From positions 124,001-188,000 of the forward strand of contig NZ_JACIBK010000003.1 of assembly GCF_014195325.1 (NCBI RefSeq): DNA of 64,000 nt, read 5' to 3'. The notes beneath the pieces are model-generated. The model did not search any database and was not told the DNA's origin. It was given only the letters and a program-made list of their open reading frames with translations. The DNA comes from Rhizobium sp. BK650 (GTDB lineage: Bacteria; Pseudomonadota; Alphaproteobacteria; Rhizobiales; Rhizobiaceae). Below are positions 1 to 64,000 of the stretch, one piece after another. The position numbers and the translations under genes are program-made. The first letter of the stretch is position 1. Each line of letters starts with the position of its first letter.

Positions 1-1172
1 CCGTCATCGGCAACGGTGGCGGAAAAGCTGCCGTCGTCAGCCTCGAGACCGAGCGTGATCGATGTCTTCGGCGGACAATGGGTGATGGCGTTTTCCACGA
101 GATTGACGAAGAGCTGGGTCAGAAGCTCGCGGTCGCCATTGACCATGCAGGGGGAGGCCGGCCGGGCGGCGAAGGCGAGCGACTGGCCGTTGTCCTCGGC
201 GACGCTGCCGTAGATTTCCGCAACCGAACTCATGATGTCGGCGAGATCGACCGGCAGGAAACGCGCCTTCCTGGCGCCGGTCTCGATCTGCGAGATGCGC
301 AGGAGCGCCTCGAAAGTGGCACTGATGCGGTCGCTCTCTTCGCGGGCGTCGAGCAGCAAGGCCTGGATATCACCGCCGCGCCCACTCTGCTGCATCGCCT
401 GATCGATGGTCATGCGCAGCCGGTTGAGCGGCGTCTTCAGGTCGTGGGCGATATCCGTGCTCACCTGCCGCATGCCTTCGACGAGGGCCGACAGCCGGTC
501 CAGCGCCTCGTTCATCTGGGCCGCGACGACATCGATATCGTCGCCATTGCCTTCGAGCGGAATGCGCCGGGCAAGATTGCCGGCCGAGACATCGCTCATG
601 GCGCGCTCGATGCCGTCGAGCCGCCGCTGGGCGCGGGCGGCGAAAAAGGCGCCGCCGCCGCAGGTGAGGATGACGATAACGCCGGACGCCCAGACGAAGC
701 TCATAAAGGCGATACGTTCCAGATCGTCGGTGTCGGAATAGCTCTCGCCGACGATCAGCCGGTTGCCGCTGACGGTGCCCGCCTGGATGCGGATGCGGTC
801 ATCGCCTTTCACGCCGATATCGGCGGCGTTGATGGTCGACAAGCCGTCTTTTGCCGCAAACAGCGAAACGTTGCCGGCAAGCCGCTCGCCCTTTTCGTTG
901 ACCAGCAGGAAAATGCTGTCTTCGGGACTGTTAAGGCGGGCATAGGTCGCCACCGCGGCAACGAAATCTTCGGCGTCATCGGAGGAATAGGTGGAGGCGA
1001 CGACCGAATAGGTATCGCGCACGGAATCGTCGAGCGCTTGCGCCAGATCGCGTTTCAGGAGCTGATAGGTGATGATGTCGGCCACAAGAAAGGCAAGGAT
1101 GAAGAGCAGGCCGAACGCAAGCGCCAGCCGAAAGGGTGTGCTCCGCAACAATCTCCATTTTCTCTTCAGCAT
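1..1172 (-). CDS. Sensor histidine kinase, C-terminus beyond window
   Basis: Inner-membrane sensor kinase and likely partner of the OmpR-type regulator directly upstream. I translated the minus strand by hand. There is a first membrane segment near residues 15-35, a periplasmic sensor stretch, a second membrane segment near 160-180, a HAMP-like linker, then an H-box (IAHDLKTPLNRL, phospho-acceptor His about residue 243) and an N-box (NLVENAITH, about residues 352-360). The rest of the ATPase domain is cut by the window edge. The ATG at 1172 lies inside the end of a palindromic repeat element, so the element supplies the start codon; a later start cannot be excluded. The signal sensed is unknown. 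Confidence 0.88.
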   Translation of the reverse strand, partial: MLKRKWRLLRSTPFRLALAFGLLFILAFLVADIITYQLLKRDLAQALDDSVRDTYSVVASTYSSDDAEDFVAAVATYARLNSPEDSIFLLVNEKGERLAGNVSLFAAKDGLSTINAADIGVKGDDRIRIQAGTVSGNRLIVGESYSDTDDLERIAFMSFVWASGVIVILTCGGGAFFAARAQRRLDGIERAMSDVSAGNLARRIPLEGNGDDIDVVAAQMNEALDRLSALVEGMRQVSTDIAHDLKTPLNRLRMTIDQAMQQSGRGGDIQALLLDAREESDRISATFEALLRISQIETGARKARFLPVDLADIMSSVAEIYGSVAEDNGQSLAFAARPASPCMVNGDRELLTQLFVNLVENAITHCPPKTSITLGLEADDGSFSATVADD

Positions 1173-1330
1173 CGGATTATCCGAAAACCGCCGCACCCTG
1201 TTCGGTCCGATGGCTTTCCTTTGAAGCATCGAATTGTCCAAAAATCGCTTCGCACTTTTTGGTTCGATGCTTGGTTTTCCCCGACGCATCGGATTACCCG
1301 AAAACCGCTGCACACTTTTCGGTCCGATGC
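1169..1330. repeat. Three tandem copies of a 45-bp palindromic intergenic element
   Basis: Copies lie at 1169-1213, 1226-1270 and 1286-1330. Each is an imperfect inverted repeat that starts with GCATCG and ends with CGATG, with a GAAAACCG...TTTTCGG-type stem. The period is about 57-60 bp. A fourth copy in reverse orientation lies at 46242-46286 and a relative at 14156-14199. They resemble the RIME-type mosaic palindromes described between rhizobial genes; that family assignment is from memory. Here they fill the whole gap between the regulator stop and the kinase start and probably form stacked hairpins in the operon mRNA. Confidence 0.85.
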
Positions 1331-1331
1331 T

Positions 1332-2009
1332 TTAGCGCGGCACATGCAGGCTATACCCCGTATTGCGCACGGTATGGAGAAGCGGCACGTCGAAGGGGCG
1401 GTCGATCTTGGCGCGCAGACGGCTGATATGGGTTTCGACGACGCTGGTCTTCGGGTCGAAATGGAAATCCCAGACCCGTTCCAGCAGCATGGTGCGCGTC
1501 AGCACCCGGCCTTCGTCGCGCATCAGCACTTCGAGCAGGGTGAATTCGCGCGGCTGCAGCTCGATCGGCTGGCCCTGGCGCGTCACCTGCCGCCGGATCA
1601 TGTCGAGCTCGAGGTCGGCGACGCGCAGCACGGTCTTCTGGTCCGGCACGGGCGGGCGGCGGGCCAGCGCATTGACGCGGGCGAGCAGTTCGGAAAAGGC
1701 GAAGGGCTTGGTGAGGTAATCGTCGCCGCCGGCCTCCAGCCCCTCGACGCGGTCGTCGACGCCGCTGACCGAGGTGAGGAAGATTGCCGGCGTGCCGATC
1801 TCAGCCGCACGCACCGCCTTGATCAGCGACAGGCCGTCGAGGCCCGGCAGCATCCGATCGACGACGAGCACGTCATAGTGTTCGCCTGTCGCCCGCGAAA
1901 GCCCGTCGCGCCCATCCCCGACGATGTCGCAGACATGGCCTGCCTCGATCATGCCCTGGGCGATGAAATCGGCTGTCTTTTTATCGTCCTCGACGACGAG
2001 AATGCGCAT
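1332..2009 (-). CDS. OmpR/PhoB-family response regulator
   Basis: DNA-binding response regulator of 225 residues. The receiver domain (about 1-115) has the acidic pair E7-D8-D9, the phospho-acceptor D51 in VVDRMLPG, T79/S80 and K101 in YLTKPF. The C-terminal winged-helix domain (about 125-222) carries typical PhoB/OmpR residues (PREFTLLEVLM, RTMLLERVW, VVETHISRLRAKI). It is the first gene of a two-gene operon with the downstream sensor kinase. Its stop codon abuts the third copy of the palindromic array. The spacer upstream contains a palindrome that could be an operator. It resembles TctD/QseB-type regulators, but the regulon cannot be told from sequence. Confidence 0.93.
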   Translation of the reverse strand: MRILVVEDDKKTADFIAQGMIEAGHVCDIVGDGRDGLSRATGEHYDVLVVDRMLPGLDGLSLIKAVRAAEIGTPAIFLTSVSGVDDRVEGLEAGGDDYLTKPFAFSELLARVNALARRPPVPDQKTVLRVADLELDMIRRQVTRQGQPIELQPREFTLLEVLMRDEGRVLTRTMLLERVWDFHFDPKTSVVETHISRLRAKIDRPFDVPLLHTVRNTGYSLHVPR

Positions 2010-2056
2010 GATCGATCCAAATCCTCACCGAGAACAGGGCAGCAGCTGTCACGACC

Positions 2057-2077
2057 CACAATTCGCGCAGAATTGTG
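2057..2077. promoter_or_regulatory. Inverted repeat upstream of the response regulator
   Basis: CACAATTC-GCGCA-GAATTGTG is a perfect 8-bp inverted repeat with a 5-bp spacer, 48 bp upstream of the regulator start. Possible roles are an operator in the leader or a hairpin; no poly-T tract follows. The role is inferred only from position. Confidence 0.4.
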
Positions 2078-2252
2078 TCGGCGAACTTATCGAATTCTTA
2101 CGGATTTGTAAGCCAACAAACGGATCGGCCATCCGCGTTGGGCAGTTGAATGCCGAATTCCGGCCGATCATGCTGACGGCGGTGGCGATTGGCAGGACCG
2201 CCGCCGATGATCCGGCGGCCATTGTGGGCTCGGCCCGATAACGGTTACACCC

Positions 2253-2519
2253 TCATGCGAAGCGGGCCGCCGATCGCGCCCGCGCCTTTGCGGCGACCTC
2301 CGCGCGGTCGCGAGGCGGTTGAGACGTCTCCAGCGAATCGAGCAGCTCATGAGCGCATCTGGCGATCGACATGACGGCTTTTTCGAAAGCGGCCTCGTTG
2401 CGTTTCGATGGCTTGTTGGTTCCGCTCAGCTTACGCACGAACTGAAGTGCCGCATCATGGATTTCCTCGTCGGTCGCGGGCGGGTCGAAATTGAACAGGG
2501 GTTTGATATTCCGGCACAT
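2253..2519 (-). CDS. DUF2277 domain-containing small protein
   Basis: Protein of 88 residues with the family's hallmark start MCRNIKPLFNFDPPATDEE, followed by a helical segment with a KLSG...KPSKRNEAAF motif that matches my memory of the DUF2277 family (usually about 80-100 residues). The function is unknown in the literature I recall. The Arg/Ala-rich tail (after about residue 70) looks less conserved. It is monocistronic, sits between the regulator and the DoxX gene, and has no signal peptide or membrane segment. Confidence 0.8.
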   Translation of the reverse strand: MCRNIKPLFNFDPPATDEEIHDAALQFVRKLSGTNKPSKRNEAAFEKAVMSIARCAHELLDSLETSQPPRDRAEVAAKARARSAARFA

Positions 2520-2634
2520 GCGTCGCCTTCCTTCATTGTCTCTGCGCCACCGACATGGCGTGGCCCGATATGAAAGTTAGTCGTGCGACTGCCAATTGCA
2601 ACGGGATGCGAGGCGAGTCGACATGACAGGCTCC

Positions 2635-3039
2635 TTAAAGCGGGGCAGGGCGAAGCGCATGGCGACCGTCGCCAAGCAGGAACTGGGCGAGGGACAGAAC
2701 AATGAGATAGAACGGATATTCCCAGCCGCCGTTCGGTGCGGTGAACACCCAGCCGTTGGCCCAATGAGCCCAGATGATCGCTCCGAGCAGGGCGTGGGTC
2801 AGCGCCAGCGCAACCCACCGAGCATAAATGCCGAGCACCAGCATCACGCCGCCCACGGCTTCGGCCGCAAAGGTCACGTAGGCCAGCCATCCCGGCAGGC
2901 CGATGGATTCGAAATAGCCCGCCGTGCCGGCAAGGCCGAATGTGAAGAGCTTGAGTACGATGGAATGGGCGAGATACATCGCGCCGAGGCTGATGCGCAG
3001 CAGCGTTACGGCATAATCGGTCATGCGTTCCTGGTTCAT
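2635..3039 (-). CDS. DoxX family inner-membrane protein
   Basis: Small integral membrane protein of 134 residues with four predicted hydrophobic segments. Conserved features are LLRISLGAMYLAHS near the N-terminus, GLPGWLAYVTFAAEAVGG in the middle and a terminal YLIVLSLAQFLLGDG. These are characteristic of the DoxX/YphA family, whose members are often linked to redox or thiol stress. An ATG at 3039 is preferred because GGAGACC precedes it; reading further upstream would translate the palindromic promoter region. Two palindromes (3062-3120) just upstream suggest repressor control. The substrate or partner is unknown. Confidence 0.85.
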   Translation of the reverse strand: MNQERMTDYAVTLLRISLGAMYLAHSIVLKLFTFGLAGTAGYFESIGLPGWLAYVTFAAEAVGGVMLVLGIYARWVALALTHALLGAIIWAHWANGWVFTAPNGGWEYPFYLIVLSLAQFLLGDGRHALRPAPL

Positions 3040-3061
3040 GGATGGTCTCCGTAAGGGATTA

Positions 3062-3120
3062 ATGCAATTGCATGTATATCGGGGCATGGTTTTGTCGTCA
3101 ATATAGATGTAATTGCATCT
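3062..3120. promoter_or_regulatory. Two ATGYAATTGCAT-type palindromes (probable operator pair)
   Basis: ATGCAATTGCAT at 3062-3073 is a perfect 12-bp palindrome. AGATGTAATTGCATCT at 3105-3120 matches its own complement at 7 of 8 arm positions and shares the core. Centres are 45 bp apart, roughly four helical turns. They lie immediately upstream of the DoxX start. The arrangement suggests a dimeric repressor (MarR/HxlR-like regulators commonly control DoxX genes), but the regulator is not encoded next to it. Confidence 0.5.
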
Positions 3121-3242
3121 ATTATAGGGCGTTCGGCCTGGGCGGTGCTCAGCCTTCTCCTTTCGCCACGCGCGCAGCAATTTTTGTATCCATGGGACCG
3201 CTCCTGATATAGCGGTCGTTCCATGCGGCAGCGGAGGGAGAT

Positions 3243-3647
3243 ATGGGGCAGCTCTGGGCCGGGCGGATCAGCTCGGCAAAACAATGGGCACGATCGATCA
3301 AGCGTGATGTGCTCGCGCTCTGGATAGCTGCTCGCGACCCGCGAACGCCCATCGCGGCGAAACTGGTTGCAGGGGCCGTTGCCGCCTATGCCCTGTCTCC
3401 CATCGACCTGATCCCGGACTTCATTCCGGTGCTCGGCTATCTCGACGACCTGCTGATCGTGCCTTGCGGCATATTGCTGGCCATCAGGATGATCCCGGCG
3501 CCTCTTATGCAGGAATTCCGCCAACTGGCCGCACAGCAGGAAAGGCGACCCGCCAGCCGGGCTGGCCTGATCGCGATCGTGATCATCTGGCTCGCCATCG
3601 CGGCAGCGTCTGCATGGATCGCCTACAGGTATTTTTACGCGTCGTAA
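3243..3647 (+). CDS. YkvA family (DUF1232) membrane protein
   Basis: Protein of 134 residues with the DUF1232/YkvA signature around residues 30-80: DPRTPIAAKLVAGAVAAYALSP then IDLIPDFIPVLGYLDDL, followed by a helix and a C-terminal membrane segment (about residues 107-128). The family is widespread and uncharacterised. The start ATG is preceded by GGAGGGAGAT, a good ribosome-binding site. It is transcribed divergently from the DoxX gene, so the shared spacer may regulate both. Confidence 0.87.
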   Translation: MGQLWAGRISSAKQWARSIKRDVLALWIAARDPRTPIAAKLVAGAVAAYALSPIDLIPDFIPVLGYLDDLLIVPCGILLAIRMIPAPLMQEFRQLAAQQERRPASRAGLIAIVIIWLAIAAASAWIAYRYFYAS

Positions 3648-3706
3648 TAGCTTGCCGCCCCTGAGGTGGCTACGCCAAAAGCCGCCGCTCCGCCCCATCC
3701 AGGTGA

Positions 3707-4816
3707 TTAGATCACGAATTCCTCCTCGTACCTCTGTGGCTCGGGGACGACCGTAACCTCCACCGGAATGATCCAATTGGCGACGTAGCTCTCGCAGTCG
3801 GAACGCTGGTGGTCGGGCTGCACGCAGCCCGCCGCATCGGTCGCGCGGCATCGCAGTGTGTATTGCCCCACTTCTGCAGGGGTCCAGATGTACTCCCACA
3901 GGCGCCATGCAAACGGACGTTCTGTTTCGAGGAGCCTTGCCTCGCGCCAGCCCCTGCCATCTCCGGTGCAGACCTGCACCTGCCGGATAGCAGCCTCTCC
4001 GCTCCAGGCGGCTCCGAAAATCCGGTACGGTTGGCCGACGACGAGTTGCGCCCCCTGTACCGGACGCGCGATCTGCGATTTGACCTCCATCTCCGCAAGG
4101 GGGATCAGTCTGGGTTCCCCGAGGCTGCGCTCCCAACGGAAATAGTCGCGCGCCTGCCAGTAGCCGAGGAACGGATGCTCCACAACCGTGATATGCGTGA
4201 TCCACTTGACCCAAGCCATGCCGAACCAGCCGCCCACGACCGCGCGTAGCGGGTAGCCGTGATCGCGCGTCAACGGCTTATCGTTCATCGAATAGGCAAG
4301 GATCGTGCTGTCAGCGATGGCCTTTTCAAGCGGCAAGCTGCGCGCAAAAGCGATGGGGCCGGGAGACGCCGTTTTCTTGTTCGTATCGACGACGCCGCTG
4401 TCGGCGCCTGCGAGCAGAACCTCACATGCTGTTCGCTTAACGCCCGCCATTTCCAAGATCTCGCGCAGAAGAACACCAGTCCAGGCGGCGTTGCCAACGG
4501 CTCCGTTCTGCCACTGCAACCCCTCCCTCGGCGGCACATAATAGACGCGGCCGTTCCCTGCGCACTCGACGACGGCGGTCAAAGTCGTGCTCCGCATTGC
4601 CTTGATGCTGTCGAGGTCCAGTGCGATCGGCCGCTCCACCGCCCCGTCAACGCGCAATCTCCAGTCCCGCGCATCGAGATCCGGCGACGGGAAATGGTTT
4701 CGCACGAAGAAGAGCTCGGTCGGGATCAGCCAATCGGAGAGCGACGCAAACGGAAACTCGATGTTCGGTGGGGACTTCTGTCGAACTATCAGGCTGGGCT
4801 GCTGTGGTGTCGGCAT
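3707..4816 (-). CDS. Sulfite oxidase-like molybdopterin oxidoreductase
   Basis: Protein of 369 residues of the sulfite oxidase / eukaryotic-type molybdopterin family. The molybdenum-binding domain (about 30-240) contains the Moco ligand C85 in AVVECAGNGR, a conserved HGYPLRAVVGGWFGMAWVKW block, and the start of the dimerisation (Mo-co oxidoreductase) domain near 255-360. It resembles sulfite dehydrogenase (SorA/SoxC-like), which oxidises sulfite to sulfate. No N-terminal heme domain and no clear Tat signal are seen, so the cellular location is open. The ATG at 4816 follows GGGGGAGACG; an in-frame upstream extension to 5233 would translate repeat DNA and is rejected. No cytochrome partner gene is adjacent. 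Confidence 0.88.
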   Translation of the reverse strand: MPTPQQPSLIVRQKSPPNIEFPFASLSDWLIPTELFFVRNHFPSPDLDARDWRLRVDGAVERPIALDLDSIKAMRSTTLTAVVECAGNGRVYYVPPREGLQWQNGAVGNAAWTGVLLREILEMAGVKRTACEVLLAGADSGVVDTNKKTASPGPIAFARSLPLEKAIADSTILAYSMNDKPLTRDHGYPLRAVVGGWFGMAWVKWITHITVVEHPFLGYWQARDYFRWERSLGEPRLIPLAEMEVKSQIARPVQGAQLVVGQPYRIFGAAWSGEAAIRQVQVCTGDGRGWREARLLETERPFAWRLWEYIWTPAEVGQYTLRCRATDAAGCVQPDHQRSDCESYVANWIIPVEVTVVPEPQRYEEEFVI

Positions 4817-5027
4817 CGTCCTCGTCTCCCCCTTCAAGAGCACATCGTCGGCTCTCGGCCGCGCGAATTCCGGTTCGGTCACACCGCCCCTCGCAGTGCG
4901 TCTGTCGCATTCAGTCTCCGGGCCGCATTCTAGCACAGGTTCCTCGGACGACCTCGAATGGCGGCAAAGCATATCGGGCAAATGTGTGCAGCGGTTTCGC
5001 GGCGACGACACGCGTAAAAGCAAAAGG

Positions 5028-5122
5028 GCCTGAAAGCGGTCATCGCTGTCATCTGCTTCTGGAACCGATGCCAGCAGGCCAATGAGGGCAGTGGAGGGCA
5101 AGTTTTTACGCCGGCATCCTGC
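5028..5122 (+). repeat. Dispersed element A, copy 1
   Basis: A roughly 90-bp segment beginning GAAAGCGGTCATCG, passing through ATCTGCTTCT and GCCGATGCC-like words, and ending GGGCAGTGGAGGGCA. It recurs in the same orientation at 5568-5648 and 6875-6966 with clear but imperfect similarity, most strongly in the AAAGCGGTCAT head and the GGCAGTSGACAGGCCGG tail. This copy lacks the left half of the head palindrome. It is not coding in any consistent frame. All copies lie between genes. Confidence 0.6.
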
Positions 5123-5202
5123 CTGCCGCTTGATCGCTTCGGTGGCCGGTGGGCAGAGTGTGTTCTTTCCGTCGCTTCTGCCGACAACACAGAGGAAAGC
5201 AA

Positions 5203-5538
5203 ATGCACACATCCGCCCTACCGGAACCACCATACTATATGGTCAGCTTCAGCTCGCAGCGAACGGATGTAGATGATGGCTATGGGGAGATCGGTTACGC
5301 AATGACCAATCTTGCAAGTCAACAACCGGGTTATCTCGGCTTCGAAAGCGCTCGCGGCGCAGATGGCTTCGGAATACTGATATCGTTCTGGAAGGACGAA
5401 GAAAGTATCCGGGCATGGAAGGGCGTCGTCGATCATGTTGAAGCACAGCGCCGAGGTCGCCAAGACTGGTATTCAAAATACGAAATTCGCGTCGCTCTTG
5501 TGCAGCGAGCTTACGGCTTTGACAGCGAGAACCAATAG
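5203..5538 (+). CDS. Antibiotic biosynthesis monooxygenase-like (ABM) protein
   Basis: Protein of 111 residues with the dimeric alpha-beta barrel pattern of the ABM family: YYMVSFSSQRTD at the first strand, a central GYLGFESARGADGFGILISFWKDEESIRAWK, and a terminal WYSKYEIRVALVQRAYGF. The family includes heme-degrading and quinol monooxygenases as well as proteins without known activity, so the substrate cannot be assigned. The chosen ATG at 5203 follows AGAGGAAAG; the longer reading starts within upstream repeat DNA. It is flanked on both sides by element A copies and appears monocistronic. Confidence 0.82.
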   Translation: MHTSALPEPPYYMVSFSSQRTDVDDGYGEIGYAMTNLASQQPGYLGFESARGADGFGILISFWKDEESIRAWKGVVDHVEAQRRGRQDWYSKYEIRVALVQRAYGFDSENQ

Positions 5539-5567
5539 GCTGCGATTGCCGCGTTATGGAAGCGCAA

Positions 5568-5648
5568 CTTGATGTCCGCTTTGCGCCGAAAGCTGTCATA
5601 TGCTTGTTCTCACGGAGCCACGAGGGCAGTCGACAGGCCGGCGCTGAT
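5568..5648 (+). repeat. Dispersed element A, copy 2
   Basis: This copy starts with a full head palindrome (ATGTCCGCTTT-GCGCCG-AAAGCTGTCAT, pairing except at one or two positions) and ends with GGCAGTCGACAGGCCGG. The tail matches copy 3 (6875-6966) and more weakly copy 1. It lies between the ABM gene and the P-loop kinase gene. Reading the kinase from 5569 would put this element in the protein, so a downstream start was preferred. Confidence 0.6.
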
Positions 5649-5712
5649 CACAACGGTTGGTTCGCGCCATAGCAGACATCAAACGATGATTGCCTACACT
5701 CGGTCAGCGAGG

Positions 5713-6222
5713 ATGCGGATGCTTATCATTTTGGGCGGATTGCCTGGTTCCGGCAAAAGCACGGTTGCGCAGGCCTTGGCGACGCGAATAAAGGCCTGCT
5801 ATCTGAGGGTAGATACGATCGAACAGGCAATTCGCTCTTCCCTGCCGTTGGAGGAAGGAAGCGATGTCGGCCCGAGCGGATATGTGGTGCTCTATCAGTT
5901 GGCGCTTGATAACCTGCGGCTCGGTCATAGCGTTGTCGCCGATTCCGTGAACCCCTTGGCGATCACCCGAAACGCATTCAGAAACGTCGCGGGTAAAGCG
6001 AATAGTCCATTCATCGAGGTCGAAGTCGTTTGTTCCGATGCTGCGACCCACCGTCGTCGCGCCGAGACGAGGGTGGCCGCCGTCGAAGGCCTGAGCCCGC
6101 CCAGCTGGGCCGAAATCCAGGCACTGCATTACGAGCGATGGGAGCCCGATCTACGGATTGATACGTTCCATCTGTCTGTGGAAGAAAGTGTAGCGGAGAT
6201 CGCGAGGTTCCTGGACCGATGA
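5713..6222 (+). CDS. P-loop kinase-like ATP-binding protein (AAA family)
   Basis: Protein of about 169 residues. It opens with a hydrophobic strand and Walker A motif GLPGSGKST (about residues 8-16), followed by LRVDTIEQAIR, a central GHSVVADSVNPLAITR strand-loop and EVVCSDAATHRRRAETR, which resembles the lid and binding helix of small-molecule kinases. These features fit the zeta-toxin / chloramphenicol-phosphotransferase-like kinase superfamily, but no toxin-antitoxin partner is adjacent and the substrate is unknown. ATGs at 5686, 5713 and 5719 are all possible; 5713 keeps the motif at the usual distance from the N-terminus. Confidence 0.8.
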   Translation: MRMLIILGGLPGSGKSTVAQALATRIKACYLRVDTIEQAIRSSLPLEEGSDVGPSGYVVLYQLALDNLRLGHSVVADSVNPLAITRNAFRNVAGKANSPFIEVEVVCSDAATHRRRAETRVAAVEGLSPPSWAEIQALHYERWEPDLRIDTFHLSVEESVAEIARFLDR

Positions 6223-6355
6223 CGGCAATGGGCCGACAGCGGCAGGCAGTGCACGCCGGTGCCTGTAGCATCGCGTAACCTCTATCCGGCTGCTCATGGA
6301 TTGGTGCGAAATTCCCACATGGTTGCGACCGCATCGATGGCGTCGAAATCGACAA

Positions 6356-6592
6356 CTAGCGACGACCGACGCGGTTCACTGGACCACCCTTATTGACAGC
6401 AGTTCCGTGCGTCACCGTACCACGCGCTGCCCGAGCAACCGGGCGCGGCCTCAGCACCACCCCGGGTCTGACGACGCAGCCCGCCGGATAACTGATATAT
6501 TGACAATAGACGACAGCATTTGCGGTATCCATGGGCGGCGCCGTAAATCCAATCGTAAGAAAGGCAAGTGACGCGGCGGCAATTCTTTTCAT
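6356..6592 (-). CDS. Small exported protein, rhizobial type
   Basis: Protein of 78 residues with a clear signal peptide (KR then a hydrophobic core AAASLAFLTIGF, probable cleavage near TANA-VV at about residue 26). The mature part starts VVYCQYISYPAGCV with two cysteines and continues as a Val/Arg/Pro-rich basic tail. Similar short proteins are common in Rhizobium genomes, from memory; function unknown. AGGAGGACGAT precedes the ATG. A 14-bp palindrome lies about 23 bp upstream. Confidence 0.78.
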   Translation of the reverse strand: MKRIAAASLAFLTIGFTAPPMDTANAVVYCQYISYPAGCVVRPGVVLRPRPVARAARGTVTHGTAVNKGGPVNRVGRR

Positions 6593-7020
6593 ATCGTCCT
6601 CCTATATCCTCGATACTTCCCCGGAAGTACTGCGGTTGCTCCCACTTCCACGGGTTGGCCTGCGGACTGATCAATGACATTGGACAAGCCATGGTGCGCA
6701 CGAACACTTTGACGATGCGGAGCGTCAGAACTGGTCATGGCGGGCCCTCCCGCAAACGGCCGTATCATAACATTCGAACCAATTCTCGGCCCGTAACATC
6801 ACGTAGAATCCGGTTCCGTGCCGAGATGCCTGCGGCTGGTGATCAGCGTCGCCGACGGCTTTGGATGTCTCCTTTGGCCGAAAGCGGTCATCGGTCTCAT
6901 CTGCTTCTTTGCATGGAGCCGATGCCGGCACGCCCATGACGGCAGTGGACAGGCCGGGTTTTCCGCTGGCATTCTGGCCCCCGCTTGCCTAGCCCTTCGA
7001 TGAAGAAAACCGAGGTGACG
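6593..7020. other. Gene-poor interval with palindrome and element A
   Basis: No gene was recognised in these 428 bases. ACTTCC-CC-GGAAGT at 6615-6628 is a perfect 14-bp palindrome in the upstream region of the small exported protein and may be an operator. The stretch 6640-6860 shows no consistent coding pattern. Element A copy 3 fills 6875-6966, just before the membrane-protein operon. Confidence 0.5.
6875..6966 (+). repeat. Dispersed element A, copy 3
   Basis: It contains GGCCGAAAGCGGTCATCGG, ATCTGCTTCT, GGAGCCGATGCCGGCA and GGCAGTGGACAGGCCGGG. It aligns with the copies at 5028 and 5568 in the same orientation. It sits about 55 bp upstream of the COG4280-type gene, so it may carry or disrupt promoter sequence. 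Confidence 0.6.
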
Positions 7021-7776
7021 ATGACGACGATCACGAGCATAACTTCGACGATGACTGCCTCCTTCCTTGGCTCCTTCGTGGAGGTCGTGGAAGCGTTCAC
7101 CATCATCCTGGCGGTCGGCGTGACACAGAGCTGGCGGCCTGCCTTTATCGGCACGGGGCTGGCGCTCGCGGTCCTTGCCGTGCTGGTGCTGGCCTTCGGG
7201 CCCTTGCTCGGCCTGATCCCGGTCGAAATCCTGCAATTTGCCATCGGCACGCTCCTGATCCTGTTCGGCATGCGGTGGCTGAGAAAGGCCATTCTGAGAG
7301 CCGCTGGCTTCATTGCGCTGCATGACGAGGAGAAGGCCTTCGCCGCGGAGAAGGATGCGCTTGCTCGCCAGTCTGCCGATCGGCGGGCCGATTTTCTGGC
7401 CGGCACGGCCGCCTTCAAGGCGGTGCTCCTGGAAGGCGTCGAGGTGGTCTTCATCGTCATTGCCACCGGCACCAAGCCCGGCATGTTGCCCTATGCGGCC
7501 ATCGGGGCGCTGGTTGCCTGCATCGCCGTGCTCGTCATCGGATTGCTCGTCCATAAGCCGCTATCGTCGGTGCCGGAAAACACGCTGAAATTCATCGTCG
7601 GTCTGCTCTTGACGGCCTTCGGCATCTTCTGGGTCGGCGAGGGGCTCGGCACGGCATGGCCGGGTGAAGACCTGTCGCTGCCGGTGCTCTTCCTCGGGCT
7701 CGCCGCCTTCTCCTTCATCGCGGTCCGGTGGCTGCGCCAGTATCACGATCTGCATGCGGAGCCCGTCGCCCGATGA
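7021..7776 (+). CDS. COG4280-type polytopic membrane protein
   Basis: Membrane protein of 251 residues with about six hydrophobic segments arranged as two similar halves. Each half carries an acidic helix motif: FVEVVEAFTIILAVG (about residues 15-30) and LLEGVEVVFIVIATG (about 140-155). A charged cytoplasmic loop (HDEEKAFAAEKDALARQSADRR) separates them. The duplicated E-x-x-E helices recall cation transporters of the UPF0016/GDT1 and COG4280 types, so metal transport is a reasonable but unproven guess. The start at 7021 follows GAGGTGACG. The stop overlaps the next gene by ATGA, so the two are translationally coupled. Confidence 0.8.
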   Translation: MTTITSITSTMTASFLGSFVEVVEAFTIILAVGVTQSWRPAFIGTGLALAVLAVLVLAFGPLLGLIPVEILQFAIGTLLILFGMRWLRKAILRAAGFIALHDEEKAFAAEKDALARQSADRRADFLAGTAAFKAVLLEGVEVVFIVIATGTKPGMLPYAAIGALVACIAVLVIGLLVHKPLSSVPENTLKFIVGLLLTAFGIFWVGEGLGTAWPGEDLSLPVLFLGLAAFSFIAVRWLRQYHDLHAEPVAR

Positions 7777-7991
7777 ACATTCTGAAGATCGCCTTCAAGG
7801 AATTCATCGGCATGTTCATCGATGACGGGGCGCTAGCGCTGTTCAGCCTGCTGCTCGTGCTCGGTGTGGGGCTTGCGGTAAAATCCGGCCTGATCGGCCC
7901 GACGGCGGGAGCCGTGCTGCTCGTCGCCGGCTGTCTCGTCGTCCTTGCGGAAAGCGTGACGCGGGCGGCGAGGCGCAAGTTCAAGCGCTAA
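7773..7991 (+). CDS. Small two-helix membrane protein, partner of the COG4280-type gene
   Basis: Protein of 72 residues with an amphipathic start (MNILKIAFKEFIGMFIDDGA) and two hydrophobic helices (LALFSLLLVLGVGLAV and AVLLVAGCLVVLA), ending in a basic tail. Its ATG overlaps the upstream stop codon (ATGA), implying a coupled operon and possibly a complex with the larger membrane protein. A decayed copy of the 3-prime ends of both genes lies at 9360-9495. No named family is recognised. Confidence 0.75.
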   Translation: MNILKIAFKEFIGMFIDDGALALFSLLLVLGVGLAVKSGLIGPTAGAVLLVAGCLVVLAESVTRAARRKFKR

Positions 7992-8037
7992 TGAGTGAGG
8001 GTTCCGGGCGCAAACCTCGCCCTTCACAATCCAATCC

Positions 8038-8145
8038 CTACCGCCCGGCGATATTGCCGATCTCGATCCCATCCTTGCAGAACTCCGTGCAGTCTCCGCT
8101 AATGCTGCCGTCGCTCCATCTGCATTCGGAATCGGAGGGGACGGG
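8038..8145 (-). pseudogene. Possible gene remnant in frame after the neighbouring stop
   Basis: On the minus strand the 35 codons directly following the TAA of the DUF883-like gene stay open in the same frame and read like protein, with SDSECRWSDGSISG and a second cysteine cluster CTEFC ending IGNIAGR-stop. There is no start codon or ribosome-binding site. It may be the tail of a lost small cysteine-containing protein or chance. Confidence 0.25.
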
Positions 8146-8664
8146 TTACCGGCGTCTTTCCCGCGCCGCCGCCAGAATGAGCGGTGCCGCGGCGGTGGCG
8201 AGGGAGCCGAAGGGCAGCCGCTGCAGGAGTTTGCCGACGCAGAAGGCTGCGGCCATGGCGCCTGATAGTTTCAGCCAGGGATAGTCGCCGAGCTGCGCAT
8301 GGGCGCTTGCATCCGCCCAGCGGATATTTTCTTCTACGACACTGCCCGCCCGATTGCGGATGATATGGAGCCGGGCGCGCAGATTGCCGATTTCATCGCG
8401 CACGTCCTCGATCTGCCGCTGCAGTTCCTCGCGGGCGGCGGCCCGCTCGATATCAACCAGGGTCTCTTCGGTCAGCACATCCTCGGCAACCGCATCCAGA
8501 TAATCCTCAAAGGCCGCCTCGCTGGCAAAACCTTCGGTCGTCTTTTTCGCCGATGCACCGTCTGACGGCGCAACGTCGAGGGGGGCGGCAGGGGCGGCGG
8601 GCATGGGCTCGCCGATTTCTGTTATCTCTTTTCTGCCTTCGGGGGCGCCCGTGATATTCGCCAT
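8146..8664 (-). CDS. DUF883/ElaB-like tail-anchored protein
   Basis: Protein of 172 residues. The N-terminal third is Pro/Ala-rich and low in complexity. A charged helical, probably coiled-coil middle (about 75-115, EELQRQIEDVRDEIGNLRARL) is followed by a C-terminal hydrophobic segment with small residues (about 140-165). This is the general layout of ElaB/YqjD/DUF883-type inner-membrane-anchored ribosome-associated proteins, but sequence identity cannot be judged here. ATG at 8664 follows AAGGAGG, a strong ribosome-binding site. Confidence 0.6.
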   Translation of the reverse strand: MANITGAPEGRKEITEIGEPMPAAPAAPLDVAPSDGASAKKTTEGFASEAAFEDYLDAVAEDVLTEETLVDIERAAAREELQRQIEDVRDEIGNLRARLHIIRNRAGSVVEENIRWADASAHAQLGDYPWLKLSGAMAAAFCVGKLLQRLPFGSLATAAAPLILAAARERRR

Positions 8665-8840
8665 TTCGGCCTCCTTGCTTTCTGCGAAGTACAAACGTTC
8701 GACGCGGTAAAAGGATGCATTTCGGGGACGGGCGACATCGGCATTGAAGGGCCGACTTATTCCGCAAGCCCCGCGGCAAAGAATTGATCCGGCGGGCGAC
8801 AGCCTGCGGGTGGAAGCGCTCTGCCATACAAGGGGCGGCC

Positions 8841-8872
8841 ATACGAGGTGACGGGGATACGAGGTGACGGGG
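8841..8872. repeat. Perfect 16-bp tandem duplication
   Basis: ATACGAGGTGACGGGG occurs twice back to back in the spacer upstream of the YkgJ-type gene. It may be a replication-slippage product. No function is evident. Confidence 0.9.
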
Positions 8873-8981
8873 CGCTTTTTCTATTCCGGCCCCCGCGTGC
8901 TGCCGAGGGTTGCTGTCTGGACCGGCATCGAGCCATGGACATTTTTTGCATCCCCGGCAGTGATAGTGCTAAGAGCGGGTC

Positions 8982-9278
8982 ATGACCTTATCAACAGAGT
9001 TAGACTGTCAGGCCTGCGGCGCGTGCTGTTCCTATTCGAGCGAATGGCCGAGATTTTCAACCGAGAGCGAAGAAGACCTCGATTTGCTGCCGGTGCATTT
9101 CGTTGCGGCAGACCAGTTCGGCATGCGCTGTGATGGAGAGCGGTGCTCCGCGCTTTCAGGCACCGTGGGTTCGGACGTATCGTGCATGGTCTACGACATC
9201 AGGCCGGACGTTTGCCGCGCTTGCCTTCCGGGCGACGACGCCTGCTTGATGGCGCGTACCGCCCACGGGCTGATGTAG
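8982..9278 (+). CDS. YkgJ family cysteine-cluster protein
   Basis: Protein of 98 residues with the Zn/Fe-chelating cysteine pattern of the YkgJ/CxxCxxCC family: CQACGACC at residues 9-16, then CDGERC, SCMVYDIRPDVCRAC near 68-82 and a final cysteine. The family binds a metal or Fe-S cluster; the biological role is poorly known. The length is short but complete for the compact version. It is monocistronic, with an inverted repeat just after the stop. Confidence 0.85.
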   Translation: MTLSTELDCQACGACCSYSSEWPRFSTESEEDLDLLPVHFVAADQFGMRCDGERCSALSGTVGSDVSCMVYDIRPDVCRACLPGDDACLMARTAHGLM

Positions 9279-9301
9279 ATCAAATACTGTCTCGAGCCGT
9301 G

Positions 9302-9338
9302 CCATTCGATCGTTGACCTCATGAAGGTGATCGAATGG
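9302..9338 (+). terminator. Inverted repeat after the YkgJ-type gene
   Basis: CCATTCGATC and GATCGAATGG form a perfect 10-bp stem with a 17-base loop, 24 bp after the stop codon. There is no T tract, so an mRNA-stabilising hairpin is as likely as a terminator. Confidence 0.4.
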
Positions 9339-9359
9339 ATGCGAGCCTTGCCGAACACA

Positions 9360-9495
9360 AGGAGCTTGCCGCCTGCTCCTTCTTCGCGGTCCGGTGGCTG
9401 CGCCAATATCACGATCTGCATGGGGAGCCAGTCGCTGGCGGAAAGCGCGACGCGGGCGGCGAGACGCAAGTTTAGGCGATAATGGGTGAGGGCTT
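9360..9495 (+). pseudogene. Decayed partial copy of the COG4280-type gene pair
   Basis: Bases about 9360-9430 match the last codons of the COG4280-type gene (7692-7763, including GCGGTCCGGTGGCTGCGCCA), and about 9432-9495 match the end of its small partner (7944-8003, including GACGCGGGCGGCGAG). The two are joined by an internal deletion of roughly 180 bp. The original genes lie 1.7 kb upstream in the same orientation. The fragment has no start and is not expected to be translated. Confidence 0.8.
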
Positions 9496-9547
9496 TGGGT
9501 TGGCGTCCGCACTCGGAGCCCCTTATCCGCCCTTCGCGCACCTGCCC

Positions 9548-9585
9548 GGGGTAGAGCCGCGGTCTCGACCCGTCCTTCGGACCCC
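9548..9585. repeat. Dispersed 38-bp intergenic repeat, copy 1
   Basis: The segment contains GGTCTCGACCCGTCCTTCGG and nearly matches 35014-35053 in the same orientation, differing at a few positions. It contains an internal CGAGACC/GGTCTCG-type palindrome. Confidence 0.75.
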
Positions 9586-9639
9586 GAGGGGAGAAGGGAG
9601 TAGCGGCCGCTTGGCGATCGTGGCCAGTCGTCGGTCCAC

Positions 9640-10200
9640 TTACGAAAATTCGTTCGCCCTCGGGCCGGCGAGCGTCACGCGCCATGTCGACCGTTTGAGG
9701 AAATCCTGGGTCGCAAGAAAGGTGTAGGGCGTGGCTCGCCAGGGTTTTACCGCATTGTTGAGATTATCGAGCACGTAATCGCCATCGTCCATGCGGGCGA
9801 TCAGCACGACGTGGTTTTCGTCGCGCAGGCCGATCACCACCGAGAGCGCCAGGCGGTTGGCGGGAAAGCCGGCGTCGATCAGATCCTTCATCTTCTGCAG
9901 GGCGTAATCTTCGCAATCGCCCTGTCCGCCGACCGGCAAGGTCCAGGTATCGGATGAGACATCTTCCACCGACCGGACGCGCTCATTGACGGCGCGGGTG
10001 ACCTTGCGCAGCAGCGACATGCTGGGACCGGCGGCCGCATGGGCAGGCATTTCATGGCAGAGCCAGCGGTATCGGGCGCAGGCGGAAGCAAAACCCACCG
10101 GTGCACCGATGCTTCTGGCGATGGGTAAAGGCTGGCCGGCAAATGCCTGAAATTGCGCGGGAAAGAAAACAAACGAAACAAGACAAACAAGCCACCGCAT
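9640..10200 (-). CDS. Transglutaminase-like cysteine peptidase (BTLCP family)
   Basis: Exported protein of 186 residues with an N-terminal signal peptide (cleavage probably after FAG, residue 22). The bacterial transglutaminase-like cysteine peptidase triad is visible: C96 in GQGDCEDYA, H130 in DENHVVLI and D145 in YVLDNL. The family is periplasmic; the best-known relative (LapG-type) cleaves surface adhesins, so processing of an exported protein is plausible. It is transcribed divergently from the repetitive Gly/His-rich exported protein, and the shared spacer carries CtrA-type boxes, which makes that protein a candidate partner. The substrate link is inference. Confidence 0.87.
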   Translation of the reverse strand: MRWLVCLVSFVFFPAQFQAFAGQPLPIARSIGAPVGFASACARYRWLCHEMPAHAAAGPSMSLLRKVTRAVNERVRSVEDVSSDTWTLPVGGQGDCEDYALQKMKDLIDAGFPANRLALSVVIGLRDENHVVLIARMDDGDYVLDNLNNAVKPWRATPYTFLATQDFLKRSTWRVTLAGPRANEFS

Positions 10201-10277
10201 GAATCACCCCTCTATTGCCTGCGAGAAGGATAACACAGTTTGTACTAAAACTTTAATAAAAATCATTACTTGCGTAA

Positions 10278-10293
10278 TTAACTATAGATTAAG
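10278..10293. promoter_or_regulatory. CtrA-type box 1 (TTAA-N7-TTAAG)
   Basis: TTAACTATAGATTAAG is one base from the alphaproteobacterial CtrA consensus TTAA-N7-TTAAC. It lies in the AT-rich spacer between the divergent peptidase and Gly/His-rich protein genes. Confidence 0.55.
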
Positions 10294-10359
10294 AACTTGT
10301 GCCGTTATCCACCGTTTATTCTTGGAATTAACAGTCTGCTAATATAAAAACTCCCCTCA

Positions 10360-10375
10360 TTAACAAACTGTTAAC
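10360..10375. promoter_or_regulatory. CtrA-type box 2 (perfect TTAA-N7-TTAAC)
   Basis: TTAACAAACTGTTAAC matches the CtrA consensus exactly. It ends only 16 bp before the ATG of the Gly/His-rich protein and 3 bp before its GGGGAG ribosome-binding site. A site so close to the start would more likely block than activate a nearby promoter. Confidence 0.6.
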
Positions 10376-10391
10376 CTTGGGGAGAAAACAG

Positions 10392-11870
10392 ATGTTCCGT
10401 AAAGCAGCGAAGTATAGCGTTGCCGTTGCTTACCTTCTGGCAAGCAGCAGCCTCACGATGGCCGCGCCGGCAGTTGTCAACTGCGCCAAGGCTGCGCCTG
10501 GCTCGATCGAGGCCCGGCTGTGCCTGCCGACGAAATCCATCCGCACCGATAAAGACAGCCGCACCGTCAACAACGACGGCAGCGGCAACTTCGGCTCAAA
10601 CAGGCAGGCATCGAACAGGAACCCTTCCGGCAGCCAGGGCAATCAGGGCGGTAGCGGCTCCGGCAATAGCGGCGGCGCGGGCTCCGGCAATGGCGGCAGC
10701 ACAGGCTCCGGCGGCGGCGAAGGTCCTGGCGGCGGCGAAGGCCCCGGTGGTGGCGCTGGTCCTGGTGGCGGCGAAGGTCCCGGTGGCGGCACAGGCCCTG
10801 GTGGTGGCGAAGGTCCCGGTGGTGGCGAAGGTCCTGGCGGCGGCGCAGGCCCGGGTGGTGATCATGGCGGCAAGGATCACGGCGATCATGGCGGCAAGGG
10901 CCACGGCGATCACGGCGGCAAGGATCACGGCGATCACGGCGGCAAGGATCATGGCGATCACGGCGGCAAGGATCACGGCGATCACGGCGGCAAGGATCAC
11001 GGCGATCATGGCGGCAAGGATCATGGCGATCGTGGCGGCAAGGATCACGGCGATCACGGCGACAAGGACCATGGCGATCACGGCGACAAGGACCATGGCG
11101 ATCGCGGTGAGAAGGACCACGGCGACCGAGGTAACAAAGATCATGGCAATGACGGTCCCGGCTGGGGCCAGGGCAACGACCACCCGCACAATGGCGGCTC
11201 GAACAAGGGCGACAAGGGCGACAAGGGCGGTTCCAACGGCGGCGGTAATAGCGGCGGCGGCAGCGGCAACAACGGCGGCGGCAGCAGCGGCGACAACGGC
11301 GGCGGCAATAGCGGCGACAACGGCGGTGGCAATAGCGGCGGCAGCAGCGGCGGCAGCAGCGGCGACAACGGCGGCGGCAATAGCGGCGACAACGGCGGTG
11401 GCAATAGCGGTGGCAACGGCGGCGGCAATAGCGGCGGCAACGGCGGTGGCAATAGCGGTGGCAACGGCGGCGGCAATAGCGGCGGCAATAGCGGTGGCAA
11501 CGGTGGCGGCAACAGCGGTGGCGGCAACAGCGGCGGCAACGGTGGCGGCAACAGCGGTGGCAACGGTGGCGGCAGCAGCGGCAACAACGGCGGCGACAAC
11601 AGCGGTGGCAACGGTGGCGGCAGCAGCGGCAACAACGGCGGCGACAACGGTGGTGGCAACAGCGGTGGCAATGCGGGCGACAATGGTGGCGGCAATGCTG
11701 GCGGCAACGGCGGTGGCAATGCTGGCGGCAACGGCGGTGGCAATGCTGGCGGCAATAGCGGCGACAACGGCGGCGGCAATGCTGGCGGCAACGGCGGTGG
11801 CAACGCGGGCGGCAATAGCGGCGGCAATGCCGGCGGTGGCTCCCACGGTGGTGGCAAGGGCGGCAAATAG
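10392..11870 (+). CDS. Exported Gly/His-rich repeat protein
   Basis: Protein of 492 residues. A signal peptide (MFRKAAKYSVAVAYLLASSSLTMAA) is followed by a short non-repetitive region with two cysteines (to about residue 60). Then come three low-complexity zones: GEGPGGG-type collagen-like repeats, about a dozen HGGKDHGD-type octapeptides rich in His and Asp, and a long Gly/Asn/Ser zone (GGGNSGGN). The His/Asp zone could bind metal; the Gly zones are probably disordered and matrix-like. ATG 10392 is preferred over an upstream TTG because GGGGAG precedes it. A hairpin terminator follows. No named family is recognised. CtrA-type boxes upstream suggest cell-cycle control. Confidence 0.8.
   Translation: MFRKAAKYSVAVAYLLASSSLTMAAPAVVNCAKAAPGSIEARLCLPTKSIRTDKDSRTVNNDGSGNFGSNRQASNRNPSGSQGNQGGSGSGNSGGAGSGNGGSTGSGGGEGPGGGEGPGGGAGPGGGEGPGGGTGPGGGEGPGGGEGPGGGAGPGGDHGGKDHGDHGGKGHGDHGGKDHGDHGGKDHGDHGGKDHGDHGGKDHGDHGGKDHGDRGGKDHGDHGDKDHGDHGDKDHGDRGEKDHGDRGNKDHGNDGPGWGQGNDHPHNGGSNKGDKGDKGGSNGGGNSGGGSGNNGGGSSGDNGGGNSGDNGGGNSGGSSGGSSGDNGGGNSGDNGGGNSGGNGGGNSGGNGGGNSGGNGGGNSGGNSGGNGGGNSGGGNSGGNGGGNSGGNGGGSSGNNGGDNSGGNGGGSSGNNGGDNGGGNSGGNAGDNGGGNAGGNGGGNAGGNGGGNAGGNSGDNGGGNAGGNGGGNAGGNSGGNAGGGSHGGGKGGK
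10715..11863 (+). repeat. Coding tandem repeats of three periods
   Basis: Within the Gly/His-rich gene, 10715-10858 repeats an 18-base GGCGAAGGTCCCGGTGGC-like unit, 10860-11130 repeats a 24-base unit encoding HGGKDHGD, and 11240-11863 repeats variable 18-24-base GGC/AAC/AGC units. Long reading frames on the other strand and other frames here are by-products. Length variation between strains is expected. Confidence 0.9.
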
Positions 11871-11939
11871 CGCCTGGCAGGTGGCGACCGCTACCATGGG
11901 TGATCGGGGGCGCTCCAACCCGATCCAGAGCGGAAGGAG

Positions 11940-11966
11940 GGGCTTCATAAACGAAGCCCTTCTTTC
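11940..11966 (+). terminator. Rho-independent-type terminator of the Gly/His-rich gene
   Basis: GGGCTTC-ATAAAC-GAAGCCC followed by TTCTTTC, 70 bp after the stop. Confidence 0.75.
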
Positions 11967-12249
11967 AAAAGCATAACGGGATGCGGCCCGGCGACGGCAT
12001 CAGTCGCCAGTATTTGCCGGGCGCATACCCTTTCCTCCCTCGTTCCTGTGTCGGCGTGCTGGCGTAAGATATGTCACAGGAATCCGGTTGATGGCTCGCA
12101 TGTATCGCGTAGAGCCATCCGCGCCGAGGGCATCGGGCGCGCCGGGTCTCCGGACATTCTCGGGCTGGGCCGGGGAGGCGGAGATGAGGGAGGAGGGGTC
12201 TTCAGGGCGATCCAAGATCGGCATAAGCCGGCACATGCAAGCAAAATCA
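11967..12249 (+). other. Interval ending in its own terminator; possible small transcript
   Basis: No convincing gene is present between the two forward terminators. A 57-codon reading frame (12091-12264, starting MARMYRVEPS) runs into the second hairpin and has only a weak AGGAA ahead of it. Because a second strong forward terminator closes the interval, a small RNA or short peptide transcript is possible. Confidence 0.3.
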
Positions 12250-12276
12250 GGGCTTCAGGGATGAAGCCCTTTTTTT
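12250..12276 (+). terminator. Strong Rho-independent terminator
   Basis: GGGCTTCA-GGGA-TGAAGCCC followed by seven T. The stem is nearly the same as the terminator at 11940, suggesting duplication or convergent use. Confidence 0.8.
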
Positions 12277-12491
12277 ATTTCCTTATGACAAATACTGCCC
12301 AGTTATTGCAAATACTTCCGCGCGAGCTCAGGTTGTGCGATAATAACGGCGCTCTGCATTTACTGAGAAATCTACGGGAAAGAATGACGGCACGTTGTGC
12401 CGGCATGGGCGGGAGGCTGTCCTGAATTCAGGCCGCATCCGGCGCAACCGGCCCTGGCCGCAGTCCAGGGTCTCCGAGGGAGGAAAATCAG

Positions 12492-14090
12492 ATGAAAGCA
12501 GCAACTTGTATCGCGGCGGCGTTGACCGTCGGGGCGGTTCTCCTGAGCAGCACGTCGATCGTCCAGGCGCAGGAGCAACCGAAGCCCAACATCGTGTTCA
12601 TCATGGGCGACGATATCGGCTGGTTCAATATCGGCGCGTACAATCAGGGCATCATGGCCGGCAGGACGCCGAACCTTGACCGGATGGCATCGGATGGCAT
12701 GCGCTTTACCGATTATTACGCCGAGGCGAGCTGCACGGCGGGCCGCGCGAACTTCATCACAGGCGAGCTGCCGATCCGCACCGGGCTGACGACTGTCGGC
12801 CAGGCGGGCGCCACCCTGGGCATGCCGGACGAAGCGCCGACCATCGCCACCGTCCTCAAATCGATGGGATATGCCACCGGCCAGTTCGGCAAGAACCACT
12901 TGGGGGATCTCAACCAGTTCCTGCCGACGGCGCACGGGTTCGACGAATTCTTCGGCTATCTCTATCACCTCGATGCGATGGAGGACCCCTGCCATTCCAC
13001 CTACCCGCCGGCGGTAAAGGCGATGGTGGGCCCGCGAAACATGGTTCACAGCTATGCGATCGACAGGGACGATCCCACCGTTCAGCCGCGTTGGGGCAAG
13101 ATCGGGAAACAGAGGATCGAGGATGCCGGCGAACTCTGCCCGGACCGCATGGAGACGGTTGACGACGAGATACTGGCGAATGCGCTCAAATTCGTCGACC
13201 ATGCCCGGCAGGAGCAGAAGCCCTTTTTCCTCTGGCTCAATCCCACGCGCATGCACGTGGTTACGCATCTCTCCGACAAATACGAGAAGATGCGCACACC
13301 CGAGAACGGCTGGTCCCTCGAGGAAGCCGGAATGGCGCAGCTCGACGATATCGTCGGCTCGGTCATGAGCTATCTGAAAGACAACGGGCTTGAGAACAAC
13401 ACGATCATTGCCTTCTCGACCGATAACGGTACCGAGAACTTCACCTGGCCTGACGGCGGGCAGACCCCGTTTGCGGGTGGCAAGGGAACGGTCATGGAAG
13501 GCGGCTTCCGGGTTCCGATGATCATCCGCTGGCCCGGCCACATACCGGCAGGCAAGGTGGAGAATTCCATCGTCTCGGGCCTGGACTGGTTCCCGACTTT
13601 CGTCGCAGCGGCCGGCAATCCTGATATCGTCGCCGAATTGCAGCAGGGCAAGCAGATCGGGGACCGGACCTACAAGGTGCATCTCGATGGCTATGACCAG
13701 ACCGACCTGATCACCGGCAGAGGCCCGTCGCAGCGTCATGAAATCTTCTATTTTGCCGAATCCACGCTCGGTGCAGTGCGCATCGACGATTTCAAATACC
13801 GGCTTACAGACCAGCCGAATGGCTGGTTCGGCGCCACGGTCAAGGTCGACTGGCCGATCCTGCTCAATCTCCGCCTGGACCCGTTCGAGCGCACGGGCCT
13901 TGGCCAGTCCCTCTTTGCGAAGGATTGGTGGGCTTATGAGTTCTGGCGTTACGTTTTCCTGCAGCAGGAGGTGGCGAAGGCCGCTCAGACCTTCCTCGAC
14001 TTCCCGCCGATGCAGAAAGGCGCAAGCTTCAATCTTGAGGCGTTGAAAGAGGAGTTGGGCAAGAGGATGGCCAGCCAGGCGGCGCGGTAG
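12492..14090 (+). CDS. Exported arylsulfatase (type I sulfatase)
   Basis: Protein of 532 residues with a signal peptide (cleavage near VQA-QEQ, residue 27). Type I sulfatase features are the metal-binding D40-D41 in IVFIMGDD, the formylglycine motif C81-T-A-G-R85 (C-x-A-x-R variant of C-x-P-x-R), and a later STDNGTEN block (near residue 310) that usually supplies further metal ligands. It would hydrolyse sulfate esters in the periplasm after Cys-to-formylglycine conversion, supplying sulfate. A GAGGGAGGAAAATCAG leader gives a good ribosome-binding site. It is monocistronic and followed by a palindromic intergenic element. The natural substrate is unknown. Confidence 0.9.
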   Translation: MKAATCIAAALTVGAVLLSSTSIVQAQEQPKPNIVFIMGDDIGWFNIGAYNQGIMAGRTPNLDRMASDGMRFTDYYAEASCTAGRANFITGELPIRTGLTTVGQAGATLGMPDEAPTIATVLKSMGYATGQFGKNHLGDLNQFLPTAHGFDEFFGYLYHLDAMEDPCHSTYPPAVKAMVGPRNMVHSYAIDRDDPTVQPRWGKIGKQRIEDAGELCPDRMETVDDEILANALKFVDHARQEQKPFFLWLNPTRMHVVTHLSDKYEKMRTPENGWSLEEAGMAQLDDIVGSVMSYLKDNGLENNTIIAFSTDNGTENFTWPDGGQTPFAGGKGTVMEGGFRVPMIIRWPGHIPAGKVENSIVSGLDWFPTFVAAAGNPDIVAELQQGKQIGDRTYKVHLDGYDQTDLITGRGPSQRHEIFYFAESTLGAVRIDDFKYRLTDQPNGWFGATVKVDWPILLNLRLDPFERTGLGQSLFAKDWWAYEFWRYVFLQQEVAKAAQTFLDFPPMQKGASFNLEALKEELGKRMASQAAR

Positions 14091-14097
14091 TCCTCGC

Positions 14098-14199
14098 GCT
14101 GGAGCGCCGTGCGTCCATTCGGACGCACAAAGGACGCTCTACTTTTTGAATCTACGCATCAGGCCTCCCGAAAATCGATTCCGATTTTCGGGCCGATGC
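14098..14199. repeat. Mosaic palindromic intergenic element
   Basis: Two modules are present. Module one, GCTGGAGCGCCGTGCG at 14098-14113, recurs at 44941 and is followed by a GTGCGTCC-ATTC-GGACGCAC hairpin (14109-14128). Module two at 14156-14199 is a palindrome with CGAAAATCGATTCCGATTTTCG and GCATC/GATGC ends, related to the 45-bp elements at 1169 and 46242. The mosaic layout fits the RIME-type elements known from rhizobia. Confidence 0.75.
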
Positions 14200-14200
14200 T

Positions 14201-14326
14201 CTAGACCTTGATGGCCGAATCCACCAGGTCGGTCGGCAGCGTGATCTCCAGTTCTCTGGCGGCATCAGATTGACGATCGCGGCGGATATGCTGAACGGGA
14301 ATCCTGGCAATTTCGATCCCGATTGT
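14201..14326 (-). pseudogene. Possible truncated ribbon-helix-helix antitoxin remnant
   Basis: The minus strand holds 41 open codons that read like protein and include RELEITLPTDLVDSAIKV-stop. The ELEITLP-DLVD word resembles the first strand and helix of ParD/CopG-type RHH antitoxins, which normally continue with a second helix. The stop lies right at the border of the palindromic element at 14156-14199, as if the element had truncated the gene. No toxin gene remains beside it. This is a tentative reading. Confidence 0.3.
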
Positions 14327-14498
14327 TCAGCCGGGCAGATGTCTGACAGAGCCTAAAGCAGCACACACAAGAAAACGGAAGCTGTCAGCTATCATCCCGG
14401 TCCGAAATGCCGATCATCAACCCGGTCGTTCGGGAGCGGTCCCAACCGGCTGCATGCCGGCGCTCTCAATCCAGGCAGCGCCGGCTGCGGCCTGACGC

Positions 14499-14951
14499 TC
14501 AGTCGAGAAGGTCGGCCGGCACCTTGCCGCCGTTTTCCGACAGTTTCTTCATGAGCGCCTTATGCAGGAAAATGTTCATTTTCGCGCTGTCGTTGCTGTC
14601 GCCGCTGTAGCCGAGTTCGGCGGCAAGCTCCTTTCGTTCCGCGAGGCTCGCGTCCATTCCGAGCGCCTTCATCAGGTCGACGATCGAATGGCGCCAGTCG
14701 AGCTTCTGGCCCGACTTCTTGACGGCTGCGTTCAGGATCTGCTCGATATCGGCCGGGCGCGTTTCTGCCGGCGGCGGCGCACCGGTCGCCGGTTCCGTCA
14801 CCAGCGCGGCAGGCGCTGCCTGGCTGGAGGTCGGCTTGGCACCTGCGGCGGGCGCAGGCGCGGCTTGCGGGGCGGCGGAAGCGGGCTGGGAAACAGGGGC
14901 GGCCTGCGCTTTGCCGAATATCGCCTGTTTGATGCGGTCGAAGACGCTCAT
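14499..14951 (-). CDS. DUF3597 domain-containing protein
   Basis: Protein of 150 residues. It opens with MSVFDRIKQAIFGK, continues with an Ala/Pro-rich linker (about 15-65), and ends in a conserved helical domain (about 66-150) with LDWRHSIVDLMKALGMD and ERKELAAELGYSGDSNDSAKMN. This pattern is that of DUF3597 proteins, which I recall as LysM-adjacent or stand-alone proteins of unknown function in proteobacteria. ATG at 14951 follows AAAGGAGGG. It is monocistronic and has no signal peptide. Confidence 0.82.
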   Translation of the reverse strand: MSVFDRIKQAIFGKAQAAPVSQPASAAPQAAPAPAAGAKPTSSQAAPAALVTEPATGAPPPAETRPADIEQILNAAVKKSGQKLDWRHSIVDLMKALGMDASLAERKELAAELGYSGDSNDSAKMNIFLHKALMKKLSENGGKVPADLLD

Positions 14952-15157
14952 GGGATACCCTCCTTTGTGGTTGCGGACTGGGAGACGCCGGTTCCAATCC
15001 TTGACCTCAGGAGAACTAGGGTGGGGAAGCGATCCGCAAAGTCTCTCCGGCTGCAGTGCTTCGAACGCCATCAGACCCGAACGGGCAAATCTTCGCGATG
15101 AGAACAGGCTCCTCCTGGGGCGAATGCCCCTCGATACCGGTAATCCGCACGATGAAG

Positions 15158-15886
15158 TCAGAGCAGAGTCGGTTCCGGATCGGGGTCGTCGGCCACTTCC
15201 TCGATGATCTCGGGACTGTCGTTCCTGGGCGATCCAACGCCTTTGCCGATTTTCCACATCGTCATCAACTCGGCCGGGAAGGGCCTCATCAGGTCGTGAG
15301 GATCCGGTTCGGACGAAAGCCAGCGCTCGTAGTCCGCCCGGTGCAGGATGACAGGCATGCGATCATGGATCGTCGCCATCATTTCATTGGGTTCGCAGGT
15401 GATAATGGTGAAGGTCTTGAGGTCGATGCCGGTCTCGGGATCCTTCCAGATCTCCCACAGGCCTGCGAGCGCGAAGGGGGAATCGTCCTTCATCGCTATG
15501 GCATAAGGCTGCTTGTTTTTGCCCGTGCCGAAGATGTCCTTCCATTCGAAGAAGCCATTGATCGGCACAAGGCATCGCCGCGATCTATAGGCGGTCTTGA
15601 ACATCGGCTTCGTCGCGATATCCTCGCATCTGGCGTTGAACGGCGCGTTCATGCCCTTCTTCCAGAAGCGCGGCTTGAGCCCCCAGCTTGCGGCCTCGAA
15701 AATATGCCCAAATGTATCGGGTTCGCGCACCAGAGACCTGATAATGATGGGATAATCCTGCGACGGAGCGCCATTCCAGCGGGGGAACCGATTGCCGAGC
15801 GCATCGATGTCGCCGCCCTTAACGGCAAAGGCGAAGTTTCTGATCAGCTCTTCAAGCGTGGTTTTGACGTAAATGCGTCCGCACAT
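15158..15886 (-). CDS. SOS response-associated peptidase (SRAP/YedK/HMCES family)
   Basis: Protein of 242 residues. The catalytic Cys2 is exposed after Met removal (MCGRI). Other active-site features are N84 in FNARCE, E114 in GFFEW and H174 in IHDRMPVIL. YedK/HMCES proteins form a thiazolidine crosslink through Cys2 with abasic sites in single-stranded DNA, protecting them. The start is fixed by the need for Cys2. Acidic and proline-rich residues form the tail. No lexA or imuB-dnaE2 genes are adjacent. The assignment is secure. Confidence 0.95.
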   Translation of the reverse strand: MCGRIYVKTTLEELIRNFAFAVKGGDIDALGNRFPRWNGAPSQDYPIIIRSLVREPDTFGHIFEAASWGLKPRFWKKGMNAPFNARCEDIATKPMFKTAYRSRRCLVPINGFFEWKDIFGTGKNKQPYAIAMKDDSPFALAGLWEIWKDPETGIDLKTFTIITCEPNEMMATIHDRMPVILHRADYERWLSSEPDPHDLMRPFPAELMTMWKIGKGVGSPRNDSPEIIEEVADDPDPEPTLL

Positions 15887-16053
15887 GCCCGGTCTCCGTT
15901 GTTCTCAAAATGTTCACGGGCAGGCGGTTGAGTCAATGTATCATATTAGTTGTGACTTAAGCGCGGATGCAAGGCGGTTAAGGCGGCGTGGGCCCCACAT
16001 GGTGTGCGCAAGCCTTGGAGCGACAGCGCTCTCGATTATCTGGCGACGGGTCT

Positions 16054-16341
16054 TCAATCCCCGTTTCCATTCCGGACGAATTGCCACTCGATACCGGTAA
16101 TCCGCGTCGGCTTGACGATGTGCATGCGCGCCTGCAAGAGCCGGAGGGTCGGGACGAGTTTTTGGGGGTCTGCGATTTCCGCGGGGACGGGTCTGCCCAT
16201 CTCTTGATAATGCAGTTCCATTTCTTCGCGAAAATCCCGGATATCGAACGTGTCTATTCCTGCATTGTACCAGTCTACCAGGATGACATCACAGACAATA
16301 TCAAGGCTGTTCGGATCGTCGGCGTCGAGCAAAGGCGGCAT
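16054..16341 (-). CDS. Hypothetical protein
   Basis: Protein of 95 residues, acidic in its first half (DADDPNSLDIVCDVILVDWYNAGIDTFDIRDF) and with a basic, aliphatic second half ending RITGIEWQFVRNGNGD. AGAAGGTCCGCCA precedes the ATG at 16341. No family is recognised; there is no signal or membrane segment. A 19-base word in its 3-prime end (CTCGATACCGGTAATCCGC on the plus strand) is repeated at about 15128-15146, just after the SRAP gene. Confidence 0.55.
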   Translation of the reverse strand: MPPLLDADDPNSLDIVCDVILVDWYNAGIDTFDIRDFREEMELHYQEMGRPVPAEIADPQKLVPTLRLLQARMHIVKPTRITGIEWQFVRNGNGD

Positions 16342-16932
16342 TGGCGGACCTTCTGAAGATGGAGCTCATCCTTAAGTGTCCCTCCCGAGGCGTCTTTTCT
16401 GGCGCAGTGTCGTCGGATGGCTGGCGAACGTTTTGGGGGCTCGCCACCCAGCACCAAGACGAGCCCCGGCCCCGGTGCTGTTTCATCTGCGCCTCCACCG
16501 CGACAATTCGATTAGACCTCCGCGCGTCAAGGACAGCAATTCAACCAGTTGGGTTAGTTCAGCTGCCTGTGGCAGAGGGGCTCTGTTTTCGCGGGTTTTT
16601 TTCTGCCTGGAGCGCGGGAATAAATCTGTGGATAAAGTCGGAACGGCGCATTTGGGTTAGCCCGTAGGGGGACGGTCGGTTCGCTCCGGTGATGTCAACT
16701 CGATATTTCGGCGGCGCGGTGACTGGGTCATCCGCATCAAGAGATCTTCGGCCCGGCCAGTTGCGGCCGTTGGGCGAGGGCAGGCCGCGCGAGATGATCC
16801 CGCCTTCGGCTCCGCGTGCCGCCTCCTTGAGGGGAATGCAGCGTTCCAGCCGGGTCCCGGATTGACGAGGGCATTTTTCGCCTTAATAGGATCGAGCCGA
16901 GATGGGCGGCAAGCGCAGAACAAAGGGAGAGA
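16342..16932. other. Gene-poor interval
   Basis: I see no supported gene in these roughly 590 bases. Overlapping short frames on both strands lack ribosome-binding sites and consistent codon usage. No clear terminator or palindrome was found. Confidence 0.5.
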
Positions 16933-17169
16933 ATGGTGAGCGAACCGACGGTAGAAGATGCGACGAAGCGCATTTACGAGTCACTGCGGGCCGATAATGA
17001 GGATATCGATCGGCATATCGCCACTCTCAAGGCAGCCTTGGCGCGGGCTGGTCTGAAGGAGGCGGTCTTCGACCCCGCCAGGCTCGTGCAGAACAACCGG
17101 TCCGGCAGGAAGCTGATGCAGGCCTATTTCCGCCAGCGCGGCGTGACGGTCAAATTCTCGGCCGAGTGA
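16933..17169 (+). CDS. Small hypothetical protein, rhizobial type
   Basis: Protein of 78 residues, mostly helical and charged: EPTVEDATKRIYESLRADNEDIDRHIATLKAALARAGL followed by a basic C-terminal part (RSGRKLMQAYFRQRGVTVKF). AAAGGGAGAGA directly precedes the ATG. No domain is recognised. The heptad-like spacing of the first half suggests a short coiled coil. It is monocistronic and intracellular. Confidence 0.65.
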   Translation: MVSEPTVEDATKRIYESLRADNEDIDRHIATLKAALARAGLKEAVFDPARLVQNNRSGRKLMQAYFRQRGVTVKFSAE

Positions 17170-17442
17170 AGGCATGCTTTTTGGGGCAGGCAGGCCGCGG
17201 CGTGACGCCGGGCCGGGTTGCCTTGAACAGCGGTAAGATGACGGGCTCAAAGGAGCGGCTGCGCTTAGCCTCGATTGCTCACAGCATGTGCAAAACAGGC
17301 CATATTCAGAGATTCTCAATGCCGGTGGGGTAAAGGATATTTCCCGGAAGGAGATATCCTGGCCACGCAATACGCGAGGTGAGGTATCGAGAAAGACCCT
17401 CAGCTGGCAGTCGAAACAGATGGTCAGCGCGGTAGGACTGAT

Positions 17443-17793
17443 ATGAAGCCATGGATTTACCGCTTGGTCGTGAGCTTCGTGGTTCTGTATTGGACTTCAG
17501 CGCTCTTCTTCTGGGTCGCGCAAATCATTATCGCCGACGTGTCGACCGAATATTGCTTCGGAGAGCCTATCAGGTTCCAGTGCCGCAATTTCCCCGGCGC
17601 ATCCTTGGTGAATATCGCATTGTCCGTCTGGCCCGTGCTGACTCTTCTCCCCTTCTACTGGCTGAAGCCCAGTAACGGGCCGATCTGGTTGAACGTCGCT
17701 TATGCGTACTGGATCGCGATAGCTGTGGGATCGATTATCGTTTCCGTTCGCACTTCGGCCTGGTTGAGGGCGAAGCTGCGTCAAGGTGCATGA
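17443..17793 (+). CDS. Hypothetical membrane protein
   Basis: Protein of 116 residues with three hydrophobic segments (about 8-30, 52-73 and 83-104). The loop between the first two holds two cysteines (EYCFGEPIRFQCRN) that would face the periplasm and could form a disulfide. It ends with a basic tail. No family is recognised. The ATG is preceded only by a weak AGGAC sequence. Confidence 0.6.
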   Translation: MKPWIYRLVVSFVVLYWTSALFFWVAQIIIADVSTEYCFGEPIRFQCRNFPGASLVNIALSVWPVLTLLPFYWLKPSNGPIWLNVAYAYWIAIAVGSIIVSVRTSAWLRAKLRQGA

Positions 17794-18003
17794 GCCGCTG
17801 ACGCGGAATGGCCGCTGCCTGTGTCCGACCACTCGCTGCCCCATCGGGAGGGGGTGCCCTCTTCATGGAAAAGACGGACCTTTTCGCAAAGGCCCGGCTT
17901 TTCTGTCGCATCACGGGCATGACCGGGACAGACGGACGAACACGATGCCGGGCAGCCACCTAAGGAAGCGGTAAGAGCGGGAAACGCCGTACGTTCGTGC
18001 CGA

Positions 18004-18783
18004 TCAGGCTGATACGGGCGCCGGCATGTAGAAAGGTTCGCCGGTTTCCGCGAGCGTCTTCAGTCGCGACAGCGCTTCCGGCCAGCCGCCGCCGACGGCC
18101 TTGCTGGTGGCGGTCTCTCCGCCGAAATCGTCATGGGTCAGCGTCACCTTGCAGGCCTTGTCGCCGACGGGTTCCAGCAGCCAGGTCACGCGCGAGGCCG
18201 GGTCCACGGCGACGTCCGGCGACCATTGCGCGCTGAAAGAGTGCACGAAGCGGCGGGGCGGATCGATCTCCAGGACCTTTCCGACGATCATCGCGCGCTC
18301 GCCGACATGGAAGATAATGGCGCCGCCTGCGACCCATTCCGTATTCGAGGTCATGTTGAAGTGCTGCCAGAGCGGCGTTTTCTCGTCATCGGTCAAGATG
18401 GCCCACACGTCTTGCGGCGTGGCGCGAATGAACATTTCCCAGACATGTTTCGGTGCAGCAGATGCCATGGTCGCGTCCTTTCTCTCGACAGCGGTTTTAA
18501 GGTCGCTCATCGTGCGGGCGAAGGGCGCAGAAAAGCGCGACATCCAGCGATCCGCGATCTCCTGAACCGGAAGCGGATTGAGATAATGCAGCTTTTCCCG
18601 GCCGATCTTGCGGGTCACGACGAGATGGGCGTCTTCGAGCACGCCGAGGTGCTTCATCACCCCGAAGCGGGTGACGGGCTGGTCCCGCTCAAGCTCGCTC
18701 AGCGTCTGGCCGTCCCGTTCGCGCAGGCGGTCCAGAAGCTCGCGCCGGAGCGGATGCGCCAGGGCGTTGAAGATTTCATCCAT
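18004..18783 (-). CDS. ArsR-type repressor fused to SRPBCC (AHSA1-like) domain
   Basis: Protein of 259 residues with two domains. Residues 1-90 form an ArsR-type winged helix (DEIFNALAHPLRRELLDRLRERDGQTLSELE...VMKHLGVLEDAHLV). Residues about 110-250 form an SRPBCC/AHSA1 ligand-binding fold (VWEMFIRATPQDVWAILTDDEKTPLWQHF... and GGGWPEALSRLKTLAE). Such fusions are common in rhizobia and probably sense a hydrophobic ligand directly. The ATG at 18783 is chosen because the longer version would start beyond the operator. A perfect palindrome overlaps the region just upstream, fitting autoregulation. The target genes beyond itself are unknown. Confidence 0.85.
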   Translation of the reverse strand: MDEIFNALAHPLRRELLDRLRERDGQTLSELERDQPVTRFGVMKHLGVLEDAHLVVTRKIGREKLHYLNPLPVQEIADRWMSRFSAPFARTMSDLKTAVERKDATMASAAPKHVWEMFIRATPQDVWAILTDDEKTPLWQHFNMTSNTEWVAGGAIIFHVGERAMIVGKVLEIDPPRRFVHSFSAQWSPDVAVDPASRVTWLLEPVGDKACKVTLTHDDFGGETATSKAVGGGWPEALSRLKTLAETGEPFYMPAPVSA

Positions 18784-18794
18784 GTGACGACAAT

Positions 18795-18814
18795 ACGTGA
18801 CTAAATGGTCACGT
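18795..18814. promoter_or_regulatory. Perfect inverted repeat, likely autoregulatory operator
   Basis: ACGTGAC-TAAATG-GTCACGT: 7-bp arms with a 6-bp spacer, 12 bp upstream of the ArsR-SRPBCC start. A further GTGAC half-site and a GGTCAC lie on either side. Confidence 0.65.
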
Positions 18815-18885
18815 GTCAAGATGGTCACCTTTTAGGCGCCGGTTGCCCCTCGCGGCCGCCCGATAAAACAGCTGCCGGCCCGCAA

Positions 18886-19242
18886 TCAGATCCGCGGCTT
18901 CGGGGAAGGTTCTCGGTCGGAATTGCCGGAATTGGGTTCGCCCTTGGGTTCGATCAGCAGGACCTTGGCTTCCTTTGCGGCGCGCGGCCGGTGAACGACG
19001 CCCTTGGGGACGACGAAGAGCTCGCCGGCCCGGACCGTTCGGGAAGGCTCTCCTTCGATATCGATCTCGATTTCGCCCTCGAGCACGAGGAAGAAATCGT
19101 CGGTCGTTTCATGCCTGTGAAAGGGATATTCGCCCTGGAACCTGACGACCATCACGTCATTTTCATTGTAATCCGCGATGACGTGGGGGTCCCAGTGACT
19201 TGAGAAGCAGCCGAGCTTTTCCTCGAGGTTGACTGTTTTCAT
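18886..19242 (-). CDS. Cupin domain-containing protein
   Basis: Small protein of 118 residues with one cupin barrel. Motif 1 is FHRHETTDDFFLVLEGEIEI (metal ligands H-x-H and E) and motif 2 lies around GELFVVPKGVVHRP (third His). The short tail is polar. Such single-domain cupins bind a divalent metal and may be dioxygenases or isomerases; no substrate can be assigned. ATG at 19242 follows GGCGAG; the upstream in-frame extension is Arg-rich and not protein-like. Confidence 0.85.
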   Translation of the reverse strand: MKTVNLEEKLGCFSSHWDPHVIADYNENDVMVVRFQGEYPFHRHETTDDFFLVLEGEIEIDIEGEPSRTVRAGELFVVPKGVVHRPRAAKEAKVLLIEPKGEPNSGNSDREPSPKPRI

Positions 19243-19664
19243 GTTTCTCGCCTTTGACAAATAGATCCGCCAGTCGCTCGCCGGTGGGCTACCCGGAAGC
19301 CTGGAGCCCCGGAAGAAACACGGCGGCTGCGTCACGGTCTTGAACGTTTGTGCGCATTGACGGACCGCGCCCGAGGCTGCGGCCGGCTGCCGCCGCCCTC
19401 GTTCGACCCCGTGCGACCGCGCCGTCCACCGAAAGCTTAGCCGTCGATCTCGCACTATACCGCGGCCCATCCGCGGTCTCTGTACGATATAGGACAGACC
19501 GCCCCGGCTGCCGGGAATCGTGGTTAAACACAGGCGGGATCCGTCCCCCTCATCGGAGAGAGCCTAGCCTGCCACCACCCCGGCAGGCCCTTTTTCTGGC
19601 CGCTCGGGAACAAACCGGTCCTTTATGTGTTTCTTTGCGCTCGATTGCCACGGTTCATACAGCA
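19243..19664. other. Gene-poor interval
   Basis: About 420 bases between divergent genes with no supported coding region. It includes a GC-rich stretch 19360-19470 and a less GC-rich stretch around 19480-19560 that may hold promoters for the flanking genes, but no clear boxes were identified. Confidence 0.4.
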
Positions 19665-19853
19665 ATGTCCGAAGAGGAATTTTGCCAGCGCTTCTACAAC
19701 CGGCTGCAACTTCTGTTACGGGCGGGACGAAAAGCGCCGGTGCGCGATCCCGAAACCTACACGAAGGCTGTCGCCCCATCCTATTGGCGGGAGCTGGGCC
19801 AGCAGGGCTGGAGCCCCGAGCAATGCGCCGATCACGACGCCGCCTTTTGGTAG
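19665..19853 (+). CDS. Small hypothetical protein
   Basis: Protein of 62 residues beginning MSEEEFCQRFYNRLQLLLRAG and ending WSPEQCADHDAAFW. It is helical and soluble, with tryptophans and two cysteines toward the end. The start is chosen where protein-like sequence begins; longer in-frame versions begin in Arg-rich sequence. No family is recognised. Confidence 0.5.
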   Translation: MSEEEFCQRFYNRLQLLLRAGRKAPVRDPETYTKAVAPSYWRELGQQGWSPEQCADHDAAFW

Positions 19854-20008
19854 GGGCACCGCAGGTTCCTGTGCCGGTGCGGCGGTCTCCTCGCACGCGA
19901 AGAAATGCCATAGATAATCAGCCTTGCTTGCGGGGGCAGGGATCGGCCATGGCGGTCTTACCTTTATCGATCTACTATTAGGGCGTTGGAGCCGCTCAGG
20001 GTGCAGTT

Positions 20009-20320
20009 ATGCCGTCATCCCACTCATCAGAGCCAAGTCTATCCAGACTGAGAGACATCGGCTGGTCGCTGTGGGATCCTATCGGACTGATGCCGGAGGG
20101 ATGGAATTGGCGTGACGATGCTGCATCCGGCTTCGAAGACGAATACGACCATTATCTGAAAAGCGCGGCCGCAAAGCTTCGCGGAGGAGCGCCGGAAGCC
20201 GAGGTCGTGAACTATTTAGCGCATGTAGAAATCGATATCATGGGCCTTGGAGAAAGGCAGAACACGCTCGTCAGGGCTAAAGCAGTTGTTCAAGCCATCT
20301 TGGCGGATGACCTGATGTGA
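20009..20320 (+). CDS. Hypothetical protein with RDIGWSLWDPIGL motif
   Basis: Protein of 103 residues. The central sequence RDIGWSLWDPIGLMPEGWNW followed by EDEYDHYLKSAAAKLRGGA and a long helix with NYLAHVEIDIMGLGE recalls a family of short alphaproteobacterial proteins of unknown function, from memory. It is soluble with no signal peptide. It may be transcribed with the small gene at 19665. Confidence 0.7.
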   Translation: MPSSHSSEPSLSRLRDIGWSLWDPIGLMPEGWNWRDDAASGFEDEYDHYLKSAAAKLRGGAPEAEVVNYLAHVEIDIMGLGERQNTLVRAKAVVQAILADDLM

Positions 20321-20491
20321 GCATCCGCCGAAGGTGAGGCAGGCCCGGCGTTGTTGCCGCCCGGTCCACCATCCGGCCACGCTCAACCTTCGATGTCGCC
20401 CTTAGCTTGGGCCTTTGATCCCGCTCAATGCGGGAGGTTCGCAGCCCGGCTAACATGGTGAAAGAGTTGGCCTTGTTTGATGGGTGTACCA

Positions 20492-20695
20492 ATGAAACAT
20501 CGTGGGGACATCAAGGCGAGATATCGCCCCGTCGCGTCCCGCTTCGGCTTGTACGATGTCATCGATCAAGTAACGGGAAAGCCGGCGGAAGTGGATGTCA
20601 CTTCGGTCCTGCTTGAATCGGAGGAGGCCAGGCAACTCGTTGCTTATCTTTGCAGACACATGATCCCGCTCGATAGAGATCAGCCTGCGGCGTAA
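20492..20695 (+). CDS. Small hypothetical protein
   Basis: Protein of 67 residues, MKHRGDIKARYRPVASRF... with a predicted strand-helix pattern (GLYDVIDQVTGKPAEVDVTSVLLESEEARQLVAYL). It resembles small DNA- or RNA-associated proteins only in charge. No family is recognised. An in-frame ATG lies 15 bases upstream. Confidence 0.5.
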   Translation: MKHRGDIKARYRPVASRFGLYDVIDQVTGKPAEVDVTSVLLESEEARQLVAYLCRHMIPLDRDQPAA

Positions 20696-20782
20696 GGCCG
20701 TGGAGAAGCCGGGTTGGTCGACGCCGAAAAATCCAGCGCCGGCCGTGTGGGAAGTCATCAGCCGATATCTTGCGCCGAAGCC

Positions 20783-21526
20783 TCAGGCCGCTGCGAAGCC
20801 GCCATCGACGAGCAGTTCCTCGCCGCTGACGTAGCTGCTTTCATCCGACGCCAGGAACAATACCGCCTTGGCGACCTCTTGCGCCTCAGCGAGCCTGCCG
20901 AAAGGAATGGCCTGCTTCATCCATTCCTCCGTGCCGGCATTGTCTTGAAGATAGGTCTGCATTGCCGGTGTCAGGACCATGCCGGGGGAGATGACGTTCA
21001 CACGAATTCCGCGGCTTTTGAGATCGATTGTCCAGGCTCGCGCAAACGAACGGATGGCCGCCTTCGTCGCGCTATAGACGGAGAGGCTGGGGAAGCCCCT
21101 GCTGCCAGCGCACGATCCGGCCAATACGACGGCGCCGCCGGCTGACATCAGCGGCAGAGCCTTCTGCACCGTGAAGACAGTCCCCTTGACGTTGATGTCG
21201 AAGACACGGTCGAAATGGTCCTCCTCGATACCGCCGATCGGGGCGGACTCGGATATGCCTGCATTGGCGAACACCACGTCCACGCGACCATGATCGCGCT
21301 TTATCCGTGCGTAGAGCCTGTCGAGGGCGGCGGGGTCGCTCACATCGCCCTGAACGCCGACGGCGCCATTCGCGATGTCCTCGAGCGCTTTATCCAGGCG
21401 GTCCTGCCGGCGCCCTGTGACATACACGTGAGCACCCTCTGCTGCGAATGCCTTGGCCGTGGCCAGGCCGATGCCGTCCGTGCCGCCCGTTATCACCACA
21501 ACCTTATCGTCAAACCGTTTCACCAT
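20783..21526 (-). CDS. SDR family NAD(P)-dependent oxidoreductase
   Basis: Classical short-chain dehydrogenase of 247 residues. It has the cofactor loop TGGTDGIG (residues 13-20), NAG (88-90), and catalytic S138, Y151 and K155 in the YSATK motif. The C-terminal SGEELLVDGGF is typical. GRRQ after the second strand suggests NADPH preference. The substrate is unknown. It is divergent from a TetR repressor with two palindromic operators between them, so it is probably the repressor's target, as in many detoxification pairs. Confidence 0.93.
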   Translation of the reverse strand: MVKRFDDKVVVITGGTDGIGLATAKAFAAEGAHVYVTGRRQDRLDKALEDIANGAVGVQGDVSDPAALDRLYARIKRDHGRVDVVFANAGISESAPIGGIEEDHFDRVFDINVKGTVFTVQKALPLMSAGGAVVLAGSCAGSRGFPSLSVYSATKAAIRSFARAWTIDLKSRGIRVNVISPGMVLTPAMQTYLQDNAGTEEWMKQAIPFGRLAEAQEVAKAVLFLASDESSYVSGEELLVDGGFAAA

Positions 21527-21547
21527 GTCGTTGCTCGCTTCCTAATT

Positions 21548-21592
21548 AAGTGGAGGATTGCTCCACTTTCTATATGGAGGTACGCTCCACTT
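21548..21592. promoter_or_regulatory. Two inverted repeats between SDR and TetR genes
   Basis: AAGTGGAG-GATTG-CTCCACTT (21548-21568) is perfect. ATATGGAG-GTACG-CTCCACTT (21572-21592) shares the right arm and the 5-bp spacer. Centres are 24 bp apart. They are almost certainly operators of the adjacent TetR repressor acting on both divergent genes. Confidence 0.75.
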
Positions 21593-21630
21593 AGCAAGTC
21601 GCATCAGGGCAAATTTTGAGAGGCAATCTT

Positions 21631-22185
21631 TTGGCTGATGAAATTCCATTGCGGGCCGACGCCCAGCGAAACCGGGAACGTATCCTGGCCGCAGCCGAGG
21701 AAGTCTTTCTTAAAAAGGGGGCCACCGCGTCGCTGGATGATGTCGCAAAGCGTGCCGGCGTCGGCATCGGGACGCTTTACCGTCGCTTCCCGACACGAGA
21801 GGAGCTTCTGGCTGCAGCCTATAGCTCTCGCTTTTTGGCCCTTGCCGAAACCAGCCGAGCAAGAGACACAGGACATGATCCGCTGAACGCGATGCGGGCT
21901 TATCTGGAAGAACTCGTTCAGCACACCAACGTCTATAGTGGCCTCGCCGCATCGCTTGGAACAGTGTTGCAGGTCGGTACACCCGGCTGTGCGGCAGCCA
22001 GCAAGGAGGGGATGCGGCTTCTGGAAAATGCGCAGACGGCGGGGGTTATCCGGCATGACATCGACTTCAGCGACATCGTATGCATAGCAACCGCCATCTC
22101 GCTCGCCACAGGGCAAGAGAGTTTGCCAAAGGCGCAGATAGTTCGTCTCGTCGGAGTGTTCATGGACGGGATGGCCGTGCGCTGA
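21631..22185 (+). CDS. TetR/AcrR family repressor
   Basis: Protein of about 184 residues. The N-terminal HTH reads RADAQRNRERILAAAEEVF, SLDDVAKRAGVGIGTLYRRFPTREELL, and the C-terminal domain is of the TetR type with PLNAMRAYLEELVQHTNVYSGLAASLG. No ATG is available near the HTH; TTG at 21631 is preceded by GAGAGG at a good distance, while TTG at 21616 is an alternative. It is divergent from the SDR gene with twin palindromes between them. The inducer is unknown. Confidence 0.88.
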   Translation: MADEIPLRADAQRNRERILAAAEEVFLKKGATASLDDVAKRAGVGIGTLYRRFPTREELLAAAYSSRFLALAETSRARDTGHDPLNAMRAYLEELVQHTNVYSGLAASLGTVLQVGTPGCAAASKEGMRLLENAQTAGVIRHDIDFSDIVCIATAISLATGQESLPKAQIVRLVGVFMDGMAVR

Positions 22186-22191
22186 GCTTTA

Positions 22192-22220
22192 GCCGATGAG
22201 CGCTATCGGCGCCAAGTGTC
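22192..22220. repeat. Short palindrome related to the head of element A
   Basis: GCCGATGAGCGCTATCGGCGCCAAGTG... carries the ATGASCGCT...GCGCCAAG-GTCAT pattern seen at 5568 and 25184, but without the element A tail. Similarity is visible by eye only. Confidence 0.35.
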
Positions 22221-22426
22221 ATGCCGCCGAGCCGCACCGCCGCCGCAACCTGCCATTTCAGTCTACGATCGCTTTCGGCCGAGGCTGCCGCCCCTTCATG
22301 AGAGGAAGCAATCCGGACGTAGACGCCTGTCTAGGGTTCCAGAAAGCCTGTATAAGGTCGGGCGGGTTCAGGGGCATGCGAAGCCTCGCCGCCACGACCC
22401 GCGTCGATTTTTCGAGGGGTAAGAAT

Positions 22427-22831
22427 ATGGCGGCCGTGACCGACCTTGCGACATTGCTGGCAACGATGGATCCCGTGCTGCAGGAGGGGGAATTCGCCTT
22501 CTGTACGCTTTCGGAAGAGGCGCTTGCCGCTTGCCAGCCCCTGCGGCCGCTGGGACTGTTTCGCGAGGCAGAGGGCGTGACGGTGATCCTGCCGGTCGAG
22601 GTGGCGTTGGAACGGGGATTTGCGATCGGCACGCCGTTGCGCTGGATCACCCTCAATGTTCATTCTGCGCTGGAGGCGGTCGGCCTGACCGCCGCCTTTG
22701 CAACGGCACTGACGCAAGAAGGGATCAGCGCCAATGTCGTCGCGGGGTATTACCACGACCACATCTTCATGCCGGCGGCGGATGCCCCGCGCGCGATCAA
22801 GGCGCTGAAAGCGCTGTCGGCGGGTACGTGA
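22427..22831 (+). CDS. ACT domain-containing protein (COG3602-like)
   Basis: Protein of 134 residues. It begins MAAVTDLATLLATMDPVLQEGEFAFCTLSEE and contains REAEGVTVILPVEVA followed by ITLNVHSALEAVGLTAAFATAL and NVVAGYYHDHIFMP, the pattern of the COG3602 ACT-type proteins. ACT domains bind amino acids, so a ligand-sensing role is likely; the ligand is unknown. ATG at 22427 follows GAGGGGTAAG. The in-frame upstream sequence includes a repeat palindrome and is not protein-like. Confidence 0.85.
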   Translation: MAAVTDLATLLATMDPVLQEGEFAFCTLSEEALAACQPLRPLGLFREAEGVTVILPVEVALERGFAIGTPLRWITLNVHSALEAVGLTAAFATALTQEGISANVVAGYYHDHIFMPAADAPRAIKALKALSAGT

Positions 22832-22912
22832 AATCGCGCGGAACGCGCCCTCAAGGCGGGTATCACGATTTTGCCGATGCCCGCGGACGGCTACCCGAAG
22901 CCGTTGCCTCTG

Positions 22913-23338
22913 TCAGAATTGAAGCACGATCTGCTCGGGAGGCTCCTTGTTGAAATCGGAATATCGAATCCACCGCGGCGTCGCCTTGAACATCACGGCC
23001 CCTCTCTCGATGAACGGCCTGGCAGCCGGAACGCTGTTGAGATAAGCTTCCTGGTATTGTTCGATATCGGCAGCAGGAACCCTTGTTGCCTCACCCTCGT
23101 ATTGAACCGTGATATTGTCGTTCCATCCGACTACGAACGCAACGCCGGGACGCTCCGCGAGATTGTCGAACTTTCGCGTTTCCTTGAAAGTGCTGAACAC
23201 GGCCTCAAGATTGTCGCGCACCGAGAAGTCAACCGTAGCAGCCTCCGGCGTTCCATTACGATGGCAGGTCGCAATGACTGCCAAGCTGTGCTTTCTCAGG
23301 AACTCAAGGATCATGCGTCTCGTATGATCTTCGTTCAT
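22913..23338 (-). CDS. Pyridoxamine 5-phosphate oxidase-like FMN-binding protein
   Basis: Protein of 141 residues with the split-barrel pattern of PNPOx-like proteins: LRKHSLAVIATCHRNGTPEAATVDFSVRDN, then VFSTFKETRKFDNLAERPGVAFVVGW and VQYEGEATRV. Members bind FMN, F420 or heme; the activity here is unknown and true PdxH is longer. GAGGGGGC precedes the ATG at 23338. It is monocistronic. Confidence 0.85.
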   Translation of the reverse strand: MNEDHTRRMILEFLRKHSLAVIATCHRNGTPEAATVDFSVRDNLEAVFSTFKETRKFDNLAERPGVAFVVGWNDNITVQYEGEATRVPAADIEQYQEAYLNSVPAARPFIERGAVMFKATPRWIRYSDFNKEPPEQIVLQF

Positions 23339-23541
23339 TATCTTGCCCCCTCGGTGAGTGTTCTCGATCTTTGTGCAGTCCCAGGGGTCAGCCCGCCGGC
23401 CTCAGAGAGTCTGGCCGCCAGCGCCGCGAGCTTGCGAGATATGCAACTCATCAGCGTCATGACAGGCGTCACCCAAGGCGGCGGTTGTCAGCCGTATCAA
23501 CGAGTTTCGGCTTTGCTCGACACGACGATGCCCGCTGTTGG

Positions 23542-24408
23542 CTAGGCATAGGCTAGGCACCAGCCCGGACCGCGAACCCAGCACTGCTCGGGCGGCAGTT
23601 CATCGTGACGGTACAGCCGCGTGACCTTCCTTTGCTCGCCAGTTTCGAATGCCACCGCAAGGGCCTTTTCCGATTCCGCGTCGCGCATTCCTTCACAGGG
23701 GAAGATGGCCACCGGAGAAATCCATTGCGCGTGGAATTGCTCACCCTTACGCGTGACGAGGAACACCGCTCCCCGAAGATGCATGTTGCCCCAGTTGCTG
23801 CTGGTGAATCCAAGATCAGTCGTGAGCGGCAAGACCAGCCTTCCCCCATCATTGAGCCGGTCGAGCCAGATATCCGCCGGACGGGTTGCTCCAGCATTTA
23901 CATAGATCACATCGGCTGAAGCGAAAGCCACGGAGCTGCCGTCCCCCTGAAGCGCAGTAACGTTCCGATAGGTCCTGAGATTTTCTTTCGCCCGTGCAGC
24001 CAGCTCCGGTTCGAACTCTATCGCCGTCACCTTGCCGGATGCGGCAACAAGGTTAGCCATGATCGCGGAGTAGTAGCCGACACCAGCGCCGACATGCACG
24101 ACATGCTCGCCTGCTTGCGGCGCAACGTGCGAAAGCAGGAAGGCATGAAGTGACGGCTGCCCGTTATTGATGTGGCGCTCGGGGAGGATGCCGACGATCT
24201 CATCTGTATACAGGTAGACCGGATCAGCGGTCGGAGTTGGAACATAGTCCCTCCGCATCCGGAAGATCGGCCACGGACCAGGACCAAGGAAATCCTCTCG
24301 CGGCACTTCGGCGAACGCGGTCTCGACACGCTCATCGACGACCCTGACAGCCGCCGTGATCTGCTTTGCATAAGCGTGACGCACGATCTTTAATTCGTCC
24401 GGTGTCAT
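23542..24408 (-). CDS. Protein-L-isoaspartate O-methyltransferase-like protein
   Basis: SAM-dependent methyltransferase-like protein of 288 residues. The central Rossmann segment has HVGAGVGYYSAIMANLV (motif I), followed by KVTAIEFEPELAARAKENL and later VIYVNAGATRPADIWLDRLNDGGRLVLPL, the layout of PIMT. The N-terminal region AFAEVPREDFLGPGPW is also PIMT-like. The family hallmark around motif I is changed (AGVGYYS rather than TGSGYQ), so repair of isoaspartyl residues is not assured. The ATG at 24408 is chosen over 24420 because of GGGTGG spacing; either is possible. Confidence 0.83.
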   Translation of the reverse strand: MTPDELKIVRHAYAKQITAAVRVVDERVETAFAEVPREDFLGPGPWPIFRMRRDYVPTPTADPVYLYTDEIVGILPERHINNGQPSLHAFLLSHVAPQAGEHVVHVGAGVGYYSAIMANLVAASGKVTAIEFEPELAARAKENLRTYRNVTALQGDGSSVAFASADVIYVNAGATRPADIWLDRLNDGGRLVLPLTTDLGFTSSNWGNMHLRGAVFLVTRKGEQFHAQWISPVAIFPCEGMRDAESEKALAVAFETGEQRKVTRLYRHDELPPEQCWVRGPGWCLAYA

Positions 24409-24420
24409 CGGCAGAACCAC

Positions 24421-24745
24421 CCGAAATCTAGCTTGTTTTATCTATTGCTGCGACGAGAGAATAGATGGTTCTGTGGCAGCCGCAACGTCGCATCATGTCG
24501 TGTCGCCTTTGATGAAACACCGGAACTTCCAGCTGAGGCGCCGGATCACAGCCTTTCCGGCAAACGGAGATAGGCTGCCGGGTCGACTCGTGTAGTCTGA
24601 ACGTTCGGCGGAGGAAGGTGTTGTGCCTCGAATATGAGCGAACGGACGAGGAAGGACGTGGCCAGCACATTTTTAAGTGGCGGCTATTGGCGAACCACGC
24701 GCCTCAAGCGCCGGCAATGCCGAGCCTTCGGGCCCTTAGCGGACC
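24421..24745. other. Gene-poor interval
   Basis: No supported gene is seen in about 325 bases. The region contains an AT-richer stretch near 24430-24470 that may hold the promoter of the methyltransferase-like gene. No clear palindromes. Confidence 0.4.
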
Positions 24746-25108
24746 TTAGTTGTAATCGGGAAAGACGACCTTCTTGTCATCAGGCGCGTCCGCCCACGCT
24801 CGATAAGCCTCATATTTCACGGCACCGGACGCAATCCCCTTGACCATGCGACGGCACGCCTCGGCAGTCGCCTTCTCCGGAGGCATTCCGCTATCCCGTT
24901 CGACCTCTGTCCTTGCTCGATCGGTCATCGCTGCCAACCCATTCTCAGTACATGCCTGGATAATTCGCGAATGGGTTCCCGGCTGCTGACGAATGATAGA
25001 AGCGTAGTATTCGAAAGTCTCTCTGTTCCATGCACCGCCATCGGCCCGGACCAAAGACGGCATCGCGGCCGCTGTGATGAGTGCAGCAAAAAGCTGAATT
25101 TTGCTCAA
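24746..25108 (-). CDS. Small exported protein of unknown function
   Basis: Protein of 120 residues with a signal peptide (SKIQLFAALITAAAMPSLVRA, cleavage near residue 21). The mature part is helical with two cysteines (IQACTENG and AEACRRM), suggesting a periplasmic disulfide-bonded helical bundle. It starts at TTG 25108, preceded by GGGGGA at a good distance; no ATG fits. The in-frame region further upstream overlaps a repeat palindrome. No family is recognised. Confidence 0.6.
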   Translation of the reverse strand: MSKIQLFAALITAAAMPSLVRADGGAWNRETFEYYASIIRQQPGTHSRIIQACTENGLAAMTDRARTEVERDSGMPPEKATAEACRRMVKGIASGAVKYEAYRAWADAPDDKKVVFPDYN

Positions 25109-25183
25109 TAAATAATCCCCCAGGGGTTGTGCCCGAAGAGAAGCAGTTTTGGGATGTACGCGCAACTGTTTACCCGGGCCGCA

Positions 25184-25210
25184 TGACCGCTGTTGGCGCG
25201 AAGCAGTCAT
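25184..25210. repeat. Short palindrome related to the head of element A
   Basis: ATGACCGCTGTTGGCGCGAA followed by GCAGTCAT forms an imperfect hairpin like the heads at 5568 and 22192. No tail follows. Confidence 0.4.
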
Positions 25211-25243
25211 TGATTTATATATCTGCGATTGTATACTTGGTGA

Positions 25244-25453
25244 ATGTTTACCAACCTATGCTTAGCTGCCGCCGTCGTCATTTTCTTCGCCATACTTGCG
25301 ATCATGATCCCATTCTTAGGTAAGATTCATGATGTCAAAGAAATGACCCCAGAACTGTCTGCATGGCTTTCAGTACGACTATTCCCGCTAATGTTTCTCT
25401 TTGCCGTACTCGCTTTCCTCGGCAGCCAAGCCAGCAAGTGGGGATGGAACTAG
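25244..25453 (+). CDS. Small two-helix membrane protein
   Basis: Protein of 69 residues with two hydrophobic segments (about 3-25 and 42-62) joined by a charged loop (GKIHDVKEMTPELS). TGGTGA lies just upstream of the ATG. No family is recognised. It is divergent from the exported protein and converges with the terminase operon. Confidence 0.55.
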   Translation: MFTNLCLAAAVVIFFAILAIMIPFLGKIHDVKEMTPELSAWLSVRLFPLMFLFAVLAFLGSQASKWGWN

Positions 25454-25541
25454 TCAGTTCAATGTCCGTGGCTCTAAGCTGCCAAGGTCGCCTATCTGCC
25501 GGCGCGAAAGCGGCCATGCCGCCGCACCCCGTCATCCGCCA

Positions 25542-27041
25542 CTACCCATAGACATCATAGTCCACCGCCGCCTTCGCCTCTGTCCCCGCCCGGTGACGTG
25601 CCTTCTTCGTCACCGGCTGCGTGAATGTCAGCGCCAGCGCGTCGCCCTCGTTCGGCGAGGGCAATCCGCGTTCCTTCATGTCGTCCTTGCTTTCCAGCTG
25701 GATCTTGCCGTCGAGCCGCGCCACGGTCTCCGGGCCGACCAGATCCTGATAGAGCATCTCGTTGGCCGGATCGATCGCGCCGCCGGCCTTCAGCCAGCGT
25801 TTCATCTGGCCCCAGATATAGGCGCGCATATTGTAATAACCGGGGTCGAGCACCTTGGTTGAGCCGAACCAGACGAGCTGCCAGGAGCGGCCCATGACCG
25901 TGCCGGCGCTGACGATGCCGGTGCCGTAGCCGGCATCGACGAAGACGGCGTCGGCCTGGTATTCGTCCTCCAGCCGGGCGATCAGATTGGCGACCTCGAT
26001 GTCGTTGTCGTTGCGGGGAATGGTGGCGAGACGCTTCGAATAGAGGCCCTGGCGCAGCATGATGACAGTCGGGTCGTCGCCCGTCCAAGCGGGGTCGACA
26101 CCGATGATGACGGGGGCGAAGCCATATTGCTCGGGGCGCAAATGGACGCTGCGGGCGCGGTCGGCATCGTCGGCGGAGATGAACTGCAGGGCGGACTGGC
26201 TCGGAAACTGGCCGCGCACGCGCACCTTGACGATATCGCTATCCTCGCCGTGATCGTCCACCAACCGCTGAAGGAATTGCTTGTTGGTGCCGGGCACCGA
26301 GCGGCTGTCGATCTGCCTTCCGATCCAGCGATGGCGGAAGCGGCGGAAGCACTCGCGGAAGCGGCCGCTGTTCCGCGTCGGGTTGCCGAAGACGATCCAG
26401 ATGATGACGGTATCCTCGTCCGTCAGCGCGCCTTCGGCCACTTCCCAGACCTTGTCGTGGATCTTCGAGGCCTCGTCGAAGAGCAGGAGGATGATACGGC
26501 CCTTGTTGTGCAGGCCGGCGAAGGCTTCGGTATTGTGCTCGCTCCAGGAGATGAAATCCTGCCGCCAGCTCTCGCCGCGATCAGGGTCGCGCGACTTGAT
26601 CGACATGGCCTGCACGTCGAACCAGTGGGCGGTGATGGAAAGCCGGAACCATTTGCCGATCTCGGGCGCCGTCTTGGTGCGCAGCTGGCCCTCGGTATTG
26701 GCCGTCGTGACGATCCTACAATCGGCAAAGCAGGACATGGCCCAGTTGGACAGCATGCCCATTTCCGCCGATTTGCCGATGCCGTGGCCGGAGGCGACTG
26801 CGATCTGCAGCGGCTGGTAGCGGGTGGCGGGGTCGGCAAGATGGGCGCCGATCACCTCGTTGATCTCGTCCTGCCAGGGACGGGGGCCGTCAAAGCCCTG
26901 AAGTTCGCCCACGCCCCAGTCCCAGGCGAGCCGGCTCCAGCGCTTGGGGCTGAAGCGGCAGGAGGATGCGAGCTCGATGATAGCGTCGTTCGGGTCGCGG
27001 CTTTCGCTGACAGTGGCGGGGAGGGGCTTTTGCGGCATCAT
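25542..27041 (-). CDS. Phage terminase large subunit-like protein
   Basis: Protein of 499 residues with terminase features: Walker A-like SGHGIGKS (84-91), Walker B LLLFDEAS (186-192), a coupling-type motif in IWIVFGNPTRNSG, and a C-terminal RNase H-like nuclease domain with VIIGVDPAWTGDDPTVI and DAVFVDAGYGTG acidic residues. It would package DNA into proheads by ATP hydrolysis and cut it. It overlaps the small subunit gene by ATGA. No portal, capsid or tail genes are present nearby, so the module is a remnant or a domesticated pair. Codon use is host-like. Confidence 0.9.
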   Translation of the reverse strand: MMPQKPLPATVSESRDPNDAIIELASSCRFSPKRWSRLAWDWGVGELQGFDGPRPWQDEINEVIGAHLADPATRYQPLQIAVASGHGIGKSAEMGMLSNWAMSCFADCRIVTTANTEGQLRTKTAPEIGKWFRLSITAHWFDVQAMSIKSRDPDRGESWRQDFISWSEHNTEAFAGLHNKGRIILLLFDEASKIHDKVWEVAEGALTDEDTVIIWIVFGNPTRNSGRFRECFRRFRHRWIGRQIDSRSVPGTNKQFLQRLVDDHGEDSDIVKVRVRGQFPSQSALQFISADDADRARSVHLRPEQYGFAPVIIGVDPAWTGDDPTVIMLRQGLYSKRLATIPRNDNDIEVANLIARLEDEYQADAVFVDAGYGTGIVSAGTVMGRSWQLVWFGSTKVLDPGYYNMRAYIWGQMKRWLKAGGAIDPANEMLYQDLVGPETVARLDGKIQLESKDDMKERGLPSPNEGDALALTFTQPVTKKARHRAGTEAKAAVDYDVYG

Positions 27042-27601
27042 CGCTCCTCCGCCTCGCCGTCGCCGCGTTGCTCATTGCGCTTTTGCGCCCGCTCCAGCCG
27101 TTCGGCGAGCGCCCCAAGCCCCTTATGCTCGACGATCTCCTTGAAGGCATTGATGCGGATATGTTTGCCGATCAGCTCCAGACGGCGCAGCCGCTCGGCG
27201 AATTTCACCTTCTTCACATGGCCGATTTCGCGGCGCTCCTTGCCCGTGCCCTCATAGAGCGCGGAGATTTCGACACCCGTCACCAGCCCCTGCCGCCAAA
27301 TGGCGGGCCATTCCCCGATCGGCTTGAAATCGCCGTTCTCGTCATAGAGATCGCCGAAATCGGCTTCCGCTTCGGCGGCGAGCCGAGTCAACAGCCAGTC
27401 CGCATCGATCCGCGTGCGCTCCGAGCGCTCGGCCTTCGCCGTTTCGATGGCCGCGGCAATGGCCGGTTTCTTCAGGAGTTGATAGGCCGTCACAGCCGCT
27501 CCGCGCGGGGAATAGCCCGCTCTTATCGCCGCCTGCGCTCCGCAGGGATTGACGAGATATTCTTCCACGAAACGCTGCTGGCGCGCCGTCAGTTCGCTCA
27601 T
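27038..27601 (-). CDS. Phage terminase small subunit-like protein
   Basis: Protein of 187 residues. The N-terminal HTH-type terminase small subunit pattern is TARQQRFVEEYLVNPCGAQAAIRAGYSPRGAAVTAYQLLKKPAIAAAI, followed by a helical middle with DADWLLTRLAAEAEADFGDLYDENG and a basic coiled-coil C-terminus. It recognises DNA for packaging with the large subunit, and its stop overlaps that gene's ATG. An upstream ATG (27631) is possible. A second, decayed copy of the same gene lies at 29905-30235. Confidence 0.9.
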   Translation of the reverse strand: MSELTARQQRFVEEYLVNPCGAQAAIRAGYSPRGAAVTAYQLLKKPAIAAAIETAKAERSERTRIDADWLLTRLAAEAEADFGDLYDENGDFKPIGEWPAIWRQGLVTGVEISALYEGTGKERREIGHVKKVKFAERLRRLELIGKHIRINAFKEIVEHKGLGALAERLERAQKRNEQRGDGEAEER

Positions 27602-27758
27602 GTCACTACACCCCGGTTTGGGGTTAGCCATAACCGGAGGAAAGTTGTGGCGGTGAACGGGAGGAGCCAAGGCAGGGTAGCGAGAATTTGTAAATGTCGC
27701 CGGCAATCTCAGCTCTACGCTGTAGAAATTGAATTTCTGGAGTTCATGCACGTTGGAA

Positions 27759-27787
27759 TTGACCGTCATATAAGTATGTGCTAGATT
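27759..27787 (+). promoter_or_regulatory. Sigma70-type promoter candidate for the lysin-like gene
   Basis: TTGACC (27759-27764), 17-bp spacer, TAGATT (27782-27787), about 90 bp upstream of the ATG. Between it and the gene lie inverted repeats CTCATCAG/CTGATGAG (27821-27870) and CATCAG-ATT-CTGATG (27854-27868), which could be an operator or leader hairpin. Confidence 0.5.
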
Positions 27788-27885
27788 AGATCCTTATACA
27801 CTAAGATAACCCGTTCAGGGCTCATCAGTTTGATCTTTCGTAAATAGCAAAACCATCAGATTCTGATGAGTACAAAGGCGATGCG

Positions 27886-29904
27886 ATGTTGATAGATAGC
27901 AAGCAACGCCGGTTCTGGCGTGACTACGAAGAAAAAGTTGATCTAATGACCGATATATATTTCGGTGATGCTTTGATCCGAGTCGCGAGGCCGACTGTAT
28001 CAGCATGGGACGCTCTCGAAGCTATCATGCACTCCTTTAACTACAGGGTCAGCCCAAACGAGACTTCGGGATACACTCCCAAAGCCGCGAATTCGACTGT
28101 GAATGATCTTCGATCATTCGGAATTGCAGTGAATGTCAACGCTGCTTCAAATCCACAGAGGCAAACGACCGACAAACGGAAAGTGTGGTTCTCGAGCAAG
28201 CCGACACAAGTGGAGCGAGCTCACGATGTCTTGGAGAATGCCGCAGACACCGACATGTCGGCCGATATGATTGATGCCATCAAGGCAGTGCGAACGCTCG
28301 ACAAGAAGCGGGTCTTCGGCTGGGGAGGCGATCGGCCTACCAAAAAGAGCGCGGGCCTTTTCTTTATCAACGTGTCGCCCGAAGAACTCGCAAGGGGGCT
28401 CGATAACAGAACGGTCAGAAGGCTGGAGGAGGTCTCTCCAAAGCCAGATGAAGAAGACGAGAATTTCGATACGGACGTTCCGAGCGATCCGGTGCTTGAA
28501 GAAGAGATGTTTGGGGAGACCGAAACAATGGTCGATGTAATACATGTTGAACGCTTTCGGGTATTGCTGGATTTCATCGCCAACCATGAGGGAACGGCTC
28601 AGCAGCCGGATGGCGGATATAATACTTCGCTCGGTTTCGGGGTGCTGACCGGCGGCGAAAAGACGCTGACGAACATGACCCTCAATCAGATCGACGCGCT
28701 TCAGACGCTGATGCTCAACAACCCGAAGAACAAGTGGAATTCTTCCGCTTTGGGCCGCTATCAGATCGTCCGCACGACGCTGCGCGGCCTCAGAACGCAA
28801 CTGGGCCTGACTGGCAACGAACTCTATTCGCCGGATCTGCAGGATCGCCTTGCCACCATGCTTATCAACCGGCGCGGGCGCAGCGTCCCCGGGCTTCGTG
28901 CGGAATGGGCGAGCCTGCAGAAAGTATCACCGGCTGCCATTCTTGCTGCATACGACGCGCCTTCTCCGGGTTCCTACGCCGGTCCGGAAGTGGTTACCAC
29001 GGAGCAGCCGGACATTACCAAGATTCTCGAGGCGCTCTGGGAAAGACTGGGCGTTTCGAACACGCAGCCTTTTCCGACCCCGATCGCCATATCGCCTATG
29101 CCGCAGCTGGCGCTGAAGCCAGGGGACCGCGGGCCGGCTGTGCAGGCCCTGCAGGAGGCCCTCAGCCGCCGCAACTATCAGGTGGGCAAGATCGACGGCA
29201 TCTATGGTTCATTGACCACAGCTGCGGTCGCGGCTTTTCAGATCGATTACAACGTGCCGACGGATCATGTCGGCACCGTCGATGGCCCGACATGGGAGAT
29301 GCTGGCCAATGCGGCCAATCGCCCCCTGTCCGAGGACCGGCTGAACGCCAGCGCCGACGATCTCAGGCGGATGGGTTCTCAAATCGTCCTGAACGCCGAT
29401 CGAACGAAGATCGTCGCGATCCTCACATCGGTGTTGGGCGCGCTCGGGCTGGGAAAGGCGACGCTCGGCGACTATGGCGGACCCGGTGGATCTGTTGGTA
29501 CGGCATCGACCGCCCAGACTGCCATAACGAATTCGGCAATTCCCGTTGAACAGCAGATCGCGCATTCGATGAACGCCTTCAGTGCCACCCAGTACGGGCC
29601 GTTCTTCGGCCTCAGTCGCGACGAAACCAATGCCGTGAGGAATAAGATTCAGGATCTGGATAAACTCTACAGCCAGTCGAATTCCTCGCAACAGACCTCG
29701 CAAGTGGGCGCACGCCCCGATCTCGTCGACCCATTGATCGGACTGGCGGCGGGCGCCGCCAACATTTTCCTGCCGGGAGTAGGGGGATCGTTGGCAATGC
29801 TCGCGCTGGGGGTCGCGTCCCACATGTTCGGATCGCGGATCATCAACCGGCGGGTACAGGACCAGCGGACGGGCGCCAATATCGGCGCAGTCGGCCGGAA
29901 CTAG
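27886..29904 (+). CDS. Composite lysin-like protein (M15-like, lysozyme-like, PG-binding, membrane tail)
   Basis: Protein of 672 residues with four parts. Residues about 40-175 resemble a D,D-carboxypeptidase (M15) fold in RSFGIAVNVNAASNP and FGWGGDRP, but the usual metal-binding His and Asp of H-x-x-G-x-A-x-D are R and N, so it is probably inactive. An acidic linker follows (185-218). A lysozyme-like domain (about 219-345) has candidate catalytic E235 in ANHEGT and the core GYNTSLGFG...SSALGRYQIVRTTLRGL. A peptidoglycan-binding domain 1 (about 408-480) has LKPGDRGPAVQALQEAL. The tail has hydrophobic Gly/Ala stretches. It lies between an intact and a decayed terminase small subunit gene. The 5-prime part is more AT-rich than the rest. 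Confidence 0.75.
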   Translation: MLIDSKQRRFWRDYEEKVDLMTDIYFGDALIRVARPTVSAWDALEAIMHSFNYRVSPNETSGYTPKAANSTVNDLRSFGIAVNVNAASNPQRQTTDKRKVWFSSKPTQVERAHDVLENAADTDMSADMIDAIKAVRTLDKKRVFGWGGDRPTKKSAGLFFINVSPEELARGLDNRTVRRLEEVSPKPDEEDENFDTDVPSDPVLEEEMFGETETMVDVIHVERFRVLLDFIANHEGTAQQPDGGYNTSLGFGVLTGGEKTLTNMTLNQIDALQTLMLNNPKNKWNSSALGRYQIVRTTLRGLRTQLGLTGNELYSPDLQDRLATMLINRRGRSVPGLRAEWASLQKVSPAAILAAYDAPSPGSYAGPEVVTTEQPDITKILEALWERLGVSNTQPFPTPIAISPMPQLALKPGDRGPAVQALQEALSRRNYQVGKIDGIYGSLTTAAVAAFQIDYNVPTDHVGTVDGPTWEMLANAANRPLSEDRLNASADDLRRMGSQIVLNADRTKIVAILTSVLGALGLGKATLGDYGGPGGSVGTASTAQTAITNSAIPVEQQIAHSMNAFSATQYGPFFGLSRDETNAVRNKIQDLDKLYSQSNSSQQTSQVGARPDLVDPLIGLAAGAANIFLPGVGGSLAMLALGVASHMFGSRIINRRVQDQRTGANIGAVGRN

Positions 29905-30235
29905 GGCCAGCAGATCGCTCCAGCTCCCGCCGCCAGCTGCAGGGCCATTCCCTGATCGGCTTGAACCGCCGTTCTCGTCGTAGAGATTGCCGAGATCGGC
30001 TTCCCCCTTCGGCCGCGACCGCGCCAGCATCCAGTCGACATCGATCCTGGTGGCGCTCCGAGCGTTCGCCCTCGCTCTTGCGATGGCGGCGGCAATGGCC
30101 CGTTTCTTCAAGAGCAGCCAGCCCCTCTTCTTGGCGTCGCCCGGCGAATAGCCCGCCCTGATCGCCGCCTGCGCTCCGACAGGATCGACGAGATATTCTT
30201 TCACGAAGCGCTGTTGGCGCGCCCATCACTTCGCT
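29905..30235 (-). pseudogene. Decayed second copy of the terminase small subunit gene
   Basis: The minus strand encodes EYLVDPVGAQAAIRAGYSPG, LLLKKRAIAAAI and RIDVDWMLARS...NLYDENG, closely paralleling the intact small subunit at 27038-27601. The first codons are lost, at least one frameshift separates the segments, and the C-terminal half is missing. At DNA level about 290 bp align to 27320-27600 in the same orientation. It points to duplication followed by decay, or to insertion of foreign DNA between two related copies. Confidence 0.85.
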
Positions 30236-30517
30236 CGCGATCGGCTCCCGGTTTGCCTCAGAGAGTGCAGGCCAACGGTTGTCGAGGCGATATCGGACTA
30301 AAGTCCCATGCCGGAACTTTTTCGGACACGCGGCGTTTTGCGCTTCTGCCAGACCTCGTTTCCTGCGTTGCTGGCCCTGCTGATGTGCCCATCCCGGCAT
30401 GGCTCGGGATCGCGGCCAGGGGGAAATGACCGCTGCTCGTAACTCAAAGAAAGGCCCCCTGGGGCGCGTTGAAAATGGCTTTGACAATACTGCGCCATAG
30501 GGGAGAGGATATTTGCG

Positions 30518-30976
30518 ATGCTTAAAAAAATAAGAAAAGCGCTTGGCTTTGCTCGGAAGAACTACCGTGAGAGGGAGATTACCTGGATCGGCTATAGCGA
30601 AAATCCTTCCCGGCTCGTCATCGTCTTTAGCGATGGTAGCATGCGTACGCATCTCAATGTCATGCCGGGCTATATCGTCGGCCTGCGCGTTGCGGCCGAC
30701 AAGCTCGATTATTACGAGACCCAGGTCGCGCCGTCCAATGTCGCGTTGGAAATATCGGGTGCCAGAACCATTGCGAGCACGAGCACTCGGGCGAGCATCC
30801 ATATCAGGCCAGGCTCCAGCCTCGGGGTTATGGGCTTTGGCGCCCACACCATGGAGGTCATGCGCGCCGGGGTTCACGGCATGCGGGCTCAAAGCATGAA
30901 AACGATCAACACGGGGGGCATGAACATGGGAGCAAGGGCGGCGGCTGCTCCCGAAAGGCGCAGGGCGCATTTCTGA
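30518..30976 (+). CDS. Hypothetical protein upstream of a KTSC gene
   Basis: Protein of 152 residues. A basic N-terminus (MLKKIRKALGFARKNYRER) leads into a beta-rich part (TWIGYSENPSRLVIVFSDGSMRTH), then a variable part and a Met/Gly/His-rich tail (GVHGMRAQSMKTINTGGMNMGA). GGGGAGAGGATA precedes the ATG. The beta-rich part loosely resembles the KTSC fold of its downstream neighbour, which follows at 43 bp and may be co-transcribed. No named family is recognised. Confidence 0.6.
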   Translation: MLKKIRKALGFARKNYREREITWIGYSENPSRLVIVFSDGSMRTHLNVMPGYIVGLRVAADKLDYYETQVAPSNVALEISGARTIASTSTRASIHIRPGSSLGVMGFGAHTMEVMRAGVHGMRAQSMKTINTGGMNMGARAAAAPERRRAHF

Positions 30977-31019
30977 GATCCCGAAGGGGATCGCTGCGCA
31001 CTCTTTGCGAGGGGCGACA

Positions 31020-31349
31020 ATGGAACTTTCATCACGGCTGATCAAGGAAGTCATTTATAATCCGAGGACGCGGATCCTCGAGGTCGAGCTGCGCCTCAAC
31101 CGCCGCCGCCGCTATTACAACGTGCCGCCGGGCGTCGTCAAAAACCTGGTCACCGCGCCATCGCCGGGCTGGTATTACACGCAGCACATCCACAGCGTCT
31201 TTCCCCGCACCGAGGACGAACCGCGGCGGCGCTTTTCCTTTCCCTGGCTTCACCGTTACGCCGGCCAACAGCCAAGCCTCCACCGCGCGCCGCCGCGCCA
31301 TCACGGCGGAATGCTGCCGGCATGGCTGCAAAAGTGGCTAAGTCATTGA
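31020..31349 (+). CDS. KTSC domain-containing protein
   Basis: Protein of 109 residues whose first 60 residues match the KTSC domain pattern: SSRLIKEVIYNPRTRILEVELR, RRYYNVPPGVVKNLVTAPSPGWYY and a final HIHSVF. KTSC domains occur in small phage and bacterial proteins and next to lysyl-tRNA synthetase domains; function uncertain. The tail is basic and low in complexity, and its last codons (KWLSH) lie in the first arm of an inverted repeat. GAGGGGCGAC precedes the ATG. Confidence 0.8.
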   Translation: MELSSRLIKEVIYNPRTRILEVELRLNRRRRYYNVPPGVVKNLVTAPSPGWYYTQHIHSVFPRTEDEPRRRFSFPWLHRYAGQQPSLHRAPPRHHGGMLPAWLQKWLSH

Positions 31350-31540
31350 TCCTGAATAAGTGACGCACCAGAGCGGAAAAACTTTTATATTTTTTTCGTT
31401 CATCCGGCGCTTTCTCCCGTTTTGAATTTTCTTTACGCGTAAGTTGAGGGGTAAGTGGATCACTTATTCAGAATCAATGACTTAGTGGGATTTTTGGGCG
31501 TTTTCGGCCCATTTTTCCAAATTCTTATTCAGGATCAATG
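31338..31540. repeat. Inverted repeats with a third copy
   Basis: The 26-base arm 31338-31363 (CTAAGTCATTGATCCTGAAT...) matches the reverse complement of 31460-31485 at 25 of 26 positions, with a 96-bp AT-rich spacer between. A third copy, 31524-31540, is an exact 17-base match in the second orientation. The first arm overlaps the 3-prime end of the KTSC gene. This could be the end structure of a small mobile element, a binding-site array, or an attachment-type site. Confidence 0.85.
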
Positions 31541-31614
31541 GGTTATTGCGTGGTCCAGAGGGATATGGCCTGCTGGAGCGGGGAATTGCGCGAACGGAGA
31601 GGGCGTGCCGTGGG

Positions 31615-31662
31615 ACACCCCGTCTGTCCTGCCGGGTTGCCCCGGCAGGACAGAGGGGGTGT
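31615..31662. other. Very strong 48-base hairpin
   Basis: ACACCCC-GT-CTGTCCTGCCGGG, loop TTGC, CCCGGCAGGACAG-AG-GGGGTGT: 21 standard pairs plus one internal A-T and one mismatch. No T tract follows on either strand. It lies between the inverted repeats and the TetR gene. It may be a structured RNA, a barrier to transcription, or the core of a mobile element. Confidence 0.8.
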
Positions 31663-31714
31663 CGGAGAATGCGAAGGTCGACGCGATGTAGGCGTCAATC
31701 CAGCAACTGAGGCC
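31653..31714 (+). repeat. Direct repeat flanking the TetR/monooxygenase pair, left copy
   Basis: About 62 bases starting GAGGGGG-TGTCGGAGAA align at roughly 70 percent identity with 33655-33716, in the same orientation. Shared words include CGGAGAA, GACGCGA, TCAATCC and AACTGAG. The pair brackets the TetR repressor and the FAD monooxygenase. Confidence 0.6.
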
Positions 31715-31743
31715 TCACGGGGCGGCAGGGCCTACTCAAGGCC

Positions 31744-32439
31744 TCAGCTCATCCGCCCCTTTAGTTGTCCAATGCCCGCAAGGATCAGGTCGATGCCGGC
31801 GAGGAATTGTTCGCGGTCGTCGTGGTCGCGGAGTTTCGTCGCCAGGTGGTGGACGAAGGGATAGCGCGCCGGGTCGCGCTCGGTCCAGCTTGCGGCAACA
31901 GTGCCGAGGACGGCCGATCTGTCCGTGCCATGCGGCTGCAGGCGGGCGTTGGCGGCGTTCTGTGCGGCGACGCCGAGGATATAGTTGACGAGCGCCGAGC
32001 CGGCATTGAACAGCGCCTCTTCGGGAACGCCGAGCGCCTGTAGCCTTCCGCCAACCGCTTCGAAGATCTCCAGCATTGCCGCCTGCCACGGCTCGCGGAA
32101 GAGGTGGGTGCCGACCCAGGGGTGGGCGTCGATCGCGTCGAACAGGCCGAGCGCGAAGGCGCGGATTGACTGATCGGGCATGGCATCCGGCGCCAGACCG
32201 GCCAGGACGCCGCCGATGATGGCGTCGGTGGCGGCGGTCAGCAATGCGCTCTTGTCGGCGACATGCCAGTAGATCGCCCCGGCCCCTGTCGAAAGACGCG
32301 CCGCAAGGGCACGGAAGGTGAGGGCATTTTCGCCCTCGGCATCGAGGATAGCGATCGCCGCTTCGACGATCTTGTCCTTCGAAAGCGCATCGGTGCGCCG
32401 CTCGCTGCGCCGGGTTCTAGTCCGCTGAGTCTTTTCCAT
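31744..32439 (-). CDS. TetR/AcrR family repressor
   Basis: Protein of about 231 residues. HTH: SKDKIVEAAIAILDAEGENALTFRALAARLSTGAGAIYWHVADKSALL. The C-terminal ligand domain contains FDAIDAHPWVGTHLFREPWQAAMLEIFEAVG and ANARLQPHGTDRSAVLG, typical of TetR_C domains next to FAD monooxygenases. The start at 32439 keeps the two palindromes upstream rather than inside the gene. Divergent from the monooxygenase gene, it very likely represses that gene and itself. Confidence 0.9.
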   Translation of the reverse strand: MEKTQRTRTRRSERRTDALSKDKIVEAAIAILDAEGENALTFRALAARLSTGAGAIYWHVADKSALLTAATDAIIGGVLAGLAPDAMPDQSIRAFALGLFDAIDAHPWVGTHLFREPWQAAMLEIFEAVGGRLQALGVPEEALFNAGSALVNYILGVAAQNAANARLQPHGTDRSAVLGTVAASWTERDPARYPFVHHLATKLRDHDDREQFLAGIDLILAGIGQLKGRMS

Positions 32440-32459
32440 GGACCACATCTTGACATGAA

Positions 32460-32500
32460 TGGAACGACGTTCCAATTACTATTTATGGAACGATGTTCCA
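32460..32500. promoter_or_regulatory. Twin TGGAACGNNGTTCCA operators
   Basis: TGGAACGACGTTCCA (32460-32474) is a perfect odd palindrome. TGGAACGATGTTCCA (32486-32500) differs at one position. Centres are 26 bp apart. They occupy the whole divergent promoter between the TetR and monooxygenase genes. Confidence 0.8.
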
Positions 32501-32522
32501 TTCATCTCGGGAAAGGAACACG

Positions 32523-33656
32523 ATGACCAAGACAGTCACGATCGTCGGGGCAGGCCTCGGCGGCCTCACGCTTGCCCGCGTCCTCGCCGTCGTTGGCATA
32601 AAGGCCACGATCTACGAGGCGGAGGCTTCGGCCGGAGCCCGCACACAGGGCGGCCAGCTCGATATTCATCCGCACAACGGCCAGAAGGCGCTGGAGGCTG
32701 CCGGCCTTACCGAAGCGTTCCGTGCCATCATCCACCACGGCGCCCAGGCTTCGCGCGCGCTTGACCGGCATGGCGCGGTGCTCATGGAGAAGGCCGATGA
32801 CGGTACGCTCTCGCGCCCGGAGGTGCTGCGCGGCGATCTGCGCCGCATCCTCATTGAGTCCCTGCCTGGTGACACGATCCGGTGGGGCAAGAAACTCGTT
32901 GGCGTTGCCGCACTTGGCGCCGGCCGGCACGAACTGCGCTTTGCACACGGGACGAGCGTCGTCAGCGATCTGCTGGTGGGCGCCGACGGCGCATGGTCGA
33001 AGGTGCGGCCGCTGCTTTCGGATGCCAAGCCCGCCTATGTCGGCACGGCCTTCATCGAAACCTATCTCCACGATGCCGATATTCGCCATCCGGCCGCGGC
33101 GGAAGCGGTCGGCCGCGGCGCGATGTTTGCGCTTTCGCCGGGCAAAGGCATCGTTGCCCATCGTGAGGCGGGCGGCGTGCTGCACGCCTATATCCAGATG
33201 AATTGCTCGCGCGAATGGATCGCCGGCATCGATTTTTCCGATAGCGCCGCGGCCAAGGCCAGGATCGCCGCAGAATTCGAGGGCTGGGCGCCGGCGTTGA
33301 CCGCACTGATCACTGAGAGCGATACGCCGCTCGCCCCACGCCTGATCCACGCGCTGCCGGACGCAATCCGCTGGCCGCGTGTTCCCGGCGTGACGTTGAT
33401 CGGCGACGCCGCCCATCTGATGGCGCCATCGGGCGAGGGGGCAAACCTTGCCATGTTCGACGGCGCGGAGCTCGCAAAGGCGATCGCCGCCCAGCCCGAG
33501 AATATCGAAGCAGCGCTTGCCGCCTTCGAGGAGGCGATGTTTGCCCGCAGCGCCATCGAGGCGGAAGGCGCCCGTTTCATCCTGGACCTCTGCGTCGGCG
33601 AGCGCGCGCCCTACGGACTGATCGATTTCTTGACAGCCAAGCGCGGGCAGGGATGA
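32523..33656 (+). CDS. FAD-dependent monooxygenase (TetX-like)
   Basis: Flavoprotein of 377 residues. Motifs are the N-terminal GxGxxG in VTIVGAGLGGLTLARVL, RGDLRRIL (NADPH/FAD contact), and the GD motif LIGDAAHLMAPSGEGANLAMFDGAELAKAI near residues 295-320, as in aromatic hydroxylases and TetX. It would hydroxylate a small molecule with NADPH and oxygen. TetX-like sequence does not prove tetracycline inactivation. GGGAAAGGAACACG precedes the ATG. It is controlled by the divergent TetR through twin palindromes. Confidence 0.9.
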   Translation: MTKTVTIVGAGLGGLTLARVLAVVGIKATIYEAEASAGARTQGGQLDIHPHNGQKALEAAGLTEAFRAIIHHGAQASRALDRHGAVLMEKADDGTLSRPEVLRGDLRRILIESLPGDTIRWGKKLVGVAALGAGRHELRFAHGTSVVSDLLVGADGAWSKVRPLLSDAKPAYVGTAFIETYLHDADIRHPAAAEAVGRGAMFALSPGKGIVAHREAGGVLHAYIQMNCSREWIAGIDFSDSAAAKARIAAEFEGWAPALTALITESDTPLAPRLIHALPDAIRWPRVPGVTLIGDAAHLMAPSGEGANLAMFDGAELAKAIAAQPENIEAALAAFEEAMFARSAIEAEGARFILDLCVGERAPYGLIDFLTAKRGQG

Positions 33657-33716
33657 GGGGGCGCCGGAGAACACAAAGGCAGACGCGAAGTGCACATCAA
33701 TCCGGTAACTGAGATC
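33655..33716 (+). repeat. Direct repeat flanking the TetR/monooxygenase pair, right copy
   Basis: Right-hand partner of 31653-31714. It begins at the last codon of the monooxygenase gene. Confidence 0.6.
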
Positions 33717-33815
33717 CCGACCCCGCAGCCGTGACCTGTCCGCGCCCTTTCCGGCGCGGCGATGAGCTTGTAGACTGGCCGCACCTGCGCCAGATCATCT
33801 CACCGGAGGCTCCCC

Positions 33816-34397
33816 ATGACCGAGGTCCTGCTGTTTCACCATGCACAGGGGCTGACGCCTGGCGTGCGCGCCTTCGCCGAGGAGATCAGGGCCTTCGGCC
33901 ATATCGTGCACACGCCCGATCTCTTCGAAGGCCGCACGTTCGCAAGCATCGAAGAGGGCCTCGCCTATATCGGCGGGGTCGGATTCGACGAGATGCGCGA
34001 GCGCGGCGTGCGCCTTGCCGACGCGCTGCCCGCCGGGATCGTCTATGCCGGGTTCTCCTTCGGCGTGCTGCCGGCGCAGAAGCTGGCGCAGACGCGGCCG
34101 GGCGCACGCGGAGCCCTGCTTTTCTACTCCTGCCTGCCGATCAGCGGCGAATGGGCCCTCGGCCCCTGGCCGGATGGCGTTCCGGTGCAGATCCACGGCA
34201 TGGACAGGGACCCGGTCTTCGTCGGCGAGGGCGACATCGACGCCGCCCGCGAGATCGTCGAGAAGGCCGATGATGCGGAGCTCTTCCTCTATCCCGGCGA
34301 CCAGCATTATTTCGCCGACAGCTCGCTGCCGTCCTATGACGCCGATGCGACCGCGCTTCTGACGATCAGGGTCCGTGCCTTCCTCGATCGCGTCTGA
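33816..34397 (+). CDS. Dienelactone hydrolase family protein
   Basis: Alpha/beta hydrolase of 193 residues. The nucleophile elbow is AGFSFG with S81, where classical dienelactone hydrolases have Cys. HTPDLFEGRTF and the late GDQHYF block (catalytic His) fit the DLH family, and MDRDPVF may carry the acid. It hydrolyses an ester or lactone of unknown nature. CGGAGGCTCCCC precedes the ATG. It is separated by 160 bp from the monooxygenase and may share its pathway, but has its own spacer. Confidence 0.88.
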   Translation: MTEVLLFHHAQGLTPGVRAFAEEIRAFGHIVHTPDLFEGRTFASIEEGLAYIGGVGFDEMRERGVRLADALPAGIVYAGFSFGVLPAQKLAQTRPGARGALLFYSCLPISGEWALGPWPDGVPVQIHGMDRDPVFVGEGDIDAAREIVEKADDAELFLYPGDQHYFADSSLPSYDADATALLTIRVRAFLDRV

Positions 34398-34477
34398 TCG
34401 GCGCCGGCGCCCACGCGATGGACCGAGTGATTGACCTGTGCAATTGACGTGTGGGGGCGAAGATGTAGCCTGTGCCC

Positions 34478-35011
34478 ATGGGCAACGCGCTGATCGAATA
34501 TGCCGATCTCATTTCGCTGCTGACGGCGGTCGGCACCTTCGTTGCGATCGTTGCCGGTGTCGTCGAGCTCATCAAGGCGCGGCGCGAGCATGTGAAGGCG
34601 AAGGAGCAGGAGTTCAACAGCTCCTATCTGGCGATCAGCGATGCCTATCACCGGTTGCTGGAGCTGGCGGTCGAATATCCCCATCTCGGCATCTTCCCCT
34701 GGCAGGAAGAGCCCGCCGATCTTTCCCTCGTTGATCTCAACCGCCGCGACATTTTCTACGAGATGATGATCTCGATCTTCGAGCGCGCCTTTCTCGAACG
34801 CCACAAGACCCCGGAGATATCCGAGCATTTCTGGCCCGGCTGGGAGGCGTTTCTCAAACGGCAGATCGAGAAGCCGTCGTTTCGGAACTATTGGGGAATT
34901 TTCGAGGGGGAAGGGGCGTTCGGGGCGTATGACCGGCGGTTCGAGGCGTTTGCGCGGCGGCTGGATAAGTCGCTGCCTCAGACATTTCGCAAGACGCCGC
35001 CCCAAACGTGA
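34478..35011 (+). CDS. Membrane-anchored hypothetical protein
   Basis: Protein of about 177 residues with one N-terminal membrane segment (about 10-32, LISLLTAVGTFVAIVAGVVELI), a short coiled-coil (KARREHVKAKEQEFNSS) and a soluble helical domain with YHRLLELAVEYPHLGIFPW and FYEMMISIFERAFLE. Similar anchors-plus-helical-domain proteins occur in proteobacteria without known role. A GTG six bases upstream is an alternative start. It is monocistronic. Confidence 0.65.
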   Translation: MGNALIEYADLISLLTAVGTFVAIVAGVVELIKARREHVKAKEQEFNSSYLAISDAYHRLLELAVEYPHLGIFPWQEEPADLSLVDLNRRDIFYEMMISIFERAFLERHKTPEISEHFWPGWEAFLKRQIEKPSFRNYWGIFEGEGAFGAYDRRFEAFARRLDKSLPQTFRKTPPQT

Positions 35012-35013
35012 CC

Positions 35014-35053
35014 GGGGTCGAGCCACGGGTCTCGACCCGTCCTTCGGACCCCC
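35014..35053. repeat. Dispersed 38-bp intergenic repeat, copy 2
   Basis: Same sequence family and orientation as 9548-9585 (GGTCTCGACCCGTCCTTCGG core), with a CGAGCC-type flank. Both copies follow shortly after a gene end or gene remnant. Confidence 0.75.
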
Positions 35054-35255
35054 ACAAGGGGGAGGGCGCTTAGACTGCCGAGCCGGCTTTCCTAATTTTC
35101 AACGTTTCAGGAGGAGTGAGGCGGTGCCTCAGGTTAGCCCCTCCCCCTGTGAGGGTGATAGGGCGGAACCGTGGTTGTACTTCAATTGTTTTTTGATTTG
35201 GAAGCACAGAGTGCGGCGGCATATAATCGAATAGCTTTGGGTGGAGGTGAGGGCC

Positions 35256-35567
35256 ATGTCAGAGCAATTGGAAAAGTCGATCAGCGAAGCGTCTCGCCAA
35301 GTTGTGCGAGCGGATTTTCGTTATCAGCGCCAGCTTGATCTAATTGAGAGGTTGAGGTACGCGGGCCTCGACCCTGTCGCCTCGCTCGAGCTAGCCAAAT
35401 CGTTCCTGCGACAGGAAGAACAAGCGCACGCTTGGCTAAAACACCTAATTGCGTTGAACGAGCCGTCCCCTTCGCTACATCCTGAGCCGGAGGTTCCTTG
35501 GGAGACTGCGGAGCAAGCTGAACGTTTTGCGAACGCGAGATTCCCGTCTCGACAAGAGAGCGGGTGA
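35256..35567 (+). CDS. Hypothetical protein
   Basis: Protein of 103 residues, helical and charged: SEQLEKSISEASRQVVRADFRYQRQLDLIERLRYAGLDPVASLELAKSF, then a Pro/Glu-rich tail. GGAGGTGAGGGCC precedes the ATG at 35256. It is less GC-rich than its neighbours and perhaps acquired. No domain is recognised. Confidence 0.6.
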   Translation: MSEQLEKSISEASRQVVRADFRYQRQLDLIERLRYAGLDPVASLELAKSFLRQEEQAHAWLKHLIALNEPSPSLHPEPEVPWETAEQAERFANARFPSRQESG

Positions 35568-36052
35568 TCCTGTTCCAAGCCGTGGCTTCGAAATCGATCT
35601 CCCTGTCGCTCGGCGTCTTGCCGGCGGAGATTGTCATCTCGTTCAGATGATGGCCGCAAATGGGGCGCTTTCTCGATCAGGTCGTCCCGCTTCAACGAAA
35701 CCATTTCGGAGGTAGAGGCTGCCCACCGGGTTCCAAGCGAAAATGGAAGACAGCTCGATCCAGCATCCCGATAACGCACTCCTTCGGAAGACAGATCTTC
35801 GCGCTACTGTGCCATTCCTGCGCAGGCAAAGATTGCACGTAAATAAACGCAGCTATCGAGCGGCTAAAATATTGGCATCTTTCAGACGAAATCTGTCCGC
35901 GAGTTCGGCACATTTCCTGCAATCATCGGGGGTGGTACAGTCTTTATTGTCGCGCTAAGATAAACCTGTTCTTCCCGTCGGGCCTCGACTTGGAACTTGT
36001 TGCAAGGTTCGACGTATTGTTCAGGCGTTCTTCTACCGATCGAGGAATAAAC
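35568..36052. other. Gene-poor interval
   Basis: No supported gene in about 485 bases. Overlapping frames of 60-120 codons occur on both strands but none has a good start and none is clearly protein-like. The composition is less GC-rich, like the preceding small gene. Confidence 0.45.
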
Positions 36053-36283
36053 ATGTCTCCAGAATCCACGCGTCTCACCTCCGAGGCAATAACACTGTCG
36101 GCCGCCGCCGTTCTGAACTCGCTTATCTCCGTGCTCGGCAATAAAGGCCTGCTTTCCCCTGACGAGGAGCGGGAAGTCTATCGCTCCGCTGCCGAGCTGA
36201 TCGACGAAGCCTCGGGCGAAGACGAGGACGGAACCTATGAGCTGGCGCGTGAACTGATCGAGCTCAGGATGGCCGATATCTAA
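36053..36283 (+). CDS. Small hypothetical protein
   Basis: Protein of 76 residues, acidic and helical: SPESTRLTSEAITLSAAAVLNSLISVLGNKGLLSPDEEREVYRSAAELIDE followed by an acidic loop and a final helix. CGAGGAATAAAC precedes the ATG at 36053. It is rhizobial in style; no named family. Confidence 0.7.
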   Translation: MSPESTRLTSEAITLSAAAVLNSLISVLGNKGLLSPDEEREVYRSAAELIDEASGEDEDGTYELARELIELRMADI

Positions 36284-36515
36284 GGCATGTCCGGCAGATG
36301 CCGTCGAATTGCGCCGCCGGCTGCGCGGATGGGATCAGCTCCGGCGATACATGCATCTCCCCCGTCGGACCGATCGAGCAGCCGGAATCGGCGATCGTAT
36401 CGACGAGGACACGGCAGGGTGATCTTCGGCCTGAAGGCAGAGGTGTATGCTGACCGACAATAGGTGATTGCACGCCCCCAACAAGTTCGGCAGCCTGGTG
36501 AACAATATAGCACAA
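36264..36515 (-). other. Possible gene fragment in a 370-bp gap
   Basis: The minus-strand stretch 36264-36440 reads like protein with a strong GC-rich third-base pattern (CRVLVDTIADSGCSIGPTG, EMHVSPELIPSAQPAAQFDG), but lacks a credible start and overlaps the end of the preceding gene. It may be a remnant. The rest of 36284-36652 shows nothing else. Confidence 0.25.
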
Positions 36516-36652
36516 GCTGTATTTCTAAGCATGCTCCGATAACCTTTCGTTGAAAAATTACAGCATAGGCTGTTCCGGAAATGCGCTTTGTTCGCGGTGG
36601 TTGCTTTCACGCGGCAGGCACGAGGCGTAAGGGTCGGTTTTCCGGAGGGGCT

Positions 36653-37765
36653 GTGAAGAGCTTTGGAGAGGTGCTGGCGAGCCATCAGGGCCTTGGCCCG
36701 GGTTTTAATTTCCTGCGCCTTGGGCTCGCGTTGACCATCGTTTTCTATCATGTTCTTTGCGCTGACGGTTACTACGCAGTCGCGCATGGGCCGGTTCTGT
36801 GGTTTTTCGAATACAGCCTAGTGCCCATGTTCTTTGCGCTCAGCGGCTTCCTGATCACCGCCAGCGCCCAGCGGCTCGACCTTGCAAATTTCCTGCTCAA
36901 TCGCTCGCTGCGCATCGTTCCTGCCCTCGCGGTCGATATCCTGATCTGCGCCCTCATCATCGGCCCGGCCGTCACTACGCTATCCCCGGGCGAATATTTC
37001 ACGAATACGGGTTTCCTGGCCTATTTCATGAACACCATTGGCCTGGTGCATCTGCAGCTGCCCGGTGTCTTCACCCGCAACCCCATTCCGGAGGTCAACG
37101 GCGCGCTCTGGACCATTCCCTGGGAGATCAACTGTTACATCGTCATGGCGTTCATGATGATAACAGGCGCGGTGCAGCGGGCGGCGGCGACCTTGCTGCT
37201 GCTGGCGGGATTCTTCATCGCGGGCCTTGTGATCGAGCATCTTATACCTGTTAGGCCGGGCGAGATCACCGGCCTTCACACACTGTTCGTCACCCGCGGT
37301 GCCAAGCTGATCACGGCCTTCCTGTGCGGTGTGCTCGCCTATCAGCTCAGGGACCGGATCCCGATGCGCAGGGGGCTCTTCTATATCTGCATCGCCATTG
37401 TGCTTGACAGCGCGTTGCTGCTGGACGTGACCGCGGGCGGAAGCGTCGCAAACCGGCTGATCCTGATCCCCGCTCTCACCTACATCACGGTCTATGCCGG
37501 CCTGTCGCGCCTGCCGCTGCCGAAAATTCTCGAGCGCGGCGATTATTCCTACGGCGTCTATCTCTACCACGTGCCGTTCATCCAGCTTTCGATCTTCTTG
37601 GCGCCGTCGGTCTTCGTCGGCACGATCCCCGGCGTCGTCATGCTGACGGCGGTAACGGTTACTGTCGTTCTTTGCGTTGCGGCACTCTCCTGGCATTTTA
37701 TCGAAAAGCCTGTCCTGTCGCTCCGGCGTTTTGCGCTGACGGGCAGGGTGATTGCTGCTGAGTAA
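36653..37765 (+). CDS. Acyltransferase family 3 membrane protein (OafA/ExoZ-like)
   Basis: Polytopic inner-membrane O-acyltransferase of 370 residues with about ten hydrophobic segments. N-terminal features are GPGFNFLRLGLALTIVFYHVL (conserved His) and FFALSGFLITASAQRL (SGF motif). The C-terminal helices include DYSYGVYLYHVPF and end with WHFIEKPVLSLRR, typical of the family. It probably acetylates a polysaccharide or lipid. GTG at 36653 is preferred because GGAGGGGCT precedes it; the longer ATG version adds an Arg/Gly-rich start. No exopolysaccharide genes are adjacent. Confidence 0.88.
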   Translation: MKSFGEVLASHQGLGPGFNFLRLGLALTIVFYHVLCADGYYAVAHGPVLWFFEYSLVPMFFALSGFLITASAQRLDLANFLLNRSLRIVPALAVDILICALIIGPAVTTLSPGEYFTNTGFLAYFMNTIGLVHLQLPGVFTRNPIPEVNGALWTIPWEINCYIVMAFMMITGAVQRAAATLLLLAGFFIAGLVIEHLIPVRPGEITGLHTLFVTRGAKLITAFLCGVLAYQLRDRIPMRRGLFYICIAIVLDSALLLDVTAGGSVANRLILIPALTYITVYAGLSRLPLPKILERGDYSYGVYLYHVPFIQLSIFLAPSVFVGTIPGVVMLTAVTVTVVLCVAALSWHFIEKPVLSLRRFALTGRVIAAE

Positions 37766-37927
37766 GGCCGGTAGCCGCGGCCGGGCACGACAGGGTGGAG
37801 ATAGATCCGGTATTCGTCGATAAGCCAAGCTCGCCCAGGCTTTGCGCCGCGTCCGGTCCGCCGCCGCCAATCTCGCGACCGAGCCGAATATGTCGGAACC
37901 TTCTCGTTTCCGGCTTGTTGGATCGCC

Positions 37928-38092
37928 ATGAACGACACCGAACATGAGCCCGGCAAGGGCATGGTCAGGCATGTGCTGACGCTCATCGTCATCGCTGTCA
38001 TTCTTGCGCTTGCTTATCTGACTTTCTTCACCCCCGGCGTCGTGACCAAGACTCCGCGGGGCGCGCCAGCAACCAGCCAGAGCAGCCAGTGA
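37928..38092 (+). CDS. Small single-helix membrane protein
   Basis: Protein of 54 residues found by direct translation. MNDTEHEPGKGMVRHV is followed by one hydrophobic helix (LTLIVIAVILALAYLTFF) and a polar tail (TPGVVTKTPRGAPATSQSSQ). The composition is typical of short rhizobial membrane proteins. A possible TTGTTGGATCGCC leader precedes the ATG, with no strong Shine-Dalgarno. No family is recognised. Confidence 0.5.
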   Translation: MNDTEHEPGKGMVRHVLTLIVIAVILALAYLTFFTPGVVTKTPRGAPATSQSSQ

Positions 38093-38193
38093 CCGCAACG
38101 CGGAAGCCTGCGGCGTCGCATCTGCCGCGGCCCCGTGGGGCAGGGCGCGCCCTGCGGTAATATTCCGTCAGACGACAAAGCGAAAAACGCCTC

Positions 38194-38224
38194 TTGACTT
38201 AGAGCGCGCTCTAACAAGTAGCTT
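38194..38224 (+). promoter_or_regulatory. MerR-type promoter with palindromic 19-bp spacer
   Basis: TTGACT (38194-38199), 19-bp spacer, TAGCTT (38219-38224). The spacer overlaps the perfect palindrome TTAGAGCGCGCTCTAA (38199-38214). An over-long spacer with a central palindrome is the hallmark of MerR-activated promoters. It lies 30 bp before the MerR gene. Confidence 0.75.
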
Positions 38225-38253
38225 TCCCTGCGTCGTGACGAAAGAAGGCGTTG

Positions 38254-38712
38254 ATGAAGATTGGCGAGCTGGCGAAGCGTTCGGGACTGTCTGCCCACAC
38301 GATCCGTTACTATGAGCGGATTGGGCTGCTTCCGCATGCCGACAGGGACCGATCGGGCCAACGTGACTACGACGCATCGATCCTGACCTGGATAGAGTTT
38401 CTCGACCGTCTCAAGACGACCGGGATGCCTATTCGGGAAATGCTGCGTTACGCGGCCTTGCGGGAGCGCGGCGCCGACACGGAAGCGGAGCGCGGCGTGT
38501 TGCTTGAACAGCACCGTGAGCGTGTCCGCGCGCATGTGGCCAAACTGCAAGCCTGCCTTCTCGTCCTCGACACCAAGATTGCCGGATATGCCGGCAAGGA
38601 ACAGAGGATGAAGGACTATGACGTATCAATCCCCGAACGCCAGCGCCCCGAAGACGGGCGCCCCGAACAGCGGCGAAAGCCGGCTGGAACGCGGCAAGCG
38701 GGCGCTCGCTGA
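38254..38712 (+). CDS. MerR family transcriptional regulator
   Basis: Protein of 152 residues. The N-terminal winged helix is KIGELAKRSGLSAHTIRYYERIGLLPHADRD, followed by the dimerisation helix (LLEQHRERVRAHVAKLQACLLVLDTKIAGYAG). It has no metal-binding cysteine pattern, so it probably senses an organic compound or redox state. The last 30 residues are read in a frame overlapping the next gene by 95 bases and look unlike MerR proteins, which commonly end near KEQRMKDYD; a frameshift or mutated stop could have extended it. It probably regulates itself and the two following genes. Confidence 0.88.
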   Translation: MKIGELAKRSGLSAHTIRYYERIGLLPHADRDRSGQRDYDASILTWIEFLDRLKTTGMPIREMLRYAALRERGADTEAERGVLLEQHRERVRAHVAKLQACLLVLDTKIAGYAGKEQRMKDYDVSIPERQRPEDGRPEQRRKPAGTRQAGAR

Positions 38713-39100
38713 AATCGACGGCGAAGCCGGCCGCAATGTCATTGCGGCCCTGGCCGACATTGCCCCCGATTTCGCAAACTACGTGTTCGAGTTCCCGTTT
38801 GGCGACATTTACAGCCGCCCCGGCCTCGATCTCCGCTCCCGCGAGATCGCGACCATCGCGGCGCTGACGGCGATGGGAACCGCGACGCCGCAACTGAAAG
38901 TCCATATCGAGGCGGGGCTGAATGTCGGACTGACCCGGGACGAAATCACCGAGATCATCATTCAGATGGCGGTTTATGCCGGCTTTCCCGCTGCGCTCAA
39001 CGGGCTGTTTGCGGCCAAGGACGTCTTCGCCGCGCGGTTTCCCGTTCAGAAAGGCCCGTCGGACATTAGGAGCGGCGTTCAGGCAGGAGCCCGATCATGA
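38618..39100 (+). CDS. Carboxymuconolactone decarboxylase family protein
   Basis: Protein of 160 residues. The core (about 60-140) has the CMD/AhpD-like pattern RSREIATIAALTAMGTATPQLKVHIEAGLNVGLTRDEITEIIIQMAVYAGFPAALNG. The C-x-x-C of AhpD is absent (the conserved His and Glu are present), so it is of the gamma-carboxymuconolactone decarboxylase type rather than a peroxidase. The start overlaps the MerR gene by 95 bases; GAAGGA precedes the ATG. Its stop overlaps the EthD gene by ATGA. The substrate is unknown. Confidence 0.87.
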   Translation: MTYQSPNASAPKTGAPNSGESRLERGKRALAEIDGEAGRNVIAALADIAPDFANYVFEFPFGDIYSRPGLDLRSREIATIAALTAMGTATPQLKVHIEAGLNVGLTRDEITEIIIQMAVYAGFPAALNGLFAAKDVFAARFPVQKGPSDIRSGVQAGARS

Positions 39101-39411
39101 TCAAGTTGAGCGTCTACTATCCGGCCGATCGCGGTTCGAAGTTCGATCACGAGTACTACCGCACCCGCCATATGCCGCTGCTCAGGGAACGGCTCGGCGA
39201 TGCCTGTCTGCGCTACGACATCGACAAGGGCCTTGCGGGTCTCGAACCTGGAAGCGCGCCGCAGTTCGTCGCGGCGTGCCACGTCTACTCGCCGACCCTG
39301 GAGATGTTCCAGAAGGCGTTCGATCCCCACCGTGCGGAGATCGTCGCCGACATCGCCAACTATACGGACATCGCGCCTATCGTGCAGATCAGCGAAGTCG
39401 TTGACGGGTAG
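39097..39411 (+). CDS. EthD family protein
   Basis: Protein of 104 residues with the EthD dimeric alpha-beta barrel pattern: IKLSVYYPADRGSKFDHEYYRTRHMPLLRERLG, a middle strand QFVAACHVYSPTLEMFQKAF, and NYTDIAPIVQISEV at the end. EthD was described as necessary for ETBE degradation; most homologues are of unknown function. It is coupled to the upstream CMD gene by a 4-base overlap, making a three-gene MerR-regulated unit. Confidence 0.88.
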   Translation: MIKLSVYYPADRGSKFDHEYYRTRHMPLLRERLGDACLRYDIDKGLAGLEPGSAPQFVAACHVYSPTLEMFQKAFDPHRAEIVADIANYTDIAPIVQISEVVDG

Positions 39412-39598
39412 GGTTTCGGCGCGCCCCCAGGCGCATGCACGAAAGGCCGCCTGAGCGGGTGCATCATCATATTGGCGTAAGGGGGCACCACCCGCGTACC
39501 CCTGATTGCTGTCGTCCGTTCTCTCGCAAAAGGTGCAATGATGAAGGTCTTGTAATAACGGCCAAAAAGAGCCGAAGTTGCGTAAGGGGGCGCCGCTG

Positions 39599-42500
39599 AT
39601 GCGGAGAATTCGAGTCACTGATAACGAGTATCTCAGTAGTGTTGGTGGAATTCTGAGTGTCAGTCCTGCTCCTTCTACATGGAGCGCAGTCATTGGAACC
39701 GCCGCTTTCGTCTCCTCTTCGGGCCTCGGCGGTTCCCAGAGCTTTGCCAGCCTGGACAGTGCAGCCCCGCCGTCATCCTTGACCGACGCGGGCACAGCGT
39801 CTGTTTCTCTGCTTTCGGGGGGTGGGCTTTCGGGGGCTGGGCTTTCGGGGACTGGGGCGTCGGTGGGCGGGCAATCGCCCACCGCACCGTCGACGGCGAT
39901 ACCGGCGCCCGATGGCGGCGGTCAGGACACTTCCACGACGGCGTCGATAACCTCGCCGCTGCAGACGACGACCACGACCTTGCAGCGCACCGTGCTTGGC
40001 CCCGATCCGTATCAGGAGGCCGCGACGCTGCCTCCCGCGCCGACGCTGACGAGCACAGGGGGAGAAACCAGTACCGGCACCCAGACCGTGGCCCCGCTCG
40101 GCCCATCCACGACTGCCGGCACGACGCCGCTTACGCTCCAGACCTCGATCGCCTCGATCTCGCTCACGCCTAATCTCAGCGCTTCCGCGCCGCTTGCCAC
40201 GGCGACGCTCGGAACGACGCTGCCTGTGACACCGCCTGTGACACCGCCCGTTCTCAACAAGATCGCGCTCGAGAACCTGAAGACGGGCAATCCGATCAGC
40301 GAGTGGGGCATGGAGGACGATGGCAAAGGCACCATCCAGGGCTTTGCCACCGAGATCAGCACCAATGTCGGCCAGACGGTCGATTTCAAGATCGCCACGG
40401 ATTCCACCCATTACCGTATCGATATCTACCGCATGGGCTATTACGGCGGGGCAGGCGCCCGCAAGGTCGACTCGATCGAGAAGTCGCTGACCACGGCGCA
40501 GGTCCAACCGCATCCGATCGTCGACATGTCGCTCGGCCTCATCGACTGCGGCAACTGGTCGGTTTCGGCAAGCTGGCAGATCCCGGCCGACGCCGTCTCC
40601 GGCGTCTATTTCGCCAAGCTGGTGCGCGAGGACGGCACCGAGGATGCCAGCATCATCCCCTTCGTCGTGCGCGACGACTCCTCGCACAGCAATATCGTCT
40701 TCCAGACCTCGGACACGACGTGGCAGGCCTATAATGCCTGGGGCGGGGCGAGCCTCTATTACGGCGACGTTCCCGTCGATCCCGCCGCCATGATCGGCTA
40801 CCTGCCGCCGAACTGCAGCTGCGGCCTGCAGGCGATCGGCCGCGCCTCGGCGATCAGCTATAACCGGCCGATCATCACGACGACGAGCCCGGTCGGCGGC
40901 TCGCACGATTTCATCTTCGGCGTCGAGCATTCGGCCATCCAGTGGCTGGAGCAGAACGGCTACGACGTTTCCTATATCTCCGGCGTCGATGCGACGCGCA
41001 GCGGCAATCTCTTGCTCAACCATCAGGCCTTCCTGTCGGTCGGGCATGACGAATACTGGTCGGCCGAGCAGCGCAGCAATGTCGAGGCCGCGCGCGATGC
41101 CGGCGTCAACCTCGCCTTCTGGAGCGGCAACGAGGTTTACTGGAAGGTCCGCTGGCAAAGCAGCATCGACGGCAGCGGTCAGGCCTACCGCACCATGGTC
41201 TGCTACAAGGAGACCTACGGCACGAGCACGGACCCGAGCGGTGTCGGCACCGGCACCTGGCGCGATCCGCGTTATGCCGATCCGGGGCAGGAGCCGGAAA
41301 ATTCGCTGACGGGCACGATGTTTCAGGTGGACAGCTACCGCCAGGACACGATCTCCATTCCCTACGACTATTCGAACCTGCGCTTCTGGCGCAATACCGA
41401 TGTGGCTCAGCTGAATGAAGGCGAAACCTACAATCTGACGCAGAACCTTCTCGGCTATGAATGGGATTCCGATGTCGAAAACGGCTTCCGTCCGGCCGGA
41501 CTGATCGACCTGTCGCTGTCGTCGGTCGCCGTCAACACCTATCTGCGCGATTACGGCTCGACGATCGGCGATGCGGTGGCGACCCACAGCCTGACCATGT
41601 ACCGGGCGGCGAGCGGCGCGCTCGTCTTCGGCGCCGGCACCGTCTTCTGGTCCTGGGGGCTGAACGCCCAGCATCAGGGGCCGGCAACGCCAACCGATCG
41701 CAACGTGCAGCAGGCAATGGTCAACATGTTCGCGGACATGGGCATCCAGCCGACGACGCTCGATGCGAGCCTGATCCTCGCCACGCAATCGACCGATACG
41801 CTGAAGCCGACCTCGTCGATATCGACGCCCATCGTCGGCGCCTCCTTCCTCGAAGGCCAGCACGTGACGATCACGGGCACGGCGCAGGATTTCGGCGGCG
41901 GCATCATTGCCGGCGTGGAAGTTTCCACCGATGGCGGCGAACATTGGTTCAAGGCCACCGGCCGCGAGAACTGGAGCTATAACTGGGTCGTCCAGGCAAG
42001 CGGCACCTACACGATCATGTCGCGCGCCGTCGACGACAGCGTCAATCTGGAGACGCCTTCGGCCGGCAAGCAGGTCACCGTCACGCTGCCCGGCACGCAG
42101 GGCCTGTGGACGCTCGCCGAAAAGCCCGCGACCGAGGTGGCGATCGACCGCGATTCCGTCGAGCTCGGCCTGCGCTTCCAGGCGACGAGCGCAGGCTCGG
42201 TGGAGGGCATCCGCTTCTACAAGGGCTTCTACAATATCGGCCAACATGTCGTCAGCCTCTGGGCGAGCGACGGGACGCTGCTGGCGACCGGCGTGGCCAC
42301 CGATGAATCGCTTTCCGGCTGGCAGACGGTGATGTTCTCCAGCCCGATCCAGATCCAGGCCGGCACGACCTATGTGGCCTCCTATCACAGCAACGGCTAC
42401 TACTCGCTCAGCAAGAACTACTTCAACGAGCCCTATGCCAGCGGCCAGCTGAAGGCCGTCGATGGCGGCGGCGTCTTCGCCTATGGCACCACGCCCGCCA

Positions 42501-44893
42501 CATTTCCCGGCCAGAACCCCGGCGGCACCAATTACTGGGTGGACGTGGTCTTCGACGCCGGGCCCAACACGGCGCCGATCGCAGGGAACGACAGCGGCTT
42601 TACGATTGCCCACGACGGAACGCTCGTGCTCTCCTTTGCCACGCTTCTGGCAAACGATACCGATGCGAACGGCGATGCGCTGACCATTACCGGCGTCGGC
42701 AATGCGCTGCATGGCACCGTCACGCTCGACAAGCAGTCGGGAACCGTGATCTTCAAGCCCAGTGCCAGCTATACCGGCCCGGCAAGCTTCACCTATACGC
42801 TGTCGGACGGCCGCGGCGGCACGGCGCAGGGCAATGTCGGCCTCACGGTCCAACAGGGCGCTGCCGGCGAGACGGTGTTTACATCGAGCGAAGGGCCGGC
42901 GGGCGCCGGCTTCAATGACAATACGCCGATGGAACTCGGCATGAAATTCGTCGCTTCGGCCAACGGCACGATTTCAGCCATCCGCTTCTACAAGGCTGCC
43001 GGCGATACCGGTGTCCATACCGGCTCGCTCTGGAGGGCCGATGGCACGCTGGTCGCCACCGTCAGCTTCACCAACGAGTCGCTTTCCGGCTGGCAGACGG
43101 CGACCTTCTCAAGCCCGCTGCAGATCACGGGCGGCGCAACCTATATCGCCTCCTACCACACGACCGGCAGCTATGTGGCGACGGCAAACTACTTTACGTC
43201 AGCCCATACGAACGGCTCGCTGACAGCACCATCAGGCGCAAATGGCGTCTATGCAGTGGGCGGCACGGCCTTCCCGACATCGAGCTACCAGTCGACCAAT
43301 TACTGGGTCGATGTCGTCTATAACCAGTCGACATCGAATACGGCCCCGGTCGCGGCCAACGACAACGGCTTTACGACCTATGCCAACACGGCGCTGTCGA
43401 TTGCCGCGGCTAGCCTGCTGGCGAACGATACCGATGCCGACGGCGATCCGCTCTCGATCACCGGAGTCAACGGAGCGGTCAACGGGACGGTAACGTTCAA
43501 CAGCCAGACCAATACCGTCACCTTCACGCCGGCGACGGGTTATACGGGTGCGGCGAGCTTCTCCTATGCGGTCTCCGACGGGCATGGCGGCACGGCGGCG
43601 GCCACCGTCAACCTCAATGTCGGGCCGCAGCCCGGTTCCGGCCTGTTTGCGGATTCCGACACACCGGCGGGTGCTGCCGCCGACAATTCGTCCGTCGAGC
43701 TCGGCGTCAAGTTCGTGGCGTCCGCCCGCGGCGAGATCACCGGCCTGCGCTATTACAAGAGCGCGCAGGATACCGGCACGCATGTCGGCTCGCTCTGGAG
43801 CAGCAGCGGTCAGCTGCTGGCGCAGGCGACCTTCACCGCCGAAACGGGAAGCGGCTGGCAGACGGTTACTTTTGCCCAGCCGATCACCGTTTCGGCCGGT
43901 GCGACCTATGTGGCAAGCTATCATTCCAACGGCTTCTATTCGGCAACGGCGAACTATTTCACATCAGACCATACGGGCAACGGGCTGACGGCGCCGTCGA
44001 GTGCTTCGAGCGGCGGCAACGGCGTCTATGCCTACGGCTCTGGCAGCCTGTTCCCGACCGCTTCCTACAATGCGACCAATTACTGGGTCGACGTGCTCTA
44101 TCAGGCAAAGCAGAACGTCGCTCCGGTCGCGGCCAATGACGGCGGGTTCTCGACGAACAAGGGTGTGCCGATCACCATCCAGGCCTCGGTGCTCCTTGCC
44201 AACGACACGGATGCCGATGGCGATCCCATCGCAATCACCGGGGTCAGCGGCGCGGTCAACGGCTCGGTCTCCTTCGACAGCCAGGCGAAGACCGTCACCT
44301 TCACGCCTGACGCCGGCTATTCCGGCCCGGCAAGCTTCAGCTATTCCATTGCCGACGGACAGGGCGGCACGGCATCGGCGCAGGTTTCGCTAGATATCAA
44401 CGACCCGGCAGCCGAGCAGCACCTGTTTGCCGCCGATGCGACGCCCGCCGTCGTCGCGACCAACGACAACCAGCCGGTCAATCTCGGCATGAAATTCCAG
44501 GCCGATACGTCGGGCTGGATCACCGGCATCCGCTTCTACAAGGGTGCCGACAATACAGGCCCGCATAACGGTTATCTCTGGACCGCTTCGGGCACGCTCA
44601 TCGGCAGCGTCGCGTTCAGCAATGAAACGGTGAGCGGCTGGCAGACGGCGCAGCTGACCCAGCAGGTGGCGATCGAGGCGAATACGACCTACGTCGTCTC
44701 CTACTCGACCAATGGCAATTATTCGGCGACCGGCAATTACTTTGCCAGCGACGTGACGAACGGCGATCTCAAGGCGCCATCAGGCAATAACGGCGTCTAT
44801 GCCTATGGGGCTGGCGGGCTGTTCCCGACCGCCAGCTACAACAACAGCAACTACTATGTGGACGTGGCATTCAAACCGCAGCTCGCGGCCTAA
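39599..44893 (+). CDS. Giant surface/secreted protein: DMFase-like domain plus DUF4082 and cadherin-like modules
   Basis: Protein of 1764 residues. Residues 1-220 are Ser/Thr/Pro-rich. Residues about 224-830 resemble the large subunit of N,N-dimethylformamidase: MGYYGGAGARKV, a substrate-side GHDEYWS motif (about 481-487), GVNLAFWSGNEVYWKVRW and a terminal Ig-like domain. From about 835, four DUF4082-like modules (each ending NYWVDV or NYYVDV) alternate with three cadherin-like modules containing LANDTDADGD calcium-type loops. No Sec signal and no RTX nonapeptides are seen. The type I exporter genes 1.8-5.4 kb downstream suggest export by that route. ATG 39599 follows AAGGGGG; a TTG upstream is less likely. 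Two hairpins follow the stop. Confidence 0.82.
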   Translation: MRRIRVTDNEYLSSVGGILSVSPAPSTWSAVIGTAAFVSSSGLGGSQSFASLDSAAPPSSLTDAGTASVSLLSGGGLSGAGLSGTGASVGGQSPTAPSTAIPAPDGGGQDTSTTASITSPLQTTTTTLQRTVLGPDPYQEAATLPPAPTLTSTGGETSTGTQTVAPLGPSTTAGTTPLTLQTSIASISLTPNLSASAPLATATLGTTLPVTPPVTPPVLNKIALENLKTGNPISEWGMEDDGKGTIQGFATEISTNVGQTVDFKIATDSTHYRIDIYRMGYYGGAGARKVDSIEKSLTTAQVQPHPIVDMSLGLIDCGNWSVSASWQIPADAVSGVYFAKLVREDGTEDASIIPFVVRDDSSHSNIVFQTSDTTWQAYNAWGGASLYYGDVPVDPAAMIGYLPPNCSCGLQAIGRASAISYNRPIITTTSPVGGSHDFIFGVEHSAIQWLEQNGYDVSYISGVDATRSGNLLLNHQAFLSVGHDEYWSAEQRSNVEAARDAGVNLAFWSGNEVYWKVRWQSSIDGSGQAYRTMVCYKETYGTSTDPSGVGTGTWRDPRYADPGQEPENSLTGTMFQVDSYRQDTISIPYDYSNLRFWRNTDVAQLNEGETYNLTQNLLGYEWDSDVENGFRPAGLIDLSLSSVAVNTYLRDYGSTIGDAVATHSLTMYRAASGALVFGAGTVFWSWGLNAQHQGPATPTDRNVQQAMVNMFADMGIQPTTLDASLILATQSTDTLKPTSSISTPIVGASFLEGQHVTITGTAQDFGGGIIAGVEVSTDGGEHWFKATGRENWSYNWVVQASGTYTIMSRAVDDSVNLETPSAGKQVTVTLPGTQGLWTLAEKPATEVAIDRDSVELGLRFQATSAGSVEGIRFYKGFYNIGQHVVSLWASDGTLLATGVATDESLSGWQTVMFSSPIQIQAGTTYVASYHSNGYYSLSKNYFNEPYASGQLKAVDGGGVFAYGTTPATFPGQNPGGTNYWVDVVFDAGPNTAPIAGNDSGFTIAHDGTLVLSFATLLANDTDANGDALTITGVGNALHGTVTLDKQSGTVIFKPSASYTGPASFTYTLSDGRGGTAQGNVGLTVQQGAAGETVFTSSEGPAGAGFNDNTPMELGMKFVASANGTISAIRFYKAAGDTGVHTGSLWRADGTLVATVSFTNESLSGWQTATFSSPLQITGGATYIASYHTTGSYVATANYFTSAHTNGSLTAPSGANGVYAVGGTAFPTSSYQSTNYWVDVVYNQSTSNTAPVAANDNGFTTYANTALSIAAASLLANDTDADGDPLSITGVNGAVNGTVTFNSQTNTVTFTPATGYTGAASFSYAVSDGHGGTAAATVNLNVGPQPGSGLFADSDTPAGAAADNSSVELGVKFVASARGEITGLRYYKSAQDTGTHVGSLWSSSGQLLAQATFTAETGSGWQTVTFAQPITVSAGATYVASYHSNGFYSATANYFTSDHTGNGLTAPSSASSGGNGVYAYGSGSLFPTASYNATNYWVDVLYQAKQNVAPVAANDGGFSTNKGVPITIQASVLLANDTDADGDPIAITGVSGAVNGSVSFDSQAKTVTFTPDAGYSGPASFSYSIADGQGGTASAQVSLDINDPAAEQHLFAADATPAVVATNDNQPVNLGMKFQADTSGWITGIRFYKGADNTGPHNGYLWTASGTLIGSVAFSNETVSGWQTAQLTQQVAIEANTTYVVSYSTNGNYSATGNYFASDVTNGDLKAPSGNNGVYAYGAGGLFPTASYNNSNYYVDVAFKPQLAA
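42105..44890 (+). repeat. Coding repeats of about 770 bp
   Basis: DUF4082-like modules start near 42105, 42868, 43640 and 44420, each followed (except the last) by a cadherin-like module near 42572, 43343 and 44119. Shared words at DNA level include TCGGGCTGGCAGACG-type and AAYTACTGGGTCGA. Module number may vary between strains. Confidence 0.8.
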
Positions 44894-44895
44894 AG

Positions 44896-44981
44896 CAATT
44901 CCAGCAAAAGCGTGCAGGGGGGTGCTGGAATTGACTGAAAGCTGGAGCGCCGTGCGCCCGAACGGGGAGACGGCGCTCCAG
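44896..44981 (+). terminator. Two consecutive hairpins after the giant gene
   Basis: CAATTCCAGCA/TGCTGGAATTG (44896-44933, 11-bp stem, 16-base loop) and CTGGAGCGCCGT/ACGGCGCTCCAG (44942-44981, 12-bp perfect stem). The first starts three bases after the stop codon. The second shares its GCTGGAGCGCCGTGCG word with the mosaic element at 14098. No T tract; they may stop RNA decay rather than transcription. Confidence 0.65.
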
Positions 44982-45029
44982 AGGCCGCGAGGATGTAAGG
45001 CCAAGCGATTGTAACGAGTGAGAGTATCG

Positions 45030-46262
45030 ATGGCGCGTGCAGACAACAGATTGCCGGTTACCGTCCTCGCCGGGTTCCTCGGCGCCGGCAAGACGACTGT
45101 CCTCAATCATGTCCTGAGTAATCGGGAGGGTCGTCGGGTTGCTGTCATCGTCAACGATATGAGCGAGGTCAACATCGATGCGGATCTCGTGCGCGAAGGG
45201 GGTGCAGACCTTTCGCGCACGGACGAGACGCTGGTAGAGCTCACCAACGGATGCATCTGTTGCACGCTGCGCGACGATCTCCTGAGCGAGGTGCGCCGGC
45301 TTTCGGCCGCCGGCCGTTTCGACTACCTGCTGATCGAGGGCACCGGCATTGCCGAGCCGCTGCCGGTCGCAGCCACTTTCTCCTTCCGCGACGAGAGCGG
45401 GGCTGCCCTTTGCGACGTGGCAAGGCTCGACACGATGGTCTGCGTCGTTGACGCAGTCAATCTTCTCGCCGATTACCGGAGCGCGGATTTCCTTGCCGAG
45501 CGCGGCGAAAGGCGGGACGGGGACGACGAGCGCAAGCTCGTGGAACTCCTCGTCGAGCAGATCGAATTTGCCGATGTCGTCATCGTCAACAAGGCAGGCG
45601 ACGTGCCGCCCGCGATGCTTTCGGAAGTTCGCCGGGTCGTCATGGCGCTCAATCCGGATGCCCATGTCATCGAGGCGGTCTTCGGCCAGGTACCGCTGTC
45701 TGACATCATGGATACCGGCCTCTTTTCCGAGGCGAAGGCCGCGCGCCATCCCTTCTGGCACAAGGAGCTTTACGGCTGGGGCGCGCATCGCCCGGAGACC
45801 GAGGAATACGGCATATCGAGCTTCGTCTACCGCAGCCGCCGGCCCTTCGATCCGGCACGGCTGAGCGCCGTCATCGACCAGCCTTTGCCTGGCATCATCC
45901 GGGCGAAAGGGCATTTCTGGCTGGCGACCCGGCCGGACGAGATCGGCCTGTTGTCGATTGCCGGCACGCAATGCCGCATCGGCACCCGCGGCTACTGGTG
46001 GGCTTCGGTGCCGCGGGCGCAATGGCCGCGATTTCCGCAATTCCGCGAGCTCATCGACAGGCATTGGGACGATATCTGGGGCGACCGCCGCCAGGAGCTG
46101 GTCTTCATCGGCTCCGGCTTCGACGAAGAGGCGATCCGCGCAGCGCTCGACGATTGCCTTGTCGGGGAAGAGACGGGTTTCGATCCGCAGACCGCCATCG
46201 GCCTTCGCGACCCGTTTCCGGCATGGCGGCACGATATGCACGCATCGGACCGAAAAGTGTGA
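45030..46262 (+). CDS. CobW/COG0523 family GTPase, ZigA-like metallochaperone
   Basis: Protein of 410 residues. G1 motif GFLGAGKTT (15-23), metal-binding C-x-C-C motif CICC (75-78), Switch/G3 region [10 protein letters not shown]4 NKAGD, and a C-terminal CobW domain. The C-terminal region with [21 protein letters not shown] is typical of ZigA-type proteins linked to zinc scarcity. The last residues HASDRKV and the stop codon are encoded by a palindromic element, so the natural C-terminus has been altered. No clear Zur box was found upstream. Its position inside a secretion locus is unexplained. ATG 45030 follows GAGTGAGAG. Confidence 0.88.
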
Positions 46263-46286
46263 AGCGGTTTTCGGATAATCCGATGC
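46242..46286 (-). repeat. 45-bp palindromic element, reverse copy
   Basis: Reverse complement of the element at 1286-1330 with only a few differences. It covers the last seven codons and stop of the GTPase gene and ends 51 bases before the next start. Confidence 0.88.
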
Positions 46287-46337
46287 GTCGGACTCAAAGG
46301 TGAATACGGTTTTGCTTATCAACCAGAGGAGAGAGTT

Positions 46338-46643
46338 ATGAGCAGCGAACTTTATGCAGACGGCATCGGCGAGATCACCATCACGGGAACGATCGTGCGG
46401 ATCGACCTGATGTCGCTCTCGGCGACCGACCGTGACGCCAACAACAATCCGAAGCCGGTCTTCCGCCAGCGGATCATCATGCCGGTCGATGCCTTCGCCA
46501 ATGCTGTCGATCTCATGCAGAAGGCGCTCGGCGGGCTGGTCGAGGCAGGAGCGATCCGCCGCATCGGCGACATGTCGGCTGCCGCGGCTGCCGATATTCA
46601 GGCAACGGCCGGCGGGTCGAACGCTTCGCCGAACTTCAACTGA
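46338..46643 (+). CDS. Small conserved protein upstream of the type I exporter
   Basis: Protein of 101 residues: SELYADGIGEITITGTIVRIDLMSLS (beta-rich), a central FRQRIIMPVDAFANAVDLMQKALGGLVEAGAI, and an Ala/Ser tail. No signal or membrane segment. GAGGAGAGAGTT precedes the ATG. It lies 37 bp before the ABC exporter gene and is likely co-transcribed, so it may be an accessory factor of secretion; the name of the family is not known to me. Confidence 0.7.
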   Translation: MSSELYADGIGEITITGTIVRIDLMSLSATDRDANNNPKPVFRQRIIMPVDAFANAVDLMQKALGGLVEAGAIRRIGDMSAAAAADIQATAGGSNASPNFN

Positions 46644-46680
46644 TAGCAACAGCCTCGGTCTCTTTTGTTTCGGGTGGGCC

Positions 46681-48825
46681 ATGAGTGGTTTTCTGCATAC
46701 GAACCTGCACTGTCTTGCGCTCGTCGCGCGCCATCACGGCGTCGATCTTTCTCCTGAGCGCCTGCAGCACGATTATGCCGTCGGCAACGATCCGGTTGCC
46801 GTGCGGCAGATGCTGCGCATGGCCAAGGACGCCGGCCTCAGGGCCAAGCATCTGACGCTCGACTGGCGGGGCCTGTTTCAGCTCCGCGAGGCCTTCCCGG
46901 TGCTGGCCGAGCTTTCGAACGGCAACTGGGTGGTGATCGCGGGCGCCATCGGCGAGGGCGAGGAGGAGCGGATCCGCGTTCTCGACCCGCTGGCGGCCCG
47001 CCCGGAAGTGATGATGCTGAACGAGGAGCAGTTCGCCAAGGCCTGGCTCGGCTCGGTGGTTCTCTTGAAGCGCAACTATCGCATGGCAGACGAGGACCGG
47101 CCCTTCGGCTTCCGCTGGTTCGTTCCTGAATTCATCAAACAGCGCAGTTTCTTCCGCGACGTGGCGCTCGCAGCCTTCGTGCTCTATGGCCTCGGGCTGA
47201 CAACACCGATGTTCTTCCAGCTCGTCATCGACAAGGTGCTGGTGCATCAGAGCTACGCGACGCTGACGGTGCTGACTGTTGGTATCGCCGTGGCGCTGAT
47301 CTTCGACGCGACCTTCAGCTTCCTGCGCCGCTACCTGCTGCTCTATGCCACCAACAGGATCGACATCCGCGTCGCGACCCGCACCTTCGGCCATCTGCTC
47401 AACCTGCCGATTTCGCTTTTCGAGCAGGCCTCTGCCGGCGTTCTCGTCAAGCATATGCAGCAGACCGGGCGTATCCGCGAGTTTCTGACCGGCCGGCTGT
47501 TCCTGACGCTGCTCGACGGCGTATCGCTCTTCGTCTTCGTGCCGATCCTGCTTCTCTACAGCGTCAAGCTGACGCTCGTCGTGCTCGGCTTTGCAGCCCT
47601 TGTCGGGCTCGTCGTCATGCTGCTCGTCGGGCCGTTCCAGCGGCGGCTCAAGGCGCTCTACCAGGCCGAAGGCGACCGGCAGGCTTTGCTTGTCGAAACC
47701 GTGCACGGCATGCGCACCGTCAAATCGCTGGCGCTGGAGCCGCGCCAGCGCAAGGTGTGGGACGATTATTCGGCCCAGTCGATCTCGGTGCGTTTCCGGG
47801 TCGAGAAGATCTCCACCATCGCCCAGTCGCTGACCGGGCTTCTCGAAAAGCTGATGAGTGTCGCGATCATCGGGCTCGGCGCGCTGGATGTCTTCTCCGG
47901 CTCGATGACGATCGGCGCGCTGGTCGCCTTCAACATGCTCGCCGGCCGCGTATCGGGACCGCTGGTGCAGATCGTCACCATGGTCCACGAATATCAGGAA
48001 GTGGCGCTTTCCGTGCGCATGCTCGGCGAGATCATGAACCAGCGGCCGGAACAGGCCGGACGTGGGCGAGGGGTCAGGCCACATCTGCATGGCCGTATCG
48101 AATTCGACCGCGTCAGCTTCCGCTATGCGCCGGATGCCGCACCCGCACTCGACAACGTCTCCTTCGCCATTCCGGCCGGCTCCGTCTTCGGCATCGTCGG
48201 CAAGAGCGGCTCGGGCAAGACGACGATTACCCGGCTGATCCAGGGGCTCTACCAGAGCCAGGAAGGCCTGGTGCGGATGGACGGCTATGACAGCCGCGAG
48301 ATCGACCTCGTGCATCTCAGAACCAGCATCGGCGTCGTGCTGCAGGACAATTTCCTGTTCCGTGGCACGGTGCGCGACAATATCGCAGCCGCCAAGCCCG
48401 ATGCCAGCATCGAGGAGATCATGGAGGCCGCCCGCATCGCCGGCGCGGAAGAATTCATCGAGCGCCTGCCGCGCGGCTTCGACACGATGCTTGAAGAAAA
48501 CGCCGCCAATCTCTCCGGCGGCCAGAAGCAGCGGCTCGCCATCGCGCGCGCGCTGATCACCGATCCGAAGCTTCTGATCTTCGACGAGGCAACCAGCGCG
48601 CTCGACCCCGACAGCGAGGCGATCATCCGCGAGAACCTGAGCCGCATCGCCGCCGGGCGCACCGTCGTCATCGTCTCGCACCGGCTTTCGACACTCGTCG
48701 ATGCCGATGCCATTCTCGTCGTCGAACGCGGCAAGGTCGCCGATATCGGCCGGCACGACCAGCTCGTGTCGCGCTGCATGACCTACCGCCATCTCTGGGC
48801 ACAACAGATGAGGCAGGTCGCATGA
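46681..48825 (+). CDS. Type I secretion ABC transporter with C39-like domain (HlyB/RtxB type)
   Basis: Inner-membrane exporter of 714 residues. Residues 1-130 form a C39 peptidase-like domain without a properly placed catalytic Cys (a CLD, as in HlyB). Residues about 150-440 are the six-helix membrane domain. The ATPase has Walker A GKSGSGKTT (about 507-515), signature LSGGQKQR (about 611), Walker B LLIFDEATSALD (about 631) and H-loop SHRLST (about 666). HlyB-type exporters move proteins in one step with HlyD and TolC. It is coupled to the HlyD gene by ATGA. The giant protein upstream is the likely substrate. No tolC gene is in the window. Confidence 0.93.
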   Translation: MSGFLHTNLHCLALVARHHGVDLSPERLQHDYAVGNDPVAVRQMLRMAKDAGLRAKHLTLDWRGLFQLREAFPVLAELSNGNWVVIAGAIGEGEEERIRVLDPLAARPEVMMLNEEQFAKAWLGSVVLLKRNYRMADEDRPFGFRWFVPEFIKQRSFFRDVALAAFVLYGLGLTTPMFFQLVIDKVLVHQSYATLTVLTVGIAVALIFDATFSFLRRYLLLYATNRIDIRVATRTFGHLLNLPISLFEQASAGVLVKHMQQTGRIREFLTGRLFLTLLDGVSLFVFVPILLLYSVKLTLVVLGFAALVGLVVMLLVGPFQRRLKALYQAEGDRQALLVETVHGMRTVKSLALEPRQRKVWDDYSAQSISVRFRVEKISTIAQSLTGLLEKLMSVAIIGLGALDVFSGSMTIGALVAFNMLAGRVSGPLVQIVTMVHEYQEVALSVRMLGEIMNQRPEQAGRGRGVRPHLHGRIEFDRVSFRYAPDAAPALDNVSFAIPAGSVFGIVGKSGSGKTTITRLIQGLYQSQEGLVRMDGYDSREIDLVHLRTSIGVVLQDNFLFRGTVRDNIAAAKPDASIEEIMEAARIAGAEEFIERLPRGFDTMLEENAANLSGGQKQRLAIARALITDPKLLIFDEATSALDPDSEAIIRENLSRIAAGRTVVIVSHRLSTLVDADAILVVERGKVADIGRHDQLVSRCMTYRHLWAQQMRQVA

Positions 48826-50285
48826 ACGCGCATGTCAGAAAATCCGGCGAGAACCTGCCCGTTGCAGCAGACAACGAACCTTCGGACAAGGCCTCTTCGG
48901 AGAAGGCGCCGCAGGCAAGGAGCGGGCAGCTTGTCGCGCGCCCGCCGCTGCCGCCTGTCATCGCCGAATTCCAGTCCGACGCCGTCGAGCTGGAAGAGCG
49001 CGCTCCGCCGCGCATTGCGCGCATGACGCTCTATTGCGTGACGGCGCTGCTTGCCGCCACCATCATCTGGGCCACCGTCTCCGAGATCGACGAGGTGGTG
49101 ATCGCGCCCGGCAAGCTCGTGACCACGCAGCCGACCATCGTCGTCCAGCCGCTCGAAACCTCGATCATCCGCACGATCGACGTGAAGGCCGGCGAGGTGG
49201 TGCATGCCGGCCAGACGCTGGCAACACTCGACGCCACCTTCAGCCAGGCCGATGTCGACCAGCAGCACGCGAAATTTTCCGCACTCGACGCCCAGGTGAA
49301 GCGCATCGAGGCGGAGCTTGCCGGCAACGACTACACTGTCATGGCCGGCAACACGCCTGACGAGATGCTGCAGGTGCAGCTCTTTGGCCAGCGGCACGCC
49401 TTCTACACGGCGCAGCTGCAGAATTTCGACCAGCAGATCGCCGGCCAGTCGGCAGCCCTTGCCGCGGCCAAGAACCAGGAGGCCGTGCTGACCGAAAGGC
49501 GCGATACGCTCGGCCGGGTCGAGGATGCGCGCACGCGGCTCTACGACAAGCAGAGCGGCTCGCTGATCACCATGCTCGGCTCGCGCGACGCCCGCCTCGA
49601 GGTCGAATCCGACCTGACCGCCGTGCGCGGCAAGAGTGACGAGGCCGCACATGCCTATTCAAAGCTGCGCGCAGACCGCCAGGCCTTCATCGAGGATTTC
49701 CGCCGCGCCGCGATGGAACAGCTGGTGGAGTTGCGCGGCCAGCGCGACGTGGCCGATGAAGAGCTGAAGAAGATGGAGCTGCGCCGCAACATGGTGTCGC
49801 TGACGGCACCCGCCGATGCCGTCGTGCTCGATCTAGCCCAGCGCTCCATCGGCTCCGTCGTGCGCGAGGCCGAACCGATCGTCACGCTGGTGCCGATCAA
49901 TGTGCCGCTCGAAGCGGAAGTGTCGATCAACACCCGCGACATCGGCCGCATCGCCGTCGGCAAGGAGGCGCGCATCAAGCTCGACGCCTATCCCTTCCAG
50001 AAATACGGCACCGCATCTGGCGAGGTACGCACCATCAGCCAGGACACGTTCATGACCGGCCAGCAGCCGGAGCAAACCGCCACGCCCAGCCAGCCGGCCG
50101 CACCCTTCTTCAAGGCTCGCATCCTGCTTGCGGATACAAGGCTGAACGCCTCGGACGTGCCGGTTCGGCTGCTGCCGGGCATGACTGTGTCGACCGAAAT
50201 CAAGGTCGGAAAACGCACGGTGATCTCGTATTTCCTCTATCCGCTGCTGCGCGGGCTGGATGACGCCATCCGCGAACCGAACTGA
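48822..50285 (+). CDS. HlyD family type I secretion adaptor
   Basis: Periplasmic adaptor of 487 residues. The N-terminal cytoplasmic part (1-65) is Pro/Ser-rich, one membrane helix spans about 67-88 (MTLYCVTALLAATIIWATV), followed by a lipoyl half-motif (IAPGKLVTTQPTIVVQPLETSIIRTIDVKAGEVVHAGQTLATLD), long coiled-coil hairpin (about 145-320), the second lipoyl half and a beta-barrel with VPINVPLEAEVSINTRDIG, ending PGMTVSTEIKVGKRTVISYFLYPLLRGLDDAIREP. It bridges the ABC exporter and an outer-membrane TolC. Start overlaps the exporter stop. Confidence 0.93.
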   Translation: MNAHVRKSGENLPVAADNEPSDKASSEKAPQARSGQLVARPPLPPVIAEFQSDAVELEERAPPRIARMTLYCVTALLAATIIWATVSEIDEVVIAPGKLVTTQPTIVVQPLETSIIRTIDVKAGEVVHAGQTLATLDATFSQADVDQQHAKFSALDAQVKRIEAELAGNDYTVMAGNTPDEMLQVQLFGQRHAFYTAQLQNFDQQIAGQSAALAAAKNQEAVLTERRDTLGRVEDARTRLYDKQSGSLITMLGSRDARLEVESDLTAVRGKSDEAAHAYSKLRADRQAFIEDFRRAAMEQLVELRGQRDVADEELKKMELRRNMVSLTAPADAVVLDLAQRSIGSVVREAEPIVTLVPINVPLEAEVSINTRDIGRIAVGKEARIKLDAYPFQKYGTASGEVRTISQDTFMTGQQPEQTATPSQPAAPFFKARILLADTRLNASDVPVRLLPGMTVSTEIKVGKRTVISYFLYPLLRGLDDAIREPN

Positions 50286-50806
50286 GGGGTCCGCAGGCGA
50301 GGTGCAGGGAGGGGCTTCTGCACTTGCCAGGGGATGGGGGCGGCGCCGAGGGTTCGCGGGCGCTGCCCCCAGACCTGTTTTGGGGGGGCGCGGGATTCAG
50401 AGCCGCGAGGTTGGAGGGAGGGTCGCGCGTCACTCGTCTCCGTCGTTGCACTGGGGATCTTTCGCGGCGACGTTTGCAGCGGGCTCGCCGGCCGCTTCTG
50501 CGGAAAAGCCTACTTTTCGAAGGATAATATTGCTTTGCGCCTTCATAGAAGGCGTTGCGATATCTAATGTGAGAGCTCGGAAGTGGGCATCCGACCCGTC
50601 CCACAGAATATCATTAGGTGTTGGCCTTGACATAGGATTGAGAGAGAACAAAATGAGAACTCGCCATTGCAGCCAACGTTCCATGGAAAGACATCGAGCA
50701 GATGAGATGGTGGTTAACCAGAATTCAATACCCAGATTGTAGTTGGTTCTACGATGAGCTAGTCTGTTTACTGAATGACCTTCTGAACACGAGTCTGTAG
50801 CAAGCA
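50286..50806. other. Intergenic interval at the edge of an AT-richer island
   Basis: No supported gene in 520 bases. A GC-rich hairpin at 50336-50370 (GGGGGCGGCGCC/GGGCGCTGCCCCC) and an overlapping CCCCCA/TGGGGG pair to 50386 may end the secretion operon. From about 50500 the composition becomes noticeably AT-richer and remains so through the methyltransferase genes. The stretch 50700-50806 presumably holds their promoter; no clear boxes. Confidence 0.5.
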
Positions 50807-53587
50807 ATGGCCACGTCCCACGACCAAATCGGCGCAATGGCGCAACAGCACGGTTTGGCCCGAGCGCGCTTGTTCCGTGGAGATGATAGATCCCGCGAGG
50901 GCGAACACGAGGTATTGCTCGACGGAGCGTTTGGCAGCTTCGCGGTGTCAATAGCCGACGATATCGATCCTGTAGACGCCTCGTCTTGGGTATGGTCATC
51001 AAACGTTCCGCACCACGTTTTGATGACGGGCGACCGAGTTAGAGTGACGAGGTGGGATCGTCCAGACGAGAAGAGTGAGTTCGATGCCAGCCGCGTGCTG
51101 GACAATCCTGCTGATTTTTATGAGCATCTACGTTCCGATAGAACAATCGACCCTCGCACGATTGTTGAACATTCGATGTCCCTATTTAAAAGGGTGCGCA
51201 ACCTTGTTCACCATGCGGATCTGCCAGATGAGAAATCGATAGCAGCCTATCTAACATTCCTCGGTTTATTTGCCAGCGGCCAACAAGTCACCAAAAGAAA
51301 CCTTGCGAGCGTCAATAACGCCCTTCAATTGCCAGATGGTGCGATGGATATTGTCTCCTTGCTTCCACAGGGGGAGGTAGAGACTATTTACGATGAATTC
51401 CAAACACTTAGATTGGGCAACAGATCACTTGCCGCGGACGTGTCCCTCGCCATTCGGCACGCATCGGGCGCTATCTTCCAAGAAGCGCATCATGTTCTTG
51501 TTCAGGGTCCTCCACCCGACCTCTTCAACTATGTGGCACCGGCGACTGCGCGCAAACCGGATCGCGGAGGAGTGCATTTCACTCCCCCGTTCCTGGCTCG
51601 GGCTTTGTCCGAGCAAGTGTTGCAGGCTCTGGGTGATCTCAAAAATCGTAAGCACATCGTCATTGCGGACATCGCGTGTGGGTCCGCGGCATTCTTGGTG
51701 GAAGCACTTCGCGCGTTGGAGCGAATGGAGTATCGAGGGGACATTACCCTAATCGGTCGAGACACGTCGCCAATTGCAATCGACATGGCGCGTTTCGTGC
51801 TTGGAGTAGCCGGGCAGGAATGGCCGGGGAGCAACCGGATTGCACTGGATCTGGAAGTAGCCGATTCTCTTCAAAATAAACCGAAGCTTCTGGCAGATGC
51901 GGTGGTTATGAATCCGCCCTTCACCAGATGGCAGGAGTTGAGCGCCTCTCAACGAGATTTGCTGTCTGCCATCGTTGGGAAGCATGCAGGAGCTCGGCCA
52001 GATCTCAGCATGGCGTTCGTCGAGCGCGCGCTCGACATCGTGAAGCCCGACGGTGCGGTTGCGACCTTGTTGCCCGCCACCGCTCTTGATGCGAAGTCCG
52101 CCTCGGCATGGCGAAGCAGGCTCTTAGATCAAAAGCAGATTTTTTTGTCAGCCCTGTTCGACGATCAGAGTATCTTTTCGCATGCTCGGGTTCGAGTTGG
52201 TGCCTTAGTCCTAAGCGGTAAAGATGTTCAAGATAGCATTCGCATTCATGCAGGGTCCGGTCCGGAGAATGCGGGGGACTCTTTACGGGCGTTGAGGCTG
52301 AAACGCTGGAATTCCAACGCGAACGTAGGATTTTCGCTCAGTCTTGTGCCCGCGGCGAGAAGTTCCGCACTGAACAAAGCTGCGACGCCAGTGAGCACAG
52401 ACTGGAGTGCGCATCTCGGCCGACTGCGTCCGCTAACAACGAATGCACAGCGATCTGTCGCCACGACAGTGAGGGACATATTCGATGTAAGGCAAGGTAT
52501 CCGAACCGGGGAGAACACGGCGTTTGTTCTAGACCACGGGCAATGGCTGGAGCTACCCGAGCAGGAAAGACCGTTTTTCCGTCCTGCGATCTCCTCAAAG
52601 GGTATCTTGGACGGTCGGGTAACCCAATTGTTCTACGTGTTTTACCCCTATGGAAATGAGCACACTATAAACACTGAGTTTGACCTGCGTGAGCGACTGC
52701 CGCGATTTAGCGTAAAATACCTGGAGCCATTTCGGCAGAAGCTCGCCCAACGGCGAGCGAAGGGAGGGAAGTGGTGGGAGCTCAGCGAACGCCGGTCAGG
52801 TATGGAAAATGCCCCTCCCGCTTTTGTCTCAAAATACTGGGCAAAACCTGGAGGCTTCGTTCGCCACACTCCAGCTCAGGCTGTCGTACTTCAGGGATTT
52901 GGATGGGTCATCCGCCAGAATCCGATTTCGCATCTGCCGCCGTTAGAGCTGAGGCATATCGAGCTCGCATACTTGGCGTTGCTCAACTCCGAGGCATTCT
53001 TCAATCTGATTGCCGAACACGCGCCACCCACCAGTGGCGGACAGTTCGATATGAGTCCTCGCTACATTCTTGATGTTCCGCTGATAGACTTGTTTAACTC
53101 GCGTGATCTCTTCGCTCGTGAAATCGAAATCTTGGCGAAGTACTCGTACGCTTATTACGAACGGCCCTACAAGGGATCGGACGCCGACAAGGGTATTGCA
53201 GAAGCCGCGGCCTCAGCAGTCTTGGGACTAGAGTCTATCCCCCCTGCGATTCGGCTGGCGCAAAATCTAGCCGGCGGCTTGCTTCCTGATTGGCTCGGAC
53301 CATTCGTTGAAACAGGCCATGAAGGAACTGATCGCGCCTACAGGGTGAGCGTATTGGCTAAGTTGCAGGAGCTTGCGCGGTCTGGCGACTATTCTGAAAT
53401 CGATGTAGCTCTCCGCCAAGCCCCCGTTTCGCAGCTTGCGGAGACGTCCCTGATGACGCTGTTGCGCGGAAGCTACCGTTTCAAAACCAGGTTGAAAGAT
53501 TGGGATGGATTCCGTGACCGCGTCGCCTCCGAGCTTAACAAGCGAGGCGCTCCTGTGAATCGGTTGCTGATCGGATTGTACGAATGA
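50807..53587 (+). CDS. N6-adenine DNA methyltransferase, large (type IIG/PglX-like architecture)
   Basis: Protein of 926 residues. N-terminal region (1-240) of unknown fold, then the gamma-class adenine methylase core: motif X region VHFTPPFLARAL (about 256), SAM motif I ADIACGSAAFLVEAL (about 286-300), catalytic motif IV N369-P-P-F in DAVVMNPPFTRWQEL. A long C-terminal half (about 530-926) includes a probable target-recognition region with IFDVRQGIRTGENTAFVL, YLALLNSEAFFNLIAEHAPPTSGGQFDMSPRYILDVPL. No PD-(D/E)xK nuclease motif is obvious, so it may modify without cutting. Lower GC than its neighbours suggests recent transfer. Coupled to the next gene by ATGA. Confidence 0.85.
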   Translation: MATSHDQIGAMAQQHGLARARLFRGDDRSREGEHEVLLDGAFGSFAVSIADDIDPVDASSWVWSSNVPHHVLMTGDRVRVTRWDRPDEKSEFDASRVLDNPADFYEHLRSDRTIDPRTIVEHSMSLFKRVRNLVHHADLPDEKSIAAYLTFLGLFASGQQVTKRNLASVNNALQLPDGAMDIVSLLPQGEVETIYDEFQTLRLGNRSLAADVSLAIRHASGAIFQEAHHVLVQGPPPDLFNYVAPATARKPDRGGVHFTPPFLARALSEQVLQALGDLKNRKHIVIADIACGSAAFLVEALRALERMEYRGDITLIGRDTSPIAIDMARFVLGVAGQEWPGSNRIALDLEVADSLQNKPKLLADAVVMNPPFTRWQELSASQRDLLSAIVGKHAGARPDLSMAFVERALDIVKPDGAVATLLPATALDAKSASAWRSRLLDQKQIFLSALFDDQSIFSHARVRVGALVLSGKDVQDSIRIHAGSGPENAGDSLRALRLKRWNSNANVGFSLSLVPAARSSALNKAATPVSTDWSAHLGRLRPLTTNAQRSVATTVRDIFDVRQGIRTGENTAFVLDHGQWLELPEQERPFFRPAISSKGILDGRVTQLFYVFYPYGNEHTINTEFDLRERLPRFSVKYLEPFRQKLAQRRAKGGKWWELSERRSGMENAPPAFVSKYWAKPGGFVRHTPAQAVVLQGFGWVIRQNPISHLPPLELRHIELAYLALLNSEAFFNLIAEHAPPTSGGQFDMSPRYILDVPLIDLFNSRDLFAREIEILAKYSYAYYERPYKGSDADKGIAEAAASAVLGLESIPPAIRLAQNLAGGLLPDWLGPFVETGHEGTDRAYRVSVLAKLQELARSGDYSEIDVALRQAPVSQLAETSLMTLLRGSYRFKTRLKDWDGFRDRVASELNKRGAPVNRLLIGLYE

Positions 53588-54300
53588 CGTTTCAGCATTG
53601 CGACAGCGTTGTTGCTAATCCGAATTATGTGGGTATTGCCATCAGATCTACGCCGCTTGGCGAGAGAAGTATGCATGTTGGACTTCTCTACAGGCATTCC
53701 AATGGTAACGTAAAGTTCGCTCATCTGGCCTGGCACAATGACTTGCATGATGAACCTCTTCCGTCTGGTGAGAATTACCTGTGGGCAGAATGTGAAGCAC
53801 TTGCGCAAGACGACTCTTTGAGCGACTTCGTTGCCAGTTTCATTGAACTCTGTGCACAGTCCAAGGAAATTCCTTACGGACCAAATCCCCCCGCAAGTGC
53901 CTTCGATTCAGATGGACGCTATACTCCCCAAAGTGATCGAGAAGGCTTAACTTGCGCCACCTATATATCGTCGGTGCTTTCTGGAGCAGGATTTCCTGTC
54001 GTGCAGCTTGAGACGTGGGAGAGAAGGCCAGACGATGCAGTTTGGTGGTCGTCAATGATGGGATATCTTAACAAATGGGCTCCTGAGCGCGCAGCGGAAT
54101 TAGCTGATGTTGCGATCGAGTTTCGATTAAGGCCAGACGAAGTTGCGGTGGCGGCGACCAGCATAGATCCACCGCTTGCGTATCGTGATGCCGCAGCCCG
54201 TTCAGTGCCACTACAGGAGCTTCTATTTCCAGCGAGCACTAACGGCACCGATCCAGCTGCCGGTGTCGCATTGTCGTCCGATGCGATCGCCCAACAATGA
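53584..54300 (+). CDS. Methyltransferase-coupled protein, possible permuted papain-fold
   Basis: Protein of 238 residues translationally coupled to the methyltransferase. H31 in SMHVGLLYR precedes C124 in GLTCATYISSVLSGAG, with aromatic and Gly residues around both. A His-before-Cys order with HVGLLYR and TCATYI is what one sees in circularly permuted NlpC/P60 (papain-like) proteins. The rest is helical. No signal peptide, so it is cytoplasmic. A protease, amidase or acyltransferase role is conjecture. AT-richer than flanking host genes. I do not recognise a named family. Confidence 0.6.
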   Translation: MTFQHCDSVVANPNYVGIAIRSTPLGERSMHVGLLYRHSNGNVKFAHLAWHNDLHDEPLPSGENYLWAECEALAQDDSLSDFVASFIELCAQSKEIPYGPNPPASAFDSDGRYTPQSDREGLTCATYISSVLSGAGFPVVQLETWERRPDDAVWWSSMMGYLNKWAPERAAELADVAIEFRLRPDEVAVAATSIDPPLAYRDAAARSVPLQELLFPASTNGTDPAAGVALSSDAIAQQ

Positions 54301-54551
54301 CGATCGGTGACAGCCCAAATCGCCCTTCAGGTTTACCGATTCCGGTAGTAACCGTCTCCTAGCCGTCGGCCTTAGTGAATGCTCGGCAATGAGTGGAAAA
54401 CTTTCGGCGAGTTGGTTGGCAACATGAGTAGACCAATCCTGCTGATGAAGCCAGTACGAACACGATGGCTCAGTTTTCGAACTTCACTAGGTTGATGCCG
54501 TAAAGCTCGTCGGCGACGTTCGAGTATAGTTCCGGTTTCGCGCTGTGTGCC

Positions 54552-55466
54552 CTAAAGCATGAGCAAGTTCGAGCAGCCCCGCCATGATGTCGGACGCCTT
54601 TGAGGCGGAGCCACGGGACTGTGCTCGGGTCGCCTGCGGGAAGCGGCGGGCCGAAGCTGCGGGTCATCGTCATCGGGGCTGTGATATAGCTGATGTCCGT
54701 CACGATTATTGTGAGGGCCAGCACGAGAAGAGGATGACGGGAGCGATGGGACACCACCATCAATCCGGCTAATCACCCCGCATAAGGGAAAAAAAACCTT
54801 GCCGCGACCTGGATCGACTATCGTGATGCTGCCGCCCGTTCCGTATGAGTAGAATGATCCGGTTGACTGGATCGCTTTGTCCGCTTCGCCGTCGCGCCCG
54901 TCTTTAATCGAGATATCGAAGCCGTATTTTCCCAGGTATTCAGAGATCGTCGGCGGATGGCGCTCTGGAAGCTCGACGGACATCATATCTGGATCGTCGT
55001 CGTAAGGATGCCATCTGCCCAAGGCTGCTTCGTCGCTACGGTCGTCGACCGGTGTTGCGTGCCAGACTCCCTGTCCTCCTGAAAGCATGTCCTTCAGCTT
55101 GCTTCCCTGTTGCCGTGCCCAGTCTGCACTCGTATCGGTCAGCCGATAGACAACGAACCCGGTCTCGTTGTCGCCGGGCATGAAACCGACGCCCCAGGAT
55201 TCCTCCAGGCGATACTCGATCTCCGCTACTTCAAGTGGTTCGGGAACGCGTGCGAGAACAAAGTTTCGCTCCCAGATTTTCATCCCAACGAAGGGCAATA
55301 CGATCGCCGCCAGACCAACAGCGACAATCAGTCTTCTTCGGACGAACTGGTCGGGTCGCGTCCGTCGCCAGAGGCGGCGTAGCCAAAGAAAGAAAATTGC
55401 AGTTGCGGCGACGGAAAGCAGAATAAAAATGGAGAACACGCACAGCATGAAAACGACGTAGTTCAT
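54552..55466 (-). CDS. Membrane-anchored hypothetical protein with apparent C-terminal frameshift
   Basis: N-terminal part has two membrane segments (about 5-30 and 45-62), then a soluble domain with ESWGVGFMPGDNETGFVVYRLTD and a conserved-looking YLGKYGFDISIKDGR. After GRGKVFF the reading frame becomes Pro/Ser/Arg-rich and unlike protein. This occurs at a run of eight A (plus strand, 54789-54796). With seven A the frame would read VFFPYAG-stop and end at 54773, giving about 230 residues. So the final 70 residues are probably spurious. Function unknown. Confidence 0.6.
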   Translation of the reverse strand: MNYVVFMLCVFSIFILLSVAATAIFFLWLRRLWRRTRPDQFVRRRLIVAVGLAAIVLPFVGMKIWERNFVLARVPEPLEVAEIEYRLEESWGVGFMPGDNETGFVVYRLTDTSADWARQQGSKLKDMLSGGQGVWHATPVDDRSDEAALGRWHPYDDDPDMMSVELPERHPPTISEYLGKYGFDISIKDGRDGEADKAIQSTGSFYSYGTGGSITIVDPGRGKVFFPLCGVISRIDGGVPSLPSSSSRAGPHNNRDGHQLYHSPDDDDPQLRPAASRRRPEHSPVAPPQRRPTSWRGCSNLLML

Positions 55467-55650
55467 ACGGACCTATCGGAGAGGAATGAAATTTTGCAAA
55501 CGCGCAGACATCAATATTTTGCATGCCCGGCGACACTCTGCAATTGAGGCAATGTTTGCTTTCGCGCGCTGTGATATTGCTGCAAGCGGTGGCGCCAGTC
55601 CCACAATATCTCCTTGATGTGCGGGCGGCATAGGCGCACGCCCACCCCTG

Positions 55651-57357
55651 TCACATCTCCGGCAGCCCAGCCTTCCTAAAACCGTCGACAAAATGGTCCC
55701 GTACGGATGCATCGCGCAGCGGCTGGGAGCTAAGCCAATGGGCGATGGTGAAATGAGGGTGGGCGATCAGGAAGAGTTCGGCTTCCCGCCGCGCCTCCTC
55801 CTGGTGGCCCAGCTGCGCAAGCGTGGCAGCCAGGAATTTGCGTGAGTTGGTGCGATAGGTGTCTTCCCTGCGGAGTGTCGCGGCTGCCGCCTCATAGTCA
55901 CGCGCGGCATATTGTGCCTGTCCGAGGTGACAAAGATACCAGCAGGCTGGGCGGGGATTGAGCCGCAGGGCTTTTTCGATCTGCGCCAGTCCGTCGGCAA
56001 CCCTGCCGTCCAGCACGGAAATGTCCGACATGGCGGCCCAGGTGTCGGCGTGGTTGGGGTCCAGCTCCAGGGCCTTGGCGAAGGCGGCCTCGGATTCCTC
56101 CCATCGCCGCTCATAGGCCAAGATGGTCCCCAGAACGTAACGGCAGCCGGCATCGTTGGGGTCGAGGTCGACGGCCTTTTGCGCTGACGTTACCGCCATC
56201 TTCCGGTTCGGGTCTTCGGGCTCGCCGAAATGGGTCCAGGCCAGCCAGCGGTTATAGGCGAGCAGACCGAGCGCCTCGGCATAGGATGGCTCGAGCTTGA
56301 GCGCGCGCTGGAGCAGCATATGAGCCTCGCGCTCGGTTTGCGGAGACTCTTCCGTCAGCAGGCGGGCGCGCACACAGAGGTCGTAGGCCTCGAAGTTCTT
56401 CGGCCGATTGCGCGGCGGCGGGATGGTCAGCCGGCCGACGAGGGCTTCGACGATCTTGGCGTTGACCTCATCCTGCAGTTCGAAAACATCTTCCACTGTC
56501 CTGTCAAATCTTTCGGCCCACAAGTGTCCGCCGCCCAGCGTGTCGACCAGCTGGGCATTGATGCGGACGCGGCCCATTGCGCGCCTGGCGCTCCCTTCGA
56601 GGACGTAGCGGACGCCGAGTTCCTGGGCGACCAGCTTCACGTTGACCGGCTTGCCCCTGTAGCCGTAGACGGAATTGCGCGCGATGACGAACAGGCCGGC
56701 CGTGCGCGAAAGGTCGGTGATCAGGTCTTCGGTCAAGCCGTCGACGAAAGGCGCGTCCGCTTCATCCCCGCTCATATTCGTGAACGGCAATACGGCGATC
56801 GAGGGATTTTCCGGCAGCGGCAATATGCTCTGCAGCTCATCCGGCCAATGCCAGATGTGGACCGGGCGAGTGAGGTTCTTCAGGTAGCGTTCGCCGGCAT
56901 CGAAGAAGTCGTCGTCGATCTTGCCGAGGATCTCGCCGTGAACGCCGGCTGAAATGCAGATGCCTCCCGGCGCGGCCTGTCTCTCGAGGCGCGCTGCCAC
57001 ATTGACCCCGTCGCCGAGGACGTCTGAACCCTCGTCAATGACATCTCCGAGATTGACGCCTATACGCAAGAGCAGGCGCCGGTCTCCGGAAGCCTCGACA
57101 GCAGCGGTGGTGCGTTGGATTTCCAACGCTGCTGCGACCGCTTCCACCGCGCTGGCGAATTCGATCAGGAAGCCGTCGCCCATGACCTTGAAGATGCGGC
57201 CTTTGTGGCGCTCCACAGCCGGCTCGATCGTGCCGGAACGGAGTTCCCTGAGGTTGTCAAGCGTTGCGGCTTCATCTGTCTCCATCAGGCGTGAATATCC
57301 CACCACATCGGCAACGACGATGGCGGCAAGGCGGCGCTGAAGAGATTGATCCGTCAT
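55651..57357 (-). CDS. Class III adenylate/guanylate cyclase with TolB-like and TPR regions
   Basis: Protein of 568 residues. The catalytic domain (about 8-170) has RRLAAIVVADVVGYSRLM (metal Asp), KGRIFKVMGDGFLIEFAS (second metal Asp) and DGVNVAARLE. A linker with IAVLPFTNMSGDEADAPFVDGLTEDLITDLSR begins the TolB-like/CadC-associated region (about 185-300), and TPR-like helices fill about 340-530. It is soluble, cytoplasmic, and makes cAMP or cGMP in response to an unknown signal bound by the TPR/TolB part. Large paralogue sets of this type are usual in rhizobia. Monocistronic. Confidence 0.92.
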   Translation of the reverse strand: MTDQSLQRRLAAIVVADVVGYSRLMETDEAATLDNLRELRSGTIEPAVERHKGRIFKVMGDGFLIEFASAVEAVAAALEIQRTTAAVEASGDRRLLLRIGVNLGDVIDEGSDVLGDGVNVAARLERQAAPGGICISAGVHGEILGKIDDDFFDAGERYLKNLTRPVHIWHWPDELQSILPLPENPSIAVLPFTNMSGDEADAPFVDGLTEDLITDLSRTAGLFVIARNSVYGYRGKPVNVKLVAQELGVRYVLEGSARRAMGRVRINAQLVDTLGGGHLWAERFDRTVEDVFELQDEVNAKIVEALVGRLTIPPPRNRPKNFEAYDLCVRARLLTEESPQTEREAHMLLQRALKLEPSYAEALGLLAYNRWLAWTHFGEPEDPNRKMAVTSAQKAVDLDPNDAGCRYVLGTILAYERRWEESEAAFAKALELDPNHADTWAAMSDISVLDGRVADGLAQIEKALRLNPRPACWYLCHLGQAQYAARDYEAAAATLRREDTYRTNSRKFLAATLAQLGHQEEARREAELFLIAHPHFTIAHWLSSQPLRDASVRDHFVDGFRKAGLPEM

Positions 57358-57616
57358 GTGAGGACAAGCCCGATGACCAAATTAGCAAATTATTGTTCAA
57401 CTGCGGGTGAGTCAACACGTGGTAGGGGTAGTCCAAGCGCTCTCCGCCTCGATCGAGCCGTCATCCTTGCTTGTGGCCGACGGCGTCTTCGCCCAACGAA
57501 GGGCGACACTGCAGCACTCGCCACCATGGCTGTTTTCGATGCCAAGGCGGAAAAGCGCCTTGAAATTTGCCCGGCTCTCAGCTTCCTTACGGTTGTAAAG
57601 TAATGGGGAGGCACGG

Positions 57617-59212
57617 ATGACGGAAGCCGAACGCATCGATCAACTGTTCGAGGCTTGGAACAATCTGGATTCACCCGGCTGCGCGGTTGCGGTCTTGCGA
57701 GATGGCAGTGTCGTCTATAAGCGCGGCTTCGGCATGGCCAATCTGGCCCACGGCATTGCGATCGGGCCGTCCACTGTCTTTCATTCGGCGTCCGTCTCCA
57801 AACAGTTCACGGCATTTGCCATTCTGCTGCTCGCAGCCGAAGGAAAATTGTCGCTCGATGATGACGCGCAGAAATACGTGCCCGACTTGCCGGATTTCGG
57901 CGCACCGATCACGCTGCGACATCTGCTCCACCATACCAGCGGGCTGCGCGATCATTGGGAATTGCTCTCCCTCGCTGGCTGGCGTTACTCCAAGGACCTG
58001 ATCACCGACGACGATATCCTGGCCGTCGTCTCCCGCCAGCAGGATCTGAATTTCCAGCCGGGCGACGAACATCTCTATTGCAACACGGGTTATGCCTTGC
58101 TGGCGCAAGTGGTGAAGACGGTCAGCGGTCAGTCCCTGCGTGCCTTTACCTCGGCCCGGATTTTCGAACCCCTCGGCATGCGCAATACGTTCTTTCGCGA
58201 CAACTACGCCGAGGTCGTCAGGAATGTCGCCGACGGTTATGTAGAGACGCAGTCCGGGATAGAGATATCCAACACCAATTTCGATACCGTGGGCGCGACC
58301 AGCCTGCTGACGACAGTCGAAGATCTCGCGCTTTGGGACGAAAACTTCTACCATCCGCGTGTCGGCGGTCCGGATGTCATTGCTCAAATGCTCGAACGCG
58401 GCCGGCTGAACGATGGCAGTGAAATCGGCTACGCCTCGGGCCTCGGCATCGGCACCTATCGCGGTCTGACGATCGTCGAACATACCGGCGGCGATGCCGG
58501 CTTCCGCTCCGATATCATCCGCTTTCCAGAGCAGCATTTCTCCGTCGCGATCCTCGCCAATTTCGGATCGATCGTGCCCAGTGACCTCGTCCGGCGGATC
58601 GCGGATATCTATCTCGCGGATGTGTTGCAGCCGGCGCCGAAGCCTGGCCCGAGCACGTTCCCGCAGCCCGCCGCGGATGCATTGGAACTGTTGACCGGCT
58701 ATTATGCCGAGCCGCGGCTAGCCGGACGGGTGGCCCGCCTTGCCACTCGTGATGGAAAGTTGCTGGGGGGCTATGACATCGACTACGACGGCTATGCGCT
58801 TGAAGCGGTAGATCATCGTCGTTTCCGTTTCAGCGATTTTCCCAACAGCGAGATCGAACTAGAGCAACAGGAAGGCGAGCCGGCGAGCGAACTGACGTCT
58901 TATTTCGATGGCAAGCGAAGACACCAATACCGGCGATTGCCGGCATATACGCCGTCGCCAACTGAGCTTGCCGCTCTGGCGGGCTCCTACCGTCCAGTCG
59001 AAAACGACATGCCCTACCAGGTCAGGGTGGGGGAGGCGGGTCTCGTGTTCAAATCCGTGAAGTCCCCGGAAATCAAGCTGACAGCCGTCGCTCCGGACCA
59101 TTTTCTCGGTGATTGTGACCGGTTTACTTTCACCCGTGACGAAAACGGCCGCGTCACCGGCCTGCTGATGAACAGTGGCCGCATCCGCAATGTCCGCTTC
59201 GAACGGCTTTGA
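57617..59212 (+). CDS. Serine hydrolase, class C beta-lactamase family
   Basis: Protein of 531 residues. The catalytic S-x-x-K is S59-V-S-K62 in FHSASVSKQFTAFAI, the Y-x-N is YCN near residue 154, and HTGGDAGFRSDI near 295 supplies the third motif (HTG). The C-terminal half (about 350-531) has beta-rich repeats (LLTGYYAEP, LAALAGSYRPVENDMPYQV) as in DD-peptidase/esterase relatives. No signal peptide, so it is unlikely to be a periplasmic beta-lactamase; esterase or peptidase is likelier. GGGGAGGCACGG precedes the ATG. Monocistronic. Confidence 0.9.
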   Translation: MTEAERIDQLFEAWNNLDSPGCAVAVLRDGSVVYKRGFGMANLAHGIAIGPSTVFHSASVSKQFTAFAILLLAAEGKLSLDDDAQKYVPDLPDFGAPITLRHLLHHTSGLRDHWELLSLAGWRYSKDLITDDDILAVVSRQQDLNFQPGDEHLYCNTGYALLAQVVKTVSGQSLRAFTSARIFEPLGMRNTFFRDNYAEVVRNVADGYVETQSGIEISNTNFDTVGATSLLTTVEDLALWDENFYHPRVGGPDVIAQMLERGRLNDGSEIGYASGLGIGTYRGLTIVEHTGGDAGFRSDIIRFPEQHFSVAILANFGSIVPSDLVRRIADIYLADVLQPAPKPGPSTFPQPAADALELLTGYYAEPRLAGRVARLATRDGKLLGGYDIDYDGYALEAVDHRRFRFSDFPNSEIELEQQEGEPASELTSYFDGKRRHQYRRLPAYTPSPTELAALAGSYRPVENDMPYQVRVGEAGLVFKSVKSPEIKLTAVAPDHFLGDCDRFTFTRDENGRVTGLLMNSGRIRNVRFERL

Positions 59213-59352
59213 TCCGTTCGCAGAGGTGGCGCCCTCAAGCGACCGTTGCGTTGGCAGTCGTCGGGGGGGGGCGCGCAGCCAAATTGCGGTAAACTATCGT
59301 CCAGCCGCTCGCAGCGATCTTTCATCGGCGTTCGAGACACGCCCGGCTCTCA

Positions 59353-59715
59353 TCAGCGGCTCAATGCCGCCTCGATCGTTTGTTGCAGCTCGCTCGTGGA
59401 GAAGGGCTTGCCGACGAGCGGCTGATCGGCAAATTCGTCAGGCAATCCGCTCAGCCCGTATCCGGTGCTGAATATGAAGGGGATCTGGCGTTCGCGCAGG
59501 ATTTCCGCGACCGAGAAGCTGGGTTCGCCGGCCAGGTTGACATCCAGCACGCCCAGATCGGCCTCGACCTCGGCTGCGACCGCTCTTGCATCGGCAAGCC
59601 GCGATACGGATGCGACGACCTTGAAGCCGAGATCATGGAGCATGTCCTCGATCATGAGAGCCACCATGCCCTCGTCCTCGACCACGAGAACCTTCAGGCC
59701 GGAAAAGCGTCTCAT
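59353..59715 (-). CDS. Single-domain response regulator
   Basis: Receiver-only protein of 120 residues with acidic cluster E13-D14-E15, phospho-acceptor D58 in GVLDVNLAGE, and conserved T/K in FSTGYGL and VGKPFSTSEL. It resembles receiver partners of HWE kinases in Rhizobiales. The gene overlaps the HWE kinase gene upstream by ATGA, so the kinase probably phosphorylates it. There is no output domain, so it would act through protein contact or as a phosphate sink. Confidence 0.9.
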   Translation of the reverse strand: MRRFSGLKVLVVEDEGMVALMIEDMLHDLGFKVVASVSRLADARAVAAEVEADLGVLDVNLAGEPSFSVAEILRERQIPFIFSTGYGLSGLPDEFADQPLVGKPFSTSELQQTIEAALSR

Positions 59716-61898
59716 CCGTTCACCAGTTCTACCGGTATCGAGATGCGGCAGGATATGCCGGCTCGCTCGAAGGCGAAGTCGAACTCGCCGCCGAGGTCGC
59801 GCTCGATGCAGCGCTCCATCAGCCGGGTGCCGAAGCCGCGGCGGGTCGGGGGAGTGACAGGCGGTCCGTCATGTTCGCGCCAATCGAGGATCAGCCTCGG
59901 GGGCGCGCCGGCCTCATCCTCCAGATCCCAGGCGAGGGACAGCGAGCCTGCCTCGCAGGACAGGGCTCCGTATTTGATCGCATTGGTGGCGAGTTCGTTG
60001 AGAGCCATCGTCAGGCTGAGCGCCGTGCGCGAATTGAGCGCAGCAGGCGGCCCGTCGATTTCGATGCGCTCGCCCGCTTCACCGGCGAGCGGCAGCAGCA
60101 CTTCCCGCGCGAGCAAATCCAACGGGGCATCAGCCCAGTGGCGTTTGGTCAGGAGATCATGGGCGCGTGCAAGCGCCAGCAAACGGTCGTCGAAGCGGCG
60201 CAGGAAGTCGTCCACGCCGTCGGAGTATCTTGCCGTTTGCCGCGACAATGACTGCACGGTTGCCAGCGTGTTCTTGACGCGATGATTGAGCTCGTCGATG
60301 AGCGTCTTCTGCCTGCTCTCGGCCCGCTTGCGCTCGGTAATGTCGACGAGCATGTTGATGGCCCCGACAAGACGCCCGTCGGCATCGTGAAGCGGCGTCG
60401 GATAGGGTATGAAGGGGACCCGCGTGCCATCAGGCCGTTCGGCAATCGCTTCCGCGCCCCGGACCGGGCGGTCTTCCTTCAGCGCCACCGCCATCGGGCA
60501 TTGGTCATGCGGCAGCGGCGTGCCGTCGAGATTGAACAAACGCCAGGTCACGCACCACATGTCGCCAGGCTGGGGCGTTCGCCCCGACATTTCCACGGCT
60601 GCCTTGTTGTAGAATGTAATCCGTCCGGTCGCATCGGTGGTATAGACGGCGGCCGGCAGCGCCTCCAGCAGATCGCGCATGTGTTGCTCGCTCGCGCGGA
60701 TCTGGTCCTCCATATGTTTCGCAACGGTGACATCCTGGATCACCCTCACGCCGTAGCGGAAGCCGCCGGTCTCATCGCGGACCGACGAACTGTGAATATC
60801 GAGATAGACGATGCTGCCATCCGGTTTCGTGGCGCGCTTGCGCAGCACATAGCTGTCGAGTTCTCCGGCCGCCTGGCGTGCATAGAGCGCAGCATCCCGC
60901 TCCCGGTCGTCATGCTGGGTGTAATCGCAGAAGGTCATCGTCAGGAGCTCTTCGCGGGAGCGCCCGAGCATCCGGCACAGCGCGTCGTTCACCCGGAGCA
61001 GGCGTCCGGCGGAGTCGGCTTCCGAAATGCCGATATTGGCAGCTTCATAGGTCGCCGCCAGTCGATCCTCGCTGTCGCGGCGTGCGCTCTCGGCCTCGTG
61101 GAGATCGGTCAGGTCGGTCGTGAAGCAGCGCGTGTTGAGGAACTCTCCGTTTTCAAACCGGCTGTTGGAGGTGATCTGCACGTGCTTGATGGAGCCATCC
61201 TTGGCGCGAAGGCGCGCGGGATAGCGATTGAGCTTCTCGCCGCATGACAGTTTCTGCAGAATGTCGCCGATGACAGGAGCGTCCGCATGAAATTCCGCAA
61301 TATGCCGTCCGACATATTCGTCGGCGGTGTAGCCGAGAAGGGTCAGCTCCGCCTTGTTGGCGCGCTGGATGATGCCGTCGCCGCCAACGATGTGCAGCCC
61401 GATTGCGCTGTTTTCGAAGAAATCCTCGAGATCGGCGTTCTTGCGCCGGGCCTCCTCTTCAATGGCTTTCTGCGCCGAAATGTCCTGGAAGCAGTTTATC
61501 GCTCCTTGAATCCGTCCCTCGTGGTCTTTGAGCGGGCGGATGTTGACCAGCGCGGCGAAGCGCGAGCCATCCGGCCTTTCGAAGACGACCTCCGCATTGC
61601 GCGTTACCGTTCCATCGAAAACGGCCGTCGCCATCGGGCAGGCTTCGTGCGGTAGCGGCGTTCCGTCCGGCAGGAACAGCGCATGCGAGCCGCAGAAACG
61701 CTCGCGCCTTTCGTCTAGCGGTGGCGTTCTGCCCCAGAGTTCGGCGGCTTCCCTGTTATAACGGACGAGCCAGCCACTGTCGTCGCAAAGATAAACTGCA
61801 CCGGGGATGGCGTCGAGCACGCTCGGCGCGGCTGCGACAAGCGCATCGTATTCGCTGATCCTGCGGTGAGCGAGCGGAAATTCCTCGATATTCGACAT
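59712..61898 (-). CDS. PAS-domain HWE histidine kinase
   Basis: Soluble kinase of 728 residues. Four PAS/PAC regions lie at about 20-145, 150-270, 275-395 and 400-525. They share repeated PDGTPLPHEACPMA / LDGTPLPHDQCPMA loops, suggesting internal duplication of the first and fourth. The HWE domain starts near 530 with the phospho-acceptor in DELNHRVKNTLATVQSLS, then NELATNAIKYGAL and ILDWREHDGP (the W-x-E of the family) and GFGTRLMERCI. Ligand could be heme, flavin or none; the PAS LOV Cys motif NCRFLQ is absent. GGAAGGTAACC precedes the ATG. Confidence 0.92.
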   Translation of the reverse strand: MSNIEEFPLAHRRISEYDALVAAAPSVLDAIPGAVYLCDDSGWLVRYNREAAELWGRTPPLDERRERFCGSHALFLPDGTPLPHEACPMATAVFDGTVTRNAEVVFERPDGSRFAALVNIRPLKDHEGRIQGAINCFQDISAQKAIEEEARRKNADLEDFFENSAIGLHIVGGDGIIQRANKAELTLLGYTADEYVGRHIAEFHADAPVIGDILQKLSCGEKLNRYPARLRAKDGSIKHVQITSNSRFENGEFLNTRCFTTDLTDLHEAESARRDSEDRLAATYEAANIGISEADSAGRLLRVNDALCRMLGRSREELLTMTFCDYTQHDDRERDAALYARQAAGELDSYVLRKRATKPDGSIVYLDIHSSSVRDETGGFRYGVRVIQDVTVAKHMEDQIRASEQHMRDLLEALPAAVYTTDATGRITFYNKAAVEMSGRTPQPGDMWCVTWRLFNLDGTPLPHDQCPMAVALKEDRPVRGAEAIAERPDGTRVPFIPYPTPLHDADGRLVGAINMLVDITERKRAESRQKTLIDELNHRVKNTLATVQSLSRQTARYSDGVDDFLRRFDDRLLALARAHDLLTKRHWADAPLDLLAREVLLPLAGEAGERIEIDGPPAALNSRTALSLTMALNELATNAIKYGALSCEAGSLSLAWDLEDEAGAPPRLILDWREHDGPPVTPPTRRGFGTRLMERCIERDLGGEFDFAFERAGISCRISIPVELVNG

Positions 61899-62067
61899 TG
61901 GTTACCTTCCGCTCGCAATCGTCTCGTCGCAATCGGGCGATTGAAGTTTCATATGCAAAAACGCGATCTTTACCCCCCATGCGGCTATCCGCCGAGCCCA
62001 AAGCAGCACGTGTAAACGTGCAACTCCAGGATTTGTTTCACACGGTCCGGAAGTTTCTCGAGACACA

Positions 62068-62105
62068 CCCGGCTCGTGGCAGACGCTCATCTGCCACGAG
62101 CCGGG
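62068..62105 (-). terminator. Strong hairpin after the Ser/Thr/Gly-rich exported protein gene
   Basis: CCCGGCTCGTGGCAGA and its exact complement TCTGCCACGAGCCGGG with a 6-base loop: a perfect 16-bp stem, 20 bp past the stop of the minus-strand gene. There is no T run, so it may be a stability hairpin or bidirectional terminator. Confidence 0.7.
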
Positions 62106-62125
62106 CCGCTGCTGCCAAGGGAGGA

Positions 62126-62536
62126 TCAGCAGGCGTTGGCGGCGTCGGGCAGGGTCGAGTTGACCGAAGGCGTGGGCGCCGGGTTGCCGGTGCCGCTGTT
62201 GGTCGTGCGCTGGCAATCGTTCGGATCGCCGCCGGAAGCGCCCGGAGTCTGGGTGCCGCTGGATGGATTGCCCGCGCCCTTGATCGAGCCGGTCGAGTTG
62301 CTGTCGGTGGAGCCGCTATTGGTGCCGGTGCCGTTCATGTTGCTGCCGGCGCCGTTGCTGTTGGTGCCGTTGTTATTGGTGCCAGAGTTGCTGGTGCCGG
62401 CGGTGCCGCTGCCTGAGGTGCTTGTGCCTGAGGTGCCGCTGCCGGAGGCGCCGCCGGAAGCGCCTGACGACTGCGCCATGACAGGGGCTGCCAGGGTGAG
62501 AACAAGGGCCGAGGCCGTGAGGATCTTCAGAAACAT
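62126..62536 (-). CDS. Low-complexity exported protein
   Basis: Protein of 136 residues with a clear signal peptide (MFLKILTASALVLTLAAPVMAQ, cleavage after MAQ or MA). The mature chain is almost wholly Gly, Ser, Thr and Asn in short irregular repeats (SGTSGTSTSGSGTAGTSN), with two cysteines near the end (NDCQRT and NAC-stop) that may form a disulfide. It is likely disordered in the periplasm or on the surface. AAGGCGG precedes the ATG. No family named. Confidence 0.72.
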   Translation of the reverse strand: MFLKILTASALVLTLAAPVMAQSSGASGGASGSGTSGTSTSGSGTAGTSNSGTNNNGTNSNGAGSNMNGTGTNSGSTDSNSTGSIKGAGNPSSGTQTPGASGGDPNDCQRTTNSGTGNPAPTPSVNSTLPDAANAC

Positions 62537-62757
62537 GGATATCCGCCTTTTCGGTTGGAGCTTCGTAACTGGGACTCAACCTGAGGGAGTTCTCAATGTT
62601 CCGTCTTTTGCGGCCTGGACGGGGGAAGGGTGCGCTGCCGTACCAAGCGGCAAGTTCTGGGAACAATGGCGGCAGCCGATCGTTTCCGTTGGTTTTTCCG
62701 AGCCGATGCGAAAGCCGGATATGTTCAAACGAGAGGCCGCCCGTCGATCCAGCTTAG

Positions 62758-63279
62758 TCACCAGGTCAGGGTGGGGCGTCGGAAGCCCATTCCAGCCCAG
62801 GCGAGCACGACCCTGATCATGAATTTGGCAGGGTAAGCCGGGTAAGCCGGCAGGCCGTCGCGGCAGGGTCGATCTCCGGTCTTCTGCTTCACCATAAGGC
62901 CCATTTCGACGGGAGGGGCGCTCGCGGGCAGGCGATCGCGAAAGATCGTCAGCCAGTGTCCCCTGGTGAAATCGAGAAACATCGGGGTGTTGCAGCACGC
63001 AGCTACTACGCGCCGGGTCGGCGAAGCCTCCGTAAGACGGTGCTCACGAAGATGGACTTCGCCGCTGGTAATGGCGACCCGATCCTTGCGGAAAAGGCAG
63101 TAGTCCACGCCGCCGTCGGCGCTCAAAACCGGCGGCGCGCCCGGTGCTGCCTCGAACTGGCGGGCGGCCGTGCGGCAATCCCCGCAGTAGCAGACGGCGC
63201 TGAGGATCGGGGCGCCGGTTGCCGCCAGCGCGACCTGTCCGCACGTGCAGGTGGCGGATAGCCGGGTTTTCGCGGTCAT
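62758..63279 (-). CDS. GFA family (CENP-V/GFA) zinc-binding protein
   Basis: Protein of 173 residues with the GFA zinc ligands: CTCGQV (residues about 11-13), CYCGDCRTAAR (about 30-40) and VVAACCNTPMFLDF. It is the glutathione-dependent formaldehyde-activating/CENP-V fold, whose members act on glutathione adducts or have unknown roles. The tail KFMIRVVLAWAGMGFRRPTLTW may be a membrane-associated helix. It overlaps the VOC gene by ATGA, so the two form an operon. Confidence 0.87.
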   Translation of the reverse strand: MTAKTRLSATCTCGQVALAATGAPILSAVCYCGDCRTAARQFEAAPGAPPVLSADGGVDYCLFRKDRVAITSGEVHLREHRLTEASPTRRVVAACCNTPMFLDFTRGHWLTIFRDRLPASAPPVEMGLMVKQKTGDRPCRDGLPAYPAYPAKFMIRVVLAWAGMGFRRPTLTW

Positions 63280-63638
63280 CGGCTGCCGATCATCATGCGG
63301 TTGCCTTCGCTGTCGCGAAATTCGGCGACGGTCCGTCCCGGCTGCCAAGGCGGCGAATGGGGTTCGGTCAGGATCTCCACGCCCTTGGTGCGAAGGGCAT
63401 CCACGGTCTTTGCGACATCCTCTGCGACGAGGACCAGGACGGGATCGTCGGCGATGTCGCCCGCCCTGGCGCGAATGAAATGGAGCCTGGTCTCGCTTCC
63501 GGCGAACGCCAGTTCGATCCACCGCCAATCGCCCCCCATCGGCGCGTCGGCCGCCACCGTGCACCCGAGATTGTCGATATAGAATTGTTTGGCCCGGGTC
63601 TGATCGTACACCGGAAGCTCGGCAAACTGGATATGCAT
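63276..63638 (-). CDS. VOC (glyoxalase/bleomycin resistance) family protein
   Basis: Protein of 120 residues with the VOC pattern: IQFAELPVYDQTRAKQFYIDNLGCTV, a middle WRWIELAF strand and the terminal VAEFRDSEGNRMMIGSR. Metal ligands would be H/E in strands 1, 4 and 8; the final E in TVAEFRDSEGN fits. It is a dimeric metal-dependent enzyme or binding protein of unknown substrate. ATG at 63638 lies close to the operators at 63659-63702, which divide this operon from the divergent TetR gene. Confidence 0.87.
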   Translation of the reverse strand: MHIQFAELPVYDQTRAKQFYIDNLGCTVAADAPMGGDWRWIELAFAGSETRLHFIRARAGDIADDPVLVLVAEDVAKTVDALRTKGVEILTEPHSPPWQPGRTVAEFRDSEGNRMMIGSR

Positions 63639-63658
63639 GGGCGCGCTCCGCGAAAAAC

Positions 63659-63702
63659 TGGACTGATGAGTCCACTTGTGCAAAACTAGACTGATCAGTT
63701 TG
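63659..63702. promoter_or_regulatory. Two GACTGATSAGTC-type palindromes
   Basis: TGGACTGATGAGTCCA (63659-63674) has 6-bp perfect arms. TAGACTGATCAGTTTG (63687-63702) has the same core, with the outer arm partly degenerate. Centres are 28 bp apart. They lie between the VOC/GFA operon and the TetR gene and are probably the TetR operators. Confidence 0.7.
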
Positions 63703-63737
63703 ATCCTGTCAATCGAAAGGTGTAAGGACGAGACATT

Positions 63738-64000
63738 ATGGCGAAGCACCCGGACACGACCGATCGACCCGCTGGCGAAGGCGGCCGCACGGCGCGAAAG
63801 CGCCGGGCGATCCTCGACGCCGGTACGATCGCTTTCTTGAGGGACGGTTACCTCGGCGCCAGCATGGACGAGATCGCGCAGCGAGCCGATGTTTCCAAAC
63901 AGACGATCTACAAGCAGTTCCTCAGCAAGGAGGCGCTGTTCCTGGAAATCGTGTCCGGACTGACCAATGCGGGTAGCGATGCCGTGCATGACGACATTCC
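63738..64000 (+). CDS. TetR/AcrR family repressor, C-terminus beyond window
   Basis: The first 87 residues are visible. The HTH reads ARKRRAILDAGTIAFLRDGYLGASMDEIAQRADVSKQTIYKQFLSKEALFLEIV, typical of TetR proteins. The ligand domain is cut by the window end. Divergent from the VOC/GFA operon with two palindromes between, so it probably controls that operon. The start ATG is at 63738, with a weak AAGGACGAG upstream. Confidence 0.9.
   Translation, partial: MAKHPDTTDRPAGEGGRTARKRRAILDAGTIAFLRDGYLGASMDEIAQRADVSKQTIYKQFLSKEALFLEIVSGLTNAGSDAVHDDI

Follow-up and report, generated by a model that had tools for sequence, protein, structure and literature searches.

According to the excerpts of PMC2610378, PrrC-EcoprrI is a system in which an anticodon nuclease is silenced by a type I restriction-modification (R-M) enzyme. 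Effector-associated domains (EADs) are set out in the excerpts of Kaur et al. 2020 (PMC7159879) as small domains that are fused to varied proteins and have adjacent effectors, a papain-like one included. For the permuted papain-like NlpC/P60 enzymes, a reference quartet of residues is taken from PMC3142127, again in excerpt.

The locus considered here lies in a 64,000-nucleotide stretch of DNA from Rhizobium sp. BK650 (the window) and couples a methylase ending in a small helical domain, B (the adaptor), to a second protein, C, that is predicted to be papain-like. On our reading, to which we give a probability of about one half, the locus represents a mobile sensor-adaptor-effector module in a version joined to a methylase.

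The methylase and its surroundings

The methylase gene (50807-53587, on the + strand, as are all features below) starts with ATG and encodes 926 aa. As the initial annotation had it, the product is predicted to be a gamma-class N6-adenine methyltransferase: motif I, ACGSAAF (residues 290-296; 51674..51694), precedes motif IV, NPPF (residues 369-372; 51911..51922), and Pfam N6_Mtase matches residues 249-470 at 50.9 bits (cut-off 20.4) and Eco57I residues 364-457 at 38 bits (cut-off 25.3). The methyltransferase core and its N-terminal domain, as delimited by Pfam and alignment, take up residues 1 to about 800 (50807..53206). Gene C (53584..54300; 238 aa, ATG start) follows, its start codon overlapping the methylase stop in the 4-bp overlap already described. 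Base composition bears out an AT-richer island between host-like genes: GC is 54.9% in the methylase gene and 51.9% in gene C, against 60.9% for the whole window and 65.3% and 63.0% in the flanking HlyD and cyclase genes, and the left edge is an AT-richer leader that follows the HlyD gene and precedes the methylase (50286..50806; GC 56.2%). The site is a variable one.

The initial annotation saw no nuclease in the methylase, and none is listed for residues 1-242 in Pfam, NCBIfam or the best 25 of the 45 PADLOC families that match the protein, those 25 falling within residues 243-749. An ordinary type IIG enzyme with a hidden nuclease was considered and provisionally rejected, given this and the fact that residues 1-250 hold no invariant Lys, and hence no invariant (D/E)xK, in four aligned sequences (the window methylase and three relatives); a diverged nuclease may be present. 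Neither the next gene (54552-55466) nor the preceding HlyD gene has a nuclease match in Pfam or among the PADLOC matches listed. The arrangement is not that of a classical type II R-M pair, the methylase's neighbour being a predicted papain-like protein and not a separate restriction endonuclease, nor that of a PrrC-type guard, C being papain-like and no R or S subunit appearing among the matches listed for the window neighbours scanned.

The methylase core aligns over its full length with three relatives of 814-827 aa, which end where B begins. In the four nearest relatives found (L004, L005, L070 and L071), the core is followed by partner X, which hhalign finds unrelated to B, to C or to the third-gene groups. 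The proposal that methylase and papain form a conserved pair is rejected on this account, X standing in C's place in all four; what survives of the proposed two-gene module is the coupling of C, which matches no Pfam family, to the methylase's B domain. A viral scan with the methylase alignment returned two distant methylases and none other among the matches listed. The pairing of related cores with X, and a fusion found only once, would be expected of a modification methylase of the ordinary kind, orphan or type II-like, with an acquired passenger domain, C being inactive or unrelated to methylation. We regard this explanation as improbable, since C keeps its catalytic residues, both reading frames of the window pair are intact, and a methylating enzyme elsewhere (L039, below) has acquired B in a second, separate attachment.

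Domain B and its pairing with protein C

Residues 828-925 of the methylase (53288..53581; about 95 aa, by HMM match) are, as judged by alignment, a separate C-terminal domain, and it is with this domain that the papain-like protein is in fact conserved. The window's B matches a leave-one-out HMM at E 4.2e-20 (the shuffle control of this test used the model with all rows), and AF2 predicts six helices for the last 104 methylase residues at pLDDT 92.3. The tail of B is conserved, two of the 104 residues aligned from the window, L99 and G101, being at least 90% constant, and most rows have it at the end of the chain or no more than about ten residues short of it. Tail processing is common among papain-like enzymes, and C might accordingly be a processing enzyme that cleaves or modifies the B-bearing protein, for example by trimming the methylase C-terminus, and so regulates the methylase or sensor; why B accompanies various upstream parts, unrelated to one another, on mobile elements would then stay unexplained, which makes this a rather doubtful alternative.

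C loci were gathered by a pattern search, whose 57 pattern matches correspond to at least 35 loci; L013, L014 and L015 duplicate L016, L022 and L042 in position and are not counted. In 37 of 38 bacterial or plasmid loci, C is immediately preceded by a gene whose product ends in B (six of the 37 stand outside the B model, three left out by choice and three missed by the neighbour rule). One further plasmid and 12 of the 15 viral contigs also have B in the gene before C, two of the other three contigs being cut at the edge. B comes first and C second, with ends that overlap or nearly touch. C occurs without B at L049, where C is short, and at the viral locus L065; R. leguminosarum has B but lacks C beside it. 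Among 339 genomes scanned for B there were three matches, all accompanied by C and all already rows of the model, and no orphan B. Tree distances for B and C correlate across 36 loci (r 0.70, maximum 0.22 in 1000 shuffles), the loci's shared ancestry being uncorrected; the trees omit L031 and L049. Two viral loci, L051 and L052, have identical B, and the third gene and B of L054 equal those of L023.

By sequence comparison, the conserved unit is the B + C gene pair, and not 'methylase + papain'. A further gene lies ahead of B in 34 of the 38 loci, often one of TIGR04255; most copies of the pair follow a TIGR04255-type gene or another small gene, and only two, in the window and at L039, follow a methylating enzyme. 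In the window, B is directly upstream of C, but the gene preceding the methylase is HlyD-type by Pfam and no TIGR04255 gene is present there.

L039, on a Polyangiaceae contig (MAG), encodes a full type IIG restriction enzyme that ends in B and overlaps a C gene. The product, of 1301 aa, scores 1407 bits against a type IIG model over residues 17-1161, and its B match is weak (leave-one-out E 8.7e-7). The methylase-B and type IIG-B fusions were each found once, in distant lineages; it therefore looks as if DNA-methylating enzymes have acquired a mobile B-C module on two occasions.

B has no reliable Pfam family. Pfam REV1_C matches one of 35 B sequences (E 0.00098), which may be chance because three other Pfam families each match one B member at E 0.0016-0.0097. 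REV1 C-terminal domains appear in both structure match lists for B (VIA Z 6.4-6.7), and the likeness amounts to one weak lead. The best VIA match, a CTLA-4 binder at Z 8.1, is one of many helical folds that score alike, and Foldseek gave no match to the B structure at E ≤ 0.001. In the open-licence part of PMC, no paper on TIGR04255 was found, and no description of the B-C pair occurs among the matches listed (titles and abstract starts); B-C appears to be an undescribed module, and it has no database family.

Protein C as a predicted permuted papain

The AF2 model of C (pLDDT 89.7, pTM 0.87) is very probably that of a permuted papain, in keeping with the fold first suspected from the order of His31 and Cys124. 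Its best VIA match is 3kw0, a YiiX-like cysteine peptidase of B. cereus, over 141 aa at 3.3 Å, with a Z of 8.5 that VIA's own note rates as moderate; the rows that follow are TseH (Z 6.3), Aichivirus 2A (Z 5.5 and 5.3) and a Euglena complex subunit (Z 5.1). On its own, Foldseek returned nothing at E ≤ 0.001 for C, and neither did a viral structure library, among whose top rows are kobuvirus polyproteins and Orf virus OPG091. At the sequence level, C falls below every Pfam cut-off and no PADLOC or NCBIfam family matches it at E ≤ 1, while its profile finds no Pfam family at E ≤ 0.01 and no PDB sequence at E ≤ 1.

The putative active site has the quartet expected of permuted papain-like NlpC/P60 enzymes, with a His and a polar residue before the Cys, plus a Tyr. 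His31 (in MHVGLLYR; codon 53674..53676) is constant in 34 of 34 sequences of the family alignment; position 47, the third polar residue (His47 in the window; codon 53722..53724), is His in 27 and Asp in 7 of the 34; and Tyr98 (codon 53875..53877) is kept in 32 of 34. These three positions lay outside the search motif, GLTCAT. Cys124 (in GLTCATYI, at a helix N-terminus; codon 53953..53955) is likewise found in 34 of 34, but this constancy is partly selected because all 33 genome-scan rows carry the motif; it is also present in six of six sequences gathered without it.

Mobility and defence context

Five of ten downstream genes scanned, which were picked by size and strand, are phage integrases. 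B-C loci occur on plasmids of 6.6 and 6.9 kb, and 15 viral contigs in IMG/VR hold relatives of C. The idea of C as a gene of sequenced phages was tried and rejected, three C queries finding no match in 50,697 phage records, yet those IMG/VR relatives exist. In E. coli, blastn with one Pseudomonas module gave no match, though divergent copies would escape a search at the DNA level.

Carriage on tiny plasmids and in viral contigs, together with closely spaced or overlapping ends in the order B then C, would suit a toxin-antitoxin or addiction pair that maintains plasmids and prophages and does not kill phages, methylase-borne B being the antitoxin and C the toxin. The gene ahead of B at most loci is unusual for a two-part addiction pair, however, and attachment to an entire type IIG enzyme suggests sensing, so that we hold this explanation to be unlikely.

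Defence neighbours were sought in 97 hand-chosen ORFs of the 177 listed at 30 loci, using the best 25 of 87 matching families. Among the matches listed are DrmB and DrmC near L025, PDC-M71A/B near L020 and a type III restriction gene near L017. Prophage-like contigs, integrases and some defence neighbours make a defence role plausible.

A proposed mechanism

The reading of the locus as a methylase-fused sensor-adaptor-effector module builds on the conserved B + C gene pair and on C's predicted permuted papain/NlpC fold with its quartet. B would bind C and keep it inactive or in place, while the part ahead of B, be it a TIGR04255-type protein, a methylase or a type IIG enzyme, would sense the invader. 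In the window, the methylase would mark host DNA and, on meeting an anti-restriction factor of a phage or foreign DNA that lacks the modification, cause B to release C. The freed C, a latent cysteine hydrolase, would then cut a host or phage target, candidates being a peptide, a lipoprotein or a lipid amide or ester, and this cleavage would stop infection. The broader proposal is more tentative: a widely spread, undescribed immune module may place a permuted-papain hydrolase on a portable helical adaptor and be fired by exchangeable sensors, with R-M enzymes recruited at least twice, so that methylation status would control a cysteine hydrolase and not a nuclease.

For genes recorded as 'hypothetical protein', the analysis delineates a conserved unit of two parts, domain B and enzyme C, and in two separate lineages it apparently connects DNA modification with a papain-like hydrolase. 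Should the gating hold, methylases would act as sensors for a protein- or lipid-cutting effector; to our knowledge, such coupling is otherwise known only for nucleases, PrrC being one. A genomic context also emerges for part of the TIGR04255 family.

Comparison with known systems

Relative to the permuted papain-like NlpC/P60 enzymes, C lacks any match in PDB sequences or Pfam at the thresholds above, its model has further helices beyond residue 145, and it is encoded as the second gene behind B. BcPPNE and C have the order His, polar residue, Tyr, Cys in common (49, 64, 127 and 154 versus 31, 47, 98 and 124; Z 8.5). TIGR04255, an NCBIfam family of unknown function, is the further upstream gene in many B-C loci; beside the window pair it is absent, and the methylase occupies that place. 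Type IIG restriction enzymes, of which L039 has one with B at its end, possess a nuclease domain, whereas the window methylase has no recognised one.

EADs, in the excerpts of PMC7159879, resemble B as small domains on varied proteins with a papain-like effector adjacent; they pair homotypically, whereas at the loci examined the upstream protein alone carried B. With PrrC-EcoprrI, as excerpted, the likeness would be one of proposed logic only, in that a DNA-modifying enzyme silences an effector: the PrrC effector is an anticodon nuclease and that of the window a predicted papain-like protein, and where PrrC is held by a type I R-M enzyme, the proposed silencer in the window is a single methylase with a fused helical domain.

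Island locus and flanking genes

The two open reading frames of the island were found where the initial annotation had placed them, on the forward strand at window 50807-53587 (926 residues) and 53584-54300 (238 residues), with a 4-bp overlap. The first is, by Pfam, a gamma-class adenine methyltransferase; the second, termed C, reached no Pfam cut-off and had no PADLOC or NCBIfam match. The AT-richer composition described for the pair was likewise confirmed, with 54.9% GC in the methylase gene and 51.9% in the C gene against 65.3% and 63.0% in the genes flanking the island. The interval between these flanking genes differs in the one relative examined for this, G1119: their counterparts, with 87% and 93% identity, are separated there by about 14 kb that holds other genes, against 5.4 kb in the window, and the island site is therefore variable.

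Just left of the island, at window 39578-50285 (forward strand), a 1771-residue open reading frame is followed by a C39-peptidase ABC exporter and an HlyD-type protein, an arrangement that resembles a type I secretion cluster. A class III adenylate cyclase that carries TPR repeats (window 55651-57357) belongs to the island flank kept in relatives; it matches a Pycsar cyclase model weakly, and this match is likely generic.

A conserved gene pair

Conservation of the methylase with its papain-like partner, as first proposed, was not borne out: methylase relatives carry another partner, X, and the conserved unit is C together with B, a helical domain of about 95 residues that forms the methylase C-terminus (residues 828-925, window 53288-53581). 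A search of plasmids for C returned one from Rhizobium and one from Acinetobacter, and in both, the gene upstream of C has an end resembling that of the methylase. Of 38 loci (the window, these two plasmids, and 35 genome loci), 37 have B at the end of the upstream gene, six of these matches lying outside the B model (E 2.4e-9 to 4.8e-27); the sole exception is L049, in which C is short. Built without the window row, the model still matched the window methylase (residues 829-924, 58.3 bits, E 4.2e-20) and did not match the methylase relatives L004 and L005, which lack B; the best of 1000 shuffles reached 3.6 bits. One further plasmid (L092) bears a B-C pair, and B adjoins C in 12 of 15 viral contigs, the remainder comprising two cut at the contig edge and one (L065) without B. 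Tree distances of B and C correlate across 36 loci (r 0.70, kinship of loci ignored; maximum of 1000 label shuffles 0.22). At the level of sequence, B and C are shown to be a conserved gene pair.

A scan of 339 genomes for B gave three matches, each in a C-bearing genome and each already a model row, with no orphan B; an orphan was seen once, in Rhizobium leguminosarum. This stand-alone B (L006:6046-6360, on a plasmid) has no C gene beside it and shares 46.6% identity with the window B over 118 residues.

C was found only in the window's own genome among 397 genomes of the order and in four of 398 of the phylum, with at least 35 loci in a scan of one genome per species (84,980 species). The methylase was found in the window genome and one other (G058) among the 397. 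Against Pfam, B gave single-member matches only; REV1 C-terminal domains recur weakly (Z 6.4-6.7 in the structure list; one Pfam match at E 0.00098), a lead that would make B a helical bundle of this sort, serving in protein docking.

Varied parts in front of B

A further gene overlaps or abuts that of B in 34 of the 38 loci. TIGR04255, an NCBIfam family, or its like precedes B in about 20 loci by alignment and eye, with four of ten upstream proteins scanned passing the family cut-off. A second upstream group of 10 loci has no relation to TIGR04255 detectable by profile comparison; its members (L003, L027, L033, L036, L038, L041, L042, L043, L045, and L050) are about 236-264 residues long. A third kind is shared by Planctomycetota and Verrucomicrobium MAGs (L021:5582-6262 and L029:5587-6279), the L021 protein reaching no NCBIfam cut-off; L025 has one other kind, and L024 a ParA-like ATPase. 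In L031 and L049, the upstream part was either unreadable or without B.

Fusion of B to a methylating enzyme occurs twice, in the window and in L039, a Polyangiaceae MAG contig. Residues 17-1161 of the L039 protein (1301 residues in all) match the model of a type IIG restriction enzyme (1407 bits), and B lies at 1200-1300, weakly by leave-one-out (E 8.7e-7); here, too, C overlaps the B-bearing gene by 4 bp. In the B tree, the window sequence clusters with L023, and in the C tree with L023 and L002 (two TIGR04255-type loci), whereas L039 is placed elsewhere in both; hence, the two fusions look independent. Sequence comparison shows B-C attached to varied N-terminal parts.

Methylase relatives with partner X

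Four methylase relatives of about 814-827 residues, each in a set with X (L004:5971-9172, L005:5525-9169, L070:3299-7028, and L071:9279-12911, the last being the G058 locus), lack B, as judged by the B-model test for L004 and L005, by alignment for these two and the G058 methylase copy (L008), and by its end for L070. In all four, the methylase is followed by X (about 245-273 residues; conserved motifs GHPHWQ.D and R.EW), for which hhalign gave no relationship with B, C, or the third-gene groups; the window methylase thus has B-C where its relatives have X. A small MerR-like gene precedes the methylase in three of the four, one identified by a weak Pfam match below cut-off and two by likeness. 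The relatives and X are possibly an undescribed modification system.

Fold and active site of C

The AF2 model of C (pLDDT 89.7, pTM 0.87; alignment of 34 sequences) had no significant match by Foldseek alone, and no Pfam model reached E <= 0.01 for any of the 34. VIA-align, run on the 989 chains ranked highest by Foldseek, placed first the Bacillus cereus cysteine peptidase 3kw0 (Z 8.5, 141 residues, 3.3 A), a Z near 8 being only moderate by the program's own note. Later matches were the T6SS effector TseH (Z 6.3) and Aichivirus 2A (Z 5.5 and 5.3), which we take to share the fold group of 3kw0, followed by a Euglena complex subunit (Z 5.1).

The peptidase 3kw0 is a permuted YaeF/YiiX-like NlpC/P60 enzyme with active-site residues Cys154, His49, Glu64, and Tyr127 (PMC3142127). 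Their equivalents in C (Cys124, His31, His47, and Tyr98) follow in identical order with nearly equal spacing, at 16 against 15 residues from histidine to polar residue and 26 against 27 from tyrosine to cysteine. His31 and Cys124 are kept in 34/34 sequences and Tyr98 in 32/34, with position 47 being histidine in 27 and aspartate in seven; constancy of Cys124 is biased by the search motif, and the residue is present in 6/6 sequences gathered without it. These residues lend weight independent of the fold match, and the suspected permuted papain-like nature of C is upheld, as far as model and alignment show.

Genomic context and proposed mechanism

An integrase directly follows C in five of ten loci, chosen for size and strand, and the three-gene module occupies plasmids of 6.6 and 6.9 kb together with few other genes. 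Among the best 25 of 87 matching neighbour families, a type III restriction gene lies near L017, and DrmA, Specificity_I, and PtuA matches are not tied to a locus; DrmB and DrmC lie near L025, and PDC-M71A and PDC-M71B near L020. Read without a background rate, these neighbours are at most suggestive of a defence role. On the Rhizobium CB3060 plasmid (L002:5642-7939 and 18364-19620), genes for multiubiquitin, ThiF, and DUF6527 are situated at about 0.5-2.8 kb from the module, and an anti-phage-associated DUF4297 gene at about 8 kb.

In the mechanism proposed here, B would bind C, which would be active and harmful once released, and the part before B would sense the invader; the window methylase could sense unmodified DNA or an anti-restriction factor. 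Less probable alternatives are that B and C form an addiction pair, that C processes the B-bearing protein, or that it is a passenger without a role. Apart from the restriction part of the L039 fusion, the C and B proteins run against PADLOC had no match there; the name TIGR04255 was absent from the literature searched, and no description of the B-C pair appeared among the matches listed. We rate the B-C locus as a candidate variant among sensor-adaptor-effector conflict modules. By analogy of logic, the nearest precedent for the proposed B-C mechanism would be PrrC, which a type I restriction-modification enzyme keeps silent and a phage anti-restriction factor activates (PMC2610378).
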